NCBI RefSeq assembly: GCF_010365105.1
Contig: NZ_JAAFGZ010000016.1
Location: forward strand, 1 to 64,000
Origin: Polaromonas sp.
GTDB lineage: Bacteria; Pseudomonadota; Gammaproteobacteria; Burkholderiales; Burkholderiaceae_C
DNA length: 64,000 nt
Reading direction: 5' to 3'
Shown: one piece after another, positions 1 through 64,000 of the stretch
Layout of the letters: the number at the start of each line of letters is the position of its first letter
Numbering within the stretch: the stretch's first letter is position 1
Made by a program: the position numbers and the translations under genes
The notes under the pieces: generated by a model
What the model was told of the DNA's origin: nothing
Database searches by the model: none
What the model saw: the letters and a program-made list of their open reading frames with translations, nothing else

Positions 1-145
1 GTGGAGCGGCTTCTTTGATACTCACCTTGATGACGTCACCAACGCTGGCGTACCGGCGCTTGGATCCGCCCAGCACCTTGATGCACATCACGGACTTGGC
101 ACCCGTGTTGTCAGCAACATCGAGTTTGGATTGCGTTTGAATCAT
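1..145 (-). CDS. rplN: 50S ribosomal protein L14, 5' part
   Basis: The first 48 codons of ribosomal protein L14, a universal large-subunit protein that binds 23S rRNA near the subunit interface. The translation starts [18 protein letters not shown] and continues with [19 protein letters not shown], the unmistakable L14 N-terminus. The gene runs off the left edge of the window. In many bacteria rplN directly follows rpsQ in one long ribosomal operon. Here no rpsQ precedes it; about 420 bp of non-coding DNA with its own promoter lies upstream instead, so rplN is the first gene of its transcription unit. Confidence 0.97.
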
Positions 146-294
146 TTAAATTGGTTCCCAACTTGCACCGGCATTGGCAGATTGCTGTATGCAAACCACC
201 TGCCAATCAGTCTTGGGCCCGTCGTCCACACTGCAAACCACTTGCAATGCTTCCGCTGGGCAGAAGTTCCTCGCCTTTTAGAGCGAAGCCCACG

Positions 295-323
295 ATTATC
301 ACGAAAGTAAAAGCCGGTGTCAA
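295..323 (-). promoter_or_regulatory. Sigma-70 promoter of the rplN operon
   Basis: On the minus strand a perfect -35 box TTGACA (323-318) is followed after 17 bases by GATAAT (300-295), five of six matches to the -10 consensus. Transcription would start near 288, giving a leader of about 140 nt before the rplN start codon. A leader of this length could carry translational control, but I see no specific ribosomal-protein target structure. Confidence 0.75.
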
Positions 324-480
324 CAATGTTTGTAAAAATATTCCTGCCGAATCGTCTGGGATGTCCTGCTGACCACCGCCATCGATGACCCGCCAGGAAA
401 AACAACCGTGCCAGCATCAGGCCGGACAAGGACATTCAGGCTCCAATCAGCCATCTCCGCAATACCAGCGGGCGCAATCA

Positions 481-497
481 GCTATTAAAAAAATAGC
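481..497. repeat. GCTAT-N7-ATAGC dyad
   Basis: Perfect GCTAT / ATAGC arms around the A/T-only centre TAAAAAA. It lies between the rplN promoter and the 3' end of glpD. One of at least nine copies of this 17-bp element in the window. Confidence 0.8.
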
Positions 498-563
498 AAT
501 CAGACAAGTCAATGTCCCGTGGCTTGCAAAGCACGCCGTCGCACTGAACCAACGCGGGCATCC

Positions 564-2180
564 TCAAACGGGCGCGGGCACTGTGAGGTACTGCTCGCAC
601 AGCTTCAAAAACGAGGGCAGTTGCCCGTCGATGCCATTCTCCTGCTGGAGCAGCGCGGCCACTGTCGGCGCCAGGGTGCGCGCCAGCGCCGCGTCCAGGA
701 ACAGCAGGCGGGAGCGCCGTGCCAGCACATCTTCCACCGTCCGGGCATATTCATAGCGCGCGGCAAAGCGCACCATGGCTTCACTCAAGCCGCCGCCCAG
801 GTCGTGGTCAGCGCCGCGCATGGTCTGGACCACGCCCGCCTCGCTGCCGTACAGGTGCAGCCCGGGGGCGCTGCTGATCGGGACGCTGGAGCCCTGCGCC
901 CCGACCAGCCTCAGATGGTCGGTCGCCAGCCCGGTGCGCGCCGGCAGCAGTCCGGCGGCAAAGCATTTTTCCAGCACGTCGCCGGCCATGGCGCGGTAGG
1001 TCGTCCATTTGCCGCCGGTGACGGTGACCAGGCCGCTCTTGCTGACCAGCACGGTATGCTCGCGCGACAAGGACTGGGTGCGCTCGGCATCGTCATCGGC
1101 TGGCTTGACCAGCGGCCGCAGGCCGACCCAGATGCTCTTGATGTCGGCCAGGCCTGGCGCGCGGCTCAGGTAACGGGCCGACTCGCGCAGGATGAAGTCG
1201 ATCTCTTCCCGAAACGGCAGCGGTTCGCGCGCCAGGTCGCTGCGCGGCGTGTCGGTGGTGCCCAGGATGGTCTTGCCCAGCCAGGGCACGGCAAAAAGCA
1301 CGCGGCCATCGGCCGTCCTGGGAATCAGCAGGGCATGGTCGGTCGGCAGGAACTCGCGGTCGACCACGATGTGCACGCCCTGGCTGGGGGCGACCATTGG
1401 CTTGGCGTCGCGGCCCGTCGCCTGGCCATCCTGCAGGCGCAAACGGTCCACCCAGACCCCGGTGGCATTGACCACGCAGCGGGCATGCAATTCATGGGTA
1501 TGGCCGGTTTCCCGGTCCTTCACCCACAGGCCGGTGACCTTGCCGTCCTCGTGGATCAGCCGGGTGGCGGCGCAGTAATTGACCAGCAGCGCACTGTGCC
1601 GGGCGGCCGTGCGGGCCAGCGCCAGCGCCAGCCGCGCATCGTCGAACTGGCCGTCCCAGTACTTGACGCCGCCCTTGAGGCCTTGCGGCTGCAGCGTGGG
1701 CAGGCGCGCCAGCGTGTCGGCGCGGTTCAGGAATTCGGTGTCGCCCAGCCCGTCCTTGCCCGCCAGGGCATCGTAAAGCTTGAGTCCGACACCGTAGAAG
1801 GGCGACTCCCAGAACTTGTAGGAGGGCATGACAAAAGGCAGCGGCTGCGCCAGGTGCGGTGCCATGGCGAGCAGCGTCGAGCGTTCGTGCAAGGCTTCGC
1901 GCACCAGCGAGATGTTGCCCTGCGCCAGGTAGCGCACGCCGCCGTGCACCAGCTTGGTGGCGCGGGACGACGTGCCCTTGGCAAAATCGTGCGATTCAAC
2001 CAGCACCACCGAAAATCCGCGCGCCGCCGCGTCGAGCGCCACGCCCAGGCCGGTGGCGCCGCCGCCGATGACCGCCACATCGTACTGGCGCGGTTCGGCG
2101 AGCCGGTCCATCAGGGCCTTGCGCCGCGTGCGGGCCGGCAAGGCATCAAAGGCCATGGGCTTTTCATTTCCCGAATTCAT
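564..2180 (-). CDS. glpD: Aerobic glycerol-3-phosphate dehydrogenase
   Basis: FAD-dependent enzyme that oxidises sn-glycerol 3-phosphate to dihydroxyacetone phosphate and feeds electrons to the quinone pool at the inner membrane. At 538 aa it is a little longer than the usual ~500 aa. The N-terminal dinucleotide-binding motif GGGATGLGVALDAAARG and the following SRATKLVHGGVRYL segment are typical of GlpD. Divergent glpK lies 179 bp away, so both steps of glycerol use are together. The start is uncertain: the first ATG is used here, but an internal ATG eight codons later (protein MAFDALPAR) is also possible. Neither has a strong ribosome binding site. Confidence 0.95.
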   Translation of the reverse strand: MNSGNEKPMAFDALPARTRRKALMDRLAEPRQYDVAVIGGGATGLGVALDAAARGFSVVLVESHDFAKGTSSRATKLVHGGVRYLAQGNISLVREALHERSTLLAMAPHLAQPLPFVMPSYKFWESPFYGVGLKLYDALAGKDGLGDTEFLNRADTLARLPTLQPQGLKGGVKYWDGQFDDARLALALARTAARHSALLVNYCAATRLIHEDGKVTGLWVKDRETGHTHELHARCVVNATGVWVDRLRLQDGQATGRDAKPMVAPSQGVHIVVDREFLPTDHALLIPRTADGRVLFAVPWLGKTILGTTDTPRSDLAREPLPFREEIDFILRESARYLSRAPGLADIKSIWVGLRPLVKPADDDAERTQSLSREHTVLVSKSGLVTVTGGKWTTYRAMAGDVLEKCFAAGLLPARTGLATDHLRLVGAQGSSVPISSAPGLHLYGSEAGVVQTMRGADHDLGGGLSEAMVRFAARYEYARTVEDVLARRSRLLFLDAALARTLAPTVAALLQQENGIDGQLPSFLKLCEQYLTVPAPV

Positions 2181-2258
2181 AACAACCCATCGTTCACGGT
2201 AAATATTGAGCTTACCTCACCCCCTTCTGCACTTCAGGCCCGGCGCGCAGATATTCAT

Positions 2259-2279
2259 CGCGGTGATGTCACCACCGCG
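2259..2279. promoter_or_regulatory. Dyad in the glpD/glpK divergent region
   Basis: Arms CGCGGTG (2259-2265) and CACCGCG (2273-2279) with a 7-bp centre; inside it GGTGA-TG-TCACC is a second perfect palindrome. Its place between two divergent glycerol genes suggests an operator, perhaps for a GlpR-type repressor, but no regulator gene lies next to it. The region is GC-rich, so chance is not excluded. Confidence 0.35.
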
Positions 2280-2359
2280 CAAGGCGTGACAAGCGCCGTG
2301 CAGCGCTGTGAAATACTGTTCCCTGAACTGAACCCAACCCCCAACCCCTTGCGGATGCC

Positions 2360-3853
2360 ATGACCTATCTTCTTGCCCTCGACCAGGGCACCTCCAGTTC
2401 GCGCAGCATCGTGTTTGACGAAGAGGGCCGCGTGGTGGCGCTGGCCCAGCAGGAGCTGCCGCAGATCTATCCCCGGCCGGGCTGGGTCGAGCACGATCCG
2501 ATGGAAATCTGGCGCAGCCAGCTGGCCACGGCCCGGCAAGCGCTGGCCCAAGCCGGGCTGAAAGCTGCCGACATCCGCGCGATGGGCATCACCAACCAGC
2601 GCGAAACCACGGTGCTGTGGAACCGCAAAACCGGCCAGCCGCTTCACCATGCCATCGTCTGGCAGGACCGGCGCGCCGAAGCCACCTGCGCGCAACTGCG
2701 GGAGCAAGGCCACGAAGCGCTGATCCAGTCACGGACCGGGCTGCTCATCGATGCCTATTTTTCAGGCACCAAGCTCAAGTGGCTGCTCGACCACGTTCCC
2801 GGCGCGCGCGCGCAGGCCGAACGCGGCGAACTGGCCTTTGGCACCATCGACAGCTGGCTGGTCTGGCAGCTGACAGGCGGCGCGGTGCATGCCACCGACG
2901 TCAGCAATGCGTCGCGCACGATGCTGTTCAATGTGCATGCCAACCAGTGGGACGCCGAACTGCTGGCCCTGCTCGGCATTCCTGCGTCGCTGATGCCCGA
3001 GGTGAAACCGTCCAGCGCCCATTACGGCGAGGTGCGGCCCGAACTGCTCGGCCAGTCGATGATGATTGGCGGCGTTGCCGGCGACCAGCAAAGCGCGCTG
3101 TTCGGCCAGGCCTGCTTCAAGGCCGGCATGGCCAAGAACACCTACGGCACCGGCTGCTTTTTGCTGATGCACACCGGCACGCAATTCCAGACGTCCGGCA
3201 ACGGCCTGCTGACCACCAGCGCGGCGCAAACCACAAAGCAAACCGAATTTGCCCTGGAAGGCAGCGTGTTTGTCGGCGGCGCCGTGGTGCAGTGGCTGCG
3301 CGACGGCCTGAACGCCATCAAGGGCAGCGCCGAAGTCGAGGCGCTGGCGCAAAGCGTTCCGGACTCGGGCGGCGTGATGATGGTGCCGGCCTTCACCGGC
3401 CTGGGCGCGCCCTACTGGAAACCCGATGCGCGCGGCACCATCACCGGCTTGAGCCGCGGCACGACGCTGGCCCACATCGCGCGCGCGGCGCTGGAAAGCA
3501 TCGCCTACCAGAGCGCGGCGCTGCTGCTGGCCATGAGCCGCGATGCGGTCGCTGCCGGCGCCGCGCCGGTGGCCGAGTTGCGCGTCGATGGCGGCGCCAG
3601 CATCAACGACCTGCTGATGCAGTTCCAGGCCGACCTGCTCGGCATTCCGGTGATCCGCCCGGCCGTGACCGAAACCACGGCGCTCGGTGCGGCGTACCTG
3701 GCAGGACTGTCCAGCGGCGTGTACCACAGCACCGACGAGCTGGCCAGCCTGTGGCGCGCTGAACGCACTTTCCTGCCGACGCTCAGCCCCGGGCGCGCGG
3801 CCGGCCTGATGGCGCAGTGGGAGCATGCCGTGCGGCAGACCGTGCAGACCTGA
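2360..3853 (+). CDS. glpK: Glycerol kinase
   Basis: Phosphorylates glycerol with ATP to sn-glycerol 3-phosphate, the substrate of the divergent glpD product. The 497-aa length fits the FGGY family. The N-terminus carries the [19 protein letters not shown]-binding loop, followed by [10 protein letters not shown] and WQDRR segments, and the C-terminal half has the [21 protein letters not shown] signature. No glpF gene for a glycerol facilitator is nearby. The ribosome binding site before the ATG is weak. Confidence 0.97.
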
Positions 3854-3944
3854 GGCCACTGCGGGTGGCAAGCACTGGGCGACAATTCCCGGCCGCCAGC
3901 GCGCATTCCACCACCCTTCCCAGCCCATCAGCAAACCCACCATC

Positions 3945-4784
3945 ATGACGTCCACAACACCCGACAGCAGCCATCAACACATCGCCTTCATCGGCGGCGG
4001 CAACATGGCCAGCGCCATCATCGGTGGCCTGCTCAAGCGCGGCCTTCCAGCCAGCCAGATCCACGTGGTCGAGCCGTTTGCCGAGCAGCGCGCCCGGCTC
4101 ACGCAGCAGTTCCAGGTCGAAGTCAGCGAAGCACCGGGTGCGTCGCTGGACCGTGCGACGCTGGTGGTCTGGGCCGTCAAGCCGCAGACCTTTCGCGAAG
4201 CCGCAGAACAAAGTCGCGCCTACACCGCAACCTCCCTGCACCTGAGCGTGGCCGCCGGCATCCGCTCGGGCAGCATTGCCGGCTGGCTGGGCACCGAACG
4301 CGTCGTGCGCGCCATGCCCAACACGCCGGCGCTCATCGGCCAGGGCATGACCGCCCTCTTCGCCCGGCCCGCCGCCAGCGCCACCGACCGGCTTGCCGTG
4401 GAACGCGTGGTGCAGACCACGGGCGCGTTTTTGTGGCTGGACCAGGAAACGCAACTCGATGCCGTCACCGCGCTGTCCGGCTCAGGCCCGGCTTACGTTT
4501 TTTACTTTATCGAGGCCATGATCCAGGCCGGCACCGACATGGGCCTGAGCCATGAGCAGGCGCACCAGCTGGCGGTCGGCACTTTTGTCGGCGCATCGGC
4601 ATTGGCCCGTGAAGCCACCGAGCCGCCTGACGTGCTGCGCGCGCGCGTGACCTCCAAAGGCGGCACCACCTACGCGGCGCTCAGCGCCATGGAGCAGGAC
4701 GGCATCAAGGAAAAGTTCATGCACGCCATGCAGGCCGCCCGGCTGCGCGCCATGGAGATGGGCGATGAATTCGGCGTTGCCTGA
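3945..4784 (+). CDS. proC: Pyrroline-5-carboxylate reductase
   Basis: Last step of proline synthesis: reduces 1-pyrroline-5-carboxylate to L-proline with NAD(P)H. The chosen start gives 279 aa, normal for ProC; the frame stays open to 3825, but that extension would overlap glpK and has no ProC similarity. A Rossmann glycine motif (IGGGNMASAIIGGLL) begins near residue 16, and the family signature around ALSGSGPAYVFYFIEAM and the C-terminal TSKGGTTYAALSAME segment are present. It follows glpK by 91 bp on the same strand, but the functions are unrelated. Confidence 0.95.
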   Translation: MTSTTPDSSHQHIAFIGGGNMASAIIGGLLKRGLPASQIHVVEPFAEQRARLTQQFQVEVSEAPGASLDRATLVVWAVKPQTFREAAEQSRAYTATSLHLSVAAGIRSGSIAGWLGTERVVRAMPNTPALIGQGMTALFARPAASATDRLAVERVVQTTGAFLWLDQETQLDAVTALSGSGPAYVFYFIEAMIQAGTDMGLSHEQAHQLAVGTFVGASALAREATEPPDVLRARVTSKGGTTYAALSAMEQDGIKEKFMHAMQAARLRAMEMGDEFGVA

Positions 4785-4836
4785 AGCAGTTCGCGCACGA
4801 AACAAGGCGTTTGCGCAGCATAAACCTGCATATACA

Positions 4837-4853
4837 GCTATATTTTCAATAGC
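4837..4853. repeat. GCTAT-N7-ATAGC dyad
   Basis: Perfect arms around ATTTTCA, located 53 bp after the proC stop codon. Confidence 0.8.
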
Positions 4854-5038
4854 ATTTTAGGCACTGGCCGATGGCGCCAGGTGCCTCAAAAACAATTGCA
4901 AAAACCGTAAAAATCCCGTCAACCAGCCTGCGCAAGGCTACGTTAAGCATTCACGAACGTGCAGCTTGTCGCCAGCCCGCCAGAAAGACGACCCGGCCCT
5001 ACGAACGTAATGACTTTCCAAACACCCCGGAGTACTCC

Positions 5039-5257
5039 ATGAAAAAATTTCTGTCCATCCTTGCCAGCGCCGCTGTCCTTGCCATGCCTTTGGCTGTGAT
5101 TTCCACCCCTGCCGCAGCCCAGACGGCCGCAGCCGCGCCTGCTGCCCCCATGGCTGCGCCTGCCGCCAAGGCCAAGCACAGCAAGGCCGTGGTCAAGCAC
5201 AAGGCCAAACACGCCAAGGTCAAGGCAAAAGCCAAAATGGCCCCGAAAGCTGCCTGA
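5039..5257 (+). CDS. Small exported Ala/Lys-rich protein
   Basis: A 72-aa protein of unknown function. Residues 1-28 form a classical signal peptide (MKKF start, hydrophobic core LASAAVLAMPLAVI, AQ-A type cleavage site after TPAAA). The mature part of about 44 residues is almost only Ala, Lys, Val, His, Met and Pro, with KAKHSKAVVKHKAKHAK-like repeats, so it is strongly basic and probably disordered. The start at 5039 is supported by GGAG six bases upstream; the longer upstream frame lacks this. A good intrinsic terminator follows 51 bp after the stop, so this is a single-gene unit. Small basic exported proteins of this kind are common in Burkholderiales; a cell-envelope or polyanion-binding role is only a guess. 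Confidence 0.8.
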   Translation: MKKFLSILASAAVLAMPLAVISTPAAAQTAAAAPAAPMAAPAAKAKHSKAVVKHKAKHAKVKAKAKMAPKAA

Positions 5258-5308
5258 TCTGCAAAAGGACGCCCGGCTGGCTGAACCGGCCAGTTGACGT
5301 TTTCCGAA

Positions 5309-5332
5309 AGCCCGCACTGCGCGGGCTTTTTT
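5309..5332 (+). terminator. Intrinsic terminator after the small exported protein gene
   Basis: Stem AGCCCGC (5309-5315) / GCGGGCT (5321-5327), 5-base loop ACTGC, followed by a run of T to 5332. It ends the plus-strand unit just before the convergent 3' end of ubiA. Confidence 0.9.
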
Positions 5333-5373
5333 ACGGGCGCAATGGGCGCAACAGGCAAGCCAGTTCCATGGCC

Positions 5374-6264
5374 TCATTGGCCCCAGTACGACAGTGCAAT
5401 GCCGGCAAATACCGTGAACCCGAGCCAGTGGTTCAGGCGAAAGGCCTTGAAGCAATCGTCGCGCTCGCGCTTGCGGATCAGCCAACCGTGCCACAGCGCC
5501 TGCAGCAGCGCCAGGCCAATCGCTATGCTAAAGATAGCTGAATGTGCCCGTCCATACAGCGCAAAAGCCCATATTGATATAAAAATCAGGTAACTGAGCA
5601 TGACGCCGGCCACGTCGAAGCGGCCCAGCGTGATGGCCGAGGTTTTCATGCCGATCAACAGGTCGTCGTCCCGGTCTACCATGGCATATTCGGTGTCGTA
5701 GGCAATCACCCAGAACAGGTTGCCCAGCAGCAACACCCAGGCCAAAGGCGGTACGCGCGACTGCACGGCGGCAAACGCCATCGGAATACCGAAGCTGAAC
5801 GCCACGCCCAGCACCGCCTGCGGCATGGCCACATAGCGCTTGGCATACGGGTAAGCCAGCGTCACGGCCAGCGCGGCGAACGACCAGGCAATGGTGGCCG
5901 CGTTGGTCGTCAGCACCAGGCTGAACGACAGCAGCGCCAGCGCCGCGCCCAGCGCCAGCGCTTGCTTCACCGACAGCGCGCCGGTGGTCACCGGCCGCTG
6001 CGCCGTGCGCTTGACGTGCCGGTCAAACTCGCGGTCGGCCACGTCGTTGACACAGCAGCCCGCGCTGCGCATCAAAAACGTTCCCAGCGTGAACACAGTG
6101 ACCAGATGCCAGCCCGGAAAGCCGTGTGACGCCACCCACAGCGCCGACAGCGTCGGCCACAGCAGCAGCAGCCAGCCCGCCGGCCGGTTCCAGCGGATCA
6201 GTTGAAGGTAGAGCGACAGCTTGCCCGGCTTCACACCCGCCGCCGCCGCAAAGGAAGCCGGCAA
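5374..6264 (-). CDS. ubiA: 4-hydroxybenzoate octaprenyltransferase, TTG start
   Basis: Integral membrane enzyme that attaches the polyprenyl tail to 4-hydroxybenzoate in ubiquinone synthesis. Both Asp-rich Mg/prenyl-diphosphate motifs are present: [11 protein letters not shown] in the first half and [13 protein letters not shown] in the second, between several hydrophobic helices. An upstream ATG at 6312 would sit deep inside dps. I prefer the TTG at 6264: it lies seven bases after an ideal GGAGGAG that overlaps the end of dps, and only 4 bp separate it from the dps stop. That gives 296 aa, the usual UbiA size. One GCTAT-N7-ATAGC dyad lies inside the coding sequence at 5522-5538. Confidence 0.93.
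5522..5538. repeat. GCTAT-N7-ATAGC dyad inside ubiA
   Basis: Perfect arms around GCTAAAG, within the ubiA coding sequence (encoding part of [10 protein letters not shown] in a membrane helix). It shows that the element can sit in, or has been fixed in, an essential gene without breaking it. Confidence 0.7.
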
Positions 6265-6268
6265 GCGT

Positions 6269-6793
6269 TTACTCCTCCAGCAGCGAACGCAGCATCCATG
6301 CGGTTTGCTCATGCACCGTCATGCGCTGGGTCAGCAGGTCGGCTGTCGGCTCGTCGCTGGCCTTGTCGGCCATGGGGAACAATTCGCGCGCAGTGCGGGC
6401 GACGGCTTCGTGACCCTGCACCAGGATGCGCACCATTTCCATCGCCTTGGGCGGCACGACAGGCACATCGGGCACCGTGGCCAGCTTGGTGAACTGCGCA
6501 TACGAGCCCGGCGCCGGATGACCCAGCGAGCGAATGCGTTCGGCCACCGGGTCCACTGCATTCCACAACTCGGTGTACTGCGTCATGAACATGGTGTGAA
6601 GGGTGTTGAACATGGGCCCGGTCACGTTCCAGTGGAAATTGTGGGTCGTCAGGTAGAGCGTGTAGGTGTCGGCCAGCAGGCGGCTCAGGCCTTGGGCAAT
6701 CGCGGCGCGGTCTTTTTCGCTGATGCCGATGTTGATCGCCGGCGCGCCTCGAACGGCTGCGCTGGCAATGGTTTTTACAGGGGATTTGGCCAT
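6269..6793 (-). CDS. dps: Dps-type ferritin-like DNA-protection protein
   Basis: Dodecameric ferritin-like protein that oxidises iron with hydrogen peroxide and can shield DNA during oxidative stress. The 174-aa sequence has the diagnostic [11 protein letters not shown] segment (His51, His54) and [13 protein letters not shown], which supply ferroxidase ligands at the subunit interface. A short N-terminal tail rich in Lys/Ala could bind DNA. The start has a clear AAGGAAA ribosome binding site. It lies between oxyR and ubiA on the same strand. A promoter with an OxyR-type site overlapping the -35 box lies upstream, so peroxide induction is likely. ubiA is probably translated from the same message. 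Confidence 0.96.
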
Positions 6794-6828
6794 GGTGTTT
6801 TCCTTTAAAAGTCAATGAGATGTTGATA

Positions 6829-6857
6829 ACCATACGCAATCGGCATCAACCGTGCAA
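6829..6857 (-). promoter_or_regulatory. Promoter of dps
   Basis: Minus strand: TTGCAC (6857-6852) as -35 box, 17-bp spacer, TATGGT (6834-6829) as -10 box. Both are imperfect matches (4 of 6), as expected for an activator-dependent promoter. The -35 box abuts the OxyR-type site. Confidence 0.55.
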
Positions 6858-6893
6858 CAGTCAAAGTCTATGCAGGCAATAGCGCCTGCACAG
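6857..6893 (-). promoter_or_regulatory. Predicted OxyR binding site upstream of dps
   Basis: Read on the plus strand the pattern is ACAG-N7-CTAT-N7-ATAG-N7-ACAG. The known OxyR pattern is ATAG-N7-CTAT-N7-ATAG-N7-CTAT; the two middle tetranucleotides match exactly, the first in three of four bases, the last poorly. The site touches the -35 box of the dps promoter, the usual geometry for OxyR activation, and oxyR itself is the adjacent gene. Confidence 0.6.
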
Positions 6894-6903
6894 GTGTGCT
6901 CTT

Positions 6904-7860
6904 TCAGGACAGCCGGATGACGCCGGGCAGCTCACAGGCATAAATCGCATTGCGCAGTGCGGCAATGGCTTCGTAGCGGGTAAAACTGCGGCGCCAGGCA
7001 AGCACCACGCGCCGCGTCGGCACATGGCCTTCGAACGGCAAATAGCGGATGTAGGAAGGCTGGTCCGGCGACGTGTCCTGGCCGCTGAGCGCCAGCGCCG
7101 CCTTGGGCACGCCCAGGCGCGGCACCAGCGTGATGCCCATGCCGGCGGCCACCATGTGCTTGATGGTTTCCAGCGACGAGCCTTCAAAGCTCTTGTTGAT
7201 GCCCTCGGCAGTGCTGGAAAACCGCGCGAATTCGGGACACACCTCCAGCACATGGTCGCGAAAGCAGTGGCCGGTGCCCAGCAGCAGCAAGGTTTCCTTT
7301 TTCAGTTCCTCGGCCGTCACACTGGTGCGCGCAGCCAGCGCATGGCTGCTCGGCACGGCGGCCATGAAAGGCTCGTCATACAGCGGCGCAATCGCCAGGT
7401 TGGTGTCGGGAAACGGCTCGGCCAGGATCGCGCAATCAATCTCGCCGGTGCGCAGTTGCTCCAGCAGCTTGACCGTGAAGTTCTCCTGCAGCATCAGCGG
7501 CATTTGCGGCGTTTTTTCGATATTCTGGCGCACCAGGTCGGGCAGCAGGTAGGGGCCAATGGTGTAGATCACGCCCAGCCGCAGGCTGCCGGCCAGCGGG
7601 TCCTTGCCGCGCCTGGCGATCTCGCGGATGCTGTCGGCCTGCTCCAGCACGCTTTGCGCCTGGCGCACGATTTCCTCGCCCAGCGGCGTCACGGTGATTT
7701 CATTGGCATTGCGCTCGAACAGCTTGACCTGAAGTTCTTCTTCCAGCTTCTTGACAGCCACGCTGAGCGTGGGCTGCGAGACATGGCAGGCCTCGGCGCC
7801 CCGACCGAAGTGCCTTTCGCGTGCCACGGCCACGATGTATTTGAGTTCGGTCAGCGTCAT
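6904..7860 (-). CDS. oxyR: Hydrogen peroxide sensor and LysR-type regulator OxyR
   Basis: LysR-family activator of the peroxide response. The 318-aa protein has an N-terminal winged helix-turn-helix (residues 1-60, with CHVSQPTLSVAVKKLEEEL). In the sensing domain Cys199 (in GTGHCFRD) and Cys208 (in LEVCPEF) sit at exactly the positions of the E. coli redox pair that forms the activating disulfide. It is transcribed from the minus strand just upstream of dps, its likely target, with 110 bp between them. recG follows upstream on the same strand with 46 bp between, but no functional link is implied. Confidence 0.95.
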   Translation of the reverse strand: MTLTELKYIVAVARERHFGRGAEACHVSQPTLSVAVKKLEEELQVKLFERNANEITVTPLGEEIVRQAQSVLEQADSIREIARRGKDPLAGSLRLGVIYTIGPYLLPDLVRQNIEKTPQMPLMLQENFTVKLLEQLRTGEIDCAILAEPFPDTNLAIAPLYDEPFMAAVPSSHALAARTSVTAEELKKETLLLLGTGHCFRDHVLEVCPEFARFSSTAEGINKSFEGSSLETIKHMVAAGMGITLVPRLGVPKAALALSGQDTSPDQPSYIRYLPFEGHVPTRRVVLAWRRSFTRYEAIAALRNAIYACELPGVIRLS

Positions 7861-7906
7861 GGGGTGATTGTGCGGCTTTTCGGGCCATGAATGCCGGGCA
7901 GGCGGC

Positions 7907-10054
7907 TCAGGCTTTCAGGTAATCGGCCTTGCCGCCCAGCCAGCGCAGCACATGCCGCTCTGCCAGTTCAGGATGCTGGTTCAGCATCAGCGGCGCCACC
8001 TCGCGCGCCCAGGCCAGCAGCGCAGCGTCGGTTTCCAGATCGGCAAACCGCAGCATCGCCGCCCCCGACTGGCGCGCCCCCAGGAATTCGCCCGGTCCGC
8101 GAATCTCCAGGTCGCGCCGGGCAATTTCAAAGCCGTCACCGGTTTCAACCATCGCCTTGAGCCGAGCCCGCGCCACCTCGCCCAGACGCGGCGCGTCGCC
8201 GGTCGAATACAGCAGAACGCAGGCCGAGGCCGCCGCGCCGCGCCCGACCCGGCCGCGTAGCTGATGCAACTGCGAAAGGCCAAAACGTTCGGCATGCTCG
8301 ATCACCATCAGCGACGCGTTCGGCACATCGACGCCGACCTCGATCACCGTGGTGCTGACCAGCACTGCCATCACGCCTTCGGTGAACAGGCTCATCACGG
8401 CTTTTTTCTCGGCCACCGGCATGCGCGAATGCAGCAGCCCGACCAGCACGTCGGGCAATGCCTCGCTGAGCGCCGCATGCGTCTGCGTGGCGTTGACCAG
8501 GTCCATGGACTCGCTTTCCTCGATCAGCGGGCAGACCCAGTAAATCTGCCGGCCTTCGGCAATCTGCGCCTGGATGCGCGCCACGACCTCATCGCGCCGG
8601 GCGTCGTTGACGACCTTGGTGACGATGGGCGTGCGGCCGGGCGGCAACTCGTCGAGCGTGGACACGTCGAGGTCGGCGTAGTAGCTCATCGCCAGCGTGC
8701 GCGGAATCGGCGTGGCGGTCATCATCAACAGGTGCGGCTCTTGCCCGCCCTCGGTCATCTTGCTGCGCAGGGCGAGACGCTGGGCCACGCCGAAGCGGTG
8801 CTGCTCGTCGATGATGGCCAGCGCCAGGTTCTTGAACACCACCTTGTCCTGGATCACCGCATGCGTGCCGACGACCAGCCCGGCCGCGCCGCTTTCAATC
8901 AGCGCCAGCATCTGCCGGCGCTCCTTGGGTTTCTGGCTGCCACTGAGCCGGGCGATGGTGATGCCCAGCGGTTCGAGCCAGCTGATCAGCTTGCTGAAAT
9001 GCTGCTCGGCCAAAATTTCGGTCGGCGCCATCAGCGCGCATTGCCAGCCGGCGTCGATGCAGCGGGCGGCCGCGAGCGCCGCCACCACGGTCTTGCCCGA
9101 ACCCACATCGCCTTGCAGCAGGCGGTGCATGGGAATGCGTTTTTTCAGGTCCACCTCGATTTCAAGGCCGACCCGCTGCTGCGCGTTGGTCAGGCGAAAC
9201 GGCAGACGCTCCAGTAACTGATCTTGCAGCGTGCAGTGGGTGCCGCGCATCACCGGGCCGTTCAGGGCCGGCGCGCGCATGGCAGCCCGTACGCGCCGGG
9301 CCTGCAGCTGGGAGATTTGCTGCGCCAGCAGTTCCTCAGCCTTCAGGCGCTGCCAGGCCGGATGGCTGCGGTCTTCCAGCGTCTGCAGTGCCACATCGGG
9401 CGTGGGATGATGCAAAAACTGTAGCGCCTCACGCAGACTGGACAAGCGCTGCGGCATATTTTGGCTCAAAAACGGCGCTGGAATGGTCTCACTGAGATCG
9501 GCACGGGCCAGCCCGCTGAGCACCGCCTTGCGCAGATACACCTGCGGCAAGCCGGCCGACGTCGGATAGACCGGCGTCAAGGCACCCGGCAGTTCACCAC
9601 CGGCCAGCTTGAAGTGCGGATGCATCATCTCGCGGCCCAGAAAGCCGCCGCGCAACTCGCCGCGTACCCGCACCCGGGCGCCTACGCTCAAGGTCTTCTG
9701 GTGCGACGGGTAGAAGTTGAGAAAACGCAGCACGCAGGTGTCGCTGCCGTCATCGACCGTGACCAGCAACTGGCGGCGCGAGCGGATCAATATTTCGCTG
9801 TGCACGACCTCGCCTTCAAACTGCACGACCTCGCCATCACGCGCATCCACGAGTCGCACGATGCGGGTCTCGTCCTCATAACGCAGAGGCAGGTGCAGCG
9901 CCAGGTCGATGTCGCGGCGCAGGCCGAGCTTTTCAAGGGCTTTTTGGGCCGGCGACTTGGCTTGGGTTTTGGGGGCAGGCTTGCCGGCCGCAGCGGCCGC
10001 AAGCGCGGCGGTTTTCAGGGCCTGTTCAGGGGCAGGAGCAGCCGGTTGCATCAT
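7907..10054 (-). CDS. recG: ATP-dependent DNA helicase RecG
   Basis: Helicase that reverses stalled replication forks and branch-migrates Holliday junctions. The 715-aa protein has an N-terminal wedge/OB region, Walker [13 protein letters not shown], the DEQHRFG motif II typical of Rec[12 protein letters not shown] (motif III) and QLRGRVGRG (motif VI). The first ~35 residues are an Ala/Pro/Lys-rich extension before the conserved [17 protein letters not shown] start. Two adjacent ATG codons (10054, 10051) are possible starts; neither has a Shine-Dalgarno sequence. Only 17 bp separate it from the divergent queA start. Confidence 0.96.
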
Positions 10055-10071
10055 GGGACAATTGTGCCTTC

Positions 10072-11145
10072 ATGAAGAAGAATTTCAGCCTCAGTGACTT
10101 TGATTTCACACTCCCCGACGAATTAATTGCCCAGCACCCCGCTGCCGAGCGCAGCGCGTCGCGCCTGCTCGACGGCCGGGGCGGCACCACGGCCGACCGG
10201 CGCTTTGCGGACCTGCCCGGGTTGCTGCTGCCCGGCGACCTGCTGGTGTTCAACGATACCAAGGTCGTCAAGGCGCGGCTGTTTGGCCAGAAGGCCAGCG
10301 GCGGCAAGCTCGAATTGCTGATCGAGCGAGTGCTGTCACCGCATGCCGACGCGGGCCATGAAGTCGCCGCGCACATGAAGGTCAGCAAAAAGCCCCTGCC
10401 CGGCGCGGTGCTGCAGATGGAGGGCGGCTTCACCGCCACGCTGCTGGGCCGCTGGCCCGAGGCGCACGGGCCGCTGTACCGCTTCCGGCTCAGCAGCGAT
10501 CCGTATGCGCTGATGGCCCAATTCGGCCATGTGCCGCTGCCGCCCTACATCAACCACACCGATTCGGCGGACGACGAACAGCGTTACCAGACCGTATTCG
10601 CCAAAAATCCCGGCGCCGTGGCCGCGCCGACCGCCGCGCTGCATTTCGACAAGGCCATGCTGGACAAGCTGGAAGCGCACGGCATTGCCCGCGCCAGCGT
10701 CACGCTGCATGTAGGCGCAGGCACCTTCCAGCCGGTCAAGGCCGAGCAGATCGCCGACCACGTCATGCATTTCGAGCGCTTTGAGGTGCCGCCCGCCACG
10801 CACGAGGCGATTGCCGCCTGCAAGGCGCGCGGCGGGCGCGTGGTGGCGGTGGGCACGACGACGGTGCGGGCGCTGGAGTCGGCCGCCAGGTTCGGCCCCG
10901 CTTGTGATGACACCAACATCTTTATCACACCCGGCTTTGAGTTCCAGGTGGTCGATGTGCTGCTGACCAATTTCCACCTGCCCAAAAGCACGCTGATGAT
11001 GCTGGTCAGCGCCTTCTCGGGTTATGAACACATCATGGCGCTCTACCGCCACGCCATTGAACAGCGCTACCGCTTCTTCAGCTATGGCGACGCCATGCTG
11101 CTTGATCGATACATTACAGGTAAAGCGCTAGAATCATCGACATGA
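10072..11145 (+). CDS. queA: tRNA preQ1(34) S-adenosylmethionine ribosyltransferase-isomerase
   Basis: Transfers and isomerises the ribosyl part of S-adenosylmethionine onto preQ1 in tRNA, making epoxyqueuosine at the wobble position of GUN anticodons. The 357-aa length is normal, and the segments [33 protein letters not shown] and [11 protein letters not shown] are family hallmarks. It opens a tightly coupled run: its stop codon overlaps the start of the antitoxin gene (ATGA), which overlaps the toxin gene, which overlaps tgt, the other queuosine enzyme. No Shine-Dalgarno is visible before its ATG. Confidence 0.97.
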
Positions 11146-11362
11146 AACCCGCAAGCAACATCGTGACGCTGTCCAGCAAATACCAGGTGGTCATTCCCAG
11201 CGCGATACGCGAGCGCCTGGACCTCAAGCCAGGCGCGCAGCTGACCTGGATTGAATTTGACGGTGCGGCGCATCTGGTGCCGCTCAAACCCGTCAGCGCC
11301 TACCGGGGCATGGCGCGCGCCTTGAAAGACAGCGACATTCCCTGCGAGCCTGATCGCCTCTG

Positions 11363-11363
<1 letters not shown>
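11142..11363 (+). CDS. vapB: AbrB/MazE-fold antitoxin of a VapBC-type pair
   Basis: A 73-aa protein with a swapped-hairpin SpoVT-AbrB DNA-binding domain in its first ~45 residues ([25 protein letters not shown]). The C-terminal tail ([20 protein letters not shown]) is the usual place for toxin binding. It should neutralise the PIN-domain toxin encoded next and may repress transcription as part of the complex. Its ATG overlaps the queA stop by four bases and its TGA overlaps the toxin ATG by one base, so translation is probably coupled to queA. Family naming of such antitoxins varies; the fold is clear. Confidence 0.85.
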
Positions 11364-12885
<1,522 letters not shown>

Positions 12886-12888
12886 GCC

Positions 12889-14115
12889 GTGAACATCGAC
12901 CTGCAGCGCTTCATCGACCGCTGGGCCGGCATTCCGCTGTGTGCGGCCGTCTCGGCGGTGGATGCAGTCATGCGCCGCCTCCGGCCCGCGCCAGCCACTG
13001 CCAGGCCGCCGCGCGCCATCGTGGTGATCTTGCTGTCCGAAATGGGCAGTCTGGTGCTGGCCAACGACATGTTTGCGCGGCTGAAGGCGCGCTACCCCGA
13101 TGCGCCGCTGCATGCGCTGCTGTTCCGCAAGAACCGCGAAATCCTCGACCTGATGCAGGTCATGGACCCGGCGAACGTGCACACGGTCGATGACAGTTCA
13201 TTGACTTCCCTGCTGTCCAGCCTGGCGAAAGCGATTGGCGAGTTGCGCCGCGCGAATGTGGATGTGGCGATTGACTGCGAACTGTTTTCGCGCATCAGCA
13301 GCCTGCTGTCGTATGCCAGTGGGGCGGCCGTGCGGGTGGGGTTTCACCGGCATACGCAGGAAGGTCTTTACCGGGGTTCGCACATCAACCGGCCGGTGCC
13401 TTACAACCCTTACCACCACATCAGCGCGCAGTTCCTGACGCTGGCGCGGGCGATTGACTCGACCTCCGTGCCCAAGTCCAAACTGGCCGTCATGGCCAGC
13501 CCCAGGCCGCCGCCGCAGGTGCAGCTGGAAAGCACGCTGATCCAGGGCATTCAAACCCGGCTGGCGCAGGATTTTCCGGCCATCGCCGGCAAGCCGCTGG
13601 TGCTGGTCTATCCGGGCGGCGGCATTTTGCCGATTCGCGCCTGGCCGCTGGCGTCGTACACCGCGTTGTGCGAAGGCCTGGTGGCCGACGGCTGCGCCGT
13701 GGCGGTGATTGGCCTGAAGGACGACCAGGCGCTGGCGCGGCAGCTGGTGGCCAATGTGCAGGCGTCTTTTCCGCAAAGCCCGGTGATCGACCTGACCGGC
13801 TACACGCGCTCGATTTCCGAGCTGCTGGCGCTGTTCCATGTGGCGCGGCTGCTGGTCACCAACGATGGCGGCCCCGGCCAGTTCGCGGCGCTGACACCGA
13901 TCTGGACGTTGATGCTGTTTGGCCCCGAAACGCCAGGCCTTTACGCCCCGCTCACGCCTCACTGTTACTCCTTTTACAGCCAGTGGCCGTGCTCGCCCTG
14001 CCTGACGGCCTATAACCACCGCACGTCCTATTGCGACGGCGACAACCAGTGCCTGAAGGTGATAGCACCCGCCGCCGTGCTGGCCAAGGCGCGCGAATGC
14101 CTGGCGAACCCCTGA
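12889..14115 (+). CDS. Glycosyltransferase family 9 (heptosyltransferase-like)
   Basis: A 408-aa GT-B fold glycosyltransferase related to lipopolysaccharide heptosyltransferases. Visible features are an N-terminal domain starting after about residue 40 (AIVVILLSEMGSLVLAND), the central VYPGGGILPIRAWPLASY segment, and the nucleotide-sugar site LVTNDGGPGQFAALT. A Cys cluster near the C-terminus (WPCSPCL and later CDGDNQC) is unusual for classical WaaC/WaaF. It starts with GTG three bases after tgt and is followed closely by gtrA-like and ArnT-like genes, which suggests surface glycan modification. The acceptor and sugar are unknown. Confidence 0.8.
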   Translation: MNIDLQRFIDRWAGIPLCAAVSAVDAVMRRLRPAPATARPPRAIVVILLSEMGSLVLANDMFARLKARYPDAPLHALLFRKNREILDLMQVMDPANVHTVDDSSLTSLLSSLAKAIGELRRANVDVAIDCELFSRISSLLSYASGAAVRVGFHRHTQEGLYRGSHINRPVPYNPYHHISAQFLTLARAIDSTSVPKSKLAVMASPRPPPQVQLESTLIQGIQTRLAQDFPAIAGKPLVLVYPGGGILPIRAWPLASYTALCEGLVADGCAVAVIGLKDDQALARQLVANVQASFPQSPVIDLTGYTRSISELLALFHVARLLVTNDGGPGQFAALTPIWTLMLFGPETPGLYAPLTPHCYSFYSQWPCSPCLTAYNHRTSYCDGDNQCLKVIAPAAVLAKARECLANP

Positions 14116-14128
14116 AAAACACGACCCG

Positions 14129-14614
14129 ATGTCAAGACTGAGAACCTTTGCCGAAACGCTGGTCCGCCTGCTGCCGCCGCGTTTCCAGTTGATGCTGCGC
14201 TGGCGCTTCATCAAGTTCGGCATGGTCGGCGGCAGCGGCACGGTCATCAACATCGTCGTGCTTTACCTGGCGCAGGAACATGTGCTCAAGGGCATTGCCG
14301 ACTTTCACACACGGCTGAACTATTCGATTGCGCTGGCCATCACCGTCGCCACCATCAGCAATTTCTACTGGAACCGGCGCCTGACCTGGCGCGACCGCAC
14401 GCGCAGCACGCCCCAGCCGGCGCTGCGGCTGTTCGCCAAGTACGTGATGGCGGCCGCCCTGTCCATCCTCATCCAGTCGCTGCTGACCAAGTGGCTGGCG
14501 CTGTACCTGCACTACCTCTTCGCCAACGTGATTGCCATCGTGCTGGCCAGCGTGGTCAATTTCGTCGCCAACGACAAGCTGACGTTCCGCCGGCACCGCA
14601 AGGCCGCGCCTTAA
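14129..14614 (+). CDS. GtrA-family membrane protein
   Basis: A 161-aa protein with four predicted membrane helices (around residues 27-48, 66-86, 105-125 and 130-150). The motifs FIKFGMVGGSGTVIN at the first helix and FYWNRRLTW between helices 2 and 3, and VNFVANDKLTFRR at the end, are characteristic of GtrA proteins, which are thought to flip or present polyprenyl-linked sugars for glycosyltransferases. It lies 13 bp after the GT9 gene and 12 bp before the ArnT-like gene, a fitting arrangement for a lipid-linked sugar transfer system. Confidence 0.85.
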   Translation: MSRLRTFAETLVRLLPPRFQLMLRWRFIKFGMVGGSGTVINIVVLYLAQEHVLKGIADFHTRLNYSIALAITVATISNFYWNRRLTWRDRTRSTPQPALRLFAKYVMAAALSILIQSLLTKWLALYLHYLFANVIAIVLASVVNFVANDKLTFRRHRKAAP

Positions 14615-14626
14615 TTTCTGACGCCC

Positions 14627-16417
14627 ATGACGAGCCCTGATCAAACGCAAGCACCCGCCCGACACCCGGGCTTTCCGATCCACCGTGTCTGGATCGGCCT
14701 GGCATTGCTGGTGGCGCTGGCCTACCTGTTCGGCCTGGGCGGCGACCACATTCCGCGCAACGGCGACGAACTGGTGTATGCCAACATCGCGCGCCTGACC
14801 GCCGCCAGCGGCCACTGGCTGCCACTGCAAAGCGCCTGGGACTTCATGCGCAACACCAAGCCGCCGCTGCTGTTCTGGCAGGCCATGGTGGCCGGCGGCT
14901 GGGGCGATCACTGGACGCTGCTCAACCTGCGCCTGCCCAGCGTGGCCTACACCTGGGGCATCACGCTGATGGTGGCGCTGCTGACCTGGAAGACGACTCG
15001 CAACGCCGACACCGCCAACACCGCGGTCACGGCCGTGCAGCGCAGCCGCCACGCGCTGAGCATGGGCGCCATTGCCGCGCTCGTTTACCTGTCGTTCTTC
15101 ACCACCTACCGCTACGGCCGGCCGTTCCTGACCAGCGCGCCCGAAACCTTCTGGCTGTTCGGCGTGTTCTTTGCCCTGGCCTGGTCGCCCGCCAGGCTGC
15201 TGGCCTCAGCTTGGGCGTTTCCGCTGCTGGCCGGCATCGCGGTCGGCATCGGCTGCCTGTACAAGTCCTTCGTGATGGTGGTGCCGGTCGGATTCGGGCT
15301 GGCGCTGTGCTACCAGGCGGTGGGCGCGCGCGCCCTGCCGTGGCAGATTTTCCGGCCCGGCATTCTCAAGGACGGCGTCAAGGTCGCGGTGATTTGCGCG
15401 CTGGGGCTGGGAATTTTCGGCCTGTGGTTTGCCCTCGACCCGTTGCCGGGCGAGGTCTGGCGCGAGTTTGTCGTCGGCGAGAACGCCGGCAAGATGAACT
15501 CGTCCAAAGGCTACCTCAAGAGCGCTTTCGGCGGCGGCGGGATTCTGGTGATCCTGACCGGCTACTTCTCCAACGCCCTGTTTTTGCTGCCGCTGTCGGT
15601 CGGCTGCTTTGTGGCCGCCTGGCGCAGCTACCGGCAACGCCGGGGCACGGCACAAACCATCAGCGATGCCGAAAAAATCATGTGGCTCTGGCTGCTGGCG
15701 CTGGCGCTGGTTTTCATGCTGCCGACCCAGCGCTCGACGCGCTACCTGATTCCGGCCATGCCGGCGCTGGCCATCGTGATGGCGCTGTACTGGCAACGCA
15801 TAGGCCGCATCTGGTTCAGCCTGACGCTGGCGGTCTGCATGATTGGCCTGCTGGCGATGGGCCTGATCGGCTACGGCGCGGTGCGGGCGACGCAGGACCC
15901 GTGGATCCTGTCGCCGCTGTTCTGGGTGTTCGTCTCTGGCGCTGCGCTGGCCTGCGGGGCCGGCATCGTCAAGAAAAACTGGACCCGCCCGCTGGCCGCC
16001 TTGTCAGCCTTCAGCGTGCTGTTCGCGCTGGCCTGGGTGACGAATCCCTTCAATGGAGAACTGGGACGTTTCAAGCCTGAAACCAATGCCCTGCTGAAGG
16101 GCCAGACCGTGCAGGTGCCGAGCAATTTCAACGGCCATTTCGAGCGCTACGAATTCATCATTCCGGGGGCGAAGATCGTCGAGTATTTCGCCGCCCAGCC
16201 GGTCGATTACGCCGATGTCGAAGGCCTGTTCAAGAACAGCCGCTACGTGCTGGTGCAGCGGCGCATCGGGCAGGCGCCCTGCACCGCCTGCCGCATCATT
16301 GACGAGCGCTGGGACCTGCGCTCGCGCCAGGACGAAAACGACGGCTTCATGGCAGCGCTGAAAACGCCCGAAACCTACTGGTACGCCAGGGAATACCTGG
16401 TCGAGCCGCTGCCCTGA
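14627..16417 (+). CDS. Membrane glycosyltransferase, PMT/ArnT family
   Basis: A 596-aa GT-C fold protein with about 11-12 hydrophobic segments. Near the N-terminus the acidic loop motif GDELVYANIARL (equivalent to the DE motif of ArnT/PMT enzymes) follows the first helix, and RYGRPFLTSAPETFWLFG and PTQRSTRYLIPAMPALA match later family regions. Such enzymes use polyprenyl-phosphate sugars to glycosylate lipid A or other periplasmic acceptors. The neighbouring gtrA-like gene supports a lipid-linked donor. It ends the run that begins with queA; a 50-bp gap separates it from the next gene. The actual sugar and acceptor cannot be told from sequence. Confidence 0.82.
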   Translation: MTSPDQTQAPARHPGFPIHRVWIGLALLVALAYLFGLGGDHIPRNGDELVYANIARLTAASGHWLPLQSAWDFMRNTKPPLLFWQAMVAGGWGDHWTLLNLRLPSVAYTWGITLMVALLTWKTTRNADTANTAVTAVQRSRHALSMGAIAALVYLSFFTTYRYGRPFLTSAPETFWLFGVFFALAWSPARLLASAWAFPLLAGIAVGIGCLYKSFVMVVPVGFGLALCYQAVGARALPWQIFRPGILKDGVKVAVICALGLGIFGLWFALDPLPGEVWREFVVGENAGKMNSSKGYLKSAFGGGGILVILTGYFSNALFLLPLSVGCFVAAWRSYRQRRGTAQTISDAEKIMWLWLLALALVFMLPTQRSTRYLIPAMPALAIVMALYWQRIGRIWFSLTLAVCMIGLLAMGLIGYGAVRATQDPWILSPLFWVFVSGAALACGAGIVKKNWTRPLAALSAFSVLFALAWVTNPFNGELGRFKPETNALLKGQTVQVPSNFNGHFERYEFIIPGAKIVEYFAAQPVDYADVEGLFKNSRYVLVQRRIGQAPCTACRIIDERWDLRSRQDENDGFMAALKTPETYWYAREYLVEPLP

Positions 16418-16467
16418 GGCTTCGTCGCTGGAACGGTCACTTTTCATCATCCTCAAGGAGTCAAGCC

Positions 16468-17469
16468 ATGCATTACCGCCGTCTCGGAACCAGCAACCTG
16501 AAGGTGTCCACCCTGTGCCTGGGCACGATGATGTTCGGACAGCAAACCCCGTTTGAGGAAGCGGCGAACATCATGGCGTCGGCCAAAGCGCACGGCATCA
16601 ACTTCATCGACACCGCCGACGTGTACAACCACGGCCAGTCGGAGCGCGATGTCGGCCAGTGGCTCAAGGGCCAGCGCGACCACTGGGTGCTGGCCAGCAA
16701 GCTGGGCAATGCGGTGAGCGATACGCCCAATGAAAGCCACTATTCGCGCCGTTGGCTGATGCAGGAAACCGACGCCATCCTGGCTCGGCTGCAAACCGAC
16801 TACCTCGATATTCTTTACCTGCACCGCGACTTCCATGACGAGAACCTGGACGAAGCGGTGCGTGCGCTCGGCGACCTGATCCGCGCGGGCAAGATCCGCA
16901 GCTTTGGCCTGTCGAACTTTCGCGGCTGGCGCATTGCCGAGGTATTTCGCCTGTGCGAAAAAGCCGGCGTTCCGCCGCCCGTGGTCTGCCAGCCCTACTA
17001 CAACCTGCTCAACCGGGGGCCGGAAGTGGAAATCCTGCCGGCCTGCGGCCACTACGGACTGGGCGTGGTGCCCTACAGCCCGCTGGCGCGCGGCGTACTG
17101 ACCGGCAAATACCCGCCCGGCCAGCCGCCCGCCGAAGGCACCCGCGCCGGCAGCGGCGACAAGCGCATCCTGGAAACCGAGTTCCGGGAAGAATCGCTGG
17201 TGATTGCCCAGCAGATCAAGGCACGCTGCGAAGCCAAAGGCTGGGTGCCCGGACAGTTTGCGGCCGCCTGGGTGCTGGCCAACCCGCTGGTCACCTCGGT
17301 CATCGTCGGCCCGCGCACGCTGGCGCACCTGGAAGATGTGTACGGCGCGCTGGACCTGGTGCTTGACGGCGAAGATGAAGCCTTCATCAACGGCCTGGTG
17401 GTGCCTGGCCATGCGTCCACGCCGGGGTTCAATGACCCAAGCTATCCGTTTTTCGGCCGGCCTGTTTGA
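16468..17469 (+). CDS. Aldo/keto reductase
   Basis: A 333-aa NADPH-dependent oxidoreductase of the AKR superfamily with a (beta/alpha)8 barrel. The catalytic tetrad can be placed: Asp in FIDTADVYNHG, Tyr in the same segment, Lys in WVLASKLGN, and His in LYLHRDF. The C-terminal VTSVIVGPRTLAHLED segment binds the cofactor phosphate. AAGGAG lies at a good distance before the ATG. The substrate is unknown; close relatives act on aldehydes or quinones. Confidence 0.92.
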   Translation: MHYRRLGTSNLKVSTLCLGTMMFGQQTPFEEAANIMASAKAHGINFIDTADVYNHGQSERDVGQWLKGQRDHWVLASKLGNAVSDTPNESHYSRRWLMQETDAILARLQTDYLDILYLHRDFHDENLDEAVRALGDLIRAGKIRSFGLSNFRGWRIAEVFRLCEKAGVPPPVVCQPYYNLLNRGPEVEILPACGHYGLGVVPYSPLARGVLTGKYPPGQPPAEGTRAGSGDKRILETEFREESLVIAQQIKARCEAKGWVPGQFAAAWVLANPLVTSVIVGPRTLAHLEDVYGALDLVLDGEDEAFINGLVVPGHASTPGFNDPSYPFFGRPV

Positions 17470-17499
17470 GCAAACCGCGTCAGAAGGCCAAAGTAATTC

Positions 17500-17516
17500 A
17501 CTATCAAATAAATAGC
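17500..17516. repeat. GCTAT-N7-ATAGC dyad, one mismatch
   Basis: ACTAT - CAAATAA - ATAGC, 31 bp after the aldo/keto reductase stop codon, between two convergent genes. Confidence 0.7.
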
Positions 17517-17575
17517 TTTGAGCGCTCGTCAGCTATGCGGAAATGGCCTTTTTGGCTCAAAATCCTGGCAACTAC

Positions 17576-18694
17576 TCAGCTTGTCGAATGCGGCTTGCTT
17601 GCGCCCTCTGCATCTGGGTGAGGGCTTCCCGATGGCGATTTTTGCGGCAACGCCTGCGCCCGCTGACCCGTTGCGCCGCAGGCATGGCAAAACTTGGCAA
17701 AGGCGCTCTTGCGGGTGTTGCAGGCCGGGCAGTGGTCGAACAGGCCGATGCCGCAATGCGGGCAAAAATCAATTTCCGGATTTTTCAGGTCCACCGGGCG
17801 CTCGCAGCCGGGACACACGCCCTTGGACAGCCGCGTCAGCGCGGTGTCGTAACTCAGTTCCTCGCGACGCTGCGCATCGGGCAGCTGCTCGGCCAGCTTT
17901 TGCCTTTCCAGATAGCGGTTCAGCGCAACAATGGCCTGCCGGCCAACCGCCACTGTGACCACGATGCCGACGATATAGCGAACATAGCCGCCGTAGCTCG
18001 GCAAATAAGGCACCAGTTCGACGAAAAAGGCGAACAGCGCAAAGAGGATGAAACCCCAGACAAACGGCCAGTAAGTGCTCTGGCGTTTTTTGGCAAACAG
18101 CCAGCCGGCCACCACCAGCAGCGGCAACGTCAACGCCAGCCGGTACAAGAACACCCGCAGCTCGATGCGGCGGTATTCCGCATCCAGCAGCTGCTGCGCT
18201 GCCTGTTCCATTTCAGCCAGCTTGCGCCGTTCACGCGTGGTGCTTTGACGCGCATCAAGCGCTGCCTGTTGCTGCGCTTCAATGGCCACACCGGCTGCGC
18301 GTTCCTTGGCTTTCAGTCCGTCCAGCGCACGCGTGCGGGCGACCAGTTCCGGATCTTGTTCTGACAATTGCGTGGCGCGGCGGGTGGCCAGCCAGTTGTT
18401 GAAGGTTTCGCGGGCAGCTGCCGAATCGGCCTGAGCCGTGCTGCGCTTAAGCTGTGCCTGCTCTAGCGCCGCATCGGCGTCTTCCTCGGCACGCTCGGTC
18501 GTTTTGATGCTGATGCGCAGTGCCTCGGCGGCGGCGCTGTCCATGAAATCGTCGACGGTACGCTGCTGCTCCACCTGAGGCAGGTCGCCGACCAGCGTGC
18601 CGCCCAGGCCGATCAGGAAGCTGGCGAACACCAGCGCCACCAGCCACAGGCCGCGCTGCATCCATTTCTCGGTCAATCGCAGGGTTTTACTCAT
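17576..18694 (-). CDS. Membrane protein with coiled coil and C-terminal zinc ribbons
   Basis: A 372-aa protein I cannot assign to a named family. The N-terminus has one hydrophobic segment (LWLVALVFASFLIGLGG), followed by a long Ala/Glu/Arg-rich helical part (about residues 45-175) that looks like a coiled coil. Three more hydrophobic segments come next, then a cytoplasmic tail with pairs of Cys spaced as zinc ribbons (CPGCERP, CPHCGIG, CPACNT, CHACG). I prefer the ATG at 18694 (MSKTLRLTEKW) over an upstream one at 18745, because the decayed copy of this gene at 24487-24602 is similar up to about this point. Function unknown; zinc-ribbon tails often mediate protein contacts. Confidence 0.75.
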   Translation of the reverse strand: MSKTLRLTEKWMQRGLWLVALVFASFLIGLGGTLVGDLPQVEQQRTVDDFMDSAAAEALRISIKTTERAEEDADAALEQAQLKRSTAQADSAAARETFNNWLATRRATQLSEQDPELVARTRALDGLKAKERAAGVAIEAQQQAALDARQSTTRERRKLAEMEQAAQQLLDAEYRRIELRVFLYRLALTLPLLVVAGWLFAKKRQSTYWPFVWGFILFALFAFFVELVPYLPSYGGYVRYIVGIVVTVAVGRQAIVALNRYLERQKLAEQLPDAQRREELSYDTALTRLSKGVCPGCERPVDLKNPEIDFCPHCGIGLFDHCPACNTRKSAFAKFCHACGATGQRAQALPQKSPSGSPHPDAEGASKPHSTS

Positions 18695-18811
18695 GAGAAA
18701 TTTGTTTCTTGCTTGTTTTGAAAGTGACTGGTGCCGAACAGCCAACAGGCCATCCAGTCATGAAATTTATGACGAAATCAGACTTTCGCGCTTAATCAGC
18801 GTGCATTTTTA

Positions 18812-18828
18812 ACTATCAATAATGTAGC
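18812..18828. repeat. Degenerate GCTAT-N7-ATAGC dyad
   Basis: ACTAT - CAATAAT - GTAGC: one mismatch in each arm, correct 7-bp spacing, A/T-rich centre. Confidence 0.5.
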
Positions 18829-19023
18829 AGCCGGATTCAGGCATTCAGCAGTGTTCTGGCCTGTGTTGCTGCAAGCACCAAGCCCACGTTCAGCCTCGAC
18901 CGGCGGAATACGCCGAGCCTGCACCATGGTCATGCGCTGGCGACCTGGTCAGGCACAACAGGCGTGGAGTTGATACCGCTGTATGCGGCGCAAGGCTCTT
19001 TTCTCCCGGACGATTGGGCTATC

Positions 19024-19113
19024 AAGAAGTCGAACAAGTTTTGTCCCGAGGCGCGTGGGCGCGCAGTGCGCATGGTTGCAGCGGCTGGAGAAACTCGAGC
19101 CCAAGATCCATGA
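19024..19113 (+). pseudogene. Remnant of an IS3-family transposase OrfA N-terminus
   Basis: Reading from 19024 gives KKSNKFCPEARGRAVRMV and then, after about ten more codons, a stop at 19111-19113. The FCPEARGRAVRMV stretch matches the typical start of IS3-family OrfA helix-turn-helix proteins (KFSPEVRERAVRMV type). Nothing of the later OrfA or OrfB is present and no inverted repeats were found, so this is a small relic. Confidence 0.5.
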
Positions 19114-19215
19114 ATTGCGACGGGCCATGAAATCTTCAAGCTGTCCTGACAGCTATGCGCATGCCATGACTGGCGACGCGGCACCCATGCTGCCCACAAA
19201 ATACCGGCTGTTGGC

Positions 19216-21861
19216 TTATGTTGACAGCGCCATGCTTTTTCTGAGATAGGTGGCCGTAAGACTGTCTCCACTGCGCGCAAGGTCCAGAGGTGTTCCGATT
19301 GCAACGATTTTTCCTCCTGCTGCGCCGCCTCCAGGCCCCAGGTCAATGACCCAGTCGCAATCGGCGATCACTCGCATGTCGTGCTCCACCACGATGACGG
19401 TGTTCCCGGCGTCAACCAGACCCTGCAGTTGGGAAAGCAGCATGTCCACGTCTGCTGCATGCAGCCCCGTGGTCGGCTCGTCAAGCACGTACAGCGCGTC
19501 GCCGCGTTGTGCGCGCTGCAGTTCGGTGGCGAGCTTGACGCGCTGCGCCTCTCCGCCCGAGAGCTCGGTCGCCGGCTGGCCCAGCCGCAGGTAGCCCAGA
19601 CCGATGTCGCTCAGCAGTCTCAGCGGCTTTGCAATGACGGCTTCGTTGCGAAAGAATGTTTGTGCTTCTTCAACCGTCATGTGCAGGACATCGGCAATAT
19701 TCTTGCCCCGCAAGGTCACCTCCAAGGTCTCTTCGTTGAACCGTGCGCCATGGCACACAGGGCATGGCGCGTACACGCTGGGCATGAAGAGAAGCTCGAC
19801 AGATACAAACCCTTCGCCTTCGCAGGTTTCACAGCGCCCTTTGGCCACGTTGAATGAAAAGCGCCCCGCGTCAAAACCATGCGCGCGGGCTGCAGGGGTG
19901 TCCGCAAAAAGCTTTCTGACATGGCTGAACAGCCCCGTGTAGGTGGCCAGGTTGGAGCGCGGCGTGCGGCCAATGGGCTTTTGGTCAACATGGACGAGTC
20001 GCTTGATGCCCTCCATTCCCGCCACGATGCGTCCGCTGGCCCGGGGCAGCGCATGCTCTTGCAACGGGTCGGGTTCCTCGTCAGCATGCGGAGCTTCACT
20101 TTCCAGGCTTTCGAGTACCAGTTGAACCAGCGCCTGGGTCACCAGGCTGGACTTTCCCGAACCGGACACGCCTGTGACTGCGCACATCGCTTTCAAAGGA
20201 AACCGTGCGTCAATGCCGGCCAGGTTGTTGATTGAAACATCGCTGATTTCCAGCCAGGCCATCGGGTTACGCGGGTTGCGCTGCAGCGCATTGTTTCGGC
20301 CGAACAGATACCGTGCGGTCTGGGAGTTCTGCACCTGCCCAAGACCGGCCGGGGGTCCGCTGTACAGCACTTCGCCGCCCGCCTCGCCTGCGGCCGGACC
20401 CACATCAACCAACCAGTCCGCTCGGCGCATCACGTCCAGGTCATGCTCGACGACGAAGATTGAATTACCCGAACGCTTCAACTGCTCGAGCGCCTGCATC
20501 ATGGCTTCATTGTCGGCTGGGTGCAGACCCGCTGATGGCTCGTCCAGCACGTAGATCACGCCGAACAGATTGGAGCGGATTTGCGTCGCCAGGCGAAGGC
20601 GCTGAAGCTCTCCGGGCGACAGTGTCGGCGTTGCCCGGTCGATGGACAGGTATCCCAGGCCGAGATGTTGCAGCGATGTAATGCGCGCCATCAGGTCGGC
20701 AGCAATGCGCTGGGCTGCGATACGCTTTTCCGGTGACAGGTTCGCCGTGCGCCGCACGTCGCTGGCCCCAGCATGGGGCGAGCCGCCGGCGCCCACCCTG
20801 CGGGCCATTTCTTTTTCTCCATCCTCCCGGCTCAAGGTGGCTGGCAACTGTCCTTCGGGGATGTCAAATATGCCGTCGGCTGCCGGGGCAAGAATCAGCG
20901 CCAAGCGGTCCAGCGACAGCCGGGACAGCGCACCAATGTCCAAACCCGCGAAAGTGACGCAAAGGGATTCACGCTTGAGCCGCTTGCCCTGGCACAGGGG
21001 GCAGTCACTGCCGACCATGAAACCCGACACCCGCTTTTTCATCAAGGCGCTGTGGGTGGTGGCAAAGGTGTGGAGAACGTGCTTTCGAGCACCGATAAAG
21101 GTTCCCTGGTAGCTGGGTTCGGCCTTGCGGCGCAGCGCGGAGCGCGTCTGCTCGGGGGTCAAGCCTGCATAGACCGGTACGGTGGGCTGCTCGTCCGTGA
21201 ACAGTATCCATTCCCGGTCCCTGCCTGGCAGGTCTCGCCAGGGCGTGTCCACATCAAAACCGAGTGAAACCAGAATGTCGCGCAGGTTCTGGCCTTGCCA
21301 GGCTGTCGGCCAGGCTGCCACCGCACGCTCGCGAATGGTCAAGGAATCGTCGGGTGCCATGGTTTTTTCGTTGACATCAAAGACCCGGCCCAGGCCGTGG
21401 CACTGCGGGCATGCCCCCTGCACCGTGTTGGGTGAAAAGTCTTCTGCATAAAGCATCGGCTGGTGCGGGGGATACGTTCCGGCCCTTGAAAAAAGCATCC
21501 GCACGCTGCTGGAGATGGTCGTCACACTCCCCACCGACGAGCGGGCATTGGCGGTTCCGCGCTGCTGCTGCAGCGCTACAGCCGGCGGCAGGCCCTCTAT
21601 CGAGTCCACGTCGGGAACTCCCACCTGGTCGATGAGTCGCCTGGCGTAGGGAGAGACGGATTCGAAATATCGGCGCTGTGCCTCGGCGTACAAGGTACCG
21701 AACGCAAGCGAGGATTTCCCCGAACCGGAAACGCCTGTGAACACCACCAGCGCGTTACGGGGAATGTTGACATCAACATTTTTCAGGTTGTGCTCGCGTG
21801 CACCCCGCACCCGGACCATGCCCTGGTCAGCACTTTGATTGTTGCGTAAGTCTTTATTCAT
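19216..21861 (-). CDS. UvrA paralogue, UvrA2 type
   Basis: An 881-aa tandem ABC ATPase of the UvrA family. Each half has a Walker A motif GVSGSGKSS (about residues 43 and 565), a signature ([12 protein letters not shown] in the first half, [12 protein letters not shown] in the second) and a Walker B/D-loop ([22 protein letters not shown]). Zinc-finger Cys pairs ([27 protein letters not shown]) are kept. It is about 60 residues shorter than the housekeeping UvrA (~940 aa); from its length the UvrB-binding domain is probably missing, as in UvrA2 proteins. Relatives are linked to tolerance of DNA-binding drugs. It is flanked by IS remnants, in a gene-poor stretch, so it may have been acquired. 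Confidence 0.85.
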
Positions 21862-22189
21862 GGGTCGTGGTTTTTCGTGCAGTCACCGTTCGTCCTGAAA
21901 TGCAAGAAGCGGTCGGAATTGCGGCGGACGTTCCCCCGTCCTCTCAGGAATGGGAGAGGCTGATGCAAAACCTCCCGCTATCGCCCAGCTTGCTTTGGTC
22001 GCCTGTGGCATGACGACTTCCATTGCGTCGGCGTTCGGCAAGATAAAGGTAATTGCTGATGATGTTTGTGCATGAATTCAAATGCAGCCAGCAAGAGCCC
22101 GTCATCCTTGCAGTCAATATCCGACAAACAGACAAACGCCCGGAATGAAGATCGCGGTATCTTTGAATTTTTCCCGTCACTGACAGCGT

Positions 22190-22586
22190 TGCGGATTGAA
22201 CATGAGCCGGCCCGGCAACGCGGCAATCAGCGTAGCGTCCACTGCGCTGCCCTGCCTGAGCAGCACGCCTTGCGCACGCCATAAAAGATCAGCGCTGGCC
22301 GGGATTCCTTCAGCCAGCTTGAATTTCTCCAGGCGGCGTCGAAACGCGCAAATGGCTGCGCTCCCCGGGCAGGCGGCCATGCACAGCCGGTTGGGCAACA
22401 TCGCAGCATTGCGGGCTGTGAAAAAAAAGCTTACTCCATGACCGGATGCGGCTGGCCGACCCTTGCTGCAGGCAATCCATGCTCAGCTTCGTCTCCAGCG
22501 CGAAAGACAGCCGGCCGGGGCGGTCTTCGGAGGTTTTGCGACGCAATAAGCGCGACCAGTTCAGCCAAGGGAACCACACGCTGCAT
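22190..22586 (-). pseudogene. Decayed IS5-family transposase, 5' half
   Basis: Translating the minus strand from the ATG at 22586 gives MQRVVPLAELVALIA, and shifting frame gives FALETKLSMDCLQQG, then RRRLEKFKLAEGI and LLRQGSAVDATLIAA. These pieces are in the right order for the N-terminal half of IS5-family transposases (usual form: LVALI..., LETMLR..., RFRxLLEK..., LLxxGTAVDATLIAAP), ending just after the first Asp of the DDE triad. Several frameshifts separate them and the catalytic C-terminal half is absent. No terminal inverted repeats were found. Confidence 0.75.
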
Positions 22587-22820
22587 TTGCTCCGGAAACT
22601 CGCGCTTGCGGGTTTAACTGAAGCTCAGATTGAGGTTTGCCACATCGTATTTGAGGGTCTGCATTTTCCCAGGCTGGATTCATGCCGTTCACACAAACAG
22701 GTCAGCACTTCAAAGTTTCCCCGACGAAACACAATCGATGCCAAACACAAAATTAACAATAATTCACATTTGAAACGATACGGTGCGCAATCGATTAACG
22801 GCTGATACAGGCGAATGACC

Positions 22821-22837
22821 GCTATGGACGAGATAGC
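22821..22837. repeat. GCTAT-N7-ATAGC dyad
   Basis: Perfect arms around GGACGAG. This is the copy with the most GC-rich centre in the window. Confidence 0.65.
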
Positions 22838-23091
22838 TGCCTACCTATCCATCTGACTGGCTATGCAAGCCTGAAACCCTCTTTTTTTCAGAGCGGCAAG
22901 CACAGTTTTTGTGCTGATGGAACATGGCCAAAGTTGACCGGATTTATTTGACAGGTAACCCTGGATGGGCTGTTTGACCTATTGTTGAGAAGATTTTTTG
23001 GCAACACAATTAATAACAAATCAATAAAATCAACTCGTAAATTGAGCAACATTTCAAAAAGATTGCTGCTGTCTTTTTACCAAAGGCCGTC

Positions 23092-24150
23092 ATGAAATTT
23101 TCAGTCATCATTCCGCTTTACAACAAGGCTCCTTACATCACCGCCACAGTCGAGTCGGTGCTGGCGCAATCCTTCATGGATTTTGAAGTGATCGTGGTCG
23201 ATGATGGTTCCAGCGATGGCGGCGCCGAATTGGTCGAGGCGATCACCGACCCCCGCGTGCGTCTGGTGCGACAAGCCAACGCGGGGGTTTCTGCCGCCCG
23301 TAATCACGCAATAAGCTTGGCGCGCGGCGAATGGGTGGCGTTTCTCGATGCCGACGACTGGCATCATCCACGCTATCTGGACACGCTTGCCAATGTCCAG
23401 AACGCTTATCCGCAAGTGGATACGGTGGCTGCTGACTTCATGCGCTTGCCGCATGCCGAAGGCATATGGCCACCGTGCTGGCCGGTTATTAAAAATTGCC
23501 CCAATGTGGAACTCATCACCGATTTGCCCAGGCGGTGGATGGCCGGCCCTTGCTTTTTCACCAGCGCGGTGACCGTGAGAACTGCGCAGCTGCAAAAAAT
23601 GCAGCCCTGCTTTCCGCTTGGCGAGTCGTGCGGCGAAGACCTGGACCTGTGGTTTCGCCTGGCAGAGCATTCGCCCGTTGCATTGGCCCGAACACCCTTG
23701 GCCGCCTATCGCCTTGAGACCGAGGGGTGTCTCACCTCAACTCACAAGACGACGATCATGCGACCCTTCCTGCAACGCATGCAGGTGCGCGCGCTTTCAG
23801 GCGACTTGAGCGCACGGCAAAGCCGTTCCTTGTTGCAGCTGGTGGCGCAATTCAAAGTGTCTTTCGCGCGCCAGGCCATCGTTTCAGGAAACCGTATCGA
23901 AGGTCTGCGCTGGCTGCTGAAAGGCCATGACGCAGTCCAAAGCAAGCGCTGGTGGCTGACCGCAGTGATGGCACTTTTCTTTCCCGGCCATTTTCTCAAG
24001 GAATGGCAACTCTGGCGTATGCGTAGAACCTTGGCCCAGCCCAAAAGGTTGGAAGGCATCGCGGTGACGACCCGCACTGCCTACATTGCCGCCCAACGGC
24101 TCAAGCCGCTGCGGTCCATCAAAGAGGTCTGCACAGAATTTGGAATTTAA
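23092..24150 (+). CDS. Glycosyltransferase family 2
   Basis: A 352-aa GT-A fold glycosyltransferase. The N-terminal half has the typical SVIIPLYNKAPYI start, VVDDGSSDGG for nucleotide binding, AARNHAISLARGEW, and FLDADDWHHP with the metal-binding DAD motif. GEDLDLWFRLAEH (about residue 180) carries the catalytic-base type ED motif. The C-terminal ~140 residues are basic and not assigned. It stands alone between remnants; the A/T-rich upstream DNA differs from the rest of the window, which fits acquisition by transfer. AAGG before the ATG serves as ribosome binding site. The glycan it builds is unknown. Confidence 0.88.
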   Translation: MKFSVIIPLYNKAPYITATVESVLAQSFMDFEVIVVDDGSSDGGAELVEAITDPRVRLVRQANAGVSAARNHAISLARGEWVAFLDADDWHHPRYLDTLANVQNAYPQVDTVAADFMRLPHAEGIWPPCWPVIKNCPNVELITDLPRRWMAGPCFFTSAVTVRTAQLQKMQPCFPLGESCGEDLDLWFRLAEHSPVALARTPLAAYRLETEGCLTSTHKTTIMRPFLQRMQVRALSGDLSARQSRSLLQLVAQFKVSFARQAIVSGNRIEGLRWLLKGHDAVQSKRWWLTAVMALFFPGHFLKEWQLWRMRRTLAQPKRLEGIAVTTRTAYIAAQRLKPLRSIKEVCTEFGI

Positions 24151-24486
24151 AGCACGGTGACAACTTGGTGCTTATCCACAGCGCAAGGTATTCAACCCAA
24201 TCATCGAGTTCACCTGTGAAAATCTGGATGGGCTGGTCTGGCTGGAGGCGCTGAACAGCGGGTTGCCGCTGCGTTATTTGCGATTGAGCCAGTTGCTGCG
24301 CATTTTGCGAAAATTTTGTTTTTTCCGACTGGCTGTCGCAAAACGTCGAGAAGGCCAGCATGCAGGACGACTACCTGCGCTTCGTCGTGCTCGAGCCGGC
24401 TGGCGTCGCAGCACTCATTTTCGATCCACGCACCCAAATGGGTCCCTTCGCCAATGCGGCATTGGCTACCCCCCGTGCCAGACCAG

Positions 24487-24602
24487 ATGCCGCCCACGCC
24501 AGTCAGGAAGCTGGCGAACACCAGCGCCACCCCACAGGCCGCACCGCATTCATTTTTCGGTCAATTGCAGGGTTTTGCCCCTGGGAGAATCTGTTGTTGG
24601 CC
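24487..24602 (-). pseudogene. Decayed partial copy of the zinc-ribbon membrane protein gene
   Basis: The plus-strand DNA here matches 18597-18700 almost base for base over about 90 bp (shared stretches include TCAGGAAGCTGGCGAACACC and the CATTT-TCGGTCAAT-GCAGGGTTTT region). On the minus strand it encodes ALVFASFLTGVGG against ALVFASFLIGLGG in the intact gene. The start codon has been lost (CAT changed to CCC/CCT region) and similarity stops after the first membrane segment. Similarity continues a little into the upstream non-coding DNA, so the copy included the promoter side. Confidence 0.75.
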
Positions 24603-24680
24603 AGAACCGCATCCGGCCATGCCGTTGTTAGAAAATTCATACTCAAAAATTCGTTTGAGCATGCTGTGCATTCACAAGAT

Positions 24681-24697
24681 GCTATTAATTAAATAGC
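24681..24697. repeat. GCTAT-N7-ATAGC dyad
   Basis: Perfect arms around TAATTAA; the inner bases extend the dyad symmetry (GCTATT / AATAGC). Confidence 0.8.
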
Positions 24698-24850
24698 AAA
24701 TTGAAACGTAAGATGGCGTGTTGTCACGCTTGCCGATGCACAAAAACCTGCACACTGCCGCAAGCGCGACCAGCCTGATACGCTGCAACCCTTAAGGCCG
24801 AACGCTTTCAATTTCATCATCCACTCCTTGAATTGAACCCAAGTCACGCC

Positions 24851-25666
24851 ATGCCAGAACCCAAACCCGATTCCCGGCGCGCTTACGCCAGCGCGCCCGT
24901 CAACCAGCGTACGGCTCCACGAGAAGCGGCCAAGCCCGTGCCGGTGCATGCATTGCTCAAGGCGCGCGCGCAAAAGGCGCGGCAGCGCCAGTTGCTCGGT
25001 CCGTCGGTCAGCGAGCTGCTGGCGCGCGGCACTTCGGGTGTCGCGCCCCAGCAGGCAAAGCTCCATCCTGGCGTGATTGCTGCCACGGTGTGTGCCGTGG
25101 CTGCCGCCAGCGCCCTTGTTTTGCTGCGTTCAGGCACCGGGCTGGCGCTGGCGGCAGCACTCACGGCGCTCGGGGGCGCCGGCTGGCTGTGGCAACACCG
25201 TAGCCAGCGCACCACCGGCGAAGCGATGCCGATGCCCTCCGGCCCGTCGCCGTTCGAGCCCGAAGCCCTGCGCCGCATCGACGAGGCCTTTGAAGCCACG
25301 GCCGCCGCCGTACACGAGCCGGCGCTGGCCGCGCTCGTGTCGCTCAAGGCTGCAGCGGTGCGGATGGCGCTGGCGCTGGGCAGCGCGCCCGTCGATGGCG
25401 AGTTCACCCTGGATGACCGCATGTACGTGATCGAATCCCTGCGGCGCTACATTCCCGACACGCTCAGCGCCTACCTGCAGGTACCCGCCGCGCAGCGCCC
25501 GGTGCCGGGCGCGGATGAAGGGCTTTCGGCCAACGATCTGCTGCAAGGCCAGCTGGCGCTGCTGCAGTCCGAGCTGGAACAGCGCGAGCAGCGCCTGCAC
25601 GGCAGCGCGGTCGAGGCCCTGCGGCGCCAGCAGCGCTTTCTGCAATCCAAGGCAACGCGCGGCTGA
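24851..25666 (+). CDS. XpaC-like membrane protein next to telA
   Basis: A 271-aa protein. Residues 1-75 are basic and probably disordered, two adjacent hydrophobic segments follow (about 80-115), and the C-terminal ~150 residues are helical (EALRRIDEAFEATAAAVHEPALAALV, then LDDRMYVIESLRRYIPDTLSAYL). The latter resembles the core of the XpaC family, whose B. subtilis gene is adjacent to a telA homologue; here too a telA gene lies 0.5 kb away, on the opposite strand. The assignment to XpaC rests on this shape and context, not on strong motifs. I use the ATG at 24851 rather than a TTG six codons upstream; neither has a clear ribosome binding site. Confidence 0.65.
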   Translation: MPEPKPDSRRAYASAPVNQRTAPREAAKPVPVHALLKARAQKARQRQLLGPSVSELLARGTSGVAPQQAKLHPGVIAATVCAVAAASALVLLRSGTGLALAAALTALGGAGWLWQHRSQRTTGEAMPMPSGPSPFEPEALRRIDEAFEATAAAVHEPALAALVSLKAAAVRMALALGSAPVDGEFTLDDRMYVIESLRRYIPDTLSAYLQVPAAQRPVPGADEGLSANDLLQGQLALLQSELEQREQRLHGSAVEALRRQQRFLQSKATRG

Positions 25667-25685
25667 GTCCGCTTTCAACGCCCGT

Positions 25686-26135
25686 TCAGGCAGGCCGCGT
25701 CTCAGGCGCGGGTTCGTTGCTGCGCGTCATCAGGTCGGCTTCGTAGCGGTCGCGGATCATCTTGGCCAGCGTGAACGTGCTGCTGATCAAGAACAGCCAG
25801 CTCACCACCACGTAGCCCTTTTGCCAGTCGCCGATGTTCATGCGCCACAGGCCCCAGGCTGTCAGGCACACCGCTGCCGCAAACGACACCCAGACGGTGA
25901 TGATCCAGCCGTTGGTGTCCACCCGCCCGTCGCGGTTGTCACGCACCGTCTTGGCTGCCGCAAACGAGGCGAACAGGCAAAAGAAAAATCCGATGGCCAG
26001 GAAAGCCCGGTCCAGCTCCTGGCTGGGCAGCTGCAGCACGCCGCCGCCACTCGCCACCACGGCCAGAATGAACGAAGTCCAGACCTGCGTGCGCCAGCCA
26101 CTGGTGTCACGCTGCATCACATATTGAGTTGCCAT
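25686..26135 (-). CDS. YiaA/YiaB-type inner membrane protein
   Basis: A 149-aa protein made of two copies of a two-helix unit. The first covers TQVWTSFILAVVASGGGV and AFLAIGFFFCLFASFAAAKTVRDNRDG; the second WIITVWVSFAAAVCLTAWGL and GYVVVSWLFLISSTFTLAKMIRDRYEAD. The matching basic motifs KTVRDNRD and KMIRDRYE after helices 2 and 4 define the YiaAB domain. The ATG at 26135 has AAGGGG nine bases upstream; a TTG two codons earlier is less likely. It lies 34 bp after telA on the same strand, so it is probably co-transcribed. Function of the family is not established. Confidence 0.85.
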   Translation of the reverse strand: MATQYVMQRDTSGWRTQVWTSFILAVVASGGGVLQLPSQELDRAFLAIGFFFCLFASFAAAKTVRDNRDGRVDTNGWIITVWVSFAAAVCLTAWGLWRMNIGDWQKGYVVVSWLFLISSTFTLAKMIRDRYEADLMTRSNEPAPETRPA

Positions 26136-26169
26136 TTTCAAAATCCCCTTGCGTTAAAAAAATCCTGGC

Positions 26170-27390
26170 TCAGAGGGCGACCGGCCCGCTGAGGCTGCGC
26201 TGCGTCACCTCGCGCGCTTTTTGCTGGCGCACCCGGTCGATGTATTGGTCAGCCCGCGCCAGTTGCTCCTGAAGGATGGTGTTGTTCTGGCCCATCACCT
26301 CGACCATCTTGCTGCGAAACGTGTCCATCGCGTCCATGGCCTTGAAGGTCTGGTCAAACATCTCCTTCATTTTCTCGATGCCGATCAGCGGGTTGCTGGC
26401 GAACTGGTTGGTTTTCTCGACATGGGTGTTGAGCTGGCGGCCGGTCTCGGCGATCAGGTTTTCAATCGTGCTGTTCACGCCGGTCAGCATCTCCATCACC
26501 TTGACCTGGTTGCCGGTGGCGCGCGCCACGGTCTGCGCCACGGCCAGCGCGCTCATGCCGGTGGTGGTCACGCGCGAGCAGCCGTTCATCATCTCGCGGC
26601 CGGTCTTTTTCAGCACATCGAGTGCCATGTAGCCGTTGGTGCAGACCGATTGCTGCGTCAGGATATCCAGCAGATTCTGGCGCACGTAGAACAGCACTTC
26701 CTGCTCCAGCGCCCTGGCGCGCTCAGGGTCGGTGGCCTTGAGTCCCTCGACCCGCGTCGCCAGCTGGCGGTCCAGGCTTTCAGCAAACAGCGCCGCTGCC
26801 GCCAGTTTTTGCATGCCGTCCCACATCTTTCCGCGCGTCGCCTCGATCTCGACCACGTCGCGCTGCATGTCGTCGCGGGCGGCGTAGAGGGCTTGCATGC
26901 TTTTCTGCATCTGTTCGCCGGCGTTCTGGAACTTGCGGAAGTAGCCCTGCAGCCGGTTGCCAAACGGAATGAGGCCGAGCAGTTTTTGCGGCTGCAGCAA
27001 GTCGCCGTCCTTGCCGGGGTTGAGCGCGTCCAGGTGACCGCGCATTTCCTGCACCGCCTTGAAGGCCGGGCTGTTTTCAAGGCCGACAAAATTGCGCTGC
27101 ATGAAGCGTCCCTGCATCAGGCTCGAAGCCAGCGAAATCTCTTCGCGACCCAAGGCAAAGGCGCTGTCCAGCCGGGCCTTGAAGGCGTCACTTTGCAGGT
27201 CTTCGGACATCAGGCCGTCCATGAAACGCTGCACCTGGTCTTCCACGGCTGCTTGTGTGGCGGCAGGCAGGGGAACGGCCGTGCGGGCCACCTCGTCGCT
27301 GAGCGGGCGCAGCACTTCGGGCGGCGTCAGCTGGAAGCTGTCAGGCGGCGTCAGCGGCGGGCGTTTTACCTCATCGGTCGGTGCGGACAT
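26170..27390 (-). CDS. TelA/KlaA-family toxic anion resistance protein
   Basis: A 406-aa, largely helical cytoplasmic protein of the TelA family, known from plasmid tellurite resistance and widespread on chromosomes. Visible family regions are LLGLIPFGNRLQGYFRKFQNAGEQM, KLAAAALFAESLDRQLATRV, NGYMALDVLKKTGREMMNGCSRVTTTGMSAL and the C-terminal LNTHVEKTNQFASNPLIGIEKMKEMFDQ. The ATG at 27390 is supported by AAGGAA six bases upstream; the frame stays open further upstream without support. It is followed by a YiaA-like gene and converges on an XpaC-like gene. A role in envelope stress is more likely than true tellurite resistance, as no ter genes are present. Confidence 0.9.
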   Translation of the reverse strand: MSAPTDEVKRPPLTPPDSFQLTPPEVLRPLSDEVARTAVPLPAATQAAVEDQVQRFMDGLMSEDLQSDAFKARLDSAFALGREEISLASSLMQGRFMQRNFVGLENSPAFKAVQEMRGHLDALNPGKDGDLLQPQKLLGLIPFGNRLQGYFRKFQNAGEQMQKSMQALYAARDDMQRDVVEIEATRGKMWDGMQKLAAAALFAESLDRQLATRVEGLKATDPERARALEQEVLFYVRQNLLDILTQQSVCTNGYMALDVLKKTGREMMNGCSRVTTTGMSALAVAQTVARATGNQVKVMEMLTGVNSTIENLIAETGRQLNTHVEKTNQFASNPLIGIEKMKEMFDQTFKAMDAMDTFRSKMVEVMGQNNTILQEQLARADQYIDRVRQQKAREVTQRSLSGPVAL

Positions 27391-27726
27391 GGCGATTCCT
27401 TGGAATGGTGAACGAATGATACGAGTTGTAATCAACTGCGCCAAATGCGGGTTGGGTACGCGTCAGGAAGGAATCAGGAGACCGCTTTCCGGCAAGGCGT
27501 TGAAAAGAAGCGCCGTGGACTGCAATTCAGTGCCAAACAGGCCGTTTCCGCTCGTCTGATATGCATAGTCAGCTATCAAAAAATGAGTAATTCGGGTTTT
27601 CAAGATTTTTTCCTGTGCAACGCTTCGGATGAAACTGACCTGAATGTGCGCCAGTGGCGCTGAAACACGGCCAGCCAAAGCCGGAGTTGCTTTTGAAGGG
27701 TCGACGGGTATCCTGAAGCGATACTT
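27391..27726. other. Intergenic region upstream of telA
   Basis: No gene recognised. It contains a half element GCTAT-CAAAAAA at 27572-27583 whose right arm is lost, and presumably the telA promoter, which I could not place. Confidence 0.55.
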
Positions 27727-29706
27727 TCAAGCCGTCATCAGCGCCGCCACCCGCGCACGCAATACCTCGGGCTGGACCTCGGCACTCGCCATGGCGGCGC
27801 CAGCGTTCAGCCCCACGCGGTTGAACATGCCGCGCCGGAATGGCCGCGCCATGGCCACGCGCTGGCCGTTGACCAGCTCGGCCCGGCTGAAGAACGAGCC
27901 CCACAGATTCGTCAGCGCCATCGGAATCACCGGCACCTGCAGGCCGTCGCGCTCGGCGTTTTCAAGGATTTTCATGACGCCGCCCTTGAAGGGCTGGAGT
28001 TCGCCGTCCTGGGTGATGCCGCCTTCAGGAAAAATCGCCAGCAGGTCGCCTTCACGCAACACTTTCGCCGCCGCTTCAAACGCTGCCTCATAGGCCGCCG
28101 GGTCTTCGGCGCGCGGTGCCACCGGAATCGCCCTGGCGAGACGGAACAGCCAGCCCAGCACCGGCATCTTGAAAATCCGGTGGTCCATCAGGAAGTAGAT
28201 CGGCCGCGAACTCGCCGCCATCAACAGCACCGGGTCGATGAAGCTGACATGGTTGCAGGTCAGCACCGCCGCGCCCTGCGCCGGAATGTTCTGGTCGCCC
28301 GTGACCTTGAAGCGGTAAATGCAGCGCGAGGCCATCAATGCGATGAAGCGCAGCAGATATTCGGGCACCAGCATGAAGATGTAGAACGCCACCACGGCAT
28401 TGGCGAGGCCCGTGAACAAAAAGATCTGCGGAATGCTGAAATTTGCCTTGAGCAGCGCGCCGGCCAGTATGGCGCTGACGATCATGAACAGCGCATTCAG
28501 AATGTTGTTGGCGGCGATGATGCGGGCGCGGTGTGTCGGCTGGCTGCGCAGCTGGATCAGCGCGTACATCGGCACGCTGTACAGGCCGGCAAACAGGCTG
28601 AGCAGCGCCAGGTCAACCATGACGCGCCAGTGCGCCGGCTGGCCCATGAAACTGCCCACGCCCATCAGGCTTGAGGCCGGCAGGCCGCGCGAAGCGAAAT
28701 AAAGATCGACCGCAAACACGCTCATGCCAATCGCGCCGAGCGGCACCAGGCCGATCTCGACATGGCGGCGGCTCAGCACCTCGCACAGCAGCGAGCCGGT
28801 GGCAATGCCGATGGAAAACACCACCAGCAGCAGCGACGCGACATGCTCGTCGCCGTGCAGCACTTCCTTGGCAAAGCTGGGGAACTGGCTCAAAAACACC
28901 GCGCCGAAAAACCACATCCAGCTGATTCCCAGCATCGAGCGGAACACCACCAGATTAGTCTTGGCCAGCTTGAGGTTGCGCCAGGTCTCGCTGACCGGAT
29001 TCCAGTTGATCTTCAAGCCCGGATCGGTCGCCGGCGCCTTCGGAATGAACTGCGCCACCGCCCGCCCCACGAGCGCCAGCGCCACGCACGACACGGCGAC
29101 ATAGTGCGGCCCGACGCTAGGGACCGCCACCATCAGCCCGCCGACGATATTGCCCAGCAAGATCGCCACGAACGTGCCCATCTCGACCATGCCGTTGCCG
29201 CCGGTCAGCTCGCGCTCGGCCAAGGCCTGCGGCAGGTAGGCAAACTTGACCGGGCCGAACAATGTCGAATGCAGGCCCATCAAGAACGTGCAGCCCAGCA
29301 GCACCGGCACCTGGACATTGATGTTGCCACTCATGAAGCCCACGGCGGCAATCCCCATGATGACGACTTCAAGGTTCTTGACGAAACGGATGATGCCGGT
29401 TTTCTCGAACTTGTCGGTGAGTTGCCCGCTGGTCGCCGAGAACAGCAAAAACGGCAGGATGAACAGCGCGCCAATCGCCAGCCCGGCCAGCGCCGGCGGC
29501 AGCCAGCCGACGCTGAGCTGGTAGGTCACCATCACGGTGAAGGCGAACTTGAACAGGTTGTCGTTGGCCGCACCCGAGAACTGCGTCCAGAAGAACGGCG
29601 CAAAGCGGCGCTGCCCGAGCAGGGCGAACTGGTTCGGGTGCGCATCGGCCAAGGGGGTCGCCAGGGCGGCCGGGGCGGCCTGCGGTGTGGACAGTTCAAC
29701 GCTCAT
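27727..29706 (-). CDS. Fused MFS transporter and PlsC-type acyltransferase
   Basis: A 659-aa two-domain protein. Residues ~30-430 are a 12-helix MFS permease resembling LplT, the lysophospholipid flippase (ANDNLFKFAF, QLTDKFEK, TLFGPVKFAYLPQ). Residues ~450-659 form a glycerol-phosphate acyltransferase with the catalytic NHVSFID motif (NHX4D), the FPEGG motif and PVIPMAL. Together they would bring lysophospholipids in and re-acylate them, as LplT plus Aas do in enterobacteria, but without the acyl-ACP synthetase domain of the longest fusions. The ATG at 29706 has AGGAGT upstream; the frame stays open far beyond it with no family similarity. Confidence 0.88.
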   Translation of the reverse strand: MSVELSTPQAAPAALATPLADAHPNQFALLGQRRFAPFFWTQFSGAANDNLFKFAFTVMVTYQLSVGWLPPALAGLAIGALFILPFLLFSATSGQLTDKFEKTGIIRFVKNLEVVIMGIAAVGFMSGNINVQVPVLLGCTFLMGLHSTLFGPVKFAYLPQALAERELTGGNGMVEMGTFVAILLGNIVGGLMVAVPSVGPHYVAVSCVALALVGRAVAQFIPKAPATDPGLKINWNPVSETWRNLKLAKTNLVVFRSMLGISWMWFFGAVFLSQFPSFAKEVLHGDEHVASLLLVVFSIGIATGSLLCEVLSRRHVEIGLVPLGAIGMSVFAVDLYFASRGLPASSLMGVGSFMGQPAHWRVMVDLALLSLFAGLYSVPMYALIQLRSQPTHRARIIAANNILNALFMIVSAILAGALLKANFSIPQIFLFTGLANAVVAFYIFMLVPEYLLRFIALMASRCIYRFKVTGDQNIPAQGAAVLTCNHVSFIDPVLLMAASSRPIYFLMDHRIFKMPVLGWLFRLARAIPVAPRAEDPAAYEAAFEAAAKVLREGDLLAIFPEGGITQDGELQPFKGGVMKILENAERDGLQVPVIPMALTNLWGSFFSRAELVNGQRVAMARPFRRGMFNRVGLNAGAAMASAEVQPEVLRARVAALMTA

Positions 29707-29927
29707 GCCGGACTCCTGGGATGGTTGATTTTTGGTGCACAGGTAACAAAGCGTATGCCTGCACAGCCCCACGGATTCTGCCCTGATTTTGGGCGGAAAA
29801 AGACCGGGGTCAAAAGCGGTTGGCAGCATGCAAACTCCTTGGATGCGTCGAAAGGGAATGCACAGACTGTGCCGAACAATTGGCCTGCAAAGATGCTCAT
29901 TTCCATACAGTGGCCTGGTTTCAAGCC

Positions 29928-29952
29928 ATGGGTATCGATAATCGATACCCAT
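29928..29952. promoter_or_regulatory. Perfect 25-bp palindrome over the XRE gene start
   Basis: Arms ATGGGTATCGAT (29928-29939) and ATCGATACCCAT (29941-29952) around one central base. The last bases of the right arm are the first two bases of the start codon at 29951. A perfect 12-bp inverted repeat at this place is most simply an operator for the encoded regulator, blocking its own transcription or translation and possibly the divergent gene ending upstream at 29706. Confidence 0.7.
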
Positions 29953-30682
29953 GAGCACCACCGCCGACCTTGTCGCCGTCCTGAAAAAAGAACTCAAGAC
30001 CGCCCGCATGACCTATGCCGACCTGGCTCTGGCCTTGGGCATGGCCGAGTCCAGCGTCAAGCGCATGCTGGCCAAAGGCGACATGCCGCTGTCGCGCATC
30101 GACGCGATTTGCCGCGCCCTGAAGCTGGACTTTGCCGACCTGGCGCGCCAGGTGGCGGACGCGCAGCCGCTGCTGGCCCAGCTGACCGAGGCGCAGGAAA
30201 AAGCCGTGGTAGCCGACAAGAAGCTGCTGCTGGCCGCCATCTGCGTGCTGTCGCAGTGGACGCTGGAGCAGATCACCGGCAGCTACCGGCTGACCGAGGC
30301 CGAATGCATCGGCTACCTGGCGCAGCTCGACCGCATCGGCATCATCGAGCTGAAGCCATTGAACCGCTACCGGCTCAAGCTGGCCAAGACCTTTCGCTGG
30401 CGCCCGCACGGCGCGGTGATGGACTACTTTCGGGACCACGCGCTGCTGGACTATTTTTCCGGCGGCTTCGACGGCCCCGGCGAAGGCCTGCTGCTGGTGC
30501 ATGGCTCGATCAGCCGGGGCCTGGCGTCCTCCTTCATGGAGCGCATGCAGCGCGTGGCGCAGGATTTTGCCCAGCAGCACCAGGCCGACCAGAAGCTGCC
30601 GGAAAAGGACCGCGAAGGCTACACGCTGCTGCTGGCCATGCGCAGGTGGGAATTCGGGGCGTTTGCGGCCTTGCGCCGCTGA
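29951..30682 (+). CDS. XRE-type transcriptional regulator
   Basis: A 243-aa protein with a Cro/C1-type helix-turn-helix at residues ~6-60 (TYADLALALGMAESSVKRML is the recognition part). The remaining ~180 residues contain a second helical, winged-helix-like part (LLAAICVLSQWTLEQITGSYRLTEAE, then LDRIGIIELKPLNRYRL). This architecture is found in many uncharacterised proteobacterial regulators; the ligand is unknown. The start codon lies at the edge of a perfect palindrome and has no Shine-Dalgarno, so the message may be leaderless or nearly so. It is divergent from the MFS-acyltransferase gene, a possible target. Confidence 0.82.
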   Translation: MSTTADLVAVLKKELKTARMTYADLALALGMAESSVKRMLAKGDMPLSRIDAICRALKLDFADLARQVADAQPLLAQLTEAQEKAVVADKKLLLAAICVLSQWTLEQITGSYRLTEAECIGYLAQLDRIGIIELKPLNRYRLKLAKTFRWRPHGAVMDYFRDHALLDYFSGGFDGPGEGLLLVHGSISRGLASSFMERMQRVAQDFAQQHQADQKLPEKDREGYTLLLAMRRWEFGAFAALRR

Positions 30683-30705
30683 CAGCACATGAATGATTGG
30701 AGCGT

Positions 30706-31470
30706 TTAACTCCGCGACTGGAAGGTGCGGGGAAACGTCACCGGTTGCTGGCGATTGACCAGCCGGTAACCCATCGGGGAACGCGGCGCGCCGGTGGCCT
30801 GCGGTCCCACTTCCTCCAGAAAATCCGGTGCGGCCAGGGCACGGGTGCGAAAGGCGCTTTTGTCCACCGGACGGCCCAGCACGATTTCATAAACCCGTTG
30901 CAGTTGCGGCAGCGTGAAAGGTTCGGGCAGCAGGAAGGCTGGCAGCGAGGTGTATTCCACCTTCGAGCGAAGCCGCTTTACCGCAGCCGCAAGGATTTGT
31001 CCGTGGTCAAAGGCCAGGCTGTCATCAGCCAGCGTCACACCGGCGGCATCCACCGGGAACCAGCGCACATCAGCGGCATTGGCGCCTTTGCGCGGCTGCA
31101 GGCTGGCCCATGGCAACAGCGCGAAATACACCTGGGTCACCGACCAGCCACGCGGATCGCGCAGCCGCCCGCCCCAGCTTCCCAGTTGCTCCAGATAGGG
31201 ACTTTCAACCGCCGTTTTCTCGCGCAGTTTGCGCAGCGCGCAGGCACGCAAATCGTCGTCCAGCAACACATCGACAAAACCGCCCGGCAGCGCCCACTGC
31301 CCCGGAAACGGCTCACTGCCCTGGCGCGGGCGCTGCACCAGCAGCACCTGCAAGGCTTCATCGATCAGCGAAAAAACCACCACGTCCACTGTCACCAGCG
31401 GTCGGGCGATGTCCTGCACCAAAGCCGCAGGCGCACTAGGCAGGGCAGGCGATTTTTTGGAGGTGCTCAT
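30706..31470 (-). CDS. nrtR: NrtR-like NUDIX-domain transcriptional regulator
   Basis: A 254-aa protein with an N-terminal NUDIX domain and a C-terminal winged helix (LPEPFTLPQLQRVYEIVLGRPVDKSAFRTR), the layout of NrtR repressors of NAD metabolism, which sense ADP-ribose. The NUDIX box is degenerate: GGFVDVLLDDDLRACALRKLREKT has Lys for the second Glu of the REXXEE pattern and lacks the usual Gly, so hydrolysis is unlikely and ligand sensing likely. The start at 31470 is chosen because the upstream frame would cover the palindromic boxes. It faces the ADP-ribosylglycohydrolase gene across 87 bp. Confidence 0.85.
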   Translation of the reverse strand: MSTSKKSPALPSAPAALVQDIARPLVTVDVVVFSLIDEALQVLLVQRPRQGSEPFPGQWALPGGFVDVLLDDDLRACALRKLREKTAVESPYLEQLGSWGGRLRDPRGWSVTQVYFALLPWASLQPRKGANAADVRWFPVDAAGVTLADDSLAFDHGQILAAAVKRLRSKVEYTSLPAFLLPEPFTLPQLQRVYEIVLGRPVDKSAFRTRALAAPDFLEEVGPQATGAPRSPMGYRLVNRQQPVTFPRTFQSRS

Positions 31471-31497
31471 GTAAATTTCTTGTGCTGTCGTTTTAAA

Positions 31498-31512
31498 GTT
31501 GTATATTACAAC
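31498..31512. promoter_or_regulatory. Palindromic box 1 between nrtR and the ADP-ribosylglycohydrolase
   Basis: Perfect inverted repeat GTTGTA-TAT-TACAAC. Its centre is 22 bp from that of box 2, about two helical turns, so two dimers could bind on the same face. Probable operator of the NrtR-like protein. Confidence 0.7.
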
Positions 31513-31517
31513 CTTGA

Positions 31518-31536
31518 AAGTTGTTCTGTACAACTT
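31518..31536. promoter_or_regulatory. Palindromic box 2 between nrtR and the ADP-ribosylglycohydrolase
   Basis: Inverted repeat AAGTTGT - TCTGT - ACAACTT. It shares the AAGTTGT half with box 1 (AAGTTGTA). It ends 21 bp before the ADP-ribosylglycohydrolase start codon. Confidence 0.65.
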
Positions 31537-31557
31537 AAACTCAAAAGGAACCGTACC

Positions 31558-33210
31558 ATGCCCCATTCCACCGTCCTCACCAGTCTCAATCGCCCTTTAC
31601 GCGTGGCGCATGTTTGCGCCGGCACTGCGCTGGGTGCTATCGGCGTGACGCTGTGCCCCGGCAAGTGGCAGAGGACTTCAATCTCCGGCACCTGGCAGCG
31701 CGACCTGGCCACGGACATCGATGCACTGCATCACTGGGGCGCCGCTGCCGTGGTGACACTGATGCCGCAGGACGAGTTGCAGGCAGTGCAGGCCGACGGC
31801 ATGGGCGCCGCCTGCGAAGCGCGCGGCATTGAATGGCATCACCTGCCGATTCAGGATGTCGATGTGCCCGATGCCGCGTTTGAAACCGCATGGCTTTACA
31901 CCGGATTGCGTCTGCGCGAACACCTGCGCGCGGGCCGCAATGTCCTGCTGCACTGCCGTGGCGGCCTGGGGCGCAGCGGCACCATCGCGGCGCGGCTGCT
32001 GGTGGAACTCGGATGGGAGGCACAGGCCGCCATCCGCGCCGTGCGGTCGCAGCGCCCCGGCGCGATCGAGACCCGCGCGCAAGAAGCGCATGTACTTCAA
32101 ACTCAGCCCGTCCCCAGCGACGAAAGCCATGCCGCCCGCGTGCTGGGCTGCATTCTGGGCGGCGCGGTTGGCGATGCCTTTGGCTATGCCATCGAGTTCG
32201 ACTCCTGGGACGCCATCTGCCGCCAGCATGGCCCACGCGGCCTGCGCGAGCCAGTGATGCAACGCGGCCAACTGGTGGTCAGCGACGACACGCAAATGAC
32301 GCTGTTCACGCTCGAAGCCATGGCCGTGACACTGCCGGGTCAGTTACCGCCGCTGTTTAACGAAACCCTGATGCGTCCGTTTCAGGCTGCCTGCCGGCGC
32401 GCCTACCTGCGCTGGGGCATCACGCAGGGCATCCATCCATTGCTCAAGGACGCCGATCAAGTCACCTTGCATCTCAGCCCCGCCATGCGCCACTTGCGCG
32501 CGCCGGGCAACACCTGCCTGTCGGCCGTACGTGCCGGCGCTACCGGCACCGTGATGAGTTCCATCAACCAGTCCAAGGGCTGCGGCGCCGTCATGCGCAC
32601 CGCTCCCATTGGACTGATTGAAGGCACGACGCCGGAACTGGCGATGGCGTTGGGCGATGCAGCCGGTGCGCTGACGCATGGCCACATCGACGGCTGGCTG
32701 CCGGGCGGTGCGTTGAGCGCAATGGTGCGTTTCATTGCCCGGGGTGAAGCGATCCGGCCAGCGGCGCACCACGCACTGCGCCTGCTGGCTGGGCATCCGC
32801 ACCCCGACCAACGGGCCATCAACGCTTCAGGCACCGCCCGGCTCATCACTACGGCGTTGCAACTTCTGGATGACACGCCGGACCGATCAGAAATTTTCAG
32901 GCGCCTGGGCGAAGGCTGGACCGGCGACGAAGCACTGGCCATCGGTGTCTATGCGGCCTGCGCCGCCAGCAGCTTTGAAGACGCCGTTCGCCTGGCCGCC
33001 AACCACGATGGCGACAGCGACTCCACTGCTTCGATTGCCGGGCAACTCTACGGTGCCCGCCACGGCATCATGTCCCTGCCGCATGCCTGGGTTCGACGGC
33101 TCGATGTGCTTCAAGATGCTCTGCAGGTGACACAGCGATTTCTGGAGGCGCAGGCGACGGCACCGCAGATACTCGATCAGTCGACTCAACAATCACGGGA
33201 GCATAAATAG
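31558..33210 (+). CDS. Fused tyrosine/dual-specificity phosphatase and ADP-ribosylglycohydrolase
   Basis: A 550-aa two-domain protein. Residues ~1-180 are a cysteine phosphatase domain with the signature HCRGGLGRSG (CX5R loop) and a preceding MPQDEL/LPIQDVDVP general-acid region. Residues ~195-530 are an ADP-ribosylglycohydrolase of the DraG/ARH fold, with metal-binding motifs GCILGGAVGDAFGYAIEF, VSDDTQMTLFT, SKGCGAVMRTAPIG and HDGDSDSTASIAG. It would remove ADP-ribose from a protein or small molecule and could also dephosphorylate a product such as ADP-ribose-1''-phosphate; the second idea is only inference. AAGGAA precedes the ATG. Expression is probably under the divergent NrtR-like repressor. 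The frame stays open far upstream without meaning. Confidence 0.88.
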   Translation: MPHSTVLTSLNRPLRVAHVCAGTALGAIGVTLCPGKWQRTSISGTWQRDLATDIDALHHWGAAAVVTLMPQDELQAVQADGMGAACEARGIEWHHLPIQDVDVPDAAFETAWLYTGLRLREHLRAGRNVLLHCRGGLGRSGTIAARLLVELGWEAQAAIRAVRSQRPGAIETRAQEAHVLQTQPVPSDESHAARVLGCILGGAVGDAFGYAIEFDSWDAICRQHGPRGLREPVMQRGQLVVSDDTQMTLFTLEAMAVTLPGQLPPLFNETLMRPFQAACRRAYLRWGITQGIHPLLKDADQVTLHLSPAMRHLRAPGNTCLSAVRAGATGTVMSSINQSKGCGAVMRTAPIGLIEGTTPELAMALGDAAGALTHGHIDGWLPGGALSAMVRFIARGEAIRPAAHHALRLLAGHPHPDQRAINASGTARLITTALQLLDDTPDRSEIFRRLGEGWTGDEALAIGVYAACAASSFEDAVRLAANHDGDSDSTASIAGQLYGARHGIMSLPHAWVRRLDVLQDALQVTQRFLEAQATAPQILDQSTQQSREHK

Positions 33211-33212
33211 CA

Positions 33213-33521
33213 TTTTTTACGTTCAACAAAGGGGCTGTCGAGCAGGCCGAATTTCTGCCAGCCAAGGACCGGGCCGGCGCGGGTATTGAAGAAAATGTGT
33301 TTTTTGACTTGCTTTTGCTTCATTTGAGCCAGCTTGACTCGGAGCGCCGGCTGATGATGCTGGCGTATGAGTACACGAACTGGAGCGATGCCAGCCGATG
33401 CATTGACGTGCTGGCCATCGATGAAGACCAGAACCTGGTGGTCGTTGAACTCAAGCGTACGAAAAAACGCAGACCAATTTGCTGGAGGTGTATGGGCTAC
33501 CCCATCCGCCCCAACAAATAG
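33213..33521 (+). pseudogene. Truncated PD-(D/E)XK nuclease-like gene
   Basis: The frame reads FFTFNKGAVEQAEF, then VFFDLLLLHLSQL and a core CIDVLAIDEDQNLVVVELKRT, ending at a stop after 33521. The IDxLxID..LVVIELKRT core is typical of predicted endonuclease-like proteins (DUF91/NucS-like core with D-x-n-E-x-K). There is no proper start codon: the frame runs back into the end of the preceding gene. The sequence past the ELK motif does not fit the family. It is a leftover of a larger gene. Confidence 0.55.
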
Positions 33522-33527
33522 CGGTGA

Positions 33528-34820
33528 CTACTCAGCAGCCGTGAACACCGTCAGCACGCCGGTATAGCCATACAGGTGGTTGCGGGCAATCTCGCCGCCG
33601 GCAAAAAAACCCACCAGCGGCACATCGCCCAGGGCGCGCCGTACGATCTGCAGCTCGGCGCTGGGCGCGCCGAAATGCGGCCCGCCGCGCCCGGAACAGC
33701 TGACGTAGATGGCGCCGGCAATGCGCCGGGCCGGGTGCGGCGCCGACTGGGCCTCGGGCAGGTTCAGGGCTGTCGCCACTTCCAGCGTCAGCTCCTCGGG
33801 CTCCAGTTCTTCGCGGATTTCAGCGCAGATGCGCACCAGGTCGGCGCGCGCGGCCTCGGCATTGCGCTCGCAAAAGGCCAGCTTCATGCCGATGCTGGCC
33901 ACATCGGCAATCGCAATGCCCTTGCGCGTCGGGTCGAGGCCGATCAGGTGGCGCACCATGACCTCGGCGCCGAACTGGCCCGAACGCTGCCGGGCGACAT
34001 CGTTTGGCAAATCCGCGTCATGGCTCAGGCCAACCAGCGTGGTGCGGACCTTGGCCAGCGCCTCGCGCGGCTGCTCCAGTGACACGCCCAGGTCGGCCAG
34101 CAGCACCTCCAGCGCCGGCAGGCCATCAAGCTCGATCACCACATTGGCATCGCAAGCGGTGATTTCGTAGGTGTTTGACACTGGCCAGCAACCCTGGGTG
34201 ACGCGCGACATCAAGCCCATGCCGCCCGACGTATCGCGCGCAAACGCCACGCCGCTCAGGCCGCCACTAAACACGCCGCAGGCAGCGCCCTGCCCTTTGA
34301 GGTTGCCGTGGCCGCTGAGTGCAAACTGCACCGTCCGGCTCCGGCTCGACGCCAGGCCGCCGAACACATAGCCGCTTTCGGTGCGCTCGGCCATCTCGGC
34401 AATCAGTTCGGCCACGTCGGGCGTGGCCGCATCGGCATGGACCAGCGCGGTGTGTGCGGTGAACACGCCGGCATTCGCCGGCGGCAGCGGCGACACGCCG
34501 GAAAACACGCGGTAGTGGTCGTGCGGCAGTTCGCACAGCATCACGGCCAGGGCGGGTTCATCGAAATACTCGACGTTGTTGGACGCGATGCCGACGCCCA
34601 CAGTGCCGCTCCAGTCGGTGATAAAGGGAAGTTCGGCGCTCAGGTGGTCAAGGATTTCCTGGGCCTGGGCCGCGTAGTGGTCGGTGATGTAGAGCAGCGC
34701 CAATGTCGGCGAGGAGGCATAGGCCGGCAGGGACAGGTAGCCGCGCAGCTGCGCCAGCACCAGGGCAGCAGCCATTTCCCATTGGGGATGGGTGGCGTGG
34801 CCGTAGGGGAAGAGTTTCAT
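33528..34820 (-). CDS. FIST sensory domain protein
   Basis: A 430-aa protein consisting of FIST_N and FIST_C domains, a pair found in signal-transduction proteins and thought to bind small ligands such as amino acids. Typical stretches are SGTVGVGIASNNVEYFDEPALAVML in the first half and RIAGAIYVSCSGRGGPHFGAPSAELQIV with LGDVPLVGFFAGGEIARNHLYGYTGVLTVF at the C-terminus. It is stand-alone here, with no fused kinase or GGDEF domain and no such gene next to it. The ribosome binding site is weak. Confidence 0.88.
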   Translation of the reverse strand: MKLFPYGHATHPQWEMAAALVLAQLRGYLSLPAYASSPTLALLYITDHYAAQAQEILDHLSAELPFITDWSGTVGVGIASNNVEYFDEPALAVMLCELPHDHYRVFSGVSPLPPANAGVFTAHTALVHADAATPDVAELIAEMAERTESGYVFGGLASSRSRTVQFALSGHGNLKGQGAACGVFSGGLSGVAFARDTSGGMGLMSRVTQGCWPVSNTYEITACDANVVIELDGLPALEVLLADLGVSLEQPREALAKVRTTLVGLSHDADLPNDVARQRSGQFGAEVMVRHLIGLDPTRKGIAIADVASIGMKLAFCERNAEAARADLVRICAEIREELEPEELTLEVATALNLPEAQSAPHPARRIAGAIYVSCSGRGGPHFGAPSAELQIVRRALGDVPLVGFFAGGEIARNHLYGYTGVLTVFTAAE

Positions 34821-34972
34821 AAAGCAGGAACGCCGTTAACCGTTAAAAGTGGATTCAGGGCTGCAATGTGGCACATCAGGCGCAACCCTGCCGAAAGCCG
34901 GGTTCCCGGTCGGCCTGACGCGTGCAGGCATCAAGTCCGCCAGACCAGGGCCGGCCATCGGTCCGGGACGCT

Positions 34973-35893
34973 TCAGCGCGTCGTCTTGCGCGCCGCGCTG
35001 CCGCCCGTCTTGCGTGCAGGTGATTTCGCCTTCGTCGCGGCCTTGGGCGCCACCTTGGCCGCTGGCGACTTGGCAGCGCCTGTCTTCGAAGCCGTTTTCC
35101 TTGAGGCCGTCACTGATGTGTCTTTTGCGGCGCCAGCCTTGGGCCAGCTGCCGGCCAGGGCCGTGTTCATGGCGGCGCGGGTGCCGCCGGCCATGGTCTT
35201 GGTGGCGGTTTCGGCCATGTTCTTGGCCATGTCGGTGGCGGTCTTGACCGCGTCCTTGGCCATGCCGGCCGCCATGCTCTTGGTCGCATCGATGGCGGTG
35301 GTCTTGGCCACTTCCTTCATCGCCTCGGCGGCAATGGTCTGGAACTGCTGGGTCAGCGCGCCCCACCACTGCATCGGGTCCGCGAGGCCGGTCGCCGGGG
35401 CTGGCGTGTCGCTGGCGCCTGATGATTTTTCGCCGGCTTCAGGGCCGTTGTCAGCCTTGTCCTTGCTGGCCTGAAAGGCTGAAGGGGGAATCTCAAGCCC
35501 GGCAAAGCCCTTGGCCTTGTCGGCCGTGCGCTGCATGCCGCCCGACAGGCTGTCGCTGACCTTGAGCTTGAAGGCATTGGCCACGTCGCCCATGTTGAAG
35601 TTCATGCCCTTGAGCGTGGCCAGCGTCATTTTCTGCACCTCCAGCGCCTGGATCGTGGCCTTGAGCGCTGCCGCGTTCTGGTCGAGCCAGAACTGCACCG
35701 CCTTCAGTTCCTGCACACGCTTGTCCAGTTCCTCAACATTGAGCGTGGGCGCAATCCAGTTTCCGAGGTTGGGCAGCTGCGGTATGGCCTGCGTCGCACT
35801 GCCGGCAGCCTGTTTGGCCAGGTTTTGCAGGAAATCAAAACCTGGCACCAATTTGCCAAAGTCGGGAAAAGACGGGGTGTTTGCATTGCTCAT
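34973..35893 (-). CDS. phaM: PhaM-like polyhydroxybutyrate granule protein
   Basis: A 306-aa protein that fits PhaM of Burkholderiales, which activates PHB synthase and ties PHB granules to the nucleoid. The N-terminal ~110 residues contain the conserved core (GKLVPGFDFLQNLAKQA, then NWIAPTLNVEELDKRVQELKAVQFWLDQNAAALKATIQALEVQKMTL, a helical pairing region). The C-terminal ~60 residues are Lys/Ala/Pro-rich with histone H1-like repeats (KSPAAKVAPKAATKAKSPARK), suited to DNA binding. AGGAGA before the ATG at 35893 fixes the start; the open frame upstream is not supported. No PHB synthase gene lies in the window. Confidence 0.85.
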   Translation of the reverse strand: MSNANTPSFPDFGKLVPGFDFLQNLAKQAAGSATQAIPQLPNLGNWIAPTLNVEELDKRVQELKAVQFWLDQNAAALKATIQALEVQKMTLATLKGMNFNMGDVANAFKLKVSDSLSGGMQRTADKAKGFAGLEIPPSAFQASKDKADNGPEAGEKSSGASDTPAPATGLADPMQWWGALTQQFQTIAAEAMKEVAKTTAIDATKSMAAGMAKDAVKTATDMAKNMAETATKTMAGGTRAAMNTALAGSWPKAGAAKDTSVTASRKTASKTGAAKSPAAKVAPKAATKAKSPARKTGGSAARKTTR

Positions 35894-36220
35894 TGAAGTG
35901 TCTCCTGGCGGGTTTTTGCGGTGTTGCGTCTGTGGGGTCGGGCTCCGGCGGCCCTGTGGGCGCAAGGGGCATGGAAAAACCCCGGCACACGGCCTGATTG
36001 TGCAGTGTGGAGGCATCGCGTCAACCGGTTTTTTCGATGCGTTTGCGTGAAGGGACCCACGGCCAGCCCGGTGGTCGACGCTCCCGCGTATTTGATAGCC
36101 GAAATCGCCTTGTCCGCTGATGCAATCTTCTTCATGCGCTTCTGGTTTGATAGCATCCCAGGCGGTTTTTGGTGCCGCGCCTCGCTTCACGCCGGCCCGC
36201 CGGGCTGCTAAGCTTGGACC
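35894..36220. other. Divergent intergenic region between phaM and a VOC gene
   Basis: About 330 bp with no gene recognised. Two ATAGC half sites occur at 36095-36099 and 36150-36154; the second is preceded at the right distance by GCTTC, a decayed left arm. Promoters for the two divergent genes must be here but none stands out. Confidence 0.55.
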
Positions 36221-36634
36221 ATGAAAAGCCTGTTTCACCTTGCCTTCAATGTCACCGACCTGGACGAGGCACGCCGCTTTTATGGTGGTGTGCTGGGCTG
36301 CGCGGAGGGCCGCGCCACCGCCACCTGGGTCGATTTTGACTTCTTCGGCCACCAGTTGTCGCTGCACCTGGGCACGCCGTTCAACACCGCGCGCACCGGC
36401 CATGTCGGCGAGCATCTGGTGCCCATGCCGCACTTCGGCGTGGTGCTGGCCCTGACCGACTGGCAGGCGCTGGCCGGGCGCCTGCAGGCGGCAAAGACGA
36501 CGTTCTTGCTGGCGCCGCAGGTGCGCTTTGAAGGCCAGCCGGGCGAGCAGTGGACGATGTTTTTTTACGATCCGTGCGGCAATCCGATCGAGGTCAAGGG
36601 CTTGCGGTCGCTGGACACGCTTTACGCAGCGTGA
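36221..36634 (+). CDS. VOC-family (glyoxalase/dioxygenase fold) protein
   Basis: A 137-aa protein of the vicinal oxygen chelate fold. The two beta-alpha-beta-beta-beta modules are visible: HLAFNVTDLDEARRFYGGVLGC at the start and FFYDPCGNPIEVKGL at the end, with candidate metal ligands His6, a His in the middle (PMPHFGVVL) and the late Glu of IEVK. Substrate unknown. It converges with the FAH-type gene after 42 bp. Confidence 0.88.
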   Translation: MKSLFHLAFNVTDLDEARRFYGGVLGCAEGRATATWVDFDFFGHQLSLHLGTPFNTARTGHVGEHLVPMPHFGVVLALTDWQALAGRLQAAKTTFLLAPQVRFEGQPGEQWTMFFYDPCGNPIEVKGLRSLDTLYAA

Positions 36635-36676
36635 CGCGCCCGCCGGCTTGCAGTGCGTATTCCGGCTCGCAGCGCA

Positions 36677-37633
36677 TCAGGCTGGCGGCGTGATTTCCTG
36701 CTCGATCGCGCCGAACAGCGACTGCCCGTTTTTGCCCTTGATCTCGATGCGCAGGGTGTCGCCGAACTGCATGAAACGGGTTTTTGGCTTGCCGGTGTCG
36801 GCCGTCTCGACTGCGCGCTTTTCGGCAATGCAGCTGTAGCCGTGGCTCCAGTCCGGGTGGCTGACCGGGCCGGCGCCGACGATGCTGCCGGCGCTCACCG
36901 GCCGCGTTTTGCACAGGTGCGCCAGCAGCTGGCCAAAGTGAAAGGTCATGCCCGCGCCAGCATCGCAAAGGCCGACCTTGCGGCCATTCCAGGTGGTTTG
37001 AAGGCTCAGTCCGAGCCGCCCCTGGCGCCAGGCGTCGCCGGCTTCGTCAGGCGTGACGGCCACCGGTCCGAAGGCCGTCACGGGCCGGCCCTGCAGCGCG
37101 CCCAGGCTGCGCAGGCAGACGTCGCTGGCCAGCATCAGCAGGCGAATGCCGTCCAGTGCGCGCTCGGGGCTGGCGCCCATCGGCACGTCGCCAGTGATGA
37201 CGGCCAGCTGTACTTCAAAGTCGATGCCGCACGCTTCGCTGGCCACCACCACGTCATCGCGCGCACCGATGAAGCCGTCGCTGCCGCCCTGGCGCAGCAG
37301 CGGCTCGGCATACAGGCCCGGGGGCAGCGCGGCCGCCGGAATGCTGCCCAGGCGTTCGACATGGCTGGCGTAGGCCGGGCCGCTGACCCACTGGTAGGCG
37401 CGTGGCAGCGGCGCCATGCAGCGTAGCGGATCAAACGGAAAAGCATGCCGCGCCTTGCCGCTGTTCAGCAGTTCATACAGGTCGTGCAGCTGCGGCGCCA
37501 TGAAGCGCCAGTCGTCCAGCACCTGCTGGACCCGGCTGGCGATGCCGGTCGCATAATGGGCGGTTGACAGGTCGCGCGACACCACGACCAGCTGGCCGTC
37601 GCGCGATGCGTCCTTGTAGGTAGCGAGTTTCAT
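36677..37633 (-). CDS. Fumarylacetoacetate hydrolase-family protein
   Basis: A 318-aa metal-dependent hydrolase of the FAH superfamily. The conserved region runs from LPRAYQWVSGPAYASHVE to the metal-binding IDFEVQLAVITGDVP (E-x-E-like acidic cluster shared with ASEACGIDFE) and GSIVGAGPVSHPDWSHGYSCIAEKR. Such proteins with an N-terminal MKLATYKDASRDGQL start are often annotated fumarylacetoacetate hydrolase or 2-keto-4-pentenoate hydratase; no tyrosine-degradation genes are adjacent, so the substrate is open. The ATG at 37633 matches the family start; the upstream frame would overlap the divergent DUF3108 gene. Confidence 0.87.
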   Translation of the reverse strand: MKLATYKDASRDGQLVVVSRDLSTAHYATGIASRVQQVLDDWRFMAPQLHDLYELLNSGKARHAFPFDPLRCMAPLPRAYQWVSGPAYASHVERLGSIPAAALPPGLYAEPLLRQGGSDGFIGARDDVVVASEACGIDFEVQLAVITGDVPMGASPERALDGIRLLMLASDVCLRSLGALQGRPVTAFGPVAVTPDEAGDAWRQGRLGLSLQTTWNGRKVGLCDAGAGMTFHFGQLLAHLCKTRPVSAGSIVGAGPVSHPDWSHGYSCIAEKRAVETADTGKPKTRFMQFGDTLRIEIKGKNGQSLFGAIEQEITPPA

Positions 37634-37647
37634 GATTTCCAGAATAG

Positions 37648-38877
37648 ATGAATGGCCGGGCGATGCGTCCTGACAGGCTGACTTCCGACACCCCGGCAAC
37701 AAGCCAGATTGTGCCGCGCCGCGCCGCACCGTCCTGGCGTACCCTGGGCCTGCTGGCGGCGGGGGTGCTGGCCGTGCATGCGCTGGTGCTGCAAACCCGG
37801 CCGGCCCGCTTCGGCCCGTCGCAAGCGCCGCCATCCCACAGCGTGGCGGTGTTGACCACCCGCAGCATTACGCTGCCGCCGGTGACCGTCAGTCCGCCGC
37901 CGGCCGAAGCCACCCCTCCCGCGCCAGCCACGCCGCAACCCGTCGCCAAGCCTTCCAAAAAACCTGTTTTCAAGCAAAAAGTGCCTGTTGCGCAGGTCCA
38001 GCTTGCGCTACCAGCTATTGATTCAATAGCACCTTCTGGCCCGCCGCCGGGCAGCGTTGATGAAGCGCCCGTTCTGCAAGAGGCGGACAGCGCCGCGCCA
38101 GCCACGGCCTTGCCGGAGGCCGCACCCGCACCCGAAGTTTCCGCCAGCAGTGCCACGGCGGCCGCACCGACGCCGCCCGCCAGCGACGCGGCAGCGGCTT
38201 CACCGCCGGCGCCAGCCACCCAGACGCCGGTCACCGCCATGGCGCTTGCGGCCAGCGCCCGGCTGGATTACCGCATGACCGGCAGCGCCAAGGGCCTGAC
38301 CTACCATGCCCAAGGCGAACTGCTGTGGGAAAACGCCGGCGGCAGCTACAACGCGCGCATGACCGTCAAGGCGCTGTTCATCGGCTCTCGCACCATGAGC
38401 AGCACCGGCCAGGTCGGCGCCCAGGGGCTGGCGCCCACGCGCTTTTCCGACAAGTCGCGCGCCGAGGTGGCGGCCCATTTCGAGCCCGACAAGGGCCAGA
38501 TCAGCTTCAGCGCCAACACGCCCACGGCGCCTTGGGTCCAGGGCGCACAGGACCGGGTCAGCGTGTTTTTGCAGCTCGGCGGCATGCTGGCGGGCAACCC
38601 GTCGGGTTTTCCGGCCGGCTCGACCATTTCAACCCTCACCGTCGGTCCGCGCGCTGCGGACAACTGGACCTTTGTGGTCGAAGGCCCGGAATTGCTCGCC
38701 TTGCCTTTCGGCGAAACGGCGACCATCAAGCTGTCGCGCCAGCCCCGCCGCGACTACGACCAGAAGGTTGAAATCTGGTTTGCCCCGGCGCTGGACTATC
38801 TGCCGGTGCGCAGCAGGATCACCCAGGCGAATGGCGATTTTGTCGATCAGCAACTGAGCGATCTGACGCGTCCCTGA
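37648..38877 (+). CDS. DUF3108-family exported or membrane-anchored protein
   Basis: A 409-aa protein of unknown function. One N-terminal hydrophobic segment (about residues 30-48, LGLLAAGVLAVHALVLQ) anchors or exports it. Residues ~60-200 are a Pro/Ala-rich linker, and the C-terminal ~200 residues (SARLDYRMTGSAKGLTYHAQGELLWENAGGSY to RSRITQANGDFVDQQLSDL) match DUF3108, a beta-rich domain found in many Betaproteobacteria. It is divergent from the FAH-type gene with only 14 bp between starts. A perfect GCTAT-N7-ATAGC dyad is embedded in the linker-coding DNA at 38014-38030 and is translated as part of PAIDSIAPS. Confidence 0.82.
   Translation: MNGRAMRPDRLTSDTPATSQIVPRRAAPSWRTLGLLAAGVLAVHALVLQTRPARFGPSQAPPSHSVAVLTTRSITLPPVTVSPPPAEATPPAPATPQPVAKPSKKPVFKQKVPVAQVQLALPAIDSIAPSGPPPGSVDEAPVLQEADSAAPATALPEAAPAPEVSASSATAAAPTPPASDAAAASPPAPATQTPVTAMALAASARLDYRMTGSAKGLTYHAQGELLWENAGGSYNARMTVKALFIGSRTMSSTGQVGAQGLAPTRFSDKSRAEVAAHFEPDKGQISFSANTPTAPWVQGAQDRVSVFLQLGGMLAGNPSGFPAGSTISTLTVGPRAADNWTFVVEGPELLALPFGETATIKLSRQPRRDYDQKVEIWFAPALDYLPVRSRITQANGDFVDQQLSDLTRP
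38014..38030. repeat. GCTAT-N7-ATAGC dyad inside the DUF3108 gene
   Basis: Perfect arms around TGATTCA (symmetry extends to GCTATTG / CAATAGC). It sits in the low-complexity linker part of the gene, where an insertion would be tolerated. Confidence 0.8.
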
Positions 38878-38957
38878 GCCGTCCATGACGGCTTTGCCCG
38901 CCCAGGCCCCCTTGAAGTTGCGGCAATCGTGGCCATCTGCGGCTAAAGGATATTTCC

Positions 38958-39239
38958 ATGCAACTGCTTTACGACTCTGAATCATTCGTGGTGGTGCAGA
39001 TCCACGCGAATGCGCCCGAAGACTCGGCACCCCGGCCGGCCGCGCCCCAACTGGCCCGGCACGGCTATGAAATCGTGGACAAGCGCTCGGGCAAGCAGGT
39101 TTACCTTGACGGCTCCTGGGCAGAAATGTTCCAGCAGCGTCTGAGCGGCTGGGAAAAGCACACGCCCACCCAGGAAGAGGTCGAGGACACGCTCGAAGGC
39201 TACAGCGGCCTGGCGAACACGCCGGTTTCGTTGCACTGA
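38958..39239 (+). CDS. DUF3567-family protein
   Basis: A 93-aa cytoplasmic protein conserved in Burkholderiales. The family pattern is clear: start MQLLYDSESFVVVQIH, central GYEIVDKRSGKQVYLDGSWAEMFQQ and end PTQEEVEDTLEGYSGLANTPVSLH. Function unknown. AAAGGA lies before the ATG. Compared with relatives it is normal in length. Confidence 0.88.
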   Translation: MQLLYDSESFVVVQIHANAPEDSAPRPAAPQLARHGYEIVDKRSGKQVYLDGSWAEMFQQRLSGWEKHTPTQEEVEDTLEGYSGLANTPVSLH

Positions 39240-39351
39240 CCATCTGGCCGGTCTCTCCGACGGCAGCGCTTGGCCGCACCGGCCTCCGGCAAAAAGCCCG
39301 CAAGCTGCCAGGCGCAACGCAGCAGGCCGGCGAAGGCTTTAGTATTCGGCC

Positions 39352-40230
39352 ATGTTGTTTACTTCCCGATCTTTTTTACCCTGCCGTTTCGCCTTGCTTC
39401 TGGCGGCCTCCTCCGCATTGATGGCAGCGGGCTGTGCCGGCCGACCCGAACTGCCCATCCTTGAACAGACCGGCAGCCGCACGGCTGCCCGGACAGCGAC
39501 CCGGCTGGAGGCATTGCTGCCTGCCGATGTGCTGCTGGTCGGCGAGCAGCATGATGCGCCGGAGCACCATGAACTGGAGCAGCAGATCGTCTCCAGCCTG
39601 GCGAGCCGGGGTCTGCTGGCTGCCGTGGCGCTGGAAATGGCCGAGGTCGGTGTCAGCACGGCGCAGCTCAAACCCAGTTCGACCGAAGATCAGGCGCGCA
39701 GGGCACTGAAATGGGACGACAAGTCCTGGCCATGGGCCGACTACGGGCCTGCGGTGATGACCGCCGTGCGCGCTGGTGTGCCGGTGCTGGGCGCCAACCT
39801 GCCGCGCGACCAGATGCCTGCCAGCATGAACGACAGCAAGCTTGATGCGCAGCTGCCCGGCCCGGCCCTGAAAGCGCAGCAGCAGGGCATCCGCATCGGC
39901 CACTGCAACTTGCTGCCCGAAAGCCAGATCACACCCATGACGCGCATCCAGATCGCCAAGGACATCACCATGGCCGACACGGTTCACCAGTTGCTGCTGC
40001 CAGGAAAAACGGTGGTGCTGCTGACCGGCAACGGCCATGCCGACCGTACCCTGGGGGTGCCGCAGCACCTGCGGGCCGACGTCAAGGCCAAATCCCTGCA
40101 GCTACGCGCTGGCGATGGCGATGCCACCGACAGACCCGATGCTTTTGACGGCATCTGGCCGACACCCGCCCTGCCCGAAACCGACTACTGCGCCGAACTG
40201 AAGGCGCAGTGGCCTGCAGCCGGCAAGTAG
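39352..40230 (+). CDS. ChaN-family lipoprotein
   Basis: A 292-aa predicted lipoprotein. The lipobox is LMAAGC near residue 28, after a hydrophobic signal sequence. The rest fits the ChaN/DUF399 fold: ADVLLVGEQHDAPEHHELEQQIV near residue 60, a central ANLPRDQM segment, and VVLLTGNGHADRTLGVPQHL near the C-terminus. The GEQHD and GNGHA motifs are shared with the TIKI/ChaN/EreA-like superfamily, members of which bind haem or act as hydrolases. A link to iron uptake is possible; no iron-transport genes are adjacent. Confidence 0.87.
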   Translation: MLFTSRSFLPCRFALLLAASSALMAAGCAGRPELPILEQTGSRTAARTATRLEALLPADVLLVGEQHDAPEHHELEQQIVSSLASRGLLAAVALEMAEVGVSTAQLKPSSTEDQARRALKWDDKSWPWADYGPAVMTAVRAGVPVLGANLPRDQMPASMNDSKLDAQLPGPALKAQQQGIRIGHCNLLPESQITPMTRIQIAKDITMADTVHQLLLPGKTVVLLTGNGHADRTLGVPQHLRADVKAKSLQLRAGDGDATDRPDAFDGIWPTPALPETDYCAELKAQWPAAGK

Positions 40231-40273
40231 CCCGGCGCAATCCCCCGGGCACCCCCAGGGCGATCGTTGCCCC

Positions 40274-41275
40274 TCAGGGCCGCAAGACGATCTTGGCCGA
40301 TGCAGAGCGGCCTTCGTCCAGGTCCTGAAAGGTGCGTTGCCCCTGCGCCATCGGCCGCTCCTCAACCCAGGCCAGGTCGCCGAACACGCCCGCATGCAGG
40401 GCGGCCACGGTGGCGCGCAGGTCGGCGGTGGTGTAGGTGTAGGTGCCCAGCAGCGTGATTTCGGACAACGTCAGCTTGCGCATGTCGATTTCGCTGGCCC
40501 AGTCCTGCAGTCCCACATGCATGATCACGCCGCCGGGCCGGATGGCGACAAAGGCCTGCTGGCGCGTCACCTTGGCGCCCACGGCATCAAACACATAGTC
40601 GTACTGGTTTTCAGCGGGTGCCTGTTCGCGCGGATCCAGGGTTTCGCAGCCCACATGGGCCTGCACGGCCTCACGCCGCAGGGGGTTGGGCTCGCTCAGG
40701 GTGAGCCGGACCACGCCCAGGTGCTTCAGCAGCAAGGCGGCCAGCATGCCGATGGCGCCGCCGCCAATCACCAGCACGCGGCATTCGTGGACCGGACGCG
40801 GCAGCACGCGCAGCGACAGGTTGACGGCGTGCCAGGCCGTGGCCGCCGGTTCGGTCAGCGCCGCCGCCACATCCGGCATGTCCTGCGGCATGGCGATCAG
40901 GGATGCGGCTGGAATGCTCATGAACTCGGCATAGGCGCCGGGCCGGGTCATCCCGACCATGGTGCGGTCAGAACACAGGTTGTTGCGGCCCTGCACGCAG
41001 TAGTCGCAGACGCCACAGGTGATCAGCGGGTTGCCGGTAAAACGCGTGCCTGGCTCAAAACCACGGGCAGCCGATTCCACCACCGTGCCGACAAACTCGT
41101 GCCCGAGAACCAGCCCCGGCTTGCGCCGTGGATCGTGGCCGTGCCAGGCGTGCATGTCGGAGCCGCAGATACCGACGGCGTCGATTTTGAGCACCACTTC
41201 GCCATCGGCCAGTTCAGGCCGGGGGCGCTCCTGCATTTGCAGTTCGTTGGGTTGGGTGTAGACAAGGGCTTTCAT
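40274..41275 (-). CDS. Zinc-dependent alcohol dehydrogenase
   Basis: A 333-aa medium-chain dehydrogenase. The catalytic zinc ligands appear as Cys in GICGSDMHAWHG and the HE pair of LGHEFVGTV; the structural zinc site is CGVCDYCVQGRNNLC. The cofactor site is VIGGGAIGML. It is the last gene of the putative sulfonate operon, 22 bp after an SDR gene. With the SDR and the HpsN-like enzyme it may form the set of DHPS 2- and 3-dehydrogenases known as HpsO, HpsP and HpsN; which of the two partners corresponds to HpsO or HpsP I cannot say. Confidence 0.88.
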   Translation of the reverse strand: MKALVYTQPNELQMQERPRPELADGEVVLKIDAVGICGSDMHAWHGHDPRRKPGLVLGHEFVGTVVESAARGFEPGTRFTGNPLITCGVCDYCVQGRNNLCSDRTMVGMTRPGAYAEFMSIPAASLIAMPQDMPDVAAALTEPAATAWHAVNLSLRVLPRPVHECRVLVIGGGAIGMLAALLLKHLGVVRLTLSEPNPLRREAVQAHVGCETLDPREQAPAENQYDYVFDAVGAKVTRQQAFVAIRPGGVIMHVGLQDWASEIDMRKLTLSEITLLGTYTYTTADLRATVAALHAGVFGDLAWVEERPMAQGQRTFQDLDEGRSASAKIVLRP

Positions 41276-41297
41276 CAGATGGGTCCTTTTTCAGTTT

Positions 41298-42053
41298 TCA
41301 ACGCGCGGTGAAGCCGCCATCGACCATCAGCGTCTGCCCGGTGATGTAGGCGCTCGCGTTGCTCGCCAGAAACACGGTCGCACCGTGGAGGTCTGCAAGT
41401 TCGCCATTGCGTCCAATGCAGGTCTGTTCGGCATGGCGTTGTGCAAGTTCGGGGTTGTCGAAAACAGCCGCCGTCAGCGCGGTCGGGAAAAACCCCGGAC
41501 CGATTGCATTGCAGGTGATGCCGAAGCGCGACCATTCCTGCGCGATCGCACGCGTGAGTTGCACGATGCCCCCCTTGCCGGCGCCATAGGGGGCGCTGTT
41601 GGCGAAGGCGCGCGTGCTTTGCAGGGAAGCGATGTTCAGGATCCGGCCCCAGCCGCGCGAGCGCATGCCTGGTGCCACTGCCTGGGTCAGGAAAAATGGG
41701 GCGCCCAGGTGCAGATTCAGTTGCGTCTGCCATGCCTCGGGCGTCACCTCCCCAAAGGGTTGGCGCAAGTTGACACCGGCCGCATTGACAAGGATGTCGA
41801 CGCCTCCAAGCTTCTGCTGGGCCTGGGCCGCCACGACTCCAAGCCCCGGCAGCGCTGTCAGGTCGGCCACCAGCATGTCTGCGGCAACCCCGGCGCTTTG
41901 GAGCCTCTCGACAGCGGCCTGCAACTCGGCCTGACGCCGCGCAAGCAGCAGCACCTTCGCGCCGGCGCGTCCCAGTGCCAGCGCCATGGCCTCGCCGATG
42001 CCGGAGTTGCCCCCAGTCACCAGCGCGCGTCGTCCGCTCAGGTCGAACATCAT
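41298..42053 (-). CDS. Short-chain dehydrogenase/reductase
   Basis: A 251-aa classical SDR. Cofactor motif [13 protein letters not shown] near residue 13, NAAGVN (NNAG type), catalytic Ser in LNIASLQST and YxxxK in PYGAGKGG, followed by [16 protein letters not shown]. Two adjacent ATG codons (42053, 42050) can serve as start. It lies 11 bp after the hpsN-like gene and before the zinc dehydrogenase, so it most likely oxidises or reduces the C2 hydroxyl of the same substrate. Closest naming by fold would be 3-oxoacyl-ACP reductase-like or gluconate 5-dehydrogenase-like. Confidence 0.88.
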
Positions 42054-42064
42054 GGCCCGCGCGA

Positions 42065-43495
<1,431 letters not shown>

Positions 43496-44554
43496 TCAGT
43501 CCTTGCGGTTGGCAAACTCACGCAGTTTCGGATCGGCCGCAACACGCTTCATGTAGGCGTCGGTGAGGTAGTCCGCCGACGCCGGCGTTTTTTGAATCGC
43601 ACCCGAGCCGCGCATGAACGTTGCGATCTGTTCGAACCACTTGTCTGCGTCGGAAGCGCCCTTGCTGCGGTCCATGTGCGCCAGTTGCTGTTCAAGATCG
43701 AAGGTCGGGCGCTTGGCAAATTCCTTCTTCTGCGCGGATTCGGAGATGTTGACCCCGCCCTCTTTGTAGAACTTGCTCATCAACGCGAGCGCTTCTGGCC
43801 TGTGCGCGCTCATCCAGGACCAGGTACGCAGGTAGATCGCGAGGAACTTGGCAACGTTCTCGGGGTTCTCCTTCGCGTATTCCTCGCGCACGATCAATGC
43901 GCCCGGCACCACGGCGCCACCGTCCTTGCCCGAACAGAGCTGAACGGCGCCGATTTTTTCTTCGACCGAATAATTGTTGGGCGCCCACAGCCCGGCCAGA
44001 TCGGCGCCGCCGGATGACAGCGCGGAGATGATCTCGCCTTGCCCCATGTTCTTGATGCTCACGTCCGATTTCTTGAGGCCCCACTTCTTCAGGCAGGACT
44101 GCACCGCGTAGTCGCCGGTGGAGTTGCTGGTCAGGAGGATGGTCTGGCCCTTGATCGAGGCCGGGTCCTTGACGAACTTTTCGGCCGCGGACTTGCTTGC
44201 CATCAACACATTCGCATCCGATTCGTCGTTGGAGATGCCGATGGTCATCACGCCGAAGCGTACATGGCCGAGCACCGCGGGCACCGAGCCGGTTCCGCCC
44301 ACATCCCACGACTTGGCTGCCGCGGCCGCCATTTGCGGCACGCCAGCGGGAAAGATGCTGAACTCCGGTTTGAGGCCCAGTTCGGCCCACCAGCCCTTCT
44401 CGGTTGCCACGTAAAAGGGCAAAGCCCAATACAGCGCTGGCTGGTAGCTGACCTTGATCTCCTGCAGCGGCGCTTGTGCCTGTGCGCCAAGTGTCGCGCT
44501 CGCGAGAACGGTTGCAAGTGCAGCGTGCACGATTGTGTTGCGGAATCTGTTCAT
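43496..44554 (-). CDS. ABC transporter periplasmic binding protein (TauA/SsuA type)
   Basis: A 352-aa binding protein with a 27-residue signal peptide ending AQAQA. The mature part has the NMT1/TauA layout: IKVSYQPALYWALPFYVATEKGWW, the ligand-loop region VGGTGSVPAVLG, and TILLTSNSTGDYAVQSCLKKWGL. It delivers ligand to the permease and ATPase encoded directly upstream in the operon. The family binds taurine, aliphatic sulfonates, nitrate and thiamin precursors, so a small anionic sulfonate is plausible here. It is 40 bp after the ATPase gene and 117 bp before hpsN. Confidence 0.88.
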   Translation of the reverse strand: MNRFRNTIVHAALATVLASATLGAQAQAPLQEIKVSYQPALYWALPFYVATEKGWWAELGLKPEFSIFPAGVPQMAAAAAKSWDVGGTGSVPAVLGHVRFGVMTIGISNDESDANVLMASKSAAEKFVKDPASIKGQTILLTSNSTGDYAVQSCLKKWGLKKSDVSIKNMGQGEIISALSSGGADLAGLWAPNNYSVEEKIGAVQLCSGKDGGAVVPGALIVREEYAKENPENVAKFLAIYLRTWSWMSAHRPEALALMSKFYKEGGVNISESAQKKEFAKRPTFDLEQQLAHMDRSKGASDADKWFEQIATFMRGSGAIQKTPASADYLTDAYMKRVAADPKLREFANRKD

Positions 44555-44594
44555 GTTGTCTCCAGGGTTGGTTTAGCGAACGGTGAGTGGGTGA

Positions 44595-45392
44595 TCAATG
44601 CAGGTCTTTCCCCTGCTGCTCGCGCAACAGCTTCCAGATGTGGGTGCGCATATGCACGAACGAGGCCTGGTCCATCACGTCCTCGATGCTTGGCAATGCG
44701 TCCCAGTTTTCGGCTTCGCGCACGGTTTTCACATCGACGATTTCTCGGATGGTTCCGGGGCGGCTCGACATCACGACCACGCGGTCGGCCAGATAGACCG
44801 CCTCTTCGACCGCGTGCGTGATGAACAGAACCGTGCGCGGGTGCTTTCGCGCCAGCCGCACCAGTTCTTCCTGCATCACCACGCGGGTCTGGGCATCGAG
44901 CGCGCCGAACGGCTCGTCCATCAACAGCACCTTGGGATCGAGCACATAAGCGCGGGCGATTGCGACGCGCTGCTGCATGCCGCCCGAGAGCTGGTGCGGA
45001 AAGGCCTTTTCGTATCCTTTGAGCCCCATCAATTCGATGTACTGCTCGATCCGCTTTTTGCGTTCATCGGCCGGAACAGACAAGGAATGCAGGCCGAATT
45101 CGATGTTGTCCCAGACAGTCTTCCACGGGAACAGCGCGAACTGCTGGAACACCACCGCCCGATCGGGCCCGGGGCGCGTGACTTCGATGCCATCGACCTT
45201 GACGTTGCCGCTGGTCGGATGCTCAAGGCCGGCCGCCATGCGCATGCAGGTGGTCTTGCCGCAGCCCGACGGACCGACGATCGCGACGAATTCGCGGTCG
45301 GCCACTTCGAGGTTGATTCCCTGCAACGCGATGAACGCGTTGCCGCCCTGATGGAAAGTTCTCTGCACGTTCGAAAATTCGATGTTGGCCAT
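44595..45392 (-). CDS. ABC transporter ATP-binding protein (TauB/SsuB type)
   Basis: A 265-aa ATPase of a nitrate/sulfonate/taurine-type importer. Walker A GPSGCGKTTCMR, Q-loop VFQQFALFPWKTV, signature LSGGMQQRVAIARAY, Walker B VLLMDEPFGALD and the switch His in VLFITHAVEEAVYLADRV are all intact. It drives two permeases encoded upstream in the same operon and is followed by the binding protein gene. Confidence 0.93.
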   Translation of the reverse strand: MANIEFSNVQRTFHQGGNAFIALQGINLEVADREFVAIVGPSGCGKTTCMRMAAGLEHPTSGNVKVDGIEVTRPGPDRAVVFQQFALFPWKTVWDNIEFGLHSLSVPADERKKRIEQYIELMGLKGYEKAFPHQLSGGMQQRVAIARAYVLDPKVLLMDEPFGALDAQTRVVMQEELVRLARKHPRTVLFITHAVEEAVYLADRVVVMSSRPGTIREIVDVKTVREAENWDALPSIEDVMDQASFVHMRTHIWKLLREQQGKDLH

Positions 45393-45423
45393 GTTTACCT
45401 CTTGATGTGTGTTTGACCGGCGT

Positions 45424-46206
45424 TCAAAGCCCGCGCCGTGTTTCGATCGCCTGCTCCAGCCTGCGCAGCAGCACGTCGATGACGAGGCCGACGATACCGA
45501 TCGCGATCATTCCGCTCATCACAGTAGCGGTCGAAAGACTGGCCTGGCCCTTGACCAGCATGTAGCCGACGCCGCTGGACGCAACGATGAGTTCGGCGCC
45601 GACCAGCGACTGCCAGCCCAGTCCGGCCGAAACGCGCAGCCCGGAAACGATTGACGGCACGGCCGCTGGCAGCAGCACCTGCGTGATGCCGCGCCATGGC
45701 CCGGCGCCGAGCATGTTGGAGGCTTCGATGTACTTTTTGTCGACGTGCTTCGCGCCGCGATAGGTGTTGATCAGAACCGGCGGAAATGCGCCCATGAAAA
45801 TGATCAGCATCGGCCCGCCGATGCCCGTGCCAAACCAGAGCGCCGCGAACGGTACCCAGGCAATCGGCGCGACGAAGCGTACCGCTTCGAACACCGGCGT
45901 GACGATCCGGTCGACACTGCGGAACCAGGCCATCAGCAAGCCCAGCGGAATGCCGACGCACACCGCCAGACCATAGCCCAACGCAAAACGCTGCAGGCTG
46001 GACAGCAAATGCATTTGCAGCGTGTAGCCGGCGAACGGTTCATGCATCAGCTGCACCAGCCGCTCGAGCACCTGCAGCGGACCCGGCAGAAACATGCGCG
46101 GAACCAGGCCGGACTGCGCCGCCACGACCCAAAACGCGAGAAATCCCAGTGCTCCTGCGGCGCTCAGCGTCCAGAAGCGGGCCGGTGTCAGTTTCGGTTG
46201 CAGCAT
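45424..46206 (-). CDS. ABC transporter permease (TauC/SsuC type), second
   Basis: A 260-aa inner-membrane permease with about six helices and the EAA coupling loop (EASNMLGAGPWRGITQVLLPAAVPSIVSGLR). The ATG at 46206 is preferred: it has GGAGGG seven bases upstream and overlaps the stop of the preceding permease by one base (TGATG). A GTG five codons upstream would swallow that ribosome binding site. Together with the preceding permease it forms a probable heterodimer, whereas TauC and SsuC normally act as homodimers. Confidence 0.9.
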   Translation of the reverse strand: MLQPKLTPARFWTLSAAGALGFLAFWVVAAQSGLVPRMFLPGPLQVLERLVQLMHEPFAGYTLQMHLLSSLQRFALGYGLAVCVGIPLGLLMAWFRSVDRIVTPVFEAVRFVAPIAWVPFAALWFGTGIGGPMLIIFMGAFPPVLINTYRGAKHVDKKYIEASNMLGAGPWRGITQVLLPAAVPSIVSGLRVSAGLGWQSLVGAELIVASSGVGYMLVKGQASLSTATVMSGMIAIGIVGLVIDVLLRRLEQAIETRRGL

Positions 46207-47057
46207 CAACGTGCCCTCCACGGCATGACCCGCGCTTCAATCCACCCGAGGCCGAGCGTCATCACCCAGCCGAAGAGTGCGACGCTGATCATGCCGACCA
46301 GAATCATCGGCGGATAAATATCCTGTGAGGCCTGGTTCAGGATCTGCCCCAGTCCTGCAATCGCACCGATCAGCTCGGCCGCGACAAGGGTGGTCCATGA
46401 GGCTTGCAACGACAGCCTCAGGCCGGTGAAGATGCTCGGCAACGCACCCGGAATCAACACCTGCGTCCAGTAGCGCCAGCCGCGGATGTCGAGCATCGCG
46501 CTGGCCTCGAACAGCGGCTTGTCGATCTGCCGCACCCCGCTGAAACTGTTGATCACGGACGGCACGAAGGCTGCGGCGAAGATCACCATTATCTTGGCCG
46601 CATCGCCCAGTCCCAGCCAGACGATCGCCAGCGGAATCCAGGCCAGCGGCGGGATTGGCCGCAAGAACAGAAAGGCCGGGTTCACCAGCGCCTCGATTGT
46701 TCGGCTGGCGCCCATCGCCAGTCCCAGCGCAACCCCCAGCGTCGATGCGACAAGAAAGCCGATGGTCACGAGCGCCACGCTGCGCACCACGTGTTGATAC
46801 CACAGCGCACTTGCGTAGCCTTCCCACAGGATTTGCTGCCAGGCGGCCCAGGTCTCGGACGGCCCCGGGAACCGGATTGGTGAAATGAGACCGCTGCCTT
46901 CAGTCAGTGCCCACCACGCCAGCAGGGCAATTCCCAGCGCCGCCAGCGCGCGCCAGAGCGGGCGGCGCCATCCGGACATTCGGGAGGCGGTTGAAGTTCC
47001 CCTCGCGGTTGCGGCGGGCAGCGCAGTGTCGGTGGTAGTCACTTGAGCGGTCTCCAT
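46206..47057 (-). CDS. ABC transporter permease (TauC/SsuC type), first
   Basis: A permease of up to 283 aa with six predicted helices and the coupling loop EASAMLDIRGWRYWTQVLIPGALPSIFTGLR. It is the first gene of the putative sulfonate operon. The start is ambiguous: the ATG at 47057 lies only 4 bp from a LacI-type palindrome and has no ribosome binding site; a GTG at 47042 has GGAG eight bases upstream and may be the true start, losing only five residues. Confidence 0.88.
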   Translation of the reverse strand: METAQVTTTDTALPAATARGTSTASRMSGWRRPLWRALAALGIALLAWWALTEGSGLISPIRFPGPSETWAAWQQILWEGYASALWYQHVVRSVALVTIGFLVASTLGVALGLAMGASRTIEALVNPAFLFLRPIPPLAWIPLAIVWLGLGDAAKIMVIFAAAFVPSVINSFSGVRQIDKPLFEASAMLDIRGWRYWTQVLIPGALPSIFTGLRLSLQASWTTLVAAELIGAIAGLGQILNQASQDIYPPMILVGMISVALFGWVMTLGLGWIEARVMPWRAR

Positions 47058-47061
47058 TTTT

Positions 47062-47075
47062 TGTAAGCGCTTTCA
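47062..47075. promoter_or_regulatory. LacI-type operator before the sulfonate operon
   Basis: TGTAAGCGCTTTCA, a near-perfect palindrome (AAGCGCTT core) of the type bound by LacI/GalR-family proteins. It lies directly upstream of the first permease gene and 157 bp from the divergent LacI-family gene, its likely reader. Confidence 0.65.
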
Positions 47076-47232
47076 TTCTTGACGGGTTATCGCGGTGCGT
47101 CAACCCATGAAGATATAAATCTTCGTGGTACAAACCCTCAGGGAAAGCAAACGCCTGACGCAGGATTTTCTGCAAGCGCGTACATTTGTCGTCATTGGCT
47201 TGTACTATCAACTGAATACTTTTGTGATCAAC

Positions 47233-48270
47233 ATGAATGTCCCTGACACCAAACATCCAACCGTCGCGGACGTGGCGCGGCGTGCCGGCGTCTCGACGGC
47301 CACGGTGTCGCGCGTGCTGAACCAGCCCGACGCAGTGCGTGAGAACCTGCGCAGAAAGGTCGGCGCTGCGGTGGCCGAGCTGGGTTATGTGCCACATGCC
47401 GGTGCTCGCGCGTTGATGCTGCGCCGCTCGGGCACGGTTGGTGCGGTGTTTCCGACCATTGACAACGCGATCTTCGCCACCGCCATCGAGGCCCTGCAGC
47501 GGCGCCTTGCGGCATCCGACATCCATCTGCTGCTCGCCACCAGCGGCTACGATCCCGAGGAAGAAATGCGGCAGGCGATCAATCTGGTGACACGCGGCGC
47601 CGACGGCCTGGCGCTGTGTGGCAACTGCCAGCATCCGGAGCTGCTGCGCTTTCTGCGCCAGCGGCGCGTTCCGTGCGTGCACGTGATGGTGCAGGACGAA
47701 GGCGACGAACTGGTCAGCGTCGGTTTTGACAACGCCGCAGCCACGCGTCAGGCAACGCAATACCTGCTCGATCTGGGGCACGTCAACATTGCGATGCTGG
47801 CGGGTGTCACGCGCGCGAATGATCGGGCCCGGCAGCGTGTGGCGGGCGTGCGTGAGGCGCTCTCGGCGGCAGGGCTGGCGCTGCCGCCCGAACGCCTGGT
47901 GGAACGCCGCTACACGATAGCCGATGCGCGTACGGGCTTGCGCGAGCTGATGGCGCACCGGCCCGCGCCGACCGCGGTGGTCTGCGGCAACGACGTGCTG
48001 GCGTTCGGCGCCATGCTGGAATCGGCGGTCATGGGCCTGCAGATTCCGCGCGACCTTTCGATCGTCGGCTTCGACGATCTCGAACTGGCGCGCCATTTGC
48101 AGCCCGCGTTGACCACTGTGCAGGTGCCGACCGAACACATGTGGTCGACTGCGGCGGACCGCCTGGTGTCGGCATTTCAGGGCGAGCCGGTGCAGCGCAG
48201 CACCAAAATCGACGTGGCGCTGGTGGTGCGTCAGTCCACCGGGCCGGCGCCAGCTGGCAAACCGGGCTGA
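47233..48270 (+). CDS. LacI-family transcriptional regulator
   Basis: A 345-aa repressor. The N-terminal DNA-binding domain (TVADVARRAGVSTATVSRVLNQPDAVRENLRRKVGAAVAELGYVPH) contains the helix-turn-helix and hinge; the rest is a periplasmic-binding-protein-like sensor with VVCGNDVLAFGAM and DLSIVGFDDLELARHLQPALTTVQVP near the end. The start at 47233 gives the usual short leader before TVADVA; the open frame further upstream is not supported. It is divergent from the ABC/HpsN-like operon and most likely represses it, with the substrate or a metabolite as inducer. Confidence 0.92.
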   Translation: MNVPDTKHPTVADVARRAGVSTATVSRVLNQPDAVRENLRRKVGAAVAELGYVPHAGARALMLRRSGTVGAVFPTIDNAIFATAIEALQRRLAASDIHLLLATSGYDPEEEMRQAINLVTRGADGLALCGNCQHPELLRFLRQRRVPCVHVMVQDEGDELVSVGFDNAAATRQATQYLLDLGHVNIAMLAGVTRANDRARQRVAGVREALSAAGLALPPERLVERRYTIADARTGLRELMAHRPAPTAVVCGNDVLAFGAMLESAVMGLQIPRDLSIVGFDDLELARHLQPALTTVQVPTEHMWSTAADRLVSAFQGEPVQRSTKIDVALVVRQSTGPAPAGKPG

Positions 48271-48326
48271 GGCCCGCGGGCATTCAGTCGTTTGCAAAAT
48301 CCGTCCATTCCGGCAAAAACCGGATG

Positions 48327-49076
48327 TCATGGCATGGTCAGGGCGCGCCACAGCAGACTGGTACTGCCGGCGATCAACAGCAGCCACACCGCCTGAATGG
48401 CGCGTTTTGCAGGCATGCGCGCATGCAGAAAGCTGCCTGCCAGATAGCCCAGAATCGCACACGGCAACAACGCGAACGCGAGCGGCAGCAGGCCGTTCTG
48501 GCGGTAAAACCCGCTGCCGGTGAAAAGCACCAGCCGGATCAGCGCCGTACCGAAAATCAGCACGCCAATGGTCGCGCGCATCACATTTTTGTCGGGCAGG
48601 CGCCGCGCCAGGTAGACCATGTAAACCGGTCCGCCGGTGCCATACAGCGCCGTGAACGCGCCGCCTATCATGCCGGCGGGCAGGGCCCACCTGGATGAAA
48701 TGGGTGCAATTTCTGCCTTGCGCAGCAGGCTCCAGCTGGCATAACTGAGCACAAAGATGCCCAGCACCATCAAAAGCCAGCGTTCGCTGGCCTGCACAAG
48801 CACGGTCACACCCACCACCATGCCGATCAGCAAGAAGGGGAACAATCGCAGCAATTCGGTCCGGTCCAGGTGTTTGCGATTCTTCAGGCCCAGCAACAAA
48901 CCCGCAAAAAGATCAAACACCAGCATCATCGGGACGGCAAAGCGCAACGGGAAGAAATGCGCCAGCAGTGGAATGGCAATGATCGCCGCGCCAAATCCGG
49001 TCAGGCCGTACACGGTGTACGCGACCGTGACGATCAGCGCCGCGCTCAGCAGCGTGATCCAGGGCAAGTCAATCAC
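48327..49076 (-). CDS. TauE/SafE-family membrane exporter
   Basis: A 249-aa protein with seven to eight hydrophobic helices and the TauE/SafE motif pattern (GFGAAIIAIPLL near residue 27, GGAFTALYGTGGPVYMVYL near residue 140). Family members export sulfite, sulfoacetate or other organosulfonate products. It converges on the LacI gene and follows the sulfonate operon region, which supports a role in removing sulfite or a sulfonate end product. Many TauE/SafE proteins have unknown substrates, so this is an inference from context. Confidence 0.87.
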   Translation of the reverse strand: MIDLPWITLLSAALIVTVAYTVYGLTGFGAAIIAIPLLAHFFPLRFAVPMMLVFDLFAGLLLGLKNRKHLDRTELLRLFPFLLIGMVVGVTVLVQASERWLLMVLGIFVLSYASWSLLRKAEIAPISSRWALPAGMIGGAFTALYGTGGPVYMVYLARRLPDKNVMRATIGVLIFGTALIRLVLFTGSGFYRQNGLLPLAFALLPCAILGYLAGSFLHARMPAKRAIQAVWLLLIAGSTSLLWRALTMP

Positions 49077-49220
49077 ACGCTTGCGGCCTGGCGTTGACAG
49101 GCTTGCGCTGCAAAGGCCAGCCCATCACTAAGTCCACGCTTCTGCGTGAATCACAACAGAGGTTGGCAAACCTGCCACTGTCGTGGCACAGGTGCTGTCG
49201 TTTGACACACATGCACTCTT

Positions 49221-50849
49221 TCAATATTTGATCTGGGGCGCAGGCACCCCTTCGATCATCACGTTCAAACAGGCGGGAAGGCCGCTCGCCTGCGCACGCT
49301 GTGCAGCAGCTGCCATCTCGTGCGGCTCGGTCACCCGTTCTCCATGACCGCCAAACGCCTGCGTGACCGCGTCGTAGCGCATGGGACGAAGCTCGCAGCC
49401 CACCAGCCGGTCCGGACCATAGTCGCGCAGCTGGATCTGGTATTCGGCATTCCAGCGCGCATCGTTGCCAATCACCGAAACGAAGGGCAAGCCGTAGCGC
49501 ATGGCCGTGTCATATTCAGCGATGTGAAACCCGACCGTGCCGTCGCCCATCACCGCCACCACGGGCGCTTGCGGCTGGGCGCATCGCGCCGCCAGCGCAT
49601 AGGGAAGACCCGAGCCGATCGAGCCCGCCACACCGTTGTTGACACGGTGCGGCGCATTCAGGCAAGCCATCGCCCACTGCCCTATTTCACCGCCATCGCA
49701 CACCAGCACCGATTCGGGATGGCTGTCGAGCAGTGCCTGCAGCGGCCTGAGCATCTGTACCGGATGAAGCTTGCCAGGCAGTTCCGATTGCACGCTGTCC
49801 CATGCCGGCGGACGGTAGGCCACAGCGCTGCGCACATCAGACAGCCAAGCGGACGGCGCACTGCTTGAAGCCGCCTGCGTCAAAGCCGACAGGGACGAAA
49901 AAGCATCGGCCAGTGCTGTGACTTGAAGTCGATCACCGAGCGCGTTGCGCGTGCGTTCGATTTCGGCTGGCTCGGCATCTATTTGGTGCACTTCAGATTG
50001 TGCCGAGAGGGCCGGAGCTTTGCCAAATTTGAGTGTGAAGTCCACCCTTTTTCCGACCAGCAGCACGCAGTCGGCCTGCGCCAGCATCTGCGCAAAGGCA
50101 CCCAGACTGGCATCGGCGATGCCACGTGGACTCTCCATGCCGATCACCGGCACACCGCTGGCAGCTTCCAGTGCAGCCAGCATCGCGCGGCCCGGGCGGG
50201 TCATGCAGGCCGGGCCGGCAAGGATCATCGGACGCCTGGCCTGGGCCAGGCGCTGCATCAGGTCGCTGGCAGTAGCCAAATCCAATGCCATGGTTTCGGG
50301 CTGAAAGGCATCGGCCGTCAGCGATGCTGACTCAGCGATGTCATCGAGTGCGTCCGTGGGCAGGTTCAGGTTCACCGGACCGGGCCTGCCCGATCGCGCG
50401 ATGCGGATCGCCCTGGCAATGTCGCCGGCGATCTGGTCCGGCCCGGCGCATGTCCAGGCCGCCTTCGTCACCGGCCCCGCCATCTCGGCCTGGCGCATTT
50501 CCTGAAAGGCGCCCAGTCCAAGCTGGCTGTTCGGCGCATGGCCGGACAGCAGCACCACCGGGGATTCGGCCATCTGCGCGGTGTAAAGCGCGGAAACCGC
50601 ATTGCCATGGCCGGGGCCACCGGTGACGAGCGCAATACCCACCTCGCCGGTGATGCGCGCATAGGCATCGGCCATGTGCACGGCGCTGGCTTCGTGGCGC
50701 GTGTGGATGAGCTCAATTCCAGAATTGAACGCGGCGTCGTAAATCGGCATGATGTGGTTGCCCGAAAGCGTGAAGATCCGGCGCACGCCGGCTGTCTTGA
50801 GCGACTGGATCAAGGCATCACAGCCACGGTTGCGGGAAGAGATGTTCAT
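49221..50849 (-). CDS. Thiamine-diphosphate-dependent enzyme, acetolactate synthase-like
   Basis: A 542-aa enzyme with the three-domain fold of the acetolactate synthase/decarboxylase family. The N-terminal domain carries the activating Glu in THTRHEASAVHMADAYAR-like sequence near residue 53 and GPGHGNAVSALYTA; the C-terminal ThDP-binding motif is VAVMGDGTVGFHIAEYDTA...GND (GDG-N type). It cannot be assigned to a named enzyme; acetolactate synthase, oxalyl-CoA decarboxylase, benzaldehyde lyase and sulfoacetaldehyde acetyltransferase share this fold. It ends the nine-gene dicarboxylate-type operon, 11 bp after a Bug gene, so it probably acts on a 2-oxo acid or 2-hydroxyacyl compound made by the pathway. 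Confidence 0.82.
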   Translation of the reverse strand: MNISSRNRGCDALIQSLKTAGVRRIFTLSGNHIMPIYDAAFNSGIELIHTRHEASAVHMADAYARITGEVGIALVTGGPGHGNAVSALYTAQMAESPVVLLSGHAPNSQLGLGAFQEMRQAEMAGPVTKAAWTCAGPDQIAGDIARAIRIARSGRPGPVNLNLPTDALDDIAESASLTADAFQPETMALDLATASDLMQRLAQARRPMILAGPACMTRPGRAMLAALEAASGVPVIGMESPRGIADASLGAFAQMLAQADCVLLVGKRVDFTLKFGKAPALSAQSEVHQIDAEPAEIERTRNALGDRLQVTALADAFSSLSALTQAASSSAPSAWLSDVRSAVAYRPPAWDSVQSELPGKLHPVQMLRPLQALLDSHPESVLVCDGGEIGQWAMACLNAPHRVNNGVAGSIGSGLPYALAARCAQPQAPVVAVMGDGTVGFHIAEYDTAMRYGLPFVSVIGNDARWNAEYQIQLRDYGPDRLVGCELRPMRYDAVTQAFGGHGERVTEPHEMAAAAQRAQASGLPACLNVMIEGVPAPQIKY

Positions 50850-50860
50850 GTATCGGCCTT

Positions 50861-51847
50861 TTATTTCAATTCAATCTGGAGTTCGCGGCCCAGGCGTTCA
50901 TACACCTGGTACTGGTCTGATGCGAATTTTCTGGTGTCCGCGGGTTTCATCACCCGTGGAATGCTGCCGGCTTTTTCAGTTGCGGCAGTCCACTGGGCAT
51001 CCTGCGCGGCAGCAGCCAGTGTGTTCACCCAGCGGTTTGTGATTTCCTTGTCCAGGCCGGGCGGACCATACAGCGCGCTCCAGCCAATGACCGTTTCAAG
51101 TTCCGGATAACCTGCCTCGCGCGCTGTTTGCACGTCTGGCAGATCCTTGAGTCGTTCTGGCGTCGTGGTCATCAGCGCATGCAGCTTGCCGCCCTTGATA
51201 TTGCCGATCATCGACGTGAGGTTTCCACAACTGAAATCCACATCGCCTGAAAGCACCGCCATGGCCGCTTCACCACCGCCCTTGTAGGCCACCGGCACAG
51301 CGGCGTTCTTGCCGAGCTTGAGCACATCGAACAACAGTTGGGGACCGAAATTCAGGATCGTCGCTGGGCCAGTGGTGCTGTAGTTGAGCTTGCCAGGCTT
51401 GGCGCGCAGCGCATTGACCAGGTCCGCCATGGTCTTGTAGCCCGATTCACTGTGCACCGCGCAGACCACAGGATTCAATTCCAGCAGACCGAGGAAAGTG
51501 AAACTGTCCCACTTGTAGTCCAGCCCCTTTTGCAGTGCCGGCAGGACGACCTGCGAACCCACACGGGCGAGCAGCAGTGTGTAGCCGTCGGGTTTGGCGC
51601 CCTGCACCGCAAGGGAACCAATGGCGCCGCCCGCACCTGCCCGGTTCACGGCGATCAGGCTTTGGCCCATGGTGCGTTGCACCACAACGGACAGATTGCG
51701 CGCAGCGACATCGGCATCGCCCCCGGCACTGAAGGGCACGACCAGCGTGACCGGACGATCGGGGTAGAGGTGGGCTTGGGCACTTGCCTGAGGTGCGATG
51801 GCAGACAGGCCGGCCCATAGGGCCAGGGTATACGGGATGGAATGCAC
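50861..51847 (-). CDS. Bug-family (TctC) periplasmic binding protein
   Basis: A 328-aa solute-binding protein with a signal peptide (cleavage near PQASAQA). Family features are YPDRPVTLVVPFSAGGDADVAARNL, GAGGAIGSLAVQGAKPDGYTLL and LNYSTTGPATILNFG in the ligand region. Bug proteins bind carboxylates such as citrate, glutamate or aromatic acids for tripartite tricarboxylate transporters, but most, as here, have no TctA/TctB genes beside them. It lies between the flavoprotein and ThDP enzyme genes. Confidence 0.87.
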   Translation of the reverse strand: MHSIPYTLALWAGLSAIAPQASAQAHLYPDRPVTLVVPFSAGGDADVAARNLSVVVQRTMGQSLIAVNRAGAGGAIGSLAVQGAKPDGYTLLLARVGSQVVLPALQKGLDYKWDSFTFLGLLELNPVVCAVHSESGYKTMADLVNALRAKPGKLNYSTTGPATILNFGPQLLFDVLKLGKNAAVPVAYKGGGEAAMAVLSGDVDFSCGNLTSMIGNIKGGKLHALMTTTPERLKDLPDVQTAREAGYPELETVIGWSALYGPPGLDKEITNRWVNTLAAAAQDAQWTAATEKAGSIPRVMKPADTRKFASDQYQVYERLGRELQIELK

Positions 51848-51940
51848 GACGTCTCCTGTTGTTCAGATTAGAAATTCGGGCGCCAACCGGCTGGCCTGCC
51901 ATGGAAGGTAAAAGCGCGCAGTGCGCCTTGTTCAAGAATT

Positions 51941-53677
51941 TCAAGAAACGATTGCATCCTCCTCTTGCAGGATCGTCTGGCCAGGCACGACGCGGGTGAA
52001 GTGAACGGGCTCTCTGCGCATCGACAGCGTCTGGCCGGCCTGCGTCACGACGATGTAGCTGGAGCCTTCCAGGTCGCCGGCGTGCGGATGGTCTTCGCGG
52101 AAATGCGCGCCGCGCGAGTCTTCGCGCGCCAGCGCGGAGGTGGTGATAACGCGGCCCACGGCAATCAGGCTCTTCAGGTTGAGCCAGTCGTGCCAGCTCA
52201 GGTTGAAGGCGCGGTCGCCATCGGCCACGCCAATACCTGATAGCCGTTCGTCAAGTGCGTTCAAGGTAACGAGTGCGCGCTGCAGGCCTTCTGCAGTGCG
52301 CAAGATGCCAACGTCCTGCCACATGCAATCGAACAGCGCCTCTCGAATCGCCTCAATGTCCCCGGGCGCCTGCGCAAACGGCGTCAGGTGCGCTGCCATG
52401 CTTTGCCCGATCGCCGCTTCGTCCGGTTCGCGCAGGCGGCCCTGGCTTTTCACCCAGACCGCCATGCTGTCGCCGGCGATGCCGCCAAACACCGTGGAAT
52501 TGGCCACGCCGTTGCCGCCCAGCCGGTTGGCGCCGTGCACACCGCCCGTGTCTTCGCCAGCGGCAAACAAACCGGTCAGCGCCGTGGTGCAGTCGGCTTT
52601 GAACACCACGCCGCCCATCATGTAGTGGGCGGTGGGCACCACTTCCACCAGGCCGCCTGCAAGATCGAAACCGCAATCACCGCAACGCTCGACCATGCCC
52701 TTGAACTGCTTGCGCACCTTCTCGGGCCCAAGATGCGACATCTGGAGATACACGCCGCCATTCGGTGACGTGCGGCCTTCGCGCATCTCGGAAAAAATGG
52801 AGCGTGACACGATGTCGCGCGTCGCGCGCTCCAGCCTCGGGTCGTAGCGGTCCATGAAACGCTGGCCGTCGCCATTGAGCAGGTAGCCGCCTGCCCCGCG
52901 CAAGCCCTCTTCCAGCACCGTGCCGGTCATGCGCGTGCCGGTGCCGGCGAGCAGGCCGGTGGGGTGGAATTGCACCATTTCCATGTCGCGTACCGGCAGA
53001 CCCGCCCGCAGCGCCATCGCCAGGCCGTCACAGGACTTGTCGCCGGAAGGCGTGTGGTACTTGTACATGGTCGGTCCGCCGCCGGTGGCGAGCAGCACGG
53101 CCTTGGCCTGCACGAAAACAAAGCCGCCGTCCCGCATGTCGATCATCAGTACGCCCGCCAAGGCGCTGCCGTCGGGCGTCTTGATCAGCTCGATGGCGCG
53201 GTGCTCTTCAAGCCGCCCGATGCCGCGTGACCAGACCTGTTCGGACAGGCGGTTGATGATCTCGATGCCCGTCAGGTCACCCTTGTGCACGGTTCGGTCG
53301 AAGGTCTGGCCGGCAAAGGCTTTCTGGTGCACAGTGCCATCGGGGTTGCGGTCGAAAAAGCAGCCCAGTTCGTTTTCAAGCTCGTGCACCCGCTCGACCG
53401 CCTTGGTCACCAGCGTCCAGGCCAGGTCCTGGTCGGACAGCCATTTGCTGCCCTCGATCGTGTCCATGAAATGCCGCTCGACCGAGTCGCCTGGGGCCAG
53501 CGCGACGTTGTAGCCGCCCTGCACCATCCGGGTACAGCCGCATTTGCCGAGCAGACCCTTGACGGCGACGGTGATCGACAATTCGGGCGCCGTCTGGTGC
53601 GCATGCAGGGCTGCAAACAGGCCAGCGCCGCCGGAGCCCAAAATCAGGATGTCGGTCTGCACGCGTTTGATATTCAT
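51941..53677 (-). CDS. Succinate dehydrogenase/fumarate reductase-like flavoprotein
   Basis: A 578-aa FAD protein of the SdhA/FrdA family. The FAD site ILGSGGAGLFAALHA is at residue 12. Catalytic and substrate residues of FrdA are kept: the His of VQFHPTGL, Arg of TRDIVSRS, His of PTAHYMMGG and Arg of HGANRLGGNGV. The FrdA Thr-Glu pair is changed to Glu-Glu (VLEEGLRG). The His that binds FAD covalently in SdhA/FrdA (in SHTVAAQGG) is Cys48 here (CTRMVQGG), so FAD is probably held non-covalently, as in L-aspartate oxidase. Its start overlaps the stop of the hydratase beta gene by four bases. The substrate is probably a fumarate/succinate analogue. Confidence 0.88.
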   Translation of the reverse strand: MNIKRVQTDILILGSGGAGLFAALHAHQTAPELSITVAVKGLLGKCGCTRMVQGGYNVALAPGDSVERHFMDTIEGSKWLSDQDLAWTLVTKAVERVHELENELGCFFDRNPDGTVHQKAFAGQTFDRTVHKGDLTGIEIINRLSEQVWSRGIGRLEEHRAIELIKTPDGSALAGVLMIDMRDGGFVFVQAKAVLLATGGGPTMYKYHTPSGDKSCDGLAMALRAGLPVRDMEMVQFHPTGLLAGTGTRMTGTVLEEGLRGAGGYLLNGDGQRFMDRYDPRLERATRDIVSRSIFSEMREGRTSPNGGVYLQMSHLGPEKVRKQFKGMVERCGDCGFDLAGGLVEVVPTAHYMMGGVVFKADCTTALTGLFAAGEDTGGVHGANRLGGNGVANSTVFGGIAGDSMAVWVKSQGRLREPDEAAIGQSMAAHLTPFAQAPGDIEAIREALFDCMWQDVGILRTAEGLQRALVTLNALDERLSGIGVADGDRAFNLSWHDWLNLKSLIAVGRVITTSALAREDSRGAHFREDHPHAGDLEGSSYIVVTQAGQTLSMRREPVHFTRVVPGQTILQEEDAIVS

Positions 53678-54285
53678 GTTTTCACTCCAAGACTGGCCAG
53701 CGCTGTGGCCCTGTTTCCCGCCGTACTTTGCTTGAGCACGTCATACAGGCTGCCGCCATGGCTGTCCATCGCCACCAGCAGCGGGCCGAAATTGCGTATC
53801 CTGAATTTCCAGAGCGACTCGGGGTTCAGGTCGTCCATGTCGACATCTTCAATCTGCTCGATCCAGGTCGTTTCCAGCGCAGCGGTGCCGCCGACGATGG
53901 CCAGGTAAACGCCGCCCAGTTCCCTGAATGCGGACAGCGAGCCGTCACGCAGGCCGCCCTTGCCGATGACCATGCGCACGCCGTAGTCGGTCATGAGCGG
54001 CCGGGTAAATCGTTCCATCCGGTCCGAAGTCGTCGTACCGATGCAGATCGGCCGGTAGCCGGCCGGGTACTCGGCGGATTTTTCAACCTTTTGCACATTC
54101 GGCGCGGTATGGATAACGGCATGGCCGTTCATGTCGAACCTGGCTTGGCGGCCGTGGTCGAACATGTGAATCTGCGTTGCATCGCGGATGCCGAACAGCG
54201 TCGTCTGCAAGGTGACCGTGTCGTTGATGCGCAGCTGACGGATTTGCGCCTCAGTGACCGGCGTGGAGAGTTCGTGATGCGCCAT
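53674..54285 (-). CDS. Class I fumarase-type hydratase, beta subunit
   Basis: A 203-aa protein matching the C-terminal (beta) part of iron-sulfur fumarases, encoded separately as in archaea and in L(+)-tartrate dehydratase TtdB. Typical segments are HTAPNVQKV, ICIGTTTSDRMERFTRPLM, MVIGKGGL and VYLAIVGGTAAL. With the alpha subunit encoded just upstream (20-bp gap) it should form an oxygen-sensitive [4Fe-4S] hydratase acting on fumarate, mesaconate or tartrate-like substrates. Its stop overlaps the start of the flavoprotein gene. Confidence 0.9.
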   Translation of the reverse strand: MAHHELSTPVTEAQIRQLRINDTVTLQTTLFGIRDATQIHMFDHGRQARFDMNGHAVIHTAPNVQKVEKSAEYPAGYRPICIGTTTSDRMERFTRPLMTDYGVRMVIGKGGLRDGSLSAFRELGGVYLAIVGGTAALETTWIEQIEDVDMDDLNPESLWKFRIRNFGPLLVAMDSHGGSLYDVLKQSTAGNRATALASLGVKT

Positions 54286-54305
54286 GCTGAATTCCTAAAA
54301 AGTCC

Positions 54306-55181
54306 TTAATAGCCGTAGGTCACGCCTGCAGGCGTGAACGTTGCGCGGGCGCGCCGCGCCGAATGGCACTGCATGTTGACGGCGATGGGGTTCATGGTGA
54401 TGTGTGTCGAGGCCAGCTCGATCTGCACCGCGAACGCCGTCGAGTCGCCACCCAGGCCCTGCGGTCCCACGCCCAGCTGGTTGACTGCGGCAGACAGCGC
54501 CTCTTCAAGCCTGGCGCCTTCCGGATCGCTGCAGCGGCTGCCCAGTTCGCGCGTGGCCGCGCGCTTGGCCAGCGCCACGCTCAGGTTGGACGTGCCGCCA
54601 AGGCCCACGCCGACAATGGTCGGCGGGCAGGTCTTGCCGCCGGCCGCCAGCACGCAGTCGATCACAAAGGTCTTGATCGCGTCGATGCCTTCGGCCGGAA
54701 TGGCCATCTTCAGGAAGGAATTGTTTTCCGAGCCGCTGCCCTTGGGAATCATTTCGATGTCCAGCAGGTCGGGCGTCGGGCTGAAATCAATGTGGATGAC
54801 GGGCACCTCGATGCCGCAGGAGGTGTGGTTGTTCTTGCGCGTCAGCGGATGCACCACCGAGGAGCGCAGCGGATGCTCGCGGGTGGCGCGCTCGCAGCCC
54901 CGGCGTATCGCCTGCTTGAGCGCGTGGCCGTCCACCTGCACGTTCGAGCCGATCAGCAGGTTGTAGATGGGAATGCCGGTGTCCTGGCACAGCAGGTTGT
55001 CGGTGGCTTCCGCCACCTGGATATTCGTCACCATGGTCGCCAGCACGCTTTGGGCCGTGGCAGCAGTTTCCGTCCGGGTCAGCCGGTCCAGCCCGGCCTT
55101 GACATCGGGCGGTAGCATCTTGAGCGCGCGGATGTACAGCGTCATAGCGGCGTCTTCCACCGCTTGCAAATCAATCTTCAT
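54306..55181 (-). CDS. Class I fumarase-type hydratase, alpha subunit
   Basis: A 291-aa protein of the alpha (N-terminal) part of iron-sulfur fumarases/TtdA. Three Cys suitable for a [4Fe-4S] cluster are placed as in the family: Cys65 in LLCQDTGIP, Cys in GGKTCPPTIVGVGLGGT and Cys in NMQCHSARRA. Also conserved are RSSVVHPLTRKNNH and EMIPKGSGSENNSF. Fumarase, mesaconase and L(+)-tartrate dehydratase share this architecture and cannot be separated by eye. It lies in the operon between a Bug gene and the beta subunit. Confidence 0.9.
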   Translation of the reverse strand: MKIDLQAVEDAAMTLYIRALKMLPPDVKAGLDRLTRTETAATAQSVLATMVTNIQVAEATDNLLCQDTGIPIYNLLIGSNVQVDGHALKQAIRRGCERATREHPLRSSVVHPLTRKNNHTSCGIEVPVIHIDFSPTPDLLDIEMIPKGSGSENNSFLKMAIPAEGIDAIKTFVIDCVLAAGGKTCPPTIVGVGLGGTSNLSVALAKRAATRELGSRCSDPEGARLEEALSAAVNQLGVGPQGLGGDSTAFAVQIELASTHITMNPIAVNMQCHSARRARATFTPAGVTYGY

Positions 55182-55197
55182 CGGTTTTCCCCTCGCG

Positions 55198-56190
55198 TCA
55201 GTTGGTGGTGATGTTGCGGTTTTTCACGAGGGTGGCCCACTGTCTGGACTCGGCATCCATGGCCTTGGCAAATTCGGCCGGGGTGTTGCCCACCGGGGTC
55301 ATCCCCTGCACGAACAGGCGCGCCTTGGTGTCAGACTCGGCCAGCACCTTGGCGGTGTCGATCTGTATTTTGGAAAGAATGCCCTGGGGCGTGCCGGCGG
55401 GAGCCAGAAAACCAAACCAGCCGGTGTTTTCGAAGCCCGGCAGGCCGCTTTCGGCGACGGTAGGAACGTCAGGCAGCTGCGCTGAGCGCTGCTTGCCGGT
55501 CACGGCAAGCGCGCGCAGCCGTCCCGGGCCCAGCAAGGCAGAAGCCGCTGCAAAATTGCCCACCATCATCTGGATCTGGCCCGCTATCAGGTCGTTGTAG
55601 GCGACCGATTCGCCCCGGTAAGGCACATGCCTGATTTCGATGCGGGCGGCATCGGCAAAGTTTTCACCGGCCAGGTGCACCTGGCTGCCCACGCCGGCAG
55701 AGCCGAAGTTGAGCGCGCCTGGTGTTTCCTTGGCGAGCGCGATCAATTCCTTCACGCTCTTGACCGGCGCACGGTCAGGCACCACGAGCAACATCGGCCC
55801 GCTTGCCACATTCGTGATCGGCGCCAGGTCCTTCCTGGTGTCAAAAGGCATGTTCTTGTAGATGTGCGGATTGATGGTGATGCTGCCCGAGGCCATCAGC
55901 AGGGTGTAGCCGTCGGCCGGCGATTTGGCCACCATGTCTGCGCCCAGGTTGCCGCCAGCCCCGGCGCGGTTTTCGACAATCACCGGCTGGCCCCAGAGCA
56001 CCGCAAGCTTCTGGCCGATCATGCGTGCCACCACATCGGTTGAGCCGCCCGGCGAAAAGGGAACGACCAGGCGCACCGGCTTGGCGGGCCAGCGTTCCTG
56101 CGCCGTGGCGGGCATGACGCCCCATGCGGCAACCGTGACGACGGTTGCCGCAAAAACGCGGCCCAGCGCTGAACGTCGGTTAAAGGTCAT
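55198..56190 (-). CDS. Bug-family (TctC) periplasmic binding protein, second
   Basis: A 330-aa solute-binding protein with signal peptide (cleavage near ATAQE). Family features: WPAKPVRLVVPFSPGGSTDVVARMI, NRAGAGGNLGADMVAKSPADGYTLLMAS, and LNFGSAGVGSQVHLAGENF. The mature start PVRLVVPFSPGG is more typical than that of the other Bug protein in the operon, and the two are not recent duplicates. A dicarboxylate ligand is likely given the neighbouring hydratase and SDH-like genes. Confidence 0.9.
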   Translation of the reverse strand: MTFNRRSALGRVFAATVVTVAAWGVMPATAQERWPAKPVRLVVPFSPGGSTDVVARMIGQKLAVLWGQPVIVENRAGAGGNLGADMVAKSPADGYTLLMASGSITINPHIYKNMPFDTRKDLAPITNVASGPMLLVVPDRAPVKSVKELIALAKETPGALNFGSAGVGSQVHLAGENFADAARIEIRHVPYRGESVAYNDLIAGQIQMMVGNFAAASALLGPGRLRALAVTGKQRSAQLPDVPTVAESGLPGFENTGWFGFLAPAGTPQGILSKIQIDTAKVLAESDTKARLFVQGMTPVGNTPAEFAKAMDAESRQWATLVKNRNITTN

Positions 56191-56262
56191 GTCGTTGTCT
56201 CCTTGTTATGGAAAAGCAGGCCCTGCACACCGCCTGGGAAAGTCAGGAAAAACCCGTGGAAG

Positions 56263-56619
56263 TCAGGAAAAAAGTGACAGGGCAAAGGCCATTCCGGCGG
56301 CGGCGGCGAAACCCGCAGCACCCGCAATCCAGTCCTTGCGCAAACCCGATGCGCTGCCGAATTCGATCAGCAGCAGGCGCACGCCGCCCATCATGTGCAG
56401 CGCCAGCAGGACCACCAGGCCCCATTCGGCAAACTTGAAAAGCCCCTGGTCGGCGAAGCGCAGAAAACCGTCCAACGCGGCGGCCCCCTGCAAGGCCTGG
56501 CCCAGCGCCCAGAAATGCAGCGGCAAAAAAGCCGCCAAGCCCAGCCCCGACAGGCGATGCATCAGGAAAGCCCAGTAGGCTGGATGCGCGCGGGCGCGCT
56601 GGTCGTTGCGGCGCTTCAT
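56263..56619 (-). CDS. SdhC-like cytochrome b membrane anchor
   Basis: A 118-aa protein with three membrane helices. The SdhC signature HRLSGLGLAAFLPLHFW near residue 21 supplies the quinone-site Ser/Arg, and LALHMMGGVRLLLIEFG near residue 80 has the His expected to bind haem b. The ATG at 56619 overlaps the stop of the preceding anchor gene by four bases (ATGA), which fixes the start; the longer frame upstream lies within that gene. With the next gene and the iron-sulfur subunit it should anchor the flavoprotein complex in the inner membrane. Confidence 0.85.
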   Translation of the reverse strand: MKRRNDQRARAHPAYWAFLMHRLSGLGLAAFLPLHFWALGQALQGAAALDGFLRFADQGLFKFAEWGLVVLLALHMMGGVRLLLIEFGSASGLRKDWIAGAAGFAAAAGMAFALSLFS

Positions 56620-56972
56620 GCTGCCACCACCGCAACCACGGCGCGCAGGCCCATCACCAGCAGCAGTAATCCGAATGCCCGCGAGAGCCAGCGCGCAGCA
56701 CCTTCCCCCAAACCCCACCATTCACGGGCAATGTTGGCCACGCCCACGGGCACATGCACCGCGCAGGCCACGACAAACACCGCATAAAACACGGCAAAAC
56801 CCCAGTTGCCCTGCGTGCGGCCCAGGATTTCACCGGCGCTCAGCCCGCCGCGCACCGCATAAATCATGACCGCCAGATGCACCACCACGCACAGCGCCAG
56901 CACCATGGCGCTGATCCGCTGCCAGTACCAGCGCTTGGCCTGCGCCACCCCGGATGCCTGGGAGGCACTCAC
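56616..56972 (-). CDS. Second SDH-type membrane anchor
   Basis: A 118-aa protein with three hydrophobic helices and SDH/FRD cytochrome b-type features: WQRISAMVLALCVVVHLAVMIYAVRGG near residue 17 and VACAVHVPVGVANIAREWWG near residue 70 (candidate haem His). It starts with GTG overlapping the sdhB-like stop (GTGA). It resembles SdhC-type rather than typical SdhD sequences, so the complex may have two SdhC-like anchors. Confidence 0.8.
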   Translation of the reverse strand: MSASQASGVAQAKRWYWQRISAMVLALCVVVHLAVMIYAVRGGLSAGEILGRTQGNWGFAVFYAVFVVACAVHVPVGVANIAREWWGLGEGAARWLSRAFGLLLLVMGLRAVVAVVAA

Positions 56973-57685
56973 AGCTCGCCCCGCACGGCCGCCCTGGCCA
57001 CCTTGCGCTTGAGTCCGGCAATCGACATCGTAGGGGCGAGCTGCTTGGGACAGCGCTCGGTACAGGAACCCTGCGTGTGGCAGGAATGGCAGCCCGCGTC
57101 ACCGGCCACCGCTCGCAGCCGCTCGACCTGCTGCACATCCCGCACATCGTTGGCCAGCGTCCAGGCGCGGTTGAGTGCCGCCGGACCCAGGTAGTCAGGC
57201 TGCCAGCTGACCACGTCGCAGGAGGCGTAACAAATGCCGCAGCCGATGCATTCAATGCCGGCGTCGGCCGCCTTGCGTTCCGGGGAAGCCGGCTCGACCT
57301 TGGCGAAAGGCGCATCGCGCGTCAGTTCGCCCTTGAACTGCCCCTTGGCACGCGCCCATTTGTCAAAGAACTCGCTCATGTCGGTGGCCAGGTCCTTGAT
57401 CACCGGCAGGTTCGACAGCGGCGCGATTTCCAGTTCACCGTCTGGCGCCACCTTGGCAATGTGCGTGCGGCAGGTCCAGCGCGCCTTGCCATTGACGGTC
57501 ATGGCGCAGGAACCGCACATGCCCACGCGGCAGGCAAACCGGTAGCTCAGCGAAGGCTCCAGATGGCGCTGGATGTAGGTCACGACATCCAGGACGGTCT
57601 GGCTTTCGTTGCGCGGCACGTCGTAGGCCGTGAACCCGCCGACCTCTTTGCCACGCCATACCTTCACTTTGAGATTTTTATGCAT
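56969..57685 (-). CDS. SdhB-like iron-sulfur subunit
   Basis: A 238-aa protein that carries electrons from the flavoprotein to quinone. The [2Fe-2S] ligands are CRVGMCGSC plus Cys in WTCRTH; the [4Fe-4S] motif is CIGCGICYASC; the remaining [3Fe-4S]-type ligands are in CHTQGSCTERCP, preceded by an extra Cys (CHSC). Length and order fit SdhB/FrdB. It is the first gene of the nine-gene operon, an unusual place, as sdhB is normally last in sdhCDAB. A 21-bp dyad lies just upstream, between it and the divergent LysR gene. Confidence 0.9.
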   Translation of the reverse strand: MHKNLKVKVWRGKEVGGFTAYDVPRNESQTVLDVVTYIQRHLEPSLSYRFACRVGMCGSCAMTVNGKARWTCRTHIAKVAPDGELEIAPLSNLPVIKDLATDMSEFFDKWARAKGQFKGELTRDAPFAKVEPASPERKAADAGIECIGCGICYASCDVVSWQPDYLGPAALNRAWTLANDVRDVQQVERLRAVAGDAGCHSCHTQGSCTERCPKQLAPTMSIAGLKRKVARAAVRGEL

Positions 57686-57739
57686 GTGCGTATTCTTGAT
57701 TTGGCCAATAGAAAATAAAAGCGAATAATAATTTTCTAA

Positions 57740-57760
57740 AGATAAAGTATTTGTTTATCT
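57740..57760. promoter_or_regulatory. Dyad in the sdhB-like/lysR divergent region
   Basis: Perfect arms AGATAAA and TTTATCT separated by GTATTTG, in A/T-rich DNA 55 bp upstream of the sdhB-like start and 50 bp upstream of the LysR start. Likely binding site of the LysR regulator controlling both directions. The spacing differs from the classical T-N11-A pattern. Confidence 0.6.
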
Positions 57761-57809
57761 CAAGATGGTCTTGGCCACCACCAGCCCATCCCAAAAACTG
57801 GAGACAAAA

Positions 57810-58739
57810 ATGCGTTCCGTCCGCACTTTCAAAACTTTTCTGGCAGTGGTTCAGCACGGCAGCTTCGCAGCAGCCGGCCACGCGGTCGGCCTGACGCCGG
57901 CAGCCATTGGCCTGCAGATACGCAGCCTGGAGGAGGAGTTGAACCAGCAGTTGTTTGACCGCGCCAAGCGCTCGGTGGTGCTGAACACGGCCGGGCGCAA
58001 GCTGGTGCCGGCCATTCAGGACCTGGTGCTGCGCCATGAGGCACTGGCAGCCGGTACAGACAACGACGGACTGTCGGGCACGGTAGTCATGGGCGCACTG
58101 ATCTCGGCGTTGATGGGATCGTTTGCGGATGCGCTGTGGACCATCAAAAAGCAGTATCCGCGTCTGGAGGTACGTCTGCTTGCCGGCCAGTCCGACGACT
58201 TCATGCGCAAGGTGGAACACGGCCAGCTGGATGGCGCGGTGGTGATCAGGTCACCACATGCGCTGCCCTCGAACCTGATCTGGACACCGCTGTACCGCGA
58301 ACCCATGGTGTTGATTGCGCCACGACATCCGCATTTCAACCTGTCTGCTGATCCGATCGAAATGCTCCGCAACAGCCCCTTCATACGCTTCGACAGAACC
58401 ACCTGGACAGGTTATCTGGTGAGCGAGGTCTTGCGGCAGTGCCATGTCAACCCGACTGATGCCATGGAACTCAATTCGTTTGAAGCCATCATGGAAATTG
58501 TGCGCCAGGGCTTCGGCATTGCCATCGTGCCGAAGCTGGCGAACGTGGACTGGTCAAGTGACCGGGGTTTGATGATCATTCCCCTGCCTTGCGTGGTGCT
58601 GGAGCGCGACGTGGGCCTGCTTGAGCGCACCAGCCACCTGCGAACGGGGTTTACTGACGCGATCAAACAGTACTTCATCGATCACAAGAAGCAACCCGGC
58701 CAGGAGGCACTTGACCAAAGAGGCAACGAGCAATCCTGA
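57810..58739 (+). CDS. LysR-type regulator of the dicarboxylate-type operon
   Basis: A 309-aa LysR-family protein: helix-turn-helix in residues 1-60 (FAAAGHAVGLTPAAIGLQIRSLEEELNQQLFDR), then an effector domain (MGALISALMGSFADAL onward). I use the ATG at 57810, which has GGAGA at a good distance; the frame is open from 57765 without support. Divergent from the SDH-like/fumarase operon with a strong dyad between, so it probably activates that operon in response to its substrate. Confidence 0.9.
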   Translation: MRSVRTFKTFLAVVQHGSFAAAGHAVGLTPAAIGLQIRSLEEELNQQLFDRAKRSVVLNTAGRKLVPAIQDLVLRHEALAAGTDNDGLSGTVVMGALISALMGSFADALWTIKKQYPRLEVRLLAGQSDDFMRKVEHGQLDGAVVIRSPHALPSNLIWTPLYREPMVLIAPRHPHFNLSADPIEMLRNSPFIRFDRTTWTGYLVSEVLRQCHVNPTDAMELNSFEAIMEIVRQGFGIAIVPKLANVDWSSDRGLMIIPLPCVVLERDVGLLERTSHLRTGFTDAIKQYFIDHKKQPGQEALDQRGNEQS

Positions 58740-58785
58740 TTTTTGATCAAATCATGCCCTTGCGCCCTGTTATGGGCATTTCAAT

Positions 58786-58802
58786 GCTATTTAAAACATA
58801 GC
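58786..58802. repeat. GCTAT-N7-ATAGC dyad
   Basis: Perfect arms around TTAAAAC (symmetry extends to TGCTAT / ATAGCA), between the convergent LysR and aminotransferase genes. Confidence 0.8.
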
Positions 58803-58836
58803 ATCAACAAAGCCGTTGAGTGCGCCGCGTGCAGGC

Positions 58837-60177
58837 TCAGGCGTGTTTGCGAATGGCGTCGGCCACCACATTGACGATGCGGTCGATGTGTTCCTTCTCC
58901 ACGATGAAGGGCGGGCAGACGACGACGTTCTCGCCGGCAGGCCGCACCATGACGCCGTTGTGAAAGCATTCCATGAAGATGTCGTAGGCACGCTTGCCCG
59001 GCGCACCCGCCACCGACGCCAGCTCGACCGCACCGGCCAACCCCAGCGTGCGGATGCCGATAACGTTGGGCAAGCCCTTGAGGCCGCTGTGCATCGCATC
59101 GCCCAGCACCTTGCCCATCTGGCCGGCGCGCTCGAACAGGTTTTCCTGCTGGAACAACTCCAGCGTGGCAATCGCCGCCGCGCAGGACACCGGATGGCCT
59201 GAATAGGTGTAGCCGTGGAAGAACTCCACTGCGTATTCCGGGCTGTTGGAGCTGCCCTTCATCATGGCGTCGTAAATGCGGTCGGTGCAGATCACGCCGC
59301 CCAGCGGAATCACGCCGTTGGTCACGCCCTTGGCAAAGTTCAGCATGTCGGGCACGACGCCGTAGTAGTCGGCGCCAAAGTTGACGCCCAGGCGGCCAAA
59401 GCCGGTGATCACCTCGTCAAAAATCAGCAGGATGCCGTGCTTGTCGCAAATCTCGCGCAGCCGCTTCAGGTAGCCCTTGGGCGGCAGATACCAGCCGGCG
59501 CTGCCGGAAATCGGCTCGACGATCACGGCGGCCACGTTGCTCGGGTCATGCAACGGCAGGATGCGGTTTTCCAGTTCCAGCAGCAGGTCTTCGGTCCATT
59601 CGGGCTCCACGCCATTGATGTAGGCATGGCTGACCGGGTCATGGATGAAGCGCATATGGTCCACGCGTGGCAGCAGCGCCGCACCATACACCTTGCGGTT
59701 GGCCGGAATGCCGCCCACGCTCATGCCGCCGAACCCCACGCCGTGGTAGCCCTTTTCCCGGCCGATGAACACATTGCGGTGGCCTTCACCGCGCGCCCGG
59801 TGGTAGGCCAGCGCCACTTTCAGCGAGGTGTCGGCGGCTTCCGAGCCGGAGTTGCAAAACAGCACCTTGTTCAGGTCGCCCGGCGCCATGTCGGCAATCA
59901 TTTCGGCGGCCCTGAAAGCCTGGTCGTTGCTTGCCTGGAAGGCGGTAGCGTAGTCCAGCGTGTCGAGCTGCTTCTTGATGGCTTCGTTGATGGGCTTGCG
60001 GTTGTGGCCGGCGGTGACGCACCACAGGCTGGAAATGCCGTCGATCACCTTCCGGCCGTCATGCGTCGTGAAATGCATGCCGTCGGCGGCTACGAAGATG
60101 CGCGGGTCCTTCATGAAGCTGCGGTTGGGCGTGAACGGCAGCCACTGGTGGTCCATGTTGAAGTTCTGATAAGCCAT
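58837..60177 (-). CDS. Class III omega-amino acid:pyruvate aminotransferase
   Basis: A 446-aa PLP-dependent enzyme that moves an amino group from beta-alanine or another omega-amine to pyruvate. Visible features: LPFTPNRSFMKDPRIF at the start, CNSGSEAADTSLKVA for phosphate binding, VIVEPISGSAGWYLPP, FDEVITGFGRLG with the Asp that holds the pyridine nitrogen, and the Schiff-base Lys in NFAKGVTNG. Length and motifs fit beta-alanine:pyruvate transaminases well; taurine or putrescine-type amines are alternative substrates. Divergent from purU; an inverted repeat at 60213-60235 lies between. Confidence 0.92.
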   Translation of the reverse strand: MAYQNFNMDHQWLPFTPNRSFMKDPRIFVAADGMHFTTHDGRKVIDGISSLWCVTAGHNRKPINEAIKKQLDTLDYATAFQASNDQAFRAAEMIADMAPGDLNKVLFCNSGSEAADTSLKVALAYHRARGEGHRNVFIGREKGYHGVGFGGMSVGGIPANRKVYGAALLPRVDHMRFIHDPVSHAYINGVEPEWTEDLLLELENRILPLHDPSNVAAVIVEPISGSAGWYLPPKGYLKRLREICDKHGILLIFDEVITGFGRLGVNFGADYYGVVPDMLNFAKGVTNGVIPLGGVICTDRIYDAMMKGSSNSPEYAVEFFHGYTYSGHPVSCAAAIATLELFQQENLFERAGQMGKVLGDAMHSGLKGLPNVIGIRTLGLAGAVELASVAGAPGKRAYDIFMECFHNGVMVRPAGENVVVCPPFIVEKEHIDRIVNVVADAIRKHA

Positions 60178-60212
60178 GTCGGTCTCCTGGATGCAAAAAA
60201 GGTGAAACGGGC

Positions 60213-60235
60213 GAATGCAAGATACTCCTGCATTC
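60213..60235. promoter_or_regulatory. Inverted repeat upstream of the aminotransferase gene
   Basis: Arms GAATGCA and TGCATTC around 9 bp, 36 bp upstream of the aminotransferase start. Candidate operator; no regulator gene is directly adjacent on that side. Confidence 0.45.
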
Positions 60236-60279
60236 TGGCACCCCTGAGCGCCGGGCGCGGCGTCAAGTCAGCTGCAAGC

Positions 60280-60307
60280 GTGACAGCGGCACGTCACCTG
60301 CGACAAT
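60280..60307 (+). promoter_or_regulatory. Promoter of purU, nearly leaderless
   Basis: GTGACA (60280-60285, five of six to TTGACA), 16-bp spacer, GACAAT (60302-60307, four of six to TATAAT). The expected transcription start near 60314 is only about 3 bases before the purU ATG at 60317, and no Shine-Dalgarno is present, so the mRNA may be leaderless. Confidence 0.5.
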
Positions 60308-60316
60308 TCACCCCCT

Positions 60317-61165
60317 ATGAATCACGCTTATGTTCTGACCCTCTCTTGCCCCGACCGCCGGGGTATTGTTCATGCCGTATCGGGCTTTCTGTTCGAGCAT
60401 GGCGGCAATATTGAAGAAGCTGCGCAATACAACGACCAGGGCACGGGCCTGTTTTTCATGCGTGTGCAGTTCGCCTGCACCCAGCTGACGCACGAAGAGC
60501 TGTCAAGCCAGCTGAAAACCTTTGCCGAGCCTTTCCAGATGGACTGGAAGCTGCATGACAGCGCGCAGCCGATGCGCACCGTGATGCTGGTCAGCAAGGA
60601 AGGCCACTGCCTGAACGACTTGCTGTTTCGCTGGAAATCGGGTCTGCTGCACCTGGATGTGCGCGCCATCATCTCCAACCACCGCGAGTTCTACCAGCTG
60701 GCGGCCAGCTACAACATCCCGTTTCACCACCTGCCGGTCAGCGCCGCCACCAAAACGCAGGTCGAGGCCAAGCAGCTGGAGATCATCGAGTCCGAAGGCG
60801 CCGAGCTGGTGGTGCTGGCGCGCTACATGCAGATTTTGTCCAACGACCTGTGCAAGAAGCTGGCCGGCCGGGCGATCAACATCCACCATTCTTTCCTGCC
60901 CAGTTTCAAGGGGGCAAAACCCTATTACCAGGCGCACGACCGGGGCGTCAAACTGATAGGCGCCACGGCGCATTACGTGACCGCCGACCTGGATGAAGGT
61001 CCGATCATCGAGCAGGACGTGGCCCGGGCCGATCACGGCAAGACCGTGGAAGACCTGACCGCGATGGGCCGCGACACCGAAAGCCAGGTGCTGGCCCGCG
61101 CCGTGAAGTGGCACAGCGAGCACCGGGTGGTGCTCAACGGCCACAAAACCGTGATCTTCAAATAG
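60317..61165 (+). CDS. purU: Formyltetrahydrofolate deformylase
   Basis: Hydrolyses 10-formyltetrahydrofolate to formate and tetrahydrofolate. The 282-aa protein has an N-terminal ACT domain (LTLSCPDRRGIVHAVSGFLFEHGGNI) and a C-terminal formyltransferase-fold domain with the catalytic His/Asp in AINIHHSFLPSFKGAKPY and ATAHYVTADLDEGPIIEQDV. Length is typical. The ATG is the first codon after a GACAAT-type -10 box; no ribosome binding site is visible. Confidence 0.97.
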   Translation: MNHAYVLTLSCPDRRGIVHAVSGFLFEHGGNIEEAAQYNDQGTGLFFMRVQFACTQLTHEELSSQLKTFAEPFQMDWKLHDSAQPMRTVMLVSKEGHCLNDLLFRWKSGLLHLDVRAIISNHREFYQLAASYNIPFHHLPVSAATKTQVEAKQLEIIESEGAELVVLARYMQILSNDLCKKLAGRAINIHHSFLPSFKGAKPYYQAHDRGVKLIGATAHYVTADLDEGPIIEQDVARADHGKTVEDLTAMGRDTESQVLARAVKWHSEHRVVLNGHKTVIFK

Positions 61166-61175
61166 GGGCATTCCC

Positions 61176-62162
61176 ATGGCAACTGCCGAAACTCCTCCGG
61201 GTCAGAATGGCGTTCCTCCCTTTGTCAGGGGGCCGGCGGCGATGGAAGCTTACGCAGTGCCCAGCGCGGCCGCCAAGCGCATCCCGCCGATCCAGTGCCT
61301 GCTCACCTTCGAGGCGCTGGCGCGGCTTCGCAGCGTCACCCTGTCGGCCGAAGAACTGTGCGTCACGCCCAGCGCAGTCAGCCACCGCGTCAAGCAGCTG
61401 GAGCAGATCATCGGCACCAAATTGTTCGGCCGGGCCGATTTTTCACTGACCACCGAGGGCAGCGAATACCTGGCGCATGTGCGTGAAGGACTGGCCACGC
61501 TGCAGAAGTTTCCCGGCACCGCTGGCCAGAGCGCCACGCCGGGCAAGCGCAAGCTGCGCCTGGCCGTCACGCCGACCTTTGCGCGTTCCATGCTGATTCC
61601 ACGGCTGCGCCAGTTCACCGAGGCCTATCCCGAGATCGACCTGACGCTGCAGGTGTCGATTCCGCTGCTCGACGTGGTGGCCGAAGACTCCGACCTGATC
61701 GTGCGCTTTGGCACCGGCCGCTATGCCGACCTGGAGCATGTCTGCCTGCTCACCGACGAGGTCACGCCGCTGGCCTCGCCCACCTTCCTGCGCGAGCACG
61801 GCCCGTTCGAGGCAGCCGAAGACCTGCTGGGCGAAAACCTGCTGCGCTCGCCGCTGGAGCCGTGGCGCACCTGGTTTGCGGCCAACCAGCTCGACTGGCC
61901 CGAGCCGGTCGAAGGCTCGCAGTTCAACGACATCGGCCTGATGTGCGACTGCGCGGCCGCCGGCATGGGCATTGCGCTGGCACGGTTGAAGCTGGCTGCG
62001 CCCTGGCTGGAAAACGGCTCTCTGGTGCGGCTGGACACCAACGAAGTGTTCAGCCGCAAGGTGGCCAGTCCGCATGCGCACTACCTGTGCTGGCGCACCG
62101 GCACCATGGACCGCTGGGAATGCGCCGCGTTTTCCGACTGGCTGCGCAAGAGCCTGGTTTGA
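61176..62162 (+). CDS. LysR-type regulator, GcvA-like
   Basis: A 328-aa LysR-family regulator. The N-terminal ~30 residues are an extension before the usual RIPPIQCLLTFEALARLRSVTLSAEELCVTPSAVSHRVKQLEQIIG helix-turn-helix. The effector domain has the GcvA-type segments LRLAVTPTFARSMLIPRL and SQFNDIGLMCDCAAAGMGIALAR. AGGGG lies before the ATG and only 10 bp separate it from purU, so co-transcription is likely; GcvA regulates one-carbon (glycine cleavage) genes in enterobacteria, which would fit purU. Confidence 0.9.
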   Translation: MATAETPPGQNGVPPFVRGPAAMEAYAVPSAAAKRIPPIQCLLTFEALARLRSVTLSAEELCVTPSAVSHRVKQLEQIIGTKLFGRADFSLTTEGSEYLAHVREGLATLQKFPGTAGQSATPGKRKLRLAVTPTFARSMLIPRLRQFTEAYPEIDLTLQVSIPLLDVVAEDSDLIVRFGTGRYADLEHVCLLTDEVTPLASPTFLREHGPFEAAEDLLGENLLRSPLEPWRTWFAANQLDWPEPVEGSQFNDIGLMCDCAAAGMGIALARLKLAAPWLENGSLVRLDTNEVFSRKVASPHAHYLCWRTGTMDRWECAAFSDWLRKSLV

Positions 62163-62203
62163 GAATAAAAACCCGTTTTCCGCAAGCTGGGCCGACGTTT
62201 TCA

Positions 62204-62220
62204 GCTATTTATATAGTAGC
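62204..62220. repeat. GCTAT-N7-ATAGC dyad, one mismatch
   Basis: GCTAT - TTATATA - GTAGC, between the LysR gene and the Uma2 pseudogene, which converge here. Confidence 0.7.
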
Positions 62221-62222
62221 AA

Positions 62223-62773
62223 TTAGATTTCCGGTACTTCCGCAAGCAACTGCGCCGCGCTGAGTTCCAGCGCAACCTTCTCGCCCCGGGCAAACGGGTG
62301 CAGCACCCACAACCCGTCATCGCGCTTGCGGAAACAGCCGGTGCTGCGCGTGTCCAGGTCGATCAGCACATATTCCTCCAGGCTGGCAAGGCGGCGGTAG
62401 TGGCTGAATTTGAGTCCCCGGTCATAGGCAGCGGTGCTGGGCGACAGCACTTCGGCGATCAGCTTGGGTTCGGTCTTGACCATGGCGCTGGCCAGATCGA
62501 GCGCGCTGCAGGTCACCAGCACGTCGGGTTAAAAGTAGCTGTTGGCAGCGGCGACATGCAGCCGCATGTCGCTCATATAGGTGCGGCAGGGGCTGCCGCT
62601 GAGGTGCTGGCGCAGGGCGAAAGCCAGATTATGGTGACCGTCACATGCCAATCTTCGGCACCGGCCATGGCAAACACTTCACCGCCCAGGAATTCATGCC
62701 GGTCCCGTTGCGCGGGCTCCCAGGCGAGGTAATCGGCGGCGGTAACAACAGGTTTTTGGTCGCCTTGGTCCAT
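62223..62773 (-). pseudogene. Broken Uma2-family (DUF820) nuclease-like gene
   Basis: Read on the minus strand from 62773 the first part gives MDQGDQKPVVTAADYLAWEP and a HEFLGGEVFAMAG core. A frameshift after HVTVT (about 62636) is followed in another frame by NLAFALRQHLSGSPCRTYMSD and LHVAAANSYF, then an in-frame TAA (about 62528) and PDVLVTCSALDLAS, LIAEVLSPST and FSHYRRLASLEEYVLID to 62223. Put together this is a full Uma2 protein, a PD-(D/E)XK fold family often expanded in some bacteria, broken by one frameshift and one nonsense change. No compensating start makes the second half convincing as a gene. Confidence 0.8.
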
Positions 62774-63115
62774 GGCGATGTCCTTTGCATGAATCGAGAA
62801 GTTATTTTGACACCTTCCCCTGCACGAGCCTGATGCCCACAGACAGGCAAGGCAGTCCAGGCCGCCTGGATTACGAACAACCTATTCCAGCGGCGTATCA
62901 GCCCGTCAGCGAAATAGCTGCCGGCGGAAAATCTGATTCAGGCTTCATGTTGCGACATTCCCCGACGCAACCCAAAAACCGTGGCAAGCCATGCGGTGCG
63001 TTCCTGGGCGCTGTTCGCCCCGCGCACTTTGTATTTCACACCCGGCTTTAGAAATCTTCACCCCCGGCCACCGGACATTTGGACTAAAGTCTGGTTTCAC
63101 TGATGGAACCAGACC
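62774..63115. other. Intergenic region before glcD
   Basis: About 340 bp with no gene recognised. The main feature is an inverted repeat at 63089-63114 right before the glcD start codon. Confidence 0.6.
63089..63114. promoter_or_regulatory. Inverted repeat at the glcD ribosome binding site
   Basis: Arms GTCTGGTT (63089-63096) and AACCAGAC (63107-63114), 10-bp centre. It ends one base before the ATG at 63116 and covers the GGAA that would serve as ribosome binding site. It could be a repressor operator (TGGT...ACCA cores recall GntR-type sites) or an RNA hairpin that limits translation. Confidence 0.55.
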
Positions 63116-64000
63116 ATGAACGCACCCGCCTCTTCCCAGCAACTCTCTTCACTCCAACGCGCCGAGCGCCAGGCGCAAGTCGTCCGTGCCCTGGAGGCGG
63201 TACTGCCCAAACATGCACTGCTCTGGAACAACGAAGACACCACGCCCTACGAATGCGACGGGCTGACCGCCTACCGCGAGCGGCCGCTGGTGGTCGCCCT
63301 GCCTGAAACCTATGCCGAGGTGCAGGCGGTGCTCAAGACCTGTCATGCGCTCGATGTGCCGGTGGTGGCGCGCGGCGCGGGCACGGGGCTGTCGGGCGGC
63401 GCCATGCCGCACAAGCTGGGCGTGACGCTGTCGCTGGCCAAGTTCAACAAGATCCTGAAGGTCGATGCCGCCAGCCGCACCGCGCTGGTCCAGGGCGGTG
63501 TGCGCAACCTGGCGATTTCCGAGGCCGCAGCGCCGCATGGCCTGTACTATGCGCCCGACCCGTCGAGCCAGATCGCCTGCACCATCGGCGGCAACGTCGC
63601 CGAGAACTCGGGCGGCGTGCATTGCCTGAAATATGGCCTGACGGTGCACAACGTGCTGAAGGTCAAAGGTTTCACCATCGAGGGCGACGAGGTCGAGTTC
63701 GGCAGCGATGCGCTGGACGCGCCCGGCTACGACCTGCTGGCCATCCTGATCGGCAGCGAAGGCATGTTGGCCGTGACCACCGAGGTCACCGTCAAGCTGA
63801 TTCCCAAGCCGCAACTGGCGCGCTGCATCATGGCCAGCTTCGATGACCTGCGCAAGGCCGGCGATGCGGTGGCCGGCGTGATTGCCGCCGGCATCATTCC
63901 CGCCGGGCTGGAAATGATGGACAAGCCGATGACGGCAGCGGTCGAGGATTTCGTGCATGCCGGCTACGATTTGAGTGCGGCGGCGATCCTGCTGTGCGAA
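63116..64000 (+). CDS. glcD: Glycolate oxidase subunit GlcD-like FAD-linked oxidase, 5' part
   Basis: The first 295 codons of an FAD-binding (PCMH-type) oxidase that runs off the right edge. The FAD loop is VVARGAGTGLSGGAMP near residue 88, followed by IGGNVAENSGGVHCLKYG and LLAILIGSEGMLAVTTEV, as in GlcD, which oxidises glycolate to glyoxylate together with GlcE and GlcF. D-lactate dehydrogenases of the same family are similar; the partner genes lie outside the window, so the call rests on sequence alone. The start is at an ATG directly after a strong inverted repeat. Confidence 0.88.
   Translation, partial: MNAPASSQQLSSLQRAERQAQVVRALEAVLPKHALLWNNEDTTPYECDGLTAYRERPLVVALPETYAEVQAVLKTCHALDVPVVARGAGTGLSGGAMPHKLGVTLSLAKFNKILKVDAASRTALVQGGVRNLAISEAAAPHGLYYAPDPSSQIACTIGGNVAENSGGVHCLKYGLTVHNVLKVKGFTIEGDEVEFGSDALDAPGYDLLAILIGSEGMLAVTTEVTVKLIPKPQLARCIMASFDDLRKAGDAVAGVIAAGIIPAGLEMMDKPMTAAVEDFVHAGYDLSAAAILLCE

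Follow-up and report, generated by a model that had tools for sequence, protein, structure and literature searches.

The window, by which we mean the entire 64,000-nucleotide stretch of Polaromonas DNA analysed, carries nine open reading frames on the minus strand between positions 49221 and 57685 (Table 1). Their order is the one given in the initial annotation, which was also right about 4-base overlaps at three junctions and about a LysR gene facing the operon. The remaining gaps between the nine genes measure 11-93 bases. The reading frame given for the SdhC-like anchor was 56263-56721; with its start placed at 56619, it overlaps by 4 bases.

The organosulfonate context of the operon had gone unnoticed in that annotation. 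For the ABC importer encoded nearby, the top-scoring models (TauC, SaoA/NtrCD/TauB and SsuA_fam) stay under their cut-offs, and its second permease is assigned by similarity only. HpsN, HpsO and HpsP are 77%, 69% and 59% identical to the hps cluster of C. pinatubonensis; HpsN contains the GRYAH motif and is named histidinol dehydrogenase, its parent family, by NCBIfam. Elsewhere in the same genome, contig C27 shows the order SuyR-SuyA-SuyB-Bug-SlcC-ComC-YeiH and thus unites SuyAB and ComC/SlcC of the sulfolactate pathway, separately from the contig of the operon, and contig C50 carries Xsc-Pta-YeiH. The SuyB protein shares 84% identity with its counterpart in the hps-suyAB cluster of C. pinatubonensis, which is described in the available part of PMC11382572.

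Table 1. Genes of the operon and of its surroundings, with the matches on which their naming is based
Feature	Position	Strand	Evidence and remarks
Divergent LysR regulator	57765..58739	+	PF00126/PF03466
SdhB-like iron-sulfur subunit	56969..57685	-	Fer2_3, Fer4 (Pfam); TIGR00384 190 bits vs cut-off 88 (NCBIfam); conserved core
SdhD-like membrane anchor	56616..56972	-	GTG start; 4-base overlap with SdhB-like gene; TIGR02968/PRK13554 weak, below cut-off; position conserved
SdhC-like cytochrome b anchor	56263..56619 (start taken at 56619)	-	TIGR02970 60 bits vs cut-off 52; 4-base overlap
Bug1, TctC-family periplasmic binding protein	55198..56190	-	PF03401 255 bits
Hydratase alpha, class I fumarase/tartrate dehydratase family; proposed sulfoacrylate hydratase	54306..55181	-	TIGR00722 275 bits vs cut-off 101; PRK06246 296 vs 276
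Hydratase beta	53674..54285	-	PF05683 99.5 bits; TIGR00723 138.5 bits, slightly below cut-off 145; GTTTSDRM
SdhA-like flavoprotein (FlaA); proposed 3-sulfopropionate dehydrogenase	51941..53677	-	PF00890/PF02910; own clade
Bug2, second TctC-family binding protein	50861..51847	-	PF03401 139 bits
ThDP enzyme, acetolactate synthase/2-hydroxyacyl-CoA lyase group; proposed sulfopyruvate decarboxylase	49221..50849	-	PF02776/PF02775/PF00205
TauE/SafE permease, proposed sulfite exporter	48327..49076	-	PF01925 TauE 105 bits vs cut-off 33; 144 bases after ThDP gene
LacI-family regulator	47125..48270	+	40% identity to LacI gene adjoining hpsN in C. pinatubonensis
Taurine/nitrate/sulfonate-type ABC importer	43496..47057	-	Permeases 46206-47057, 45424-46221; ATPase 44595-45392; SsuA-like binding protein 43496-44554
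hpsN-hpsO-hpsP-like DHPS cluster	40274..43456	-	HpsN 42065-43456, HpsO about 41298-42053, HpsP 40274-41275

Conservation and linkage

We regarded six genes as the core, namely those for the SdhB-like subunit, both anchors, hydratase alpha, hydratase beta and the SdhA-like flavoprotein (FlaA). Because all six lie on one strand in 60 of 80 relative loci (some of the other 20 end at contig edges), the operon is more than a product of chance, and the conserved, operon-like block claimed earlier is borne out. The core is conserved across Burkholderiales, with relatives also in Alphaproteobacteria, Rhodococcus and haloarchaea; annotated plasmids list its genes under the names SDH, fumarate hydratase and FAD-binding protein. 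A Bug-family match lies upstream of FlaA on the same strand in 30 of the 80 loci, and a LysR match was found in 29.

Linkage to desulfonation genes was counted from matches of at least 40% identity in the 80 relative loci, 39 of which have full 8-kb flanks. SuyB occurs in 35 of the 80, SuyA in 24, ComC in 39, SlcC in 22 and any of these in 49; TauE- or YeiH-type exporters were detected in 32, and a sulfolactate gene or exporter in 57. Within 8 kb, the fully flanked loci comprise 25 with SuyB, 29 with any of SuyAB/ComC/SlcC and 31 with a sulfolactate gene or exporter, and in eight (L045, L047, L059, L064, L084, L109, L110 and L112) the search for sulfolactate and exporter genes found none. At locus L060, genes for SuyB, the SDH-like proteins, a TauE-like protein, an ABC importer, the hydratase, FlaA, SlcC and ComC share one strand, and on M. 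radiotolerans plasmid pNYY1 (L153) the operon, including the ThDP gene, is followed by TauE, SuyA, SuyB, SlcC and ComC. Further relatives have sulfite dehydrogenases and exporters next to the operon, and in two the dehydrogenases are SorA/SorT.

Among 18 plasmid records with FlaA, 13 loci formed the plasmid set, and at least one sulfolactate gene or exporter is present in 12 of them; the remaining one, L126, adjoins aconitase-X genes and holds none of the sulfonate genes searched. An intact SSADH or MMSDH lies near FlaA in three of the 13 (L130, directly after the hydratase, L155 and L159), fragments of such genes in four, and SSADH was matched in one of the 80 relative loci at 30%. These aldehyde dehydrogenases, mostly fragments or absent, could supply 3-sulfopropionate. 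Identity between the haloarchaeal UxaA pair and SuyB reaches only 35-36%, and the pair may therefore be something else.

The same association was found across genomes. In a family sample of 150 genomes, FlaA occurs in eight and SuyB in 23, including all eight with FlaA (P = 9e-8), and in six of the eight both genes lie within about 25 kb. In a phylum sample of 398 genomes, FlaA occurs in 11, SuyB in 15 and Xsc in 27, and the 37 genomes with SuyB or Xsc include all 11 with FlaA (P = 1e-12); both P values are too small, since related genomes are not independent. Only five of these 11 carry SuyB, the remaining ones carry Xsc.

Flavoprotein, hydratase and ThDP enzyme

FlaA forms its own clade (27/27 sequences, support 0.999), and it scores below the SDH/FRD cut-offs (TIGR01812, 452 vs 567 bits; TfrA PRK06263, 510 vs 718 bits). 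The genome possesses a separate housekeeping-type SdhA on contig C68 that groups with SDH in the tree, and the earlier statement that the operon is not the housekeeping SDH thus holds. Our residue alignment comprised 103 rows: besides the window, it took in all 103 loci except L107, whose sequence is truncated. The catalytic and dicarboxylate-binding residues H232, R287, H355, R390 and E245 (FrdA numbering) are kept in all 103. The covalent-FAD histidine (FrdA H44) is replaced by Cys in 103/103 rows. Known complex II that loses this histidine has a lower flavin potential and no longer oxidises succinate; consequently, an oxidative direction of FlaA needs explaining. The position of FrdA T244 is Glu in every FlaA row and Thr or Ser in 25/25 other homologues. 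This change places a negative charge at the site of one substrate end and is alone no argument for a sulfonate.

The alpha subunit of the hydratase contains the three cysteines and other residues common to TtdA/FumA. The Cys ligands C65, C185 and C272 and the active-site residues D67, R106 and H260 are present in 97% or more of 68 rows, as well as in 16/16 of a second type. Where the beta domain of TtdB/FumA has the motif GPTT, 97% or more of 76 rows of the window type read GTTT, and 11/11 of the second type read TATA. Of the curated cut-offs, alpha passes TIGR00722 and PRK06246, a fumarate hydratase model, and beta falls slightly under TIGR00723. A single FlaA clade goes together with two class I hydratases that diverge from each other, and on two haloarchaeal plasmids with an argininosuccinate-lyase/XcbC-like protein.

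For the ThDP enzyme, 25 of 51 NCBIfam families were listed; acetolactate synthase and 2-hydroxyacyl-CoA lyase are the best models among these, no cut-off is reached and none of them is a sulfopyruvate decarboxylase model (ComDE). Orthologues with at least 46% identity occur in five of 18 FlaA genomes; among these five, G521 lacks Xsc. We considered the gene as Xsc itself and rejected this: it scores 198 bits against a TIGR03457 cut-off of 676, while the true Xsc of the same genome reaches 1032 bits. Its naming as a sulfopyruvate decarboxylase, made from context alone, is the weakest of our assignments.

A candidate route for 3-sulfopropionate

From the genes and their families, their conserved linkage and co-occurrence, and the active-site changes, all of which we observed, we infer a sulfonate substrate and each of the following reactions. 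The operon probably serves to take up 3-sulfopropionate, succinate's sulfonate analogue, and to start its aerobic catabolism; which sulfonate is used and what the ThDP enzyme does are the least secure parts. Succinate to fumarate to malate would be copied as 3-sulfopropionate to sulfoacrylate to (R)-sulfolactate: the SdhA/B/C/D-like complex would oxidise 3-sulfopropionate with transfer of electrons to quinone, and the two-subunit class I hydratase would add water to sulfoacrylate. SuyAB (contig C27) could then cleave sulfolactate to pyruvate and sulfite, which TauE would export. On an alternative branch, ComC/SlcC might oxidise sulfolactate to sulfopyruvate, with decarboxylation by the ThDP enzyme and cleavage by Xsc (contig C50). 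Several observations count against this route: the conservation of the residues that bind both carboxylates in FrdA, the score of the alpha subunit above a fumarate hydratase cut-off, the missing covalent-FAD histidine, the eight fully flanked loci and L126 without the genes searched, the FlaA genomes that have Xsc but not SuyB, the scarcity of intact aldehyde dehydrogenases and of ThDP orthologues, and the position of SuyAB on a different contig in this genome.

The kept dicarboxylate-binding residues would suit sulfosuccinate, oxidised to sulfofumarate and hydrated to 2-hydroxy-3-sulfosuccinate, from which a SuyAB-like enzyme would release sulfite, and the sulfonate context is no different. 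However, the adjoining genes act on C3 sulfolactate and DHPS, the intact SSADH/MMSDH genes of three plasmid loci suit 3-sulfopropanal, and sulfosuccinate is mostly man-made, whereas the operon is found from bacteria to haloarchaea; we consider this substrate unlikely. One might also envision a second, sulfite-tolerant SDH and fumarase that sustain the Krebs cycle while desulfonation releases sulfite. Such spare isozymes would account for the co-occurrence with SuyAB/Xsc and exporters and fit the conserved dicarboxylate residues and the alpha subunit's score above a fumarate hydratase cut-off. They are nevertheless quite unlikely given the uptake proteins encoded in the same operon, the invariant changes at T244 and GPTT, and the presence of the operon in only 11 of the 37 SuyB-or-Xsc genomes and eight of the 23 SuyB genomes.

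The initial annotation had proposed a pathway for a carbon-only C4/C5 dicarboxylate (mesaconate, itaconate, methylsuccinate or tartrate). The enzyme families, the Bug proteins and the aconitase-X neighbours of L126 agree with it, and SDH-like oxidation plus fumarase-like hydration of a succinate or fumarate analogue is indeed supported, and the dicarboxylate-binding residues are kept. The carbon-only substrate is not and appears very improbable: the neighbourhood is mainly one of organosulfonate catabolism (TauE, ABC importer and hpsNOP in the window, sulfolactate genes or exporters in 31 of the 39 fully flanked relatives), and in the 19 largest neighbour clusters, inspected by eye and partly scanned, we noticed neither a CoA transferase nor a gene for citramalate lyase or tartrate. 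Equally remote is use in reverse, with sulfolactate dehydrated and then reduced to 3-sulfopropionate as electron sink. Absence of the covalent-FAD histidine favours fumarate-reductase-like chemistry, but the operon occurs together with desulfonating enzymes and with sulfite dehydrogenases and exporters, and the intact aldehyde dehydrogenases in its vicinity, few as they are, point to 3-sulfopropionate as an input.

A wider reading, possible though rather doubtful as a whole, is a 'sulfo-Krebs' arm that extends over Proteobacteria, Actinobacteria and haloarchaea. Here, the complex II paralogue would be a 3-sulfopropionate:quinone oxidoreductase, its invariant Cys might hold FAD covalently (8-alpha-S-cysteinyl) and so restore a high potential for oxidation, and three or more separate recruitments may have supplied the partner hydratase (the two class I types, and the argininosuccinate-lyase/XcbC-like protein).

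According to the available portions of PMC11489063, Enterococcus gilvus, and presumably other Firmicutes as well, converts sulfoquinovose, a sulfosugar of plants, through DHPS into 3-sulfopropionate, and bacterial degradation of 3-sulfopropionate was unreported in 2024 apart from one thesis; homotaurine is another source (PMC5320631, in part available). The accessible text of a 2026 review calls Bilophila's way of degrading it unclear (PMC12890257). In the literature as available to us, we found no genes named for this natural step of the sulfur cycle. If our proposal is true, the operon fills this gap with a genetic marker and with enzymes that can be tested, central-carbon enzymes have been copied onto a sulfonate, and the SDH, fumarate hydratase and FAD-binding labels on annotated plasmids should be corrected. 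It may then also account for a TauE-containing, sulfonate-induced cluster annotated as fumarate/tartrate metabolism, nine proteins of which were up on a sulfosugar in the accessible part of PMC12421959.

Comparison with known systems

The FlaA complex shares with complex II its four subunits, the Fe-S subunit, the two anchors and the catalytic residues, and differs from it by its separate clade, Cys in place of the covalent-FAD histidine, Glu for T244, a loop insertion and the inclusion of hydratase genes in the operon. The hydratase has the alpha and beta domains of two-subunit class I fumarase and L(+)-tartrate dehydratase (TtdAB), along with their cysteines and catalytic-type residues; unlike TtdAB, it has GTTT or TATA for GPTT, a beta subunit under the TIGR00723 cut-off and an adjoining SdhA-like gene. 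Judged by annotation, the operon may match cluster 3 of P. wurundjeri (PMC12421959, as far as available). Downstream enzymes and exporters would be shared with the SlcC/ComC-SuyAB and HpsNOP routes, both gene sets being in the genome, whereas sulfolactate would arise from 3-sulfopropionate and not from DHPS, cysteate or sulfosugars. For homotaurine in Roseovarius nubinhibens, the thesis of J. Mayer, known to us through the available part of PMC11489063 only, proposed a route via sulfoacrylate and sulfolactate, and the sequence 3-sulfopropionate to sulfoacrylate to sulfolactate is common to that route and the one proposed here.

Operon layout and placement of the flavoprotein

ORF and domain evidence bears out the nine-gene block on the minus strand, in the order claimed by the initial annotation and with a LysR gene facing it. 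The claimed 4-base overlaps at three junctions are present as well, provided that SdhC starts at 56619, and the other gaps inside the operon span 11–93 bases. A promoter scan returned five promoter-like sites (1.8 expected), three of which lie on the LysR strand around the gap between the FeS (SdhB-like) gene and LysR, two of these three overlapping. Terminators were at background level in a terminator scan. The omega-aminotransferase AptA adjoining the operon is a possible homotaurine or beta-alanine transaminase; a role as homotaurine transaminase is no more than a lead, since the gene was found in just one of 103 searched loci, the near-identical Polaromonas locus L034.

Features of the window and of related loci (L-numbers) with their coordinates
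Feature	Position	Strand	Remark
hpsN/hpsO/hpsP-like DHPS genes	40274-43456	-	77%, 69%, 59% identity to C. pinatubonensis
ABC importer	43496-47057	-	adjoins hps-like genes, just outside operon
LacI regulator	47125-48270	+	adjoins ABC importer, outside operon
TauE/SafE permease	144 bases past last operon gene		PF01925, 105 bits
Nine-gene operon	49221-57685	-	
FlaA (SdhA-like flavoprotein)	51941-53677	-	
LysR regulator	57765-58739	+	
Omega-aminotransferase AptA	58837-60177	-	620 bits vs cut-off 500
Second HpsN-like gene	L133 (contig C50) 16096-17382		61% to C. pinatubonensis HpsN, near Xsc cluster
Argininosuccinate-lyase-family protein	L129 8296-9798; L131 8218-9720		beside FlaA
Aconitase-X, DUF126, FAD oxidoreductase genes	L126 4198-7385		adjoin operon
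SSADH-like gene in two pieces	L158 16610-19665		apparently split by transposase-like insertion

That the operon is not the housekeeping sdhCDAB, as the initial annotation held, is confirmed: the genome (4.5 Mb, 68 contigs) encodes two further SdhA-superfamily proteins, and the one on contig C68 groups with SDH, which rules out the housekeeping role; the other, on C17, falls outside the SDH/FRD and FlaA clades alike. FlaA itself forms a clade distinct from SDH, FRD and NadB (27/27 chosen sequences, support 0.999), with relatives extending to haloarchaea (46–48% identity) and Rhodococcus jostii RHA1 (52%); Paracoccus versutus and Cupriavidus necator N-1 also have FlaA. Among the matches listed, the closest named relative is Polaromonas sp. 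CG9_12, whose SdhA-like protein is 97% identical.

Across 103 FlaA rows (one from the window plus those of 102 out of 103 loci, these 102 comprising 101 distinct sequences over the last 500 residues), FrdA H232, R287, H355, R390 and E245 are invariably retained, the FrdA T244 position is always Glu, and the position of the covalent-FAD His is always Cys, the window protein included. The flavin position in 25 other homologues is His in 23 and Ser in two, both Ser being one gene seen twice. Judged from sequence, the invariant Cys might be a cysteinyl-FAD site. In the hydratase, cysteines and residues of catalytic type are retained, and the alpha subunit exceeds a fumarate hydratase cut-off. At the site of the GPTT motif, beta subunits of the window type read GTTT (at least 97% of 76 rows), those of a second hydratase type TATA (11/11 rows), with 8/75 and 1/17 alpha rows and 2/77 and 3/14 beta rows removed by length filters.

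Conservation and sulfonate genes beside the operon

Gene order was compared over the best 80 of at least 589 confirmed FlaA loci, mostly titled Burkholderiales or Betaproteobacteria and partly interrupted by contig ends. In 60 of these best 80, a single strand carries the whole six-gene core (SdhB-, SdhD- and SdhC-like, HydA, HydB, FlaA); 72 loci have hydratase alpha, 73 beta and 62 the three remaining SDH-like subunits. The Bug and ThDP genes form an optional part of the operon, 46/80 loci having a Bug gene anywhere and 23/80 a ThDP gene. Seven loci (L071, L075, L079, L094, L096, L101, L103) carry a sulfatase-family gene between SdhC and Bug1. In five others (L083, L091, L092, L099, L104) a transporter pair of TAXI-TRAP type, labelled by eye, sits between HydB and FlaA, hinting at alternative importers.

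When neighbouring ORFs of the same best 80 loci were clustered without labels, the commonest cluster was L-sulfolactate-dehydrogenase-like (36 loci), followed by SuyB-like (31) and SuyA-like (21) ones; a GntR regulator, an ABC importer with an ATPase nearest TauB and an SlcC-like dehydrogenase were also frequent. Family matches of these partners stay below curated cut-offs, and the SuyB label is anchored by the copy in the window's genome, which is 84% identical to SuyB of the C. pinatubonensis hps-suyAB cluster described in PMC11382572. Mesaconate, itaconate or tartrate as substrate was rejected: the 19 largest clusters of neighbours showed no gene that would support any of them.

With uniform queries and a 40% identity floor (none for exporters of TauE or YeiH type), the best 80 of the at least 589 loci gave SuyB in 35, SuyA in 24, ComC in 39 and SlcC in 22, any sulfolactate gene in 49, an exporter in 32 and either kind in 57. 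The 39 of them with full 8-kb flanks gave 25, 17, 23 and 13, and 29, 20 and 31, respectively. Neither sulfolactate nor exporter genes were found in eight of these 39 (L045, L047, L059, L064, L084, L109, L110, L112), L112 being removed from the sulfolactate count by the identity floor. In L060 a single strand carries SuyB, FeS, SdhD, SdhC, a TauE-like gene, an ABC importer, HydA, HydB, FlaA, SlcC and ComC. On Methylobacterium radiotolerans plasmid pNYY1, SDH-like genes, HydA, HydB, FlaA and ThDP are followed, with a few intervening genes, by TauE (on the opposite strand), SuyA, SuyB, SlcC, ComC and GntR. In M. nodulans and Pseudomonas MPC6 the neighbours of the operon include sulfite dehydrogenases of SorA and SorT type, scoring above their cut-offs. 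From 18 plasmid records with FlaA, 13 loci were fetched, and 12 have at least one gene for sulfolactate conversion, export or sulfite oxidation, which in L154 is solely a YeiH-type gene some 7 kb off. The fetched stretch of Sulfitobacter S190 (L126) held none of the sought sulfonate genes; its other neighbours are tabulated.

The window's genome holds such genes on other contigs: C27 carries consecutive SuyR-, SuyA-, SuyB-, Bug-, SlcC-, ComC- and YeiH-type genes, and C50 has genes for Xsc and phosphotransacetylase plus another of YeiH type. YeiH-type genes are those of family PF03601, which annotated relatives label as sulfate exporter. Since the window includes hps-like genes, one encoding an HpsN-like protein with the HpsN motif GRYAH, together with the LacI gene and ABC importer, 40.3–58.7 kb reads as a single C3-sulfonate island, ordered as DHPS utilisation, TauE and then the nine-gene operon.

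In a family sample of 150 genomes, FlaA orthologues (at least 73% identity) occur in eight and SuyB in 23, among them all eight FlaA genomes (hypergeometric P 9e-8); in six of the eight the pair shares a contig at a distance of at most about 25 kb, and in the window's genome and G017 the two are apart. A phylum sample of 398 genomes held FlaA in 11, SuyB in 15 and Xsc above cut-off in 27. SuyB or Xsc was present in 37, including 11/11 FlaA genomes (P 1e-12; 10/10 and P 1e-11 minus the window's genome), SuyB alone covering five and Xsc alone nine of the 11. These P values are optimistic owing to relatedness, as a single family accounts for five of the 11. Conversely, only 11 of the 37 genomes carry FlaA, which is thus no general companion of sulfite release. 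Taken together, the operon is very probably a conserved organosulfonate-catabolic module.

Predicted substrate and reaction steps

The best reading of the substrate, which we consider probable, is 3-sulfopropionate. With a sulfonate replacing one carboxylate, the chemistry from succinate via fumarate to malate would become 3-sulfopropionate to sulfoacrylate to sulfolactate. By our own stereochemical argument, (R)-sulfolactate would be the spatial analogue of (S)-malate under CIP rules, and SuyAB cleaves (R)-sulfolactate, as stated in PMC12421959.

Genes possibly feeding the 3-sulfopropionate route are intact MMSDH-type genes in L130 (directly after the hydratase) and L159, and SSADH- plus YihU-type genes near FlaA in L155. 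Four of seven aldehyde dehydrogenases near FlaA are fragments, L127, L128 and L152 holding fragments only, and R. jostii RHA1 (L158) has the split gene listed in the table. This clue is thin, since the best 80 of at least 589 loci hold SSADH once (30%) and YihU twice.

The weakest step concerns the ThDP enzyme, a predicted sulfopyruvate decarboxylase. Its orthologues occur in five of 18 FlaA genomes, always within a few kilobases of FlaA; four of the five have Xsc and the fifth (G521) lacks it. Five FlaA genomes with Xsc and without SuyB have no ThDP orthologue. That the enzyme is Xsc itself was rejected.

On two haloarchaeal plasmids (L129, L131), FlaA and FeS adjoin an argininosuccinate-lyase-family protein, a UxaA pair (just 35–36% identical to SuyB of the window's genome) and TauE, and no class I hydratase was found in the fetched stretch of either. 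The L129 lyase-family protein scores above the argH cut-off and, at 257 bits, below that of XcbC of bacterial coenzyme M synthesis. XcbC makes sulfoacrylate. The haloarchaeal protein may be a non-homologous sulfoacrylate hydratase.

Comparison with described systems

The component enzyme families are known; as far as our searches reach, no publication describes this combination of genes or assigns genes to the predicted substrate. No SDH- or fumarase-like gene for 3-sulfopropionate or sulfoacrylate catabolism is named in the literature searched, which mostly excluded subscription papers and theses. According to PMC11489063, bacterial degradation of 3-sulfopropionate had not been reported apart from one thesis, a Konstanz study of Roseovarius nubinhibens cited there, with sulfoacrylate and sulfolactate as intermediates. 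During growth on sulfofucose, nine proteins were raised from a TauE-homologue-containing cluster annotated for fumarate/tartrate metabolism, which PMC12421959 explains as perhaps linked to the Krebs cycle. Since the nine-gene operon's counterpart, with TauE nearby, occurs in Paracoccus ferrooxidans and P. versutus, this cluster may well be the same operon; if so, its inducer would be sulfolactate or sulfite, not 3-sulfopropionate.
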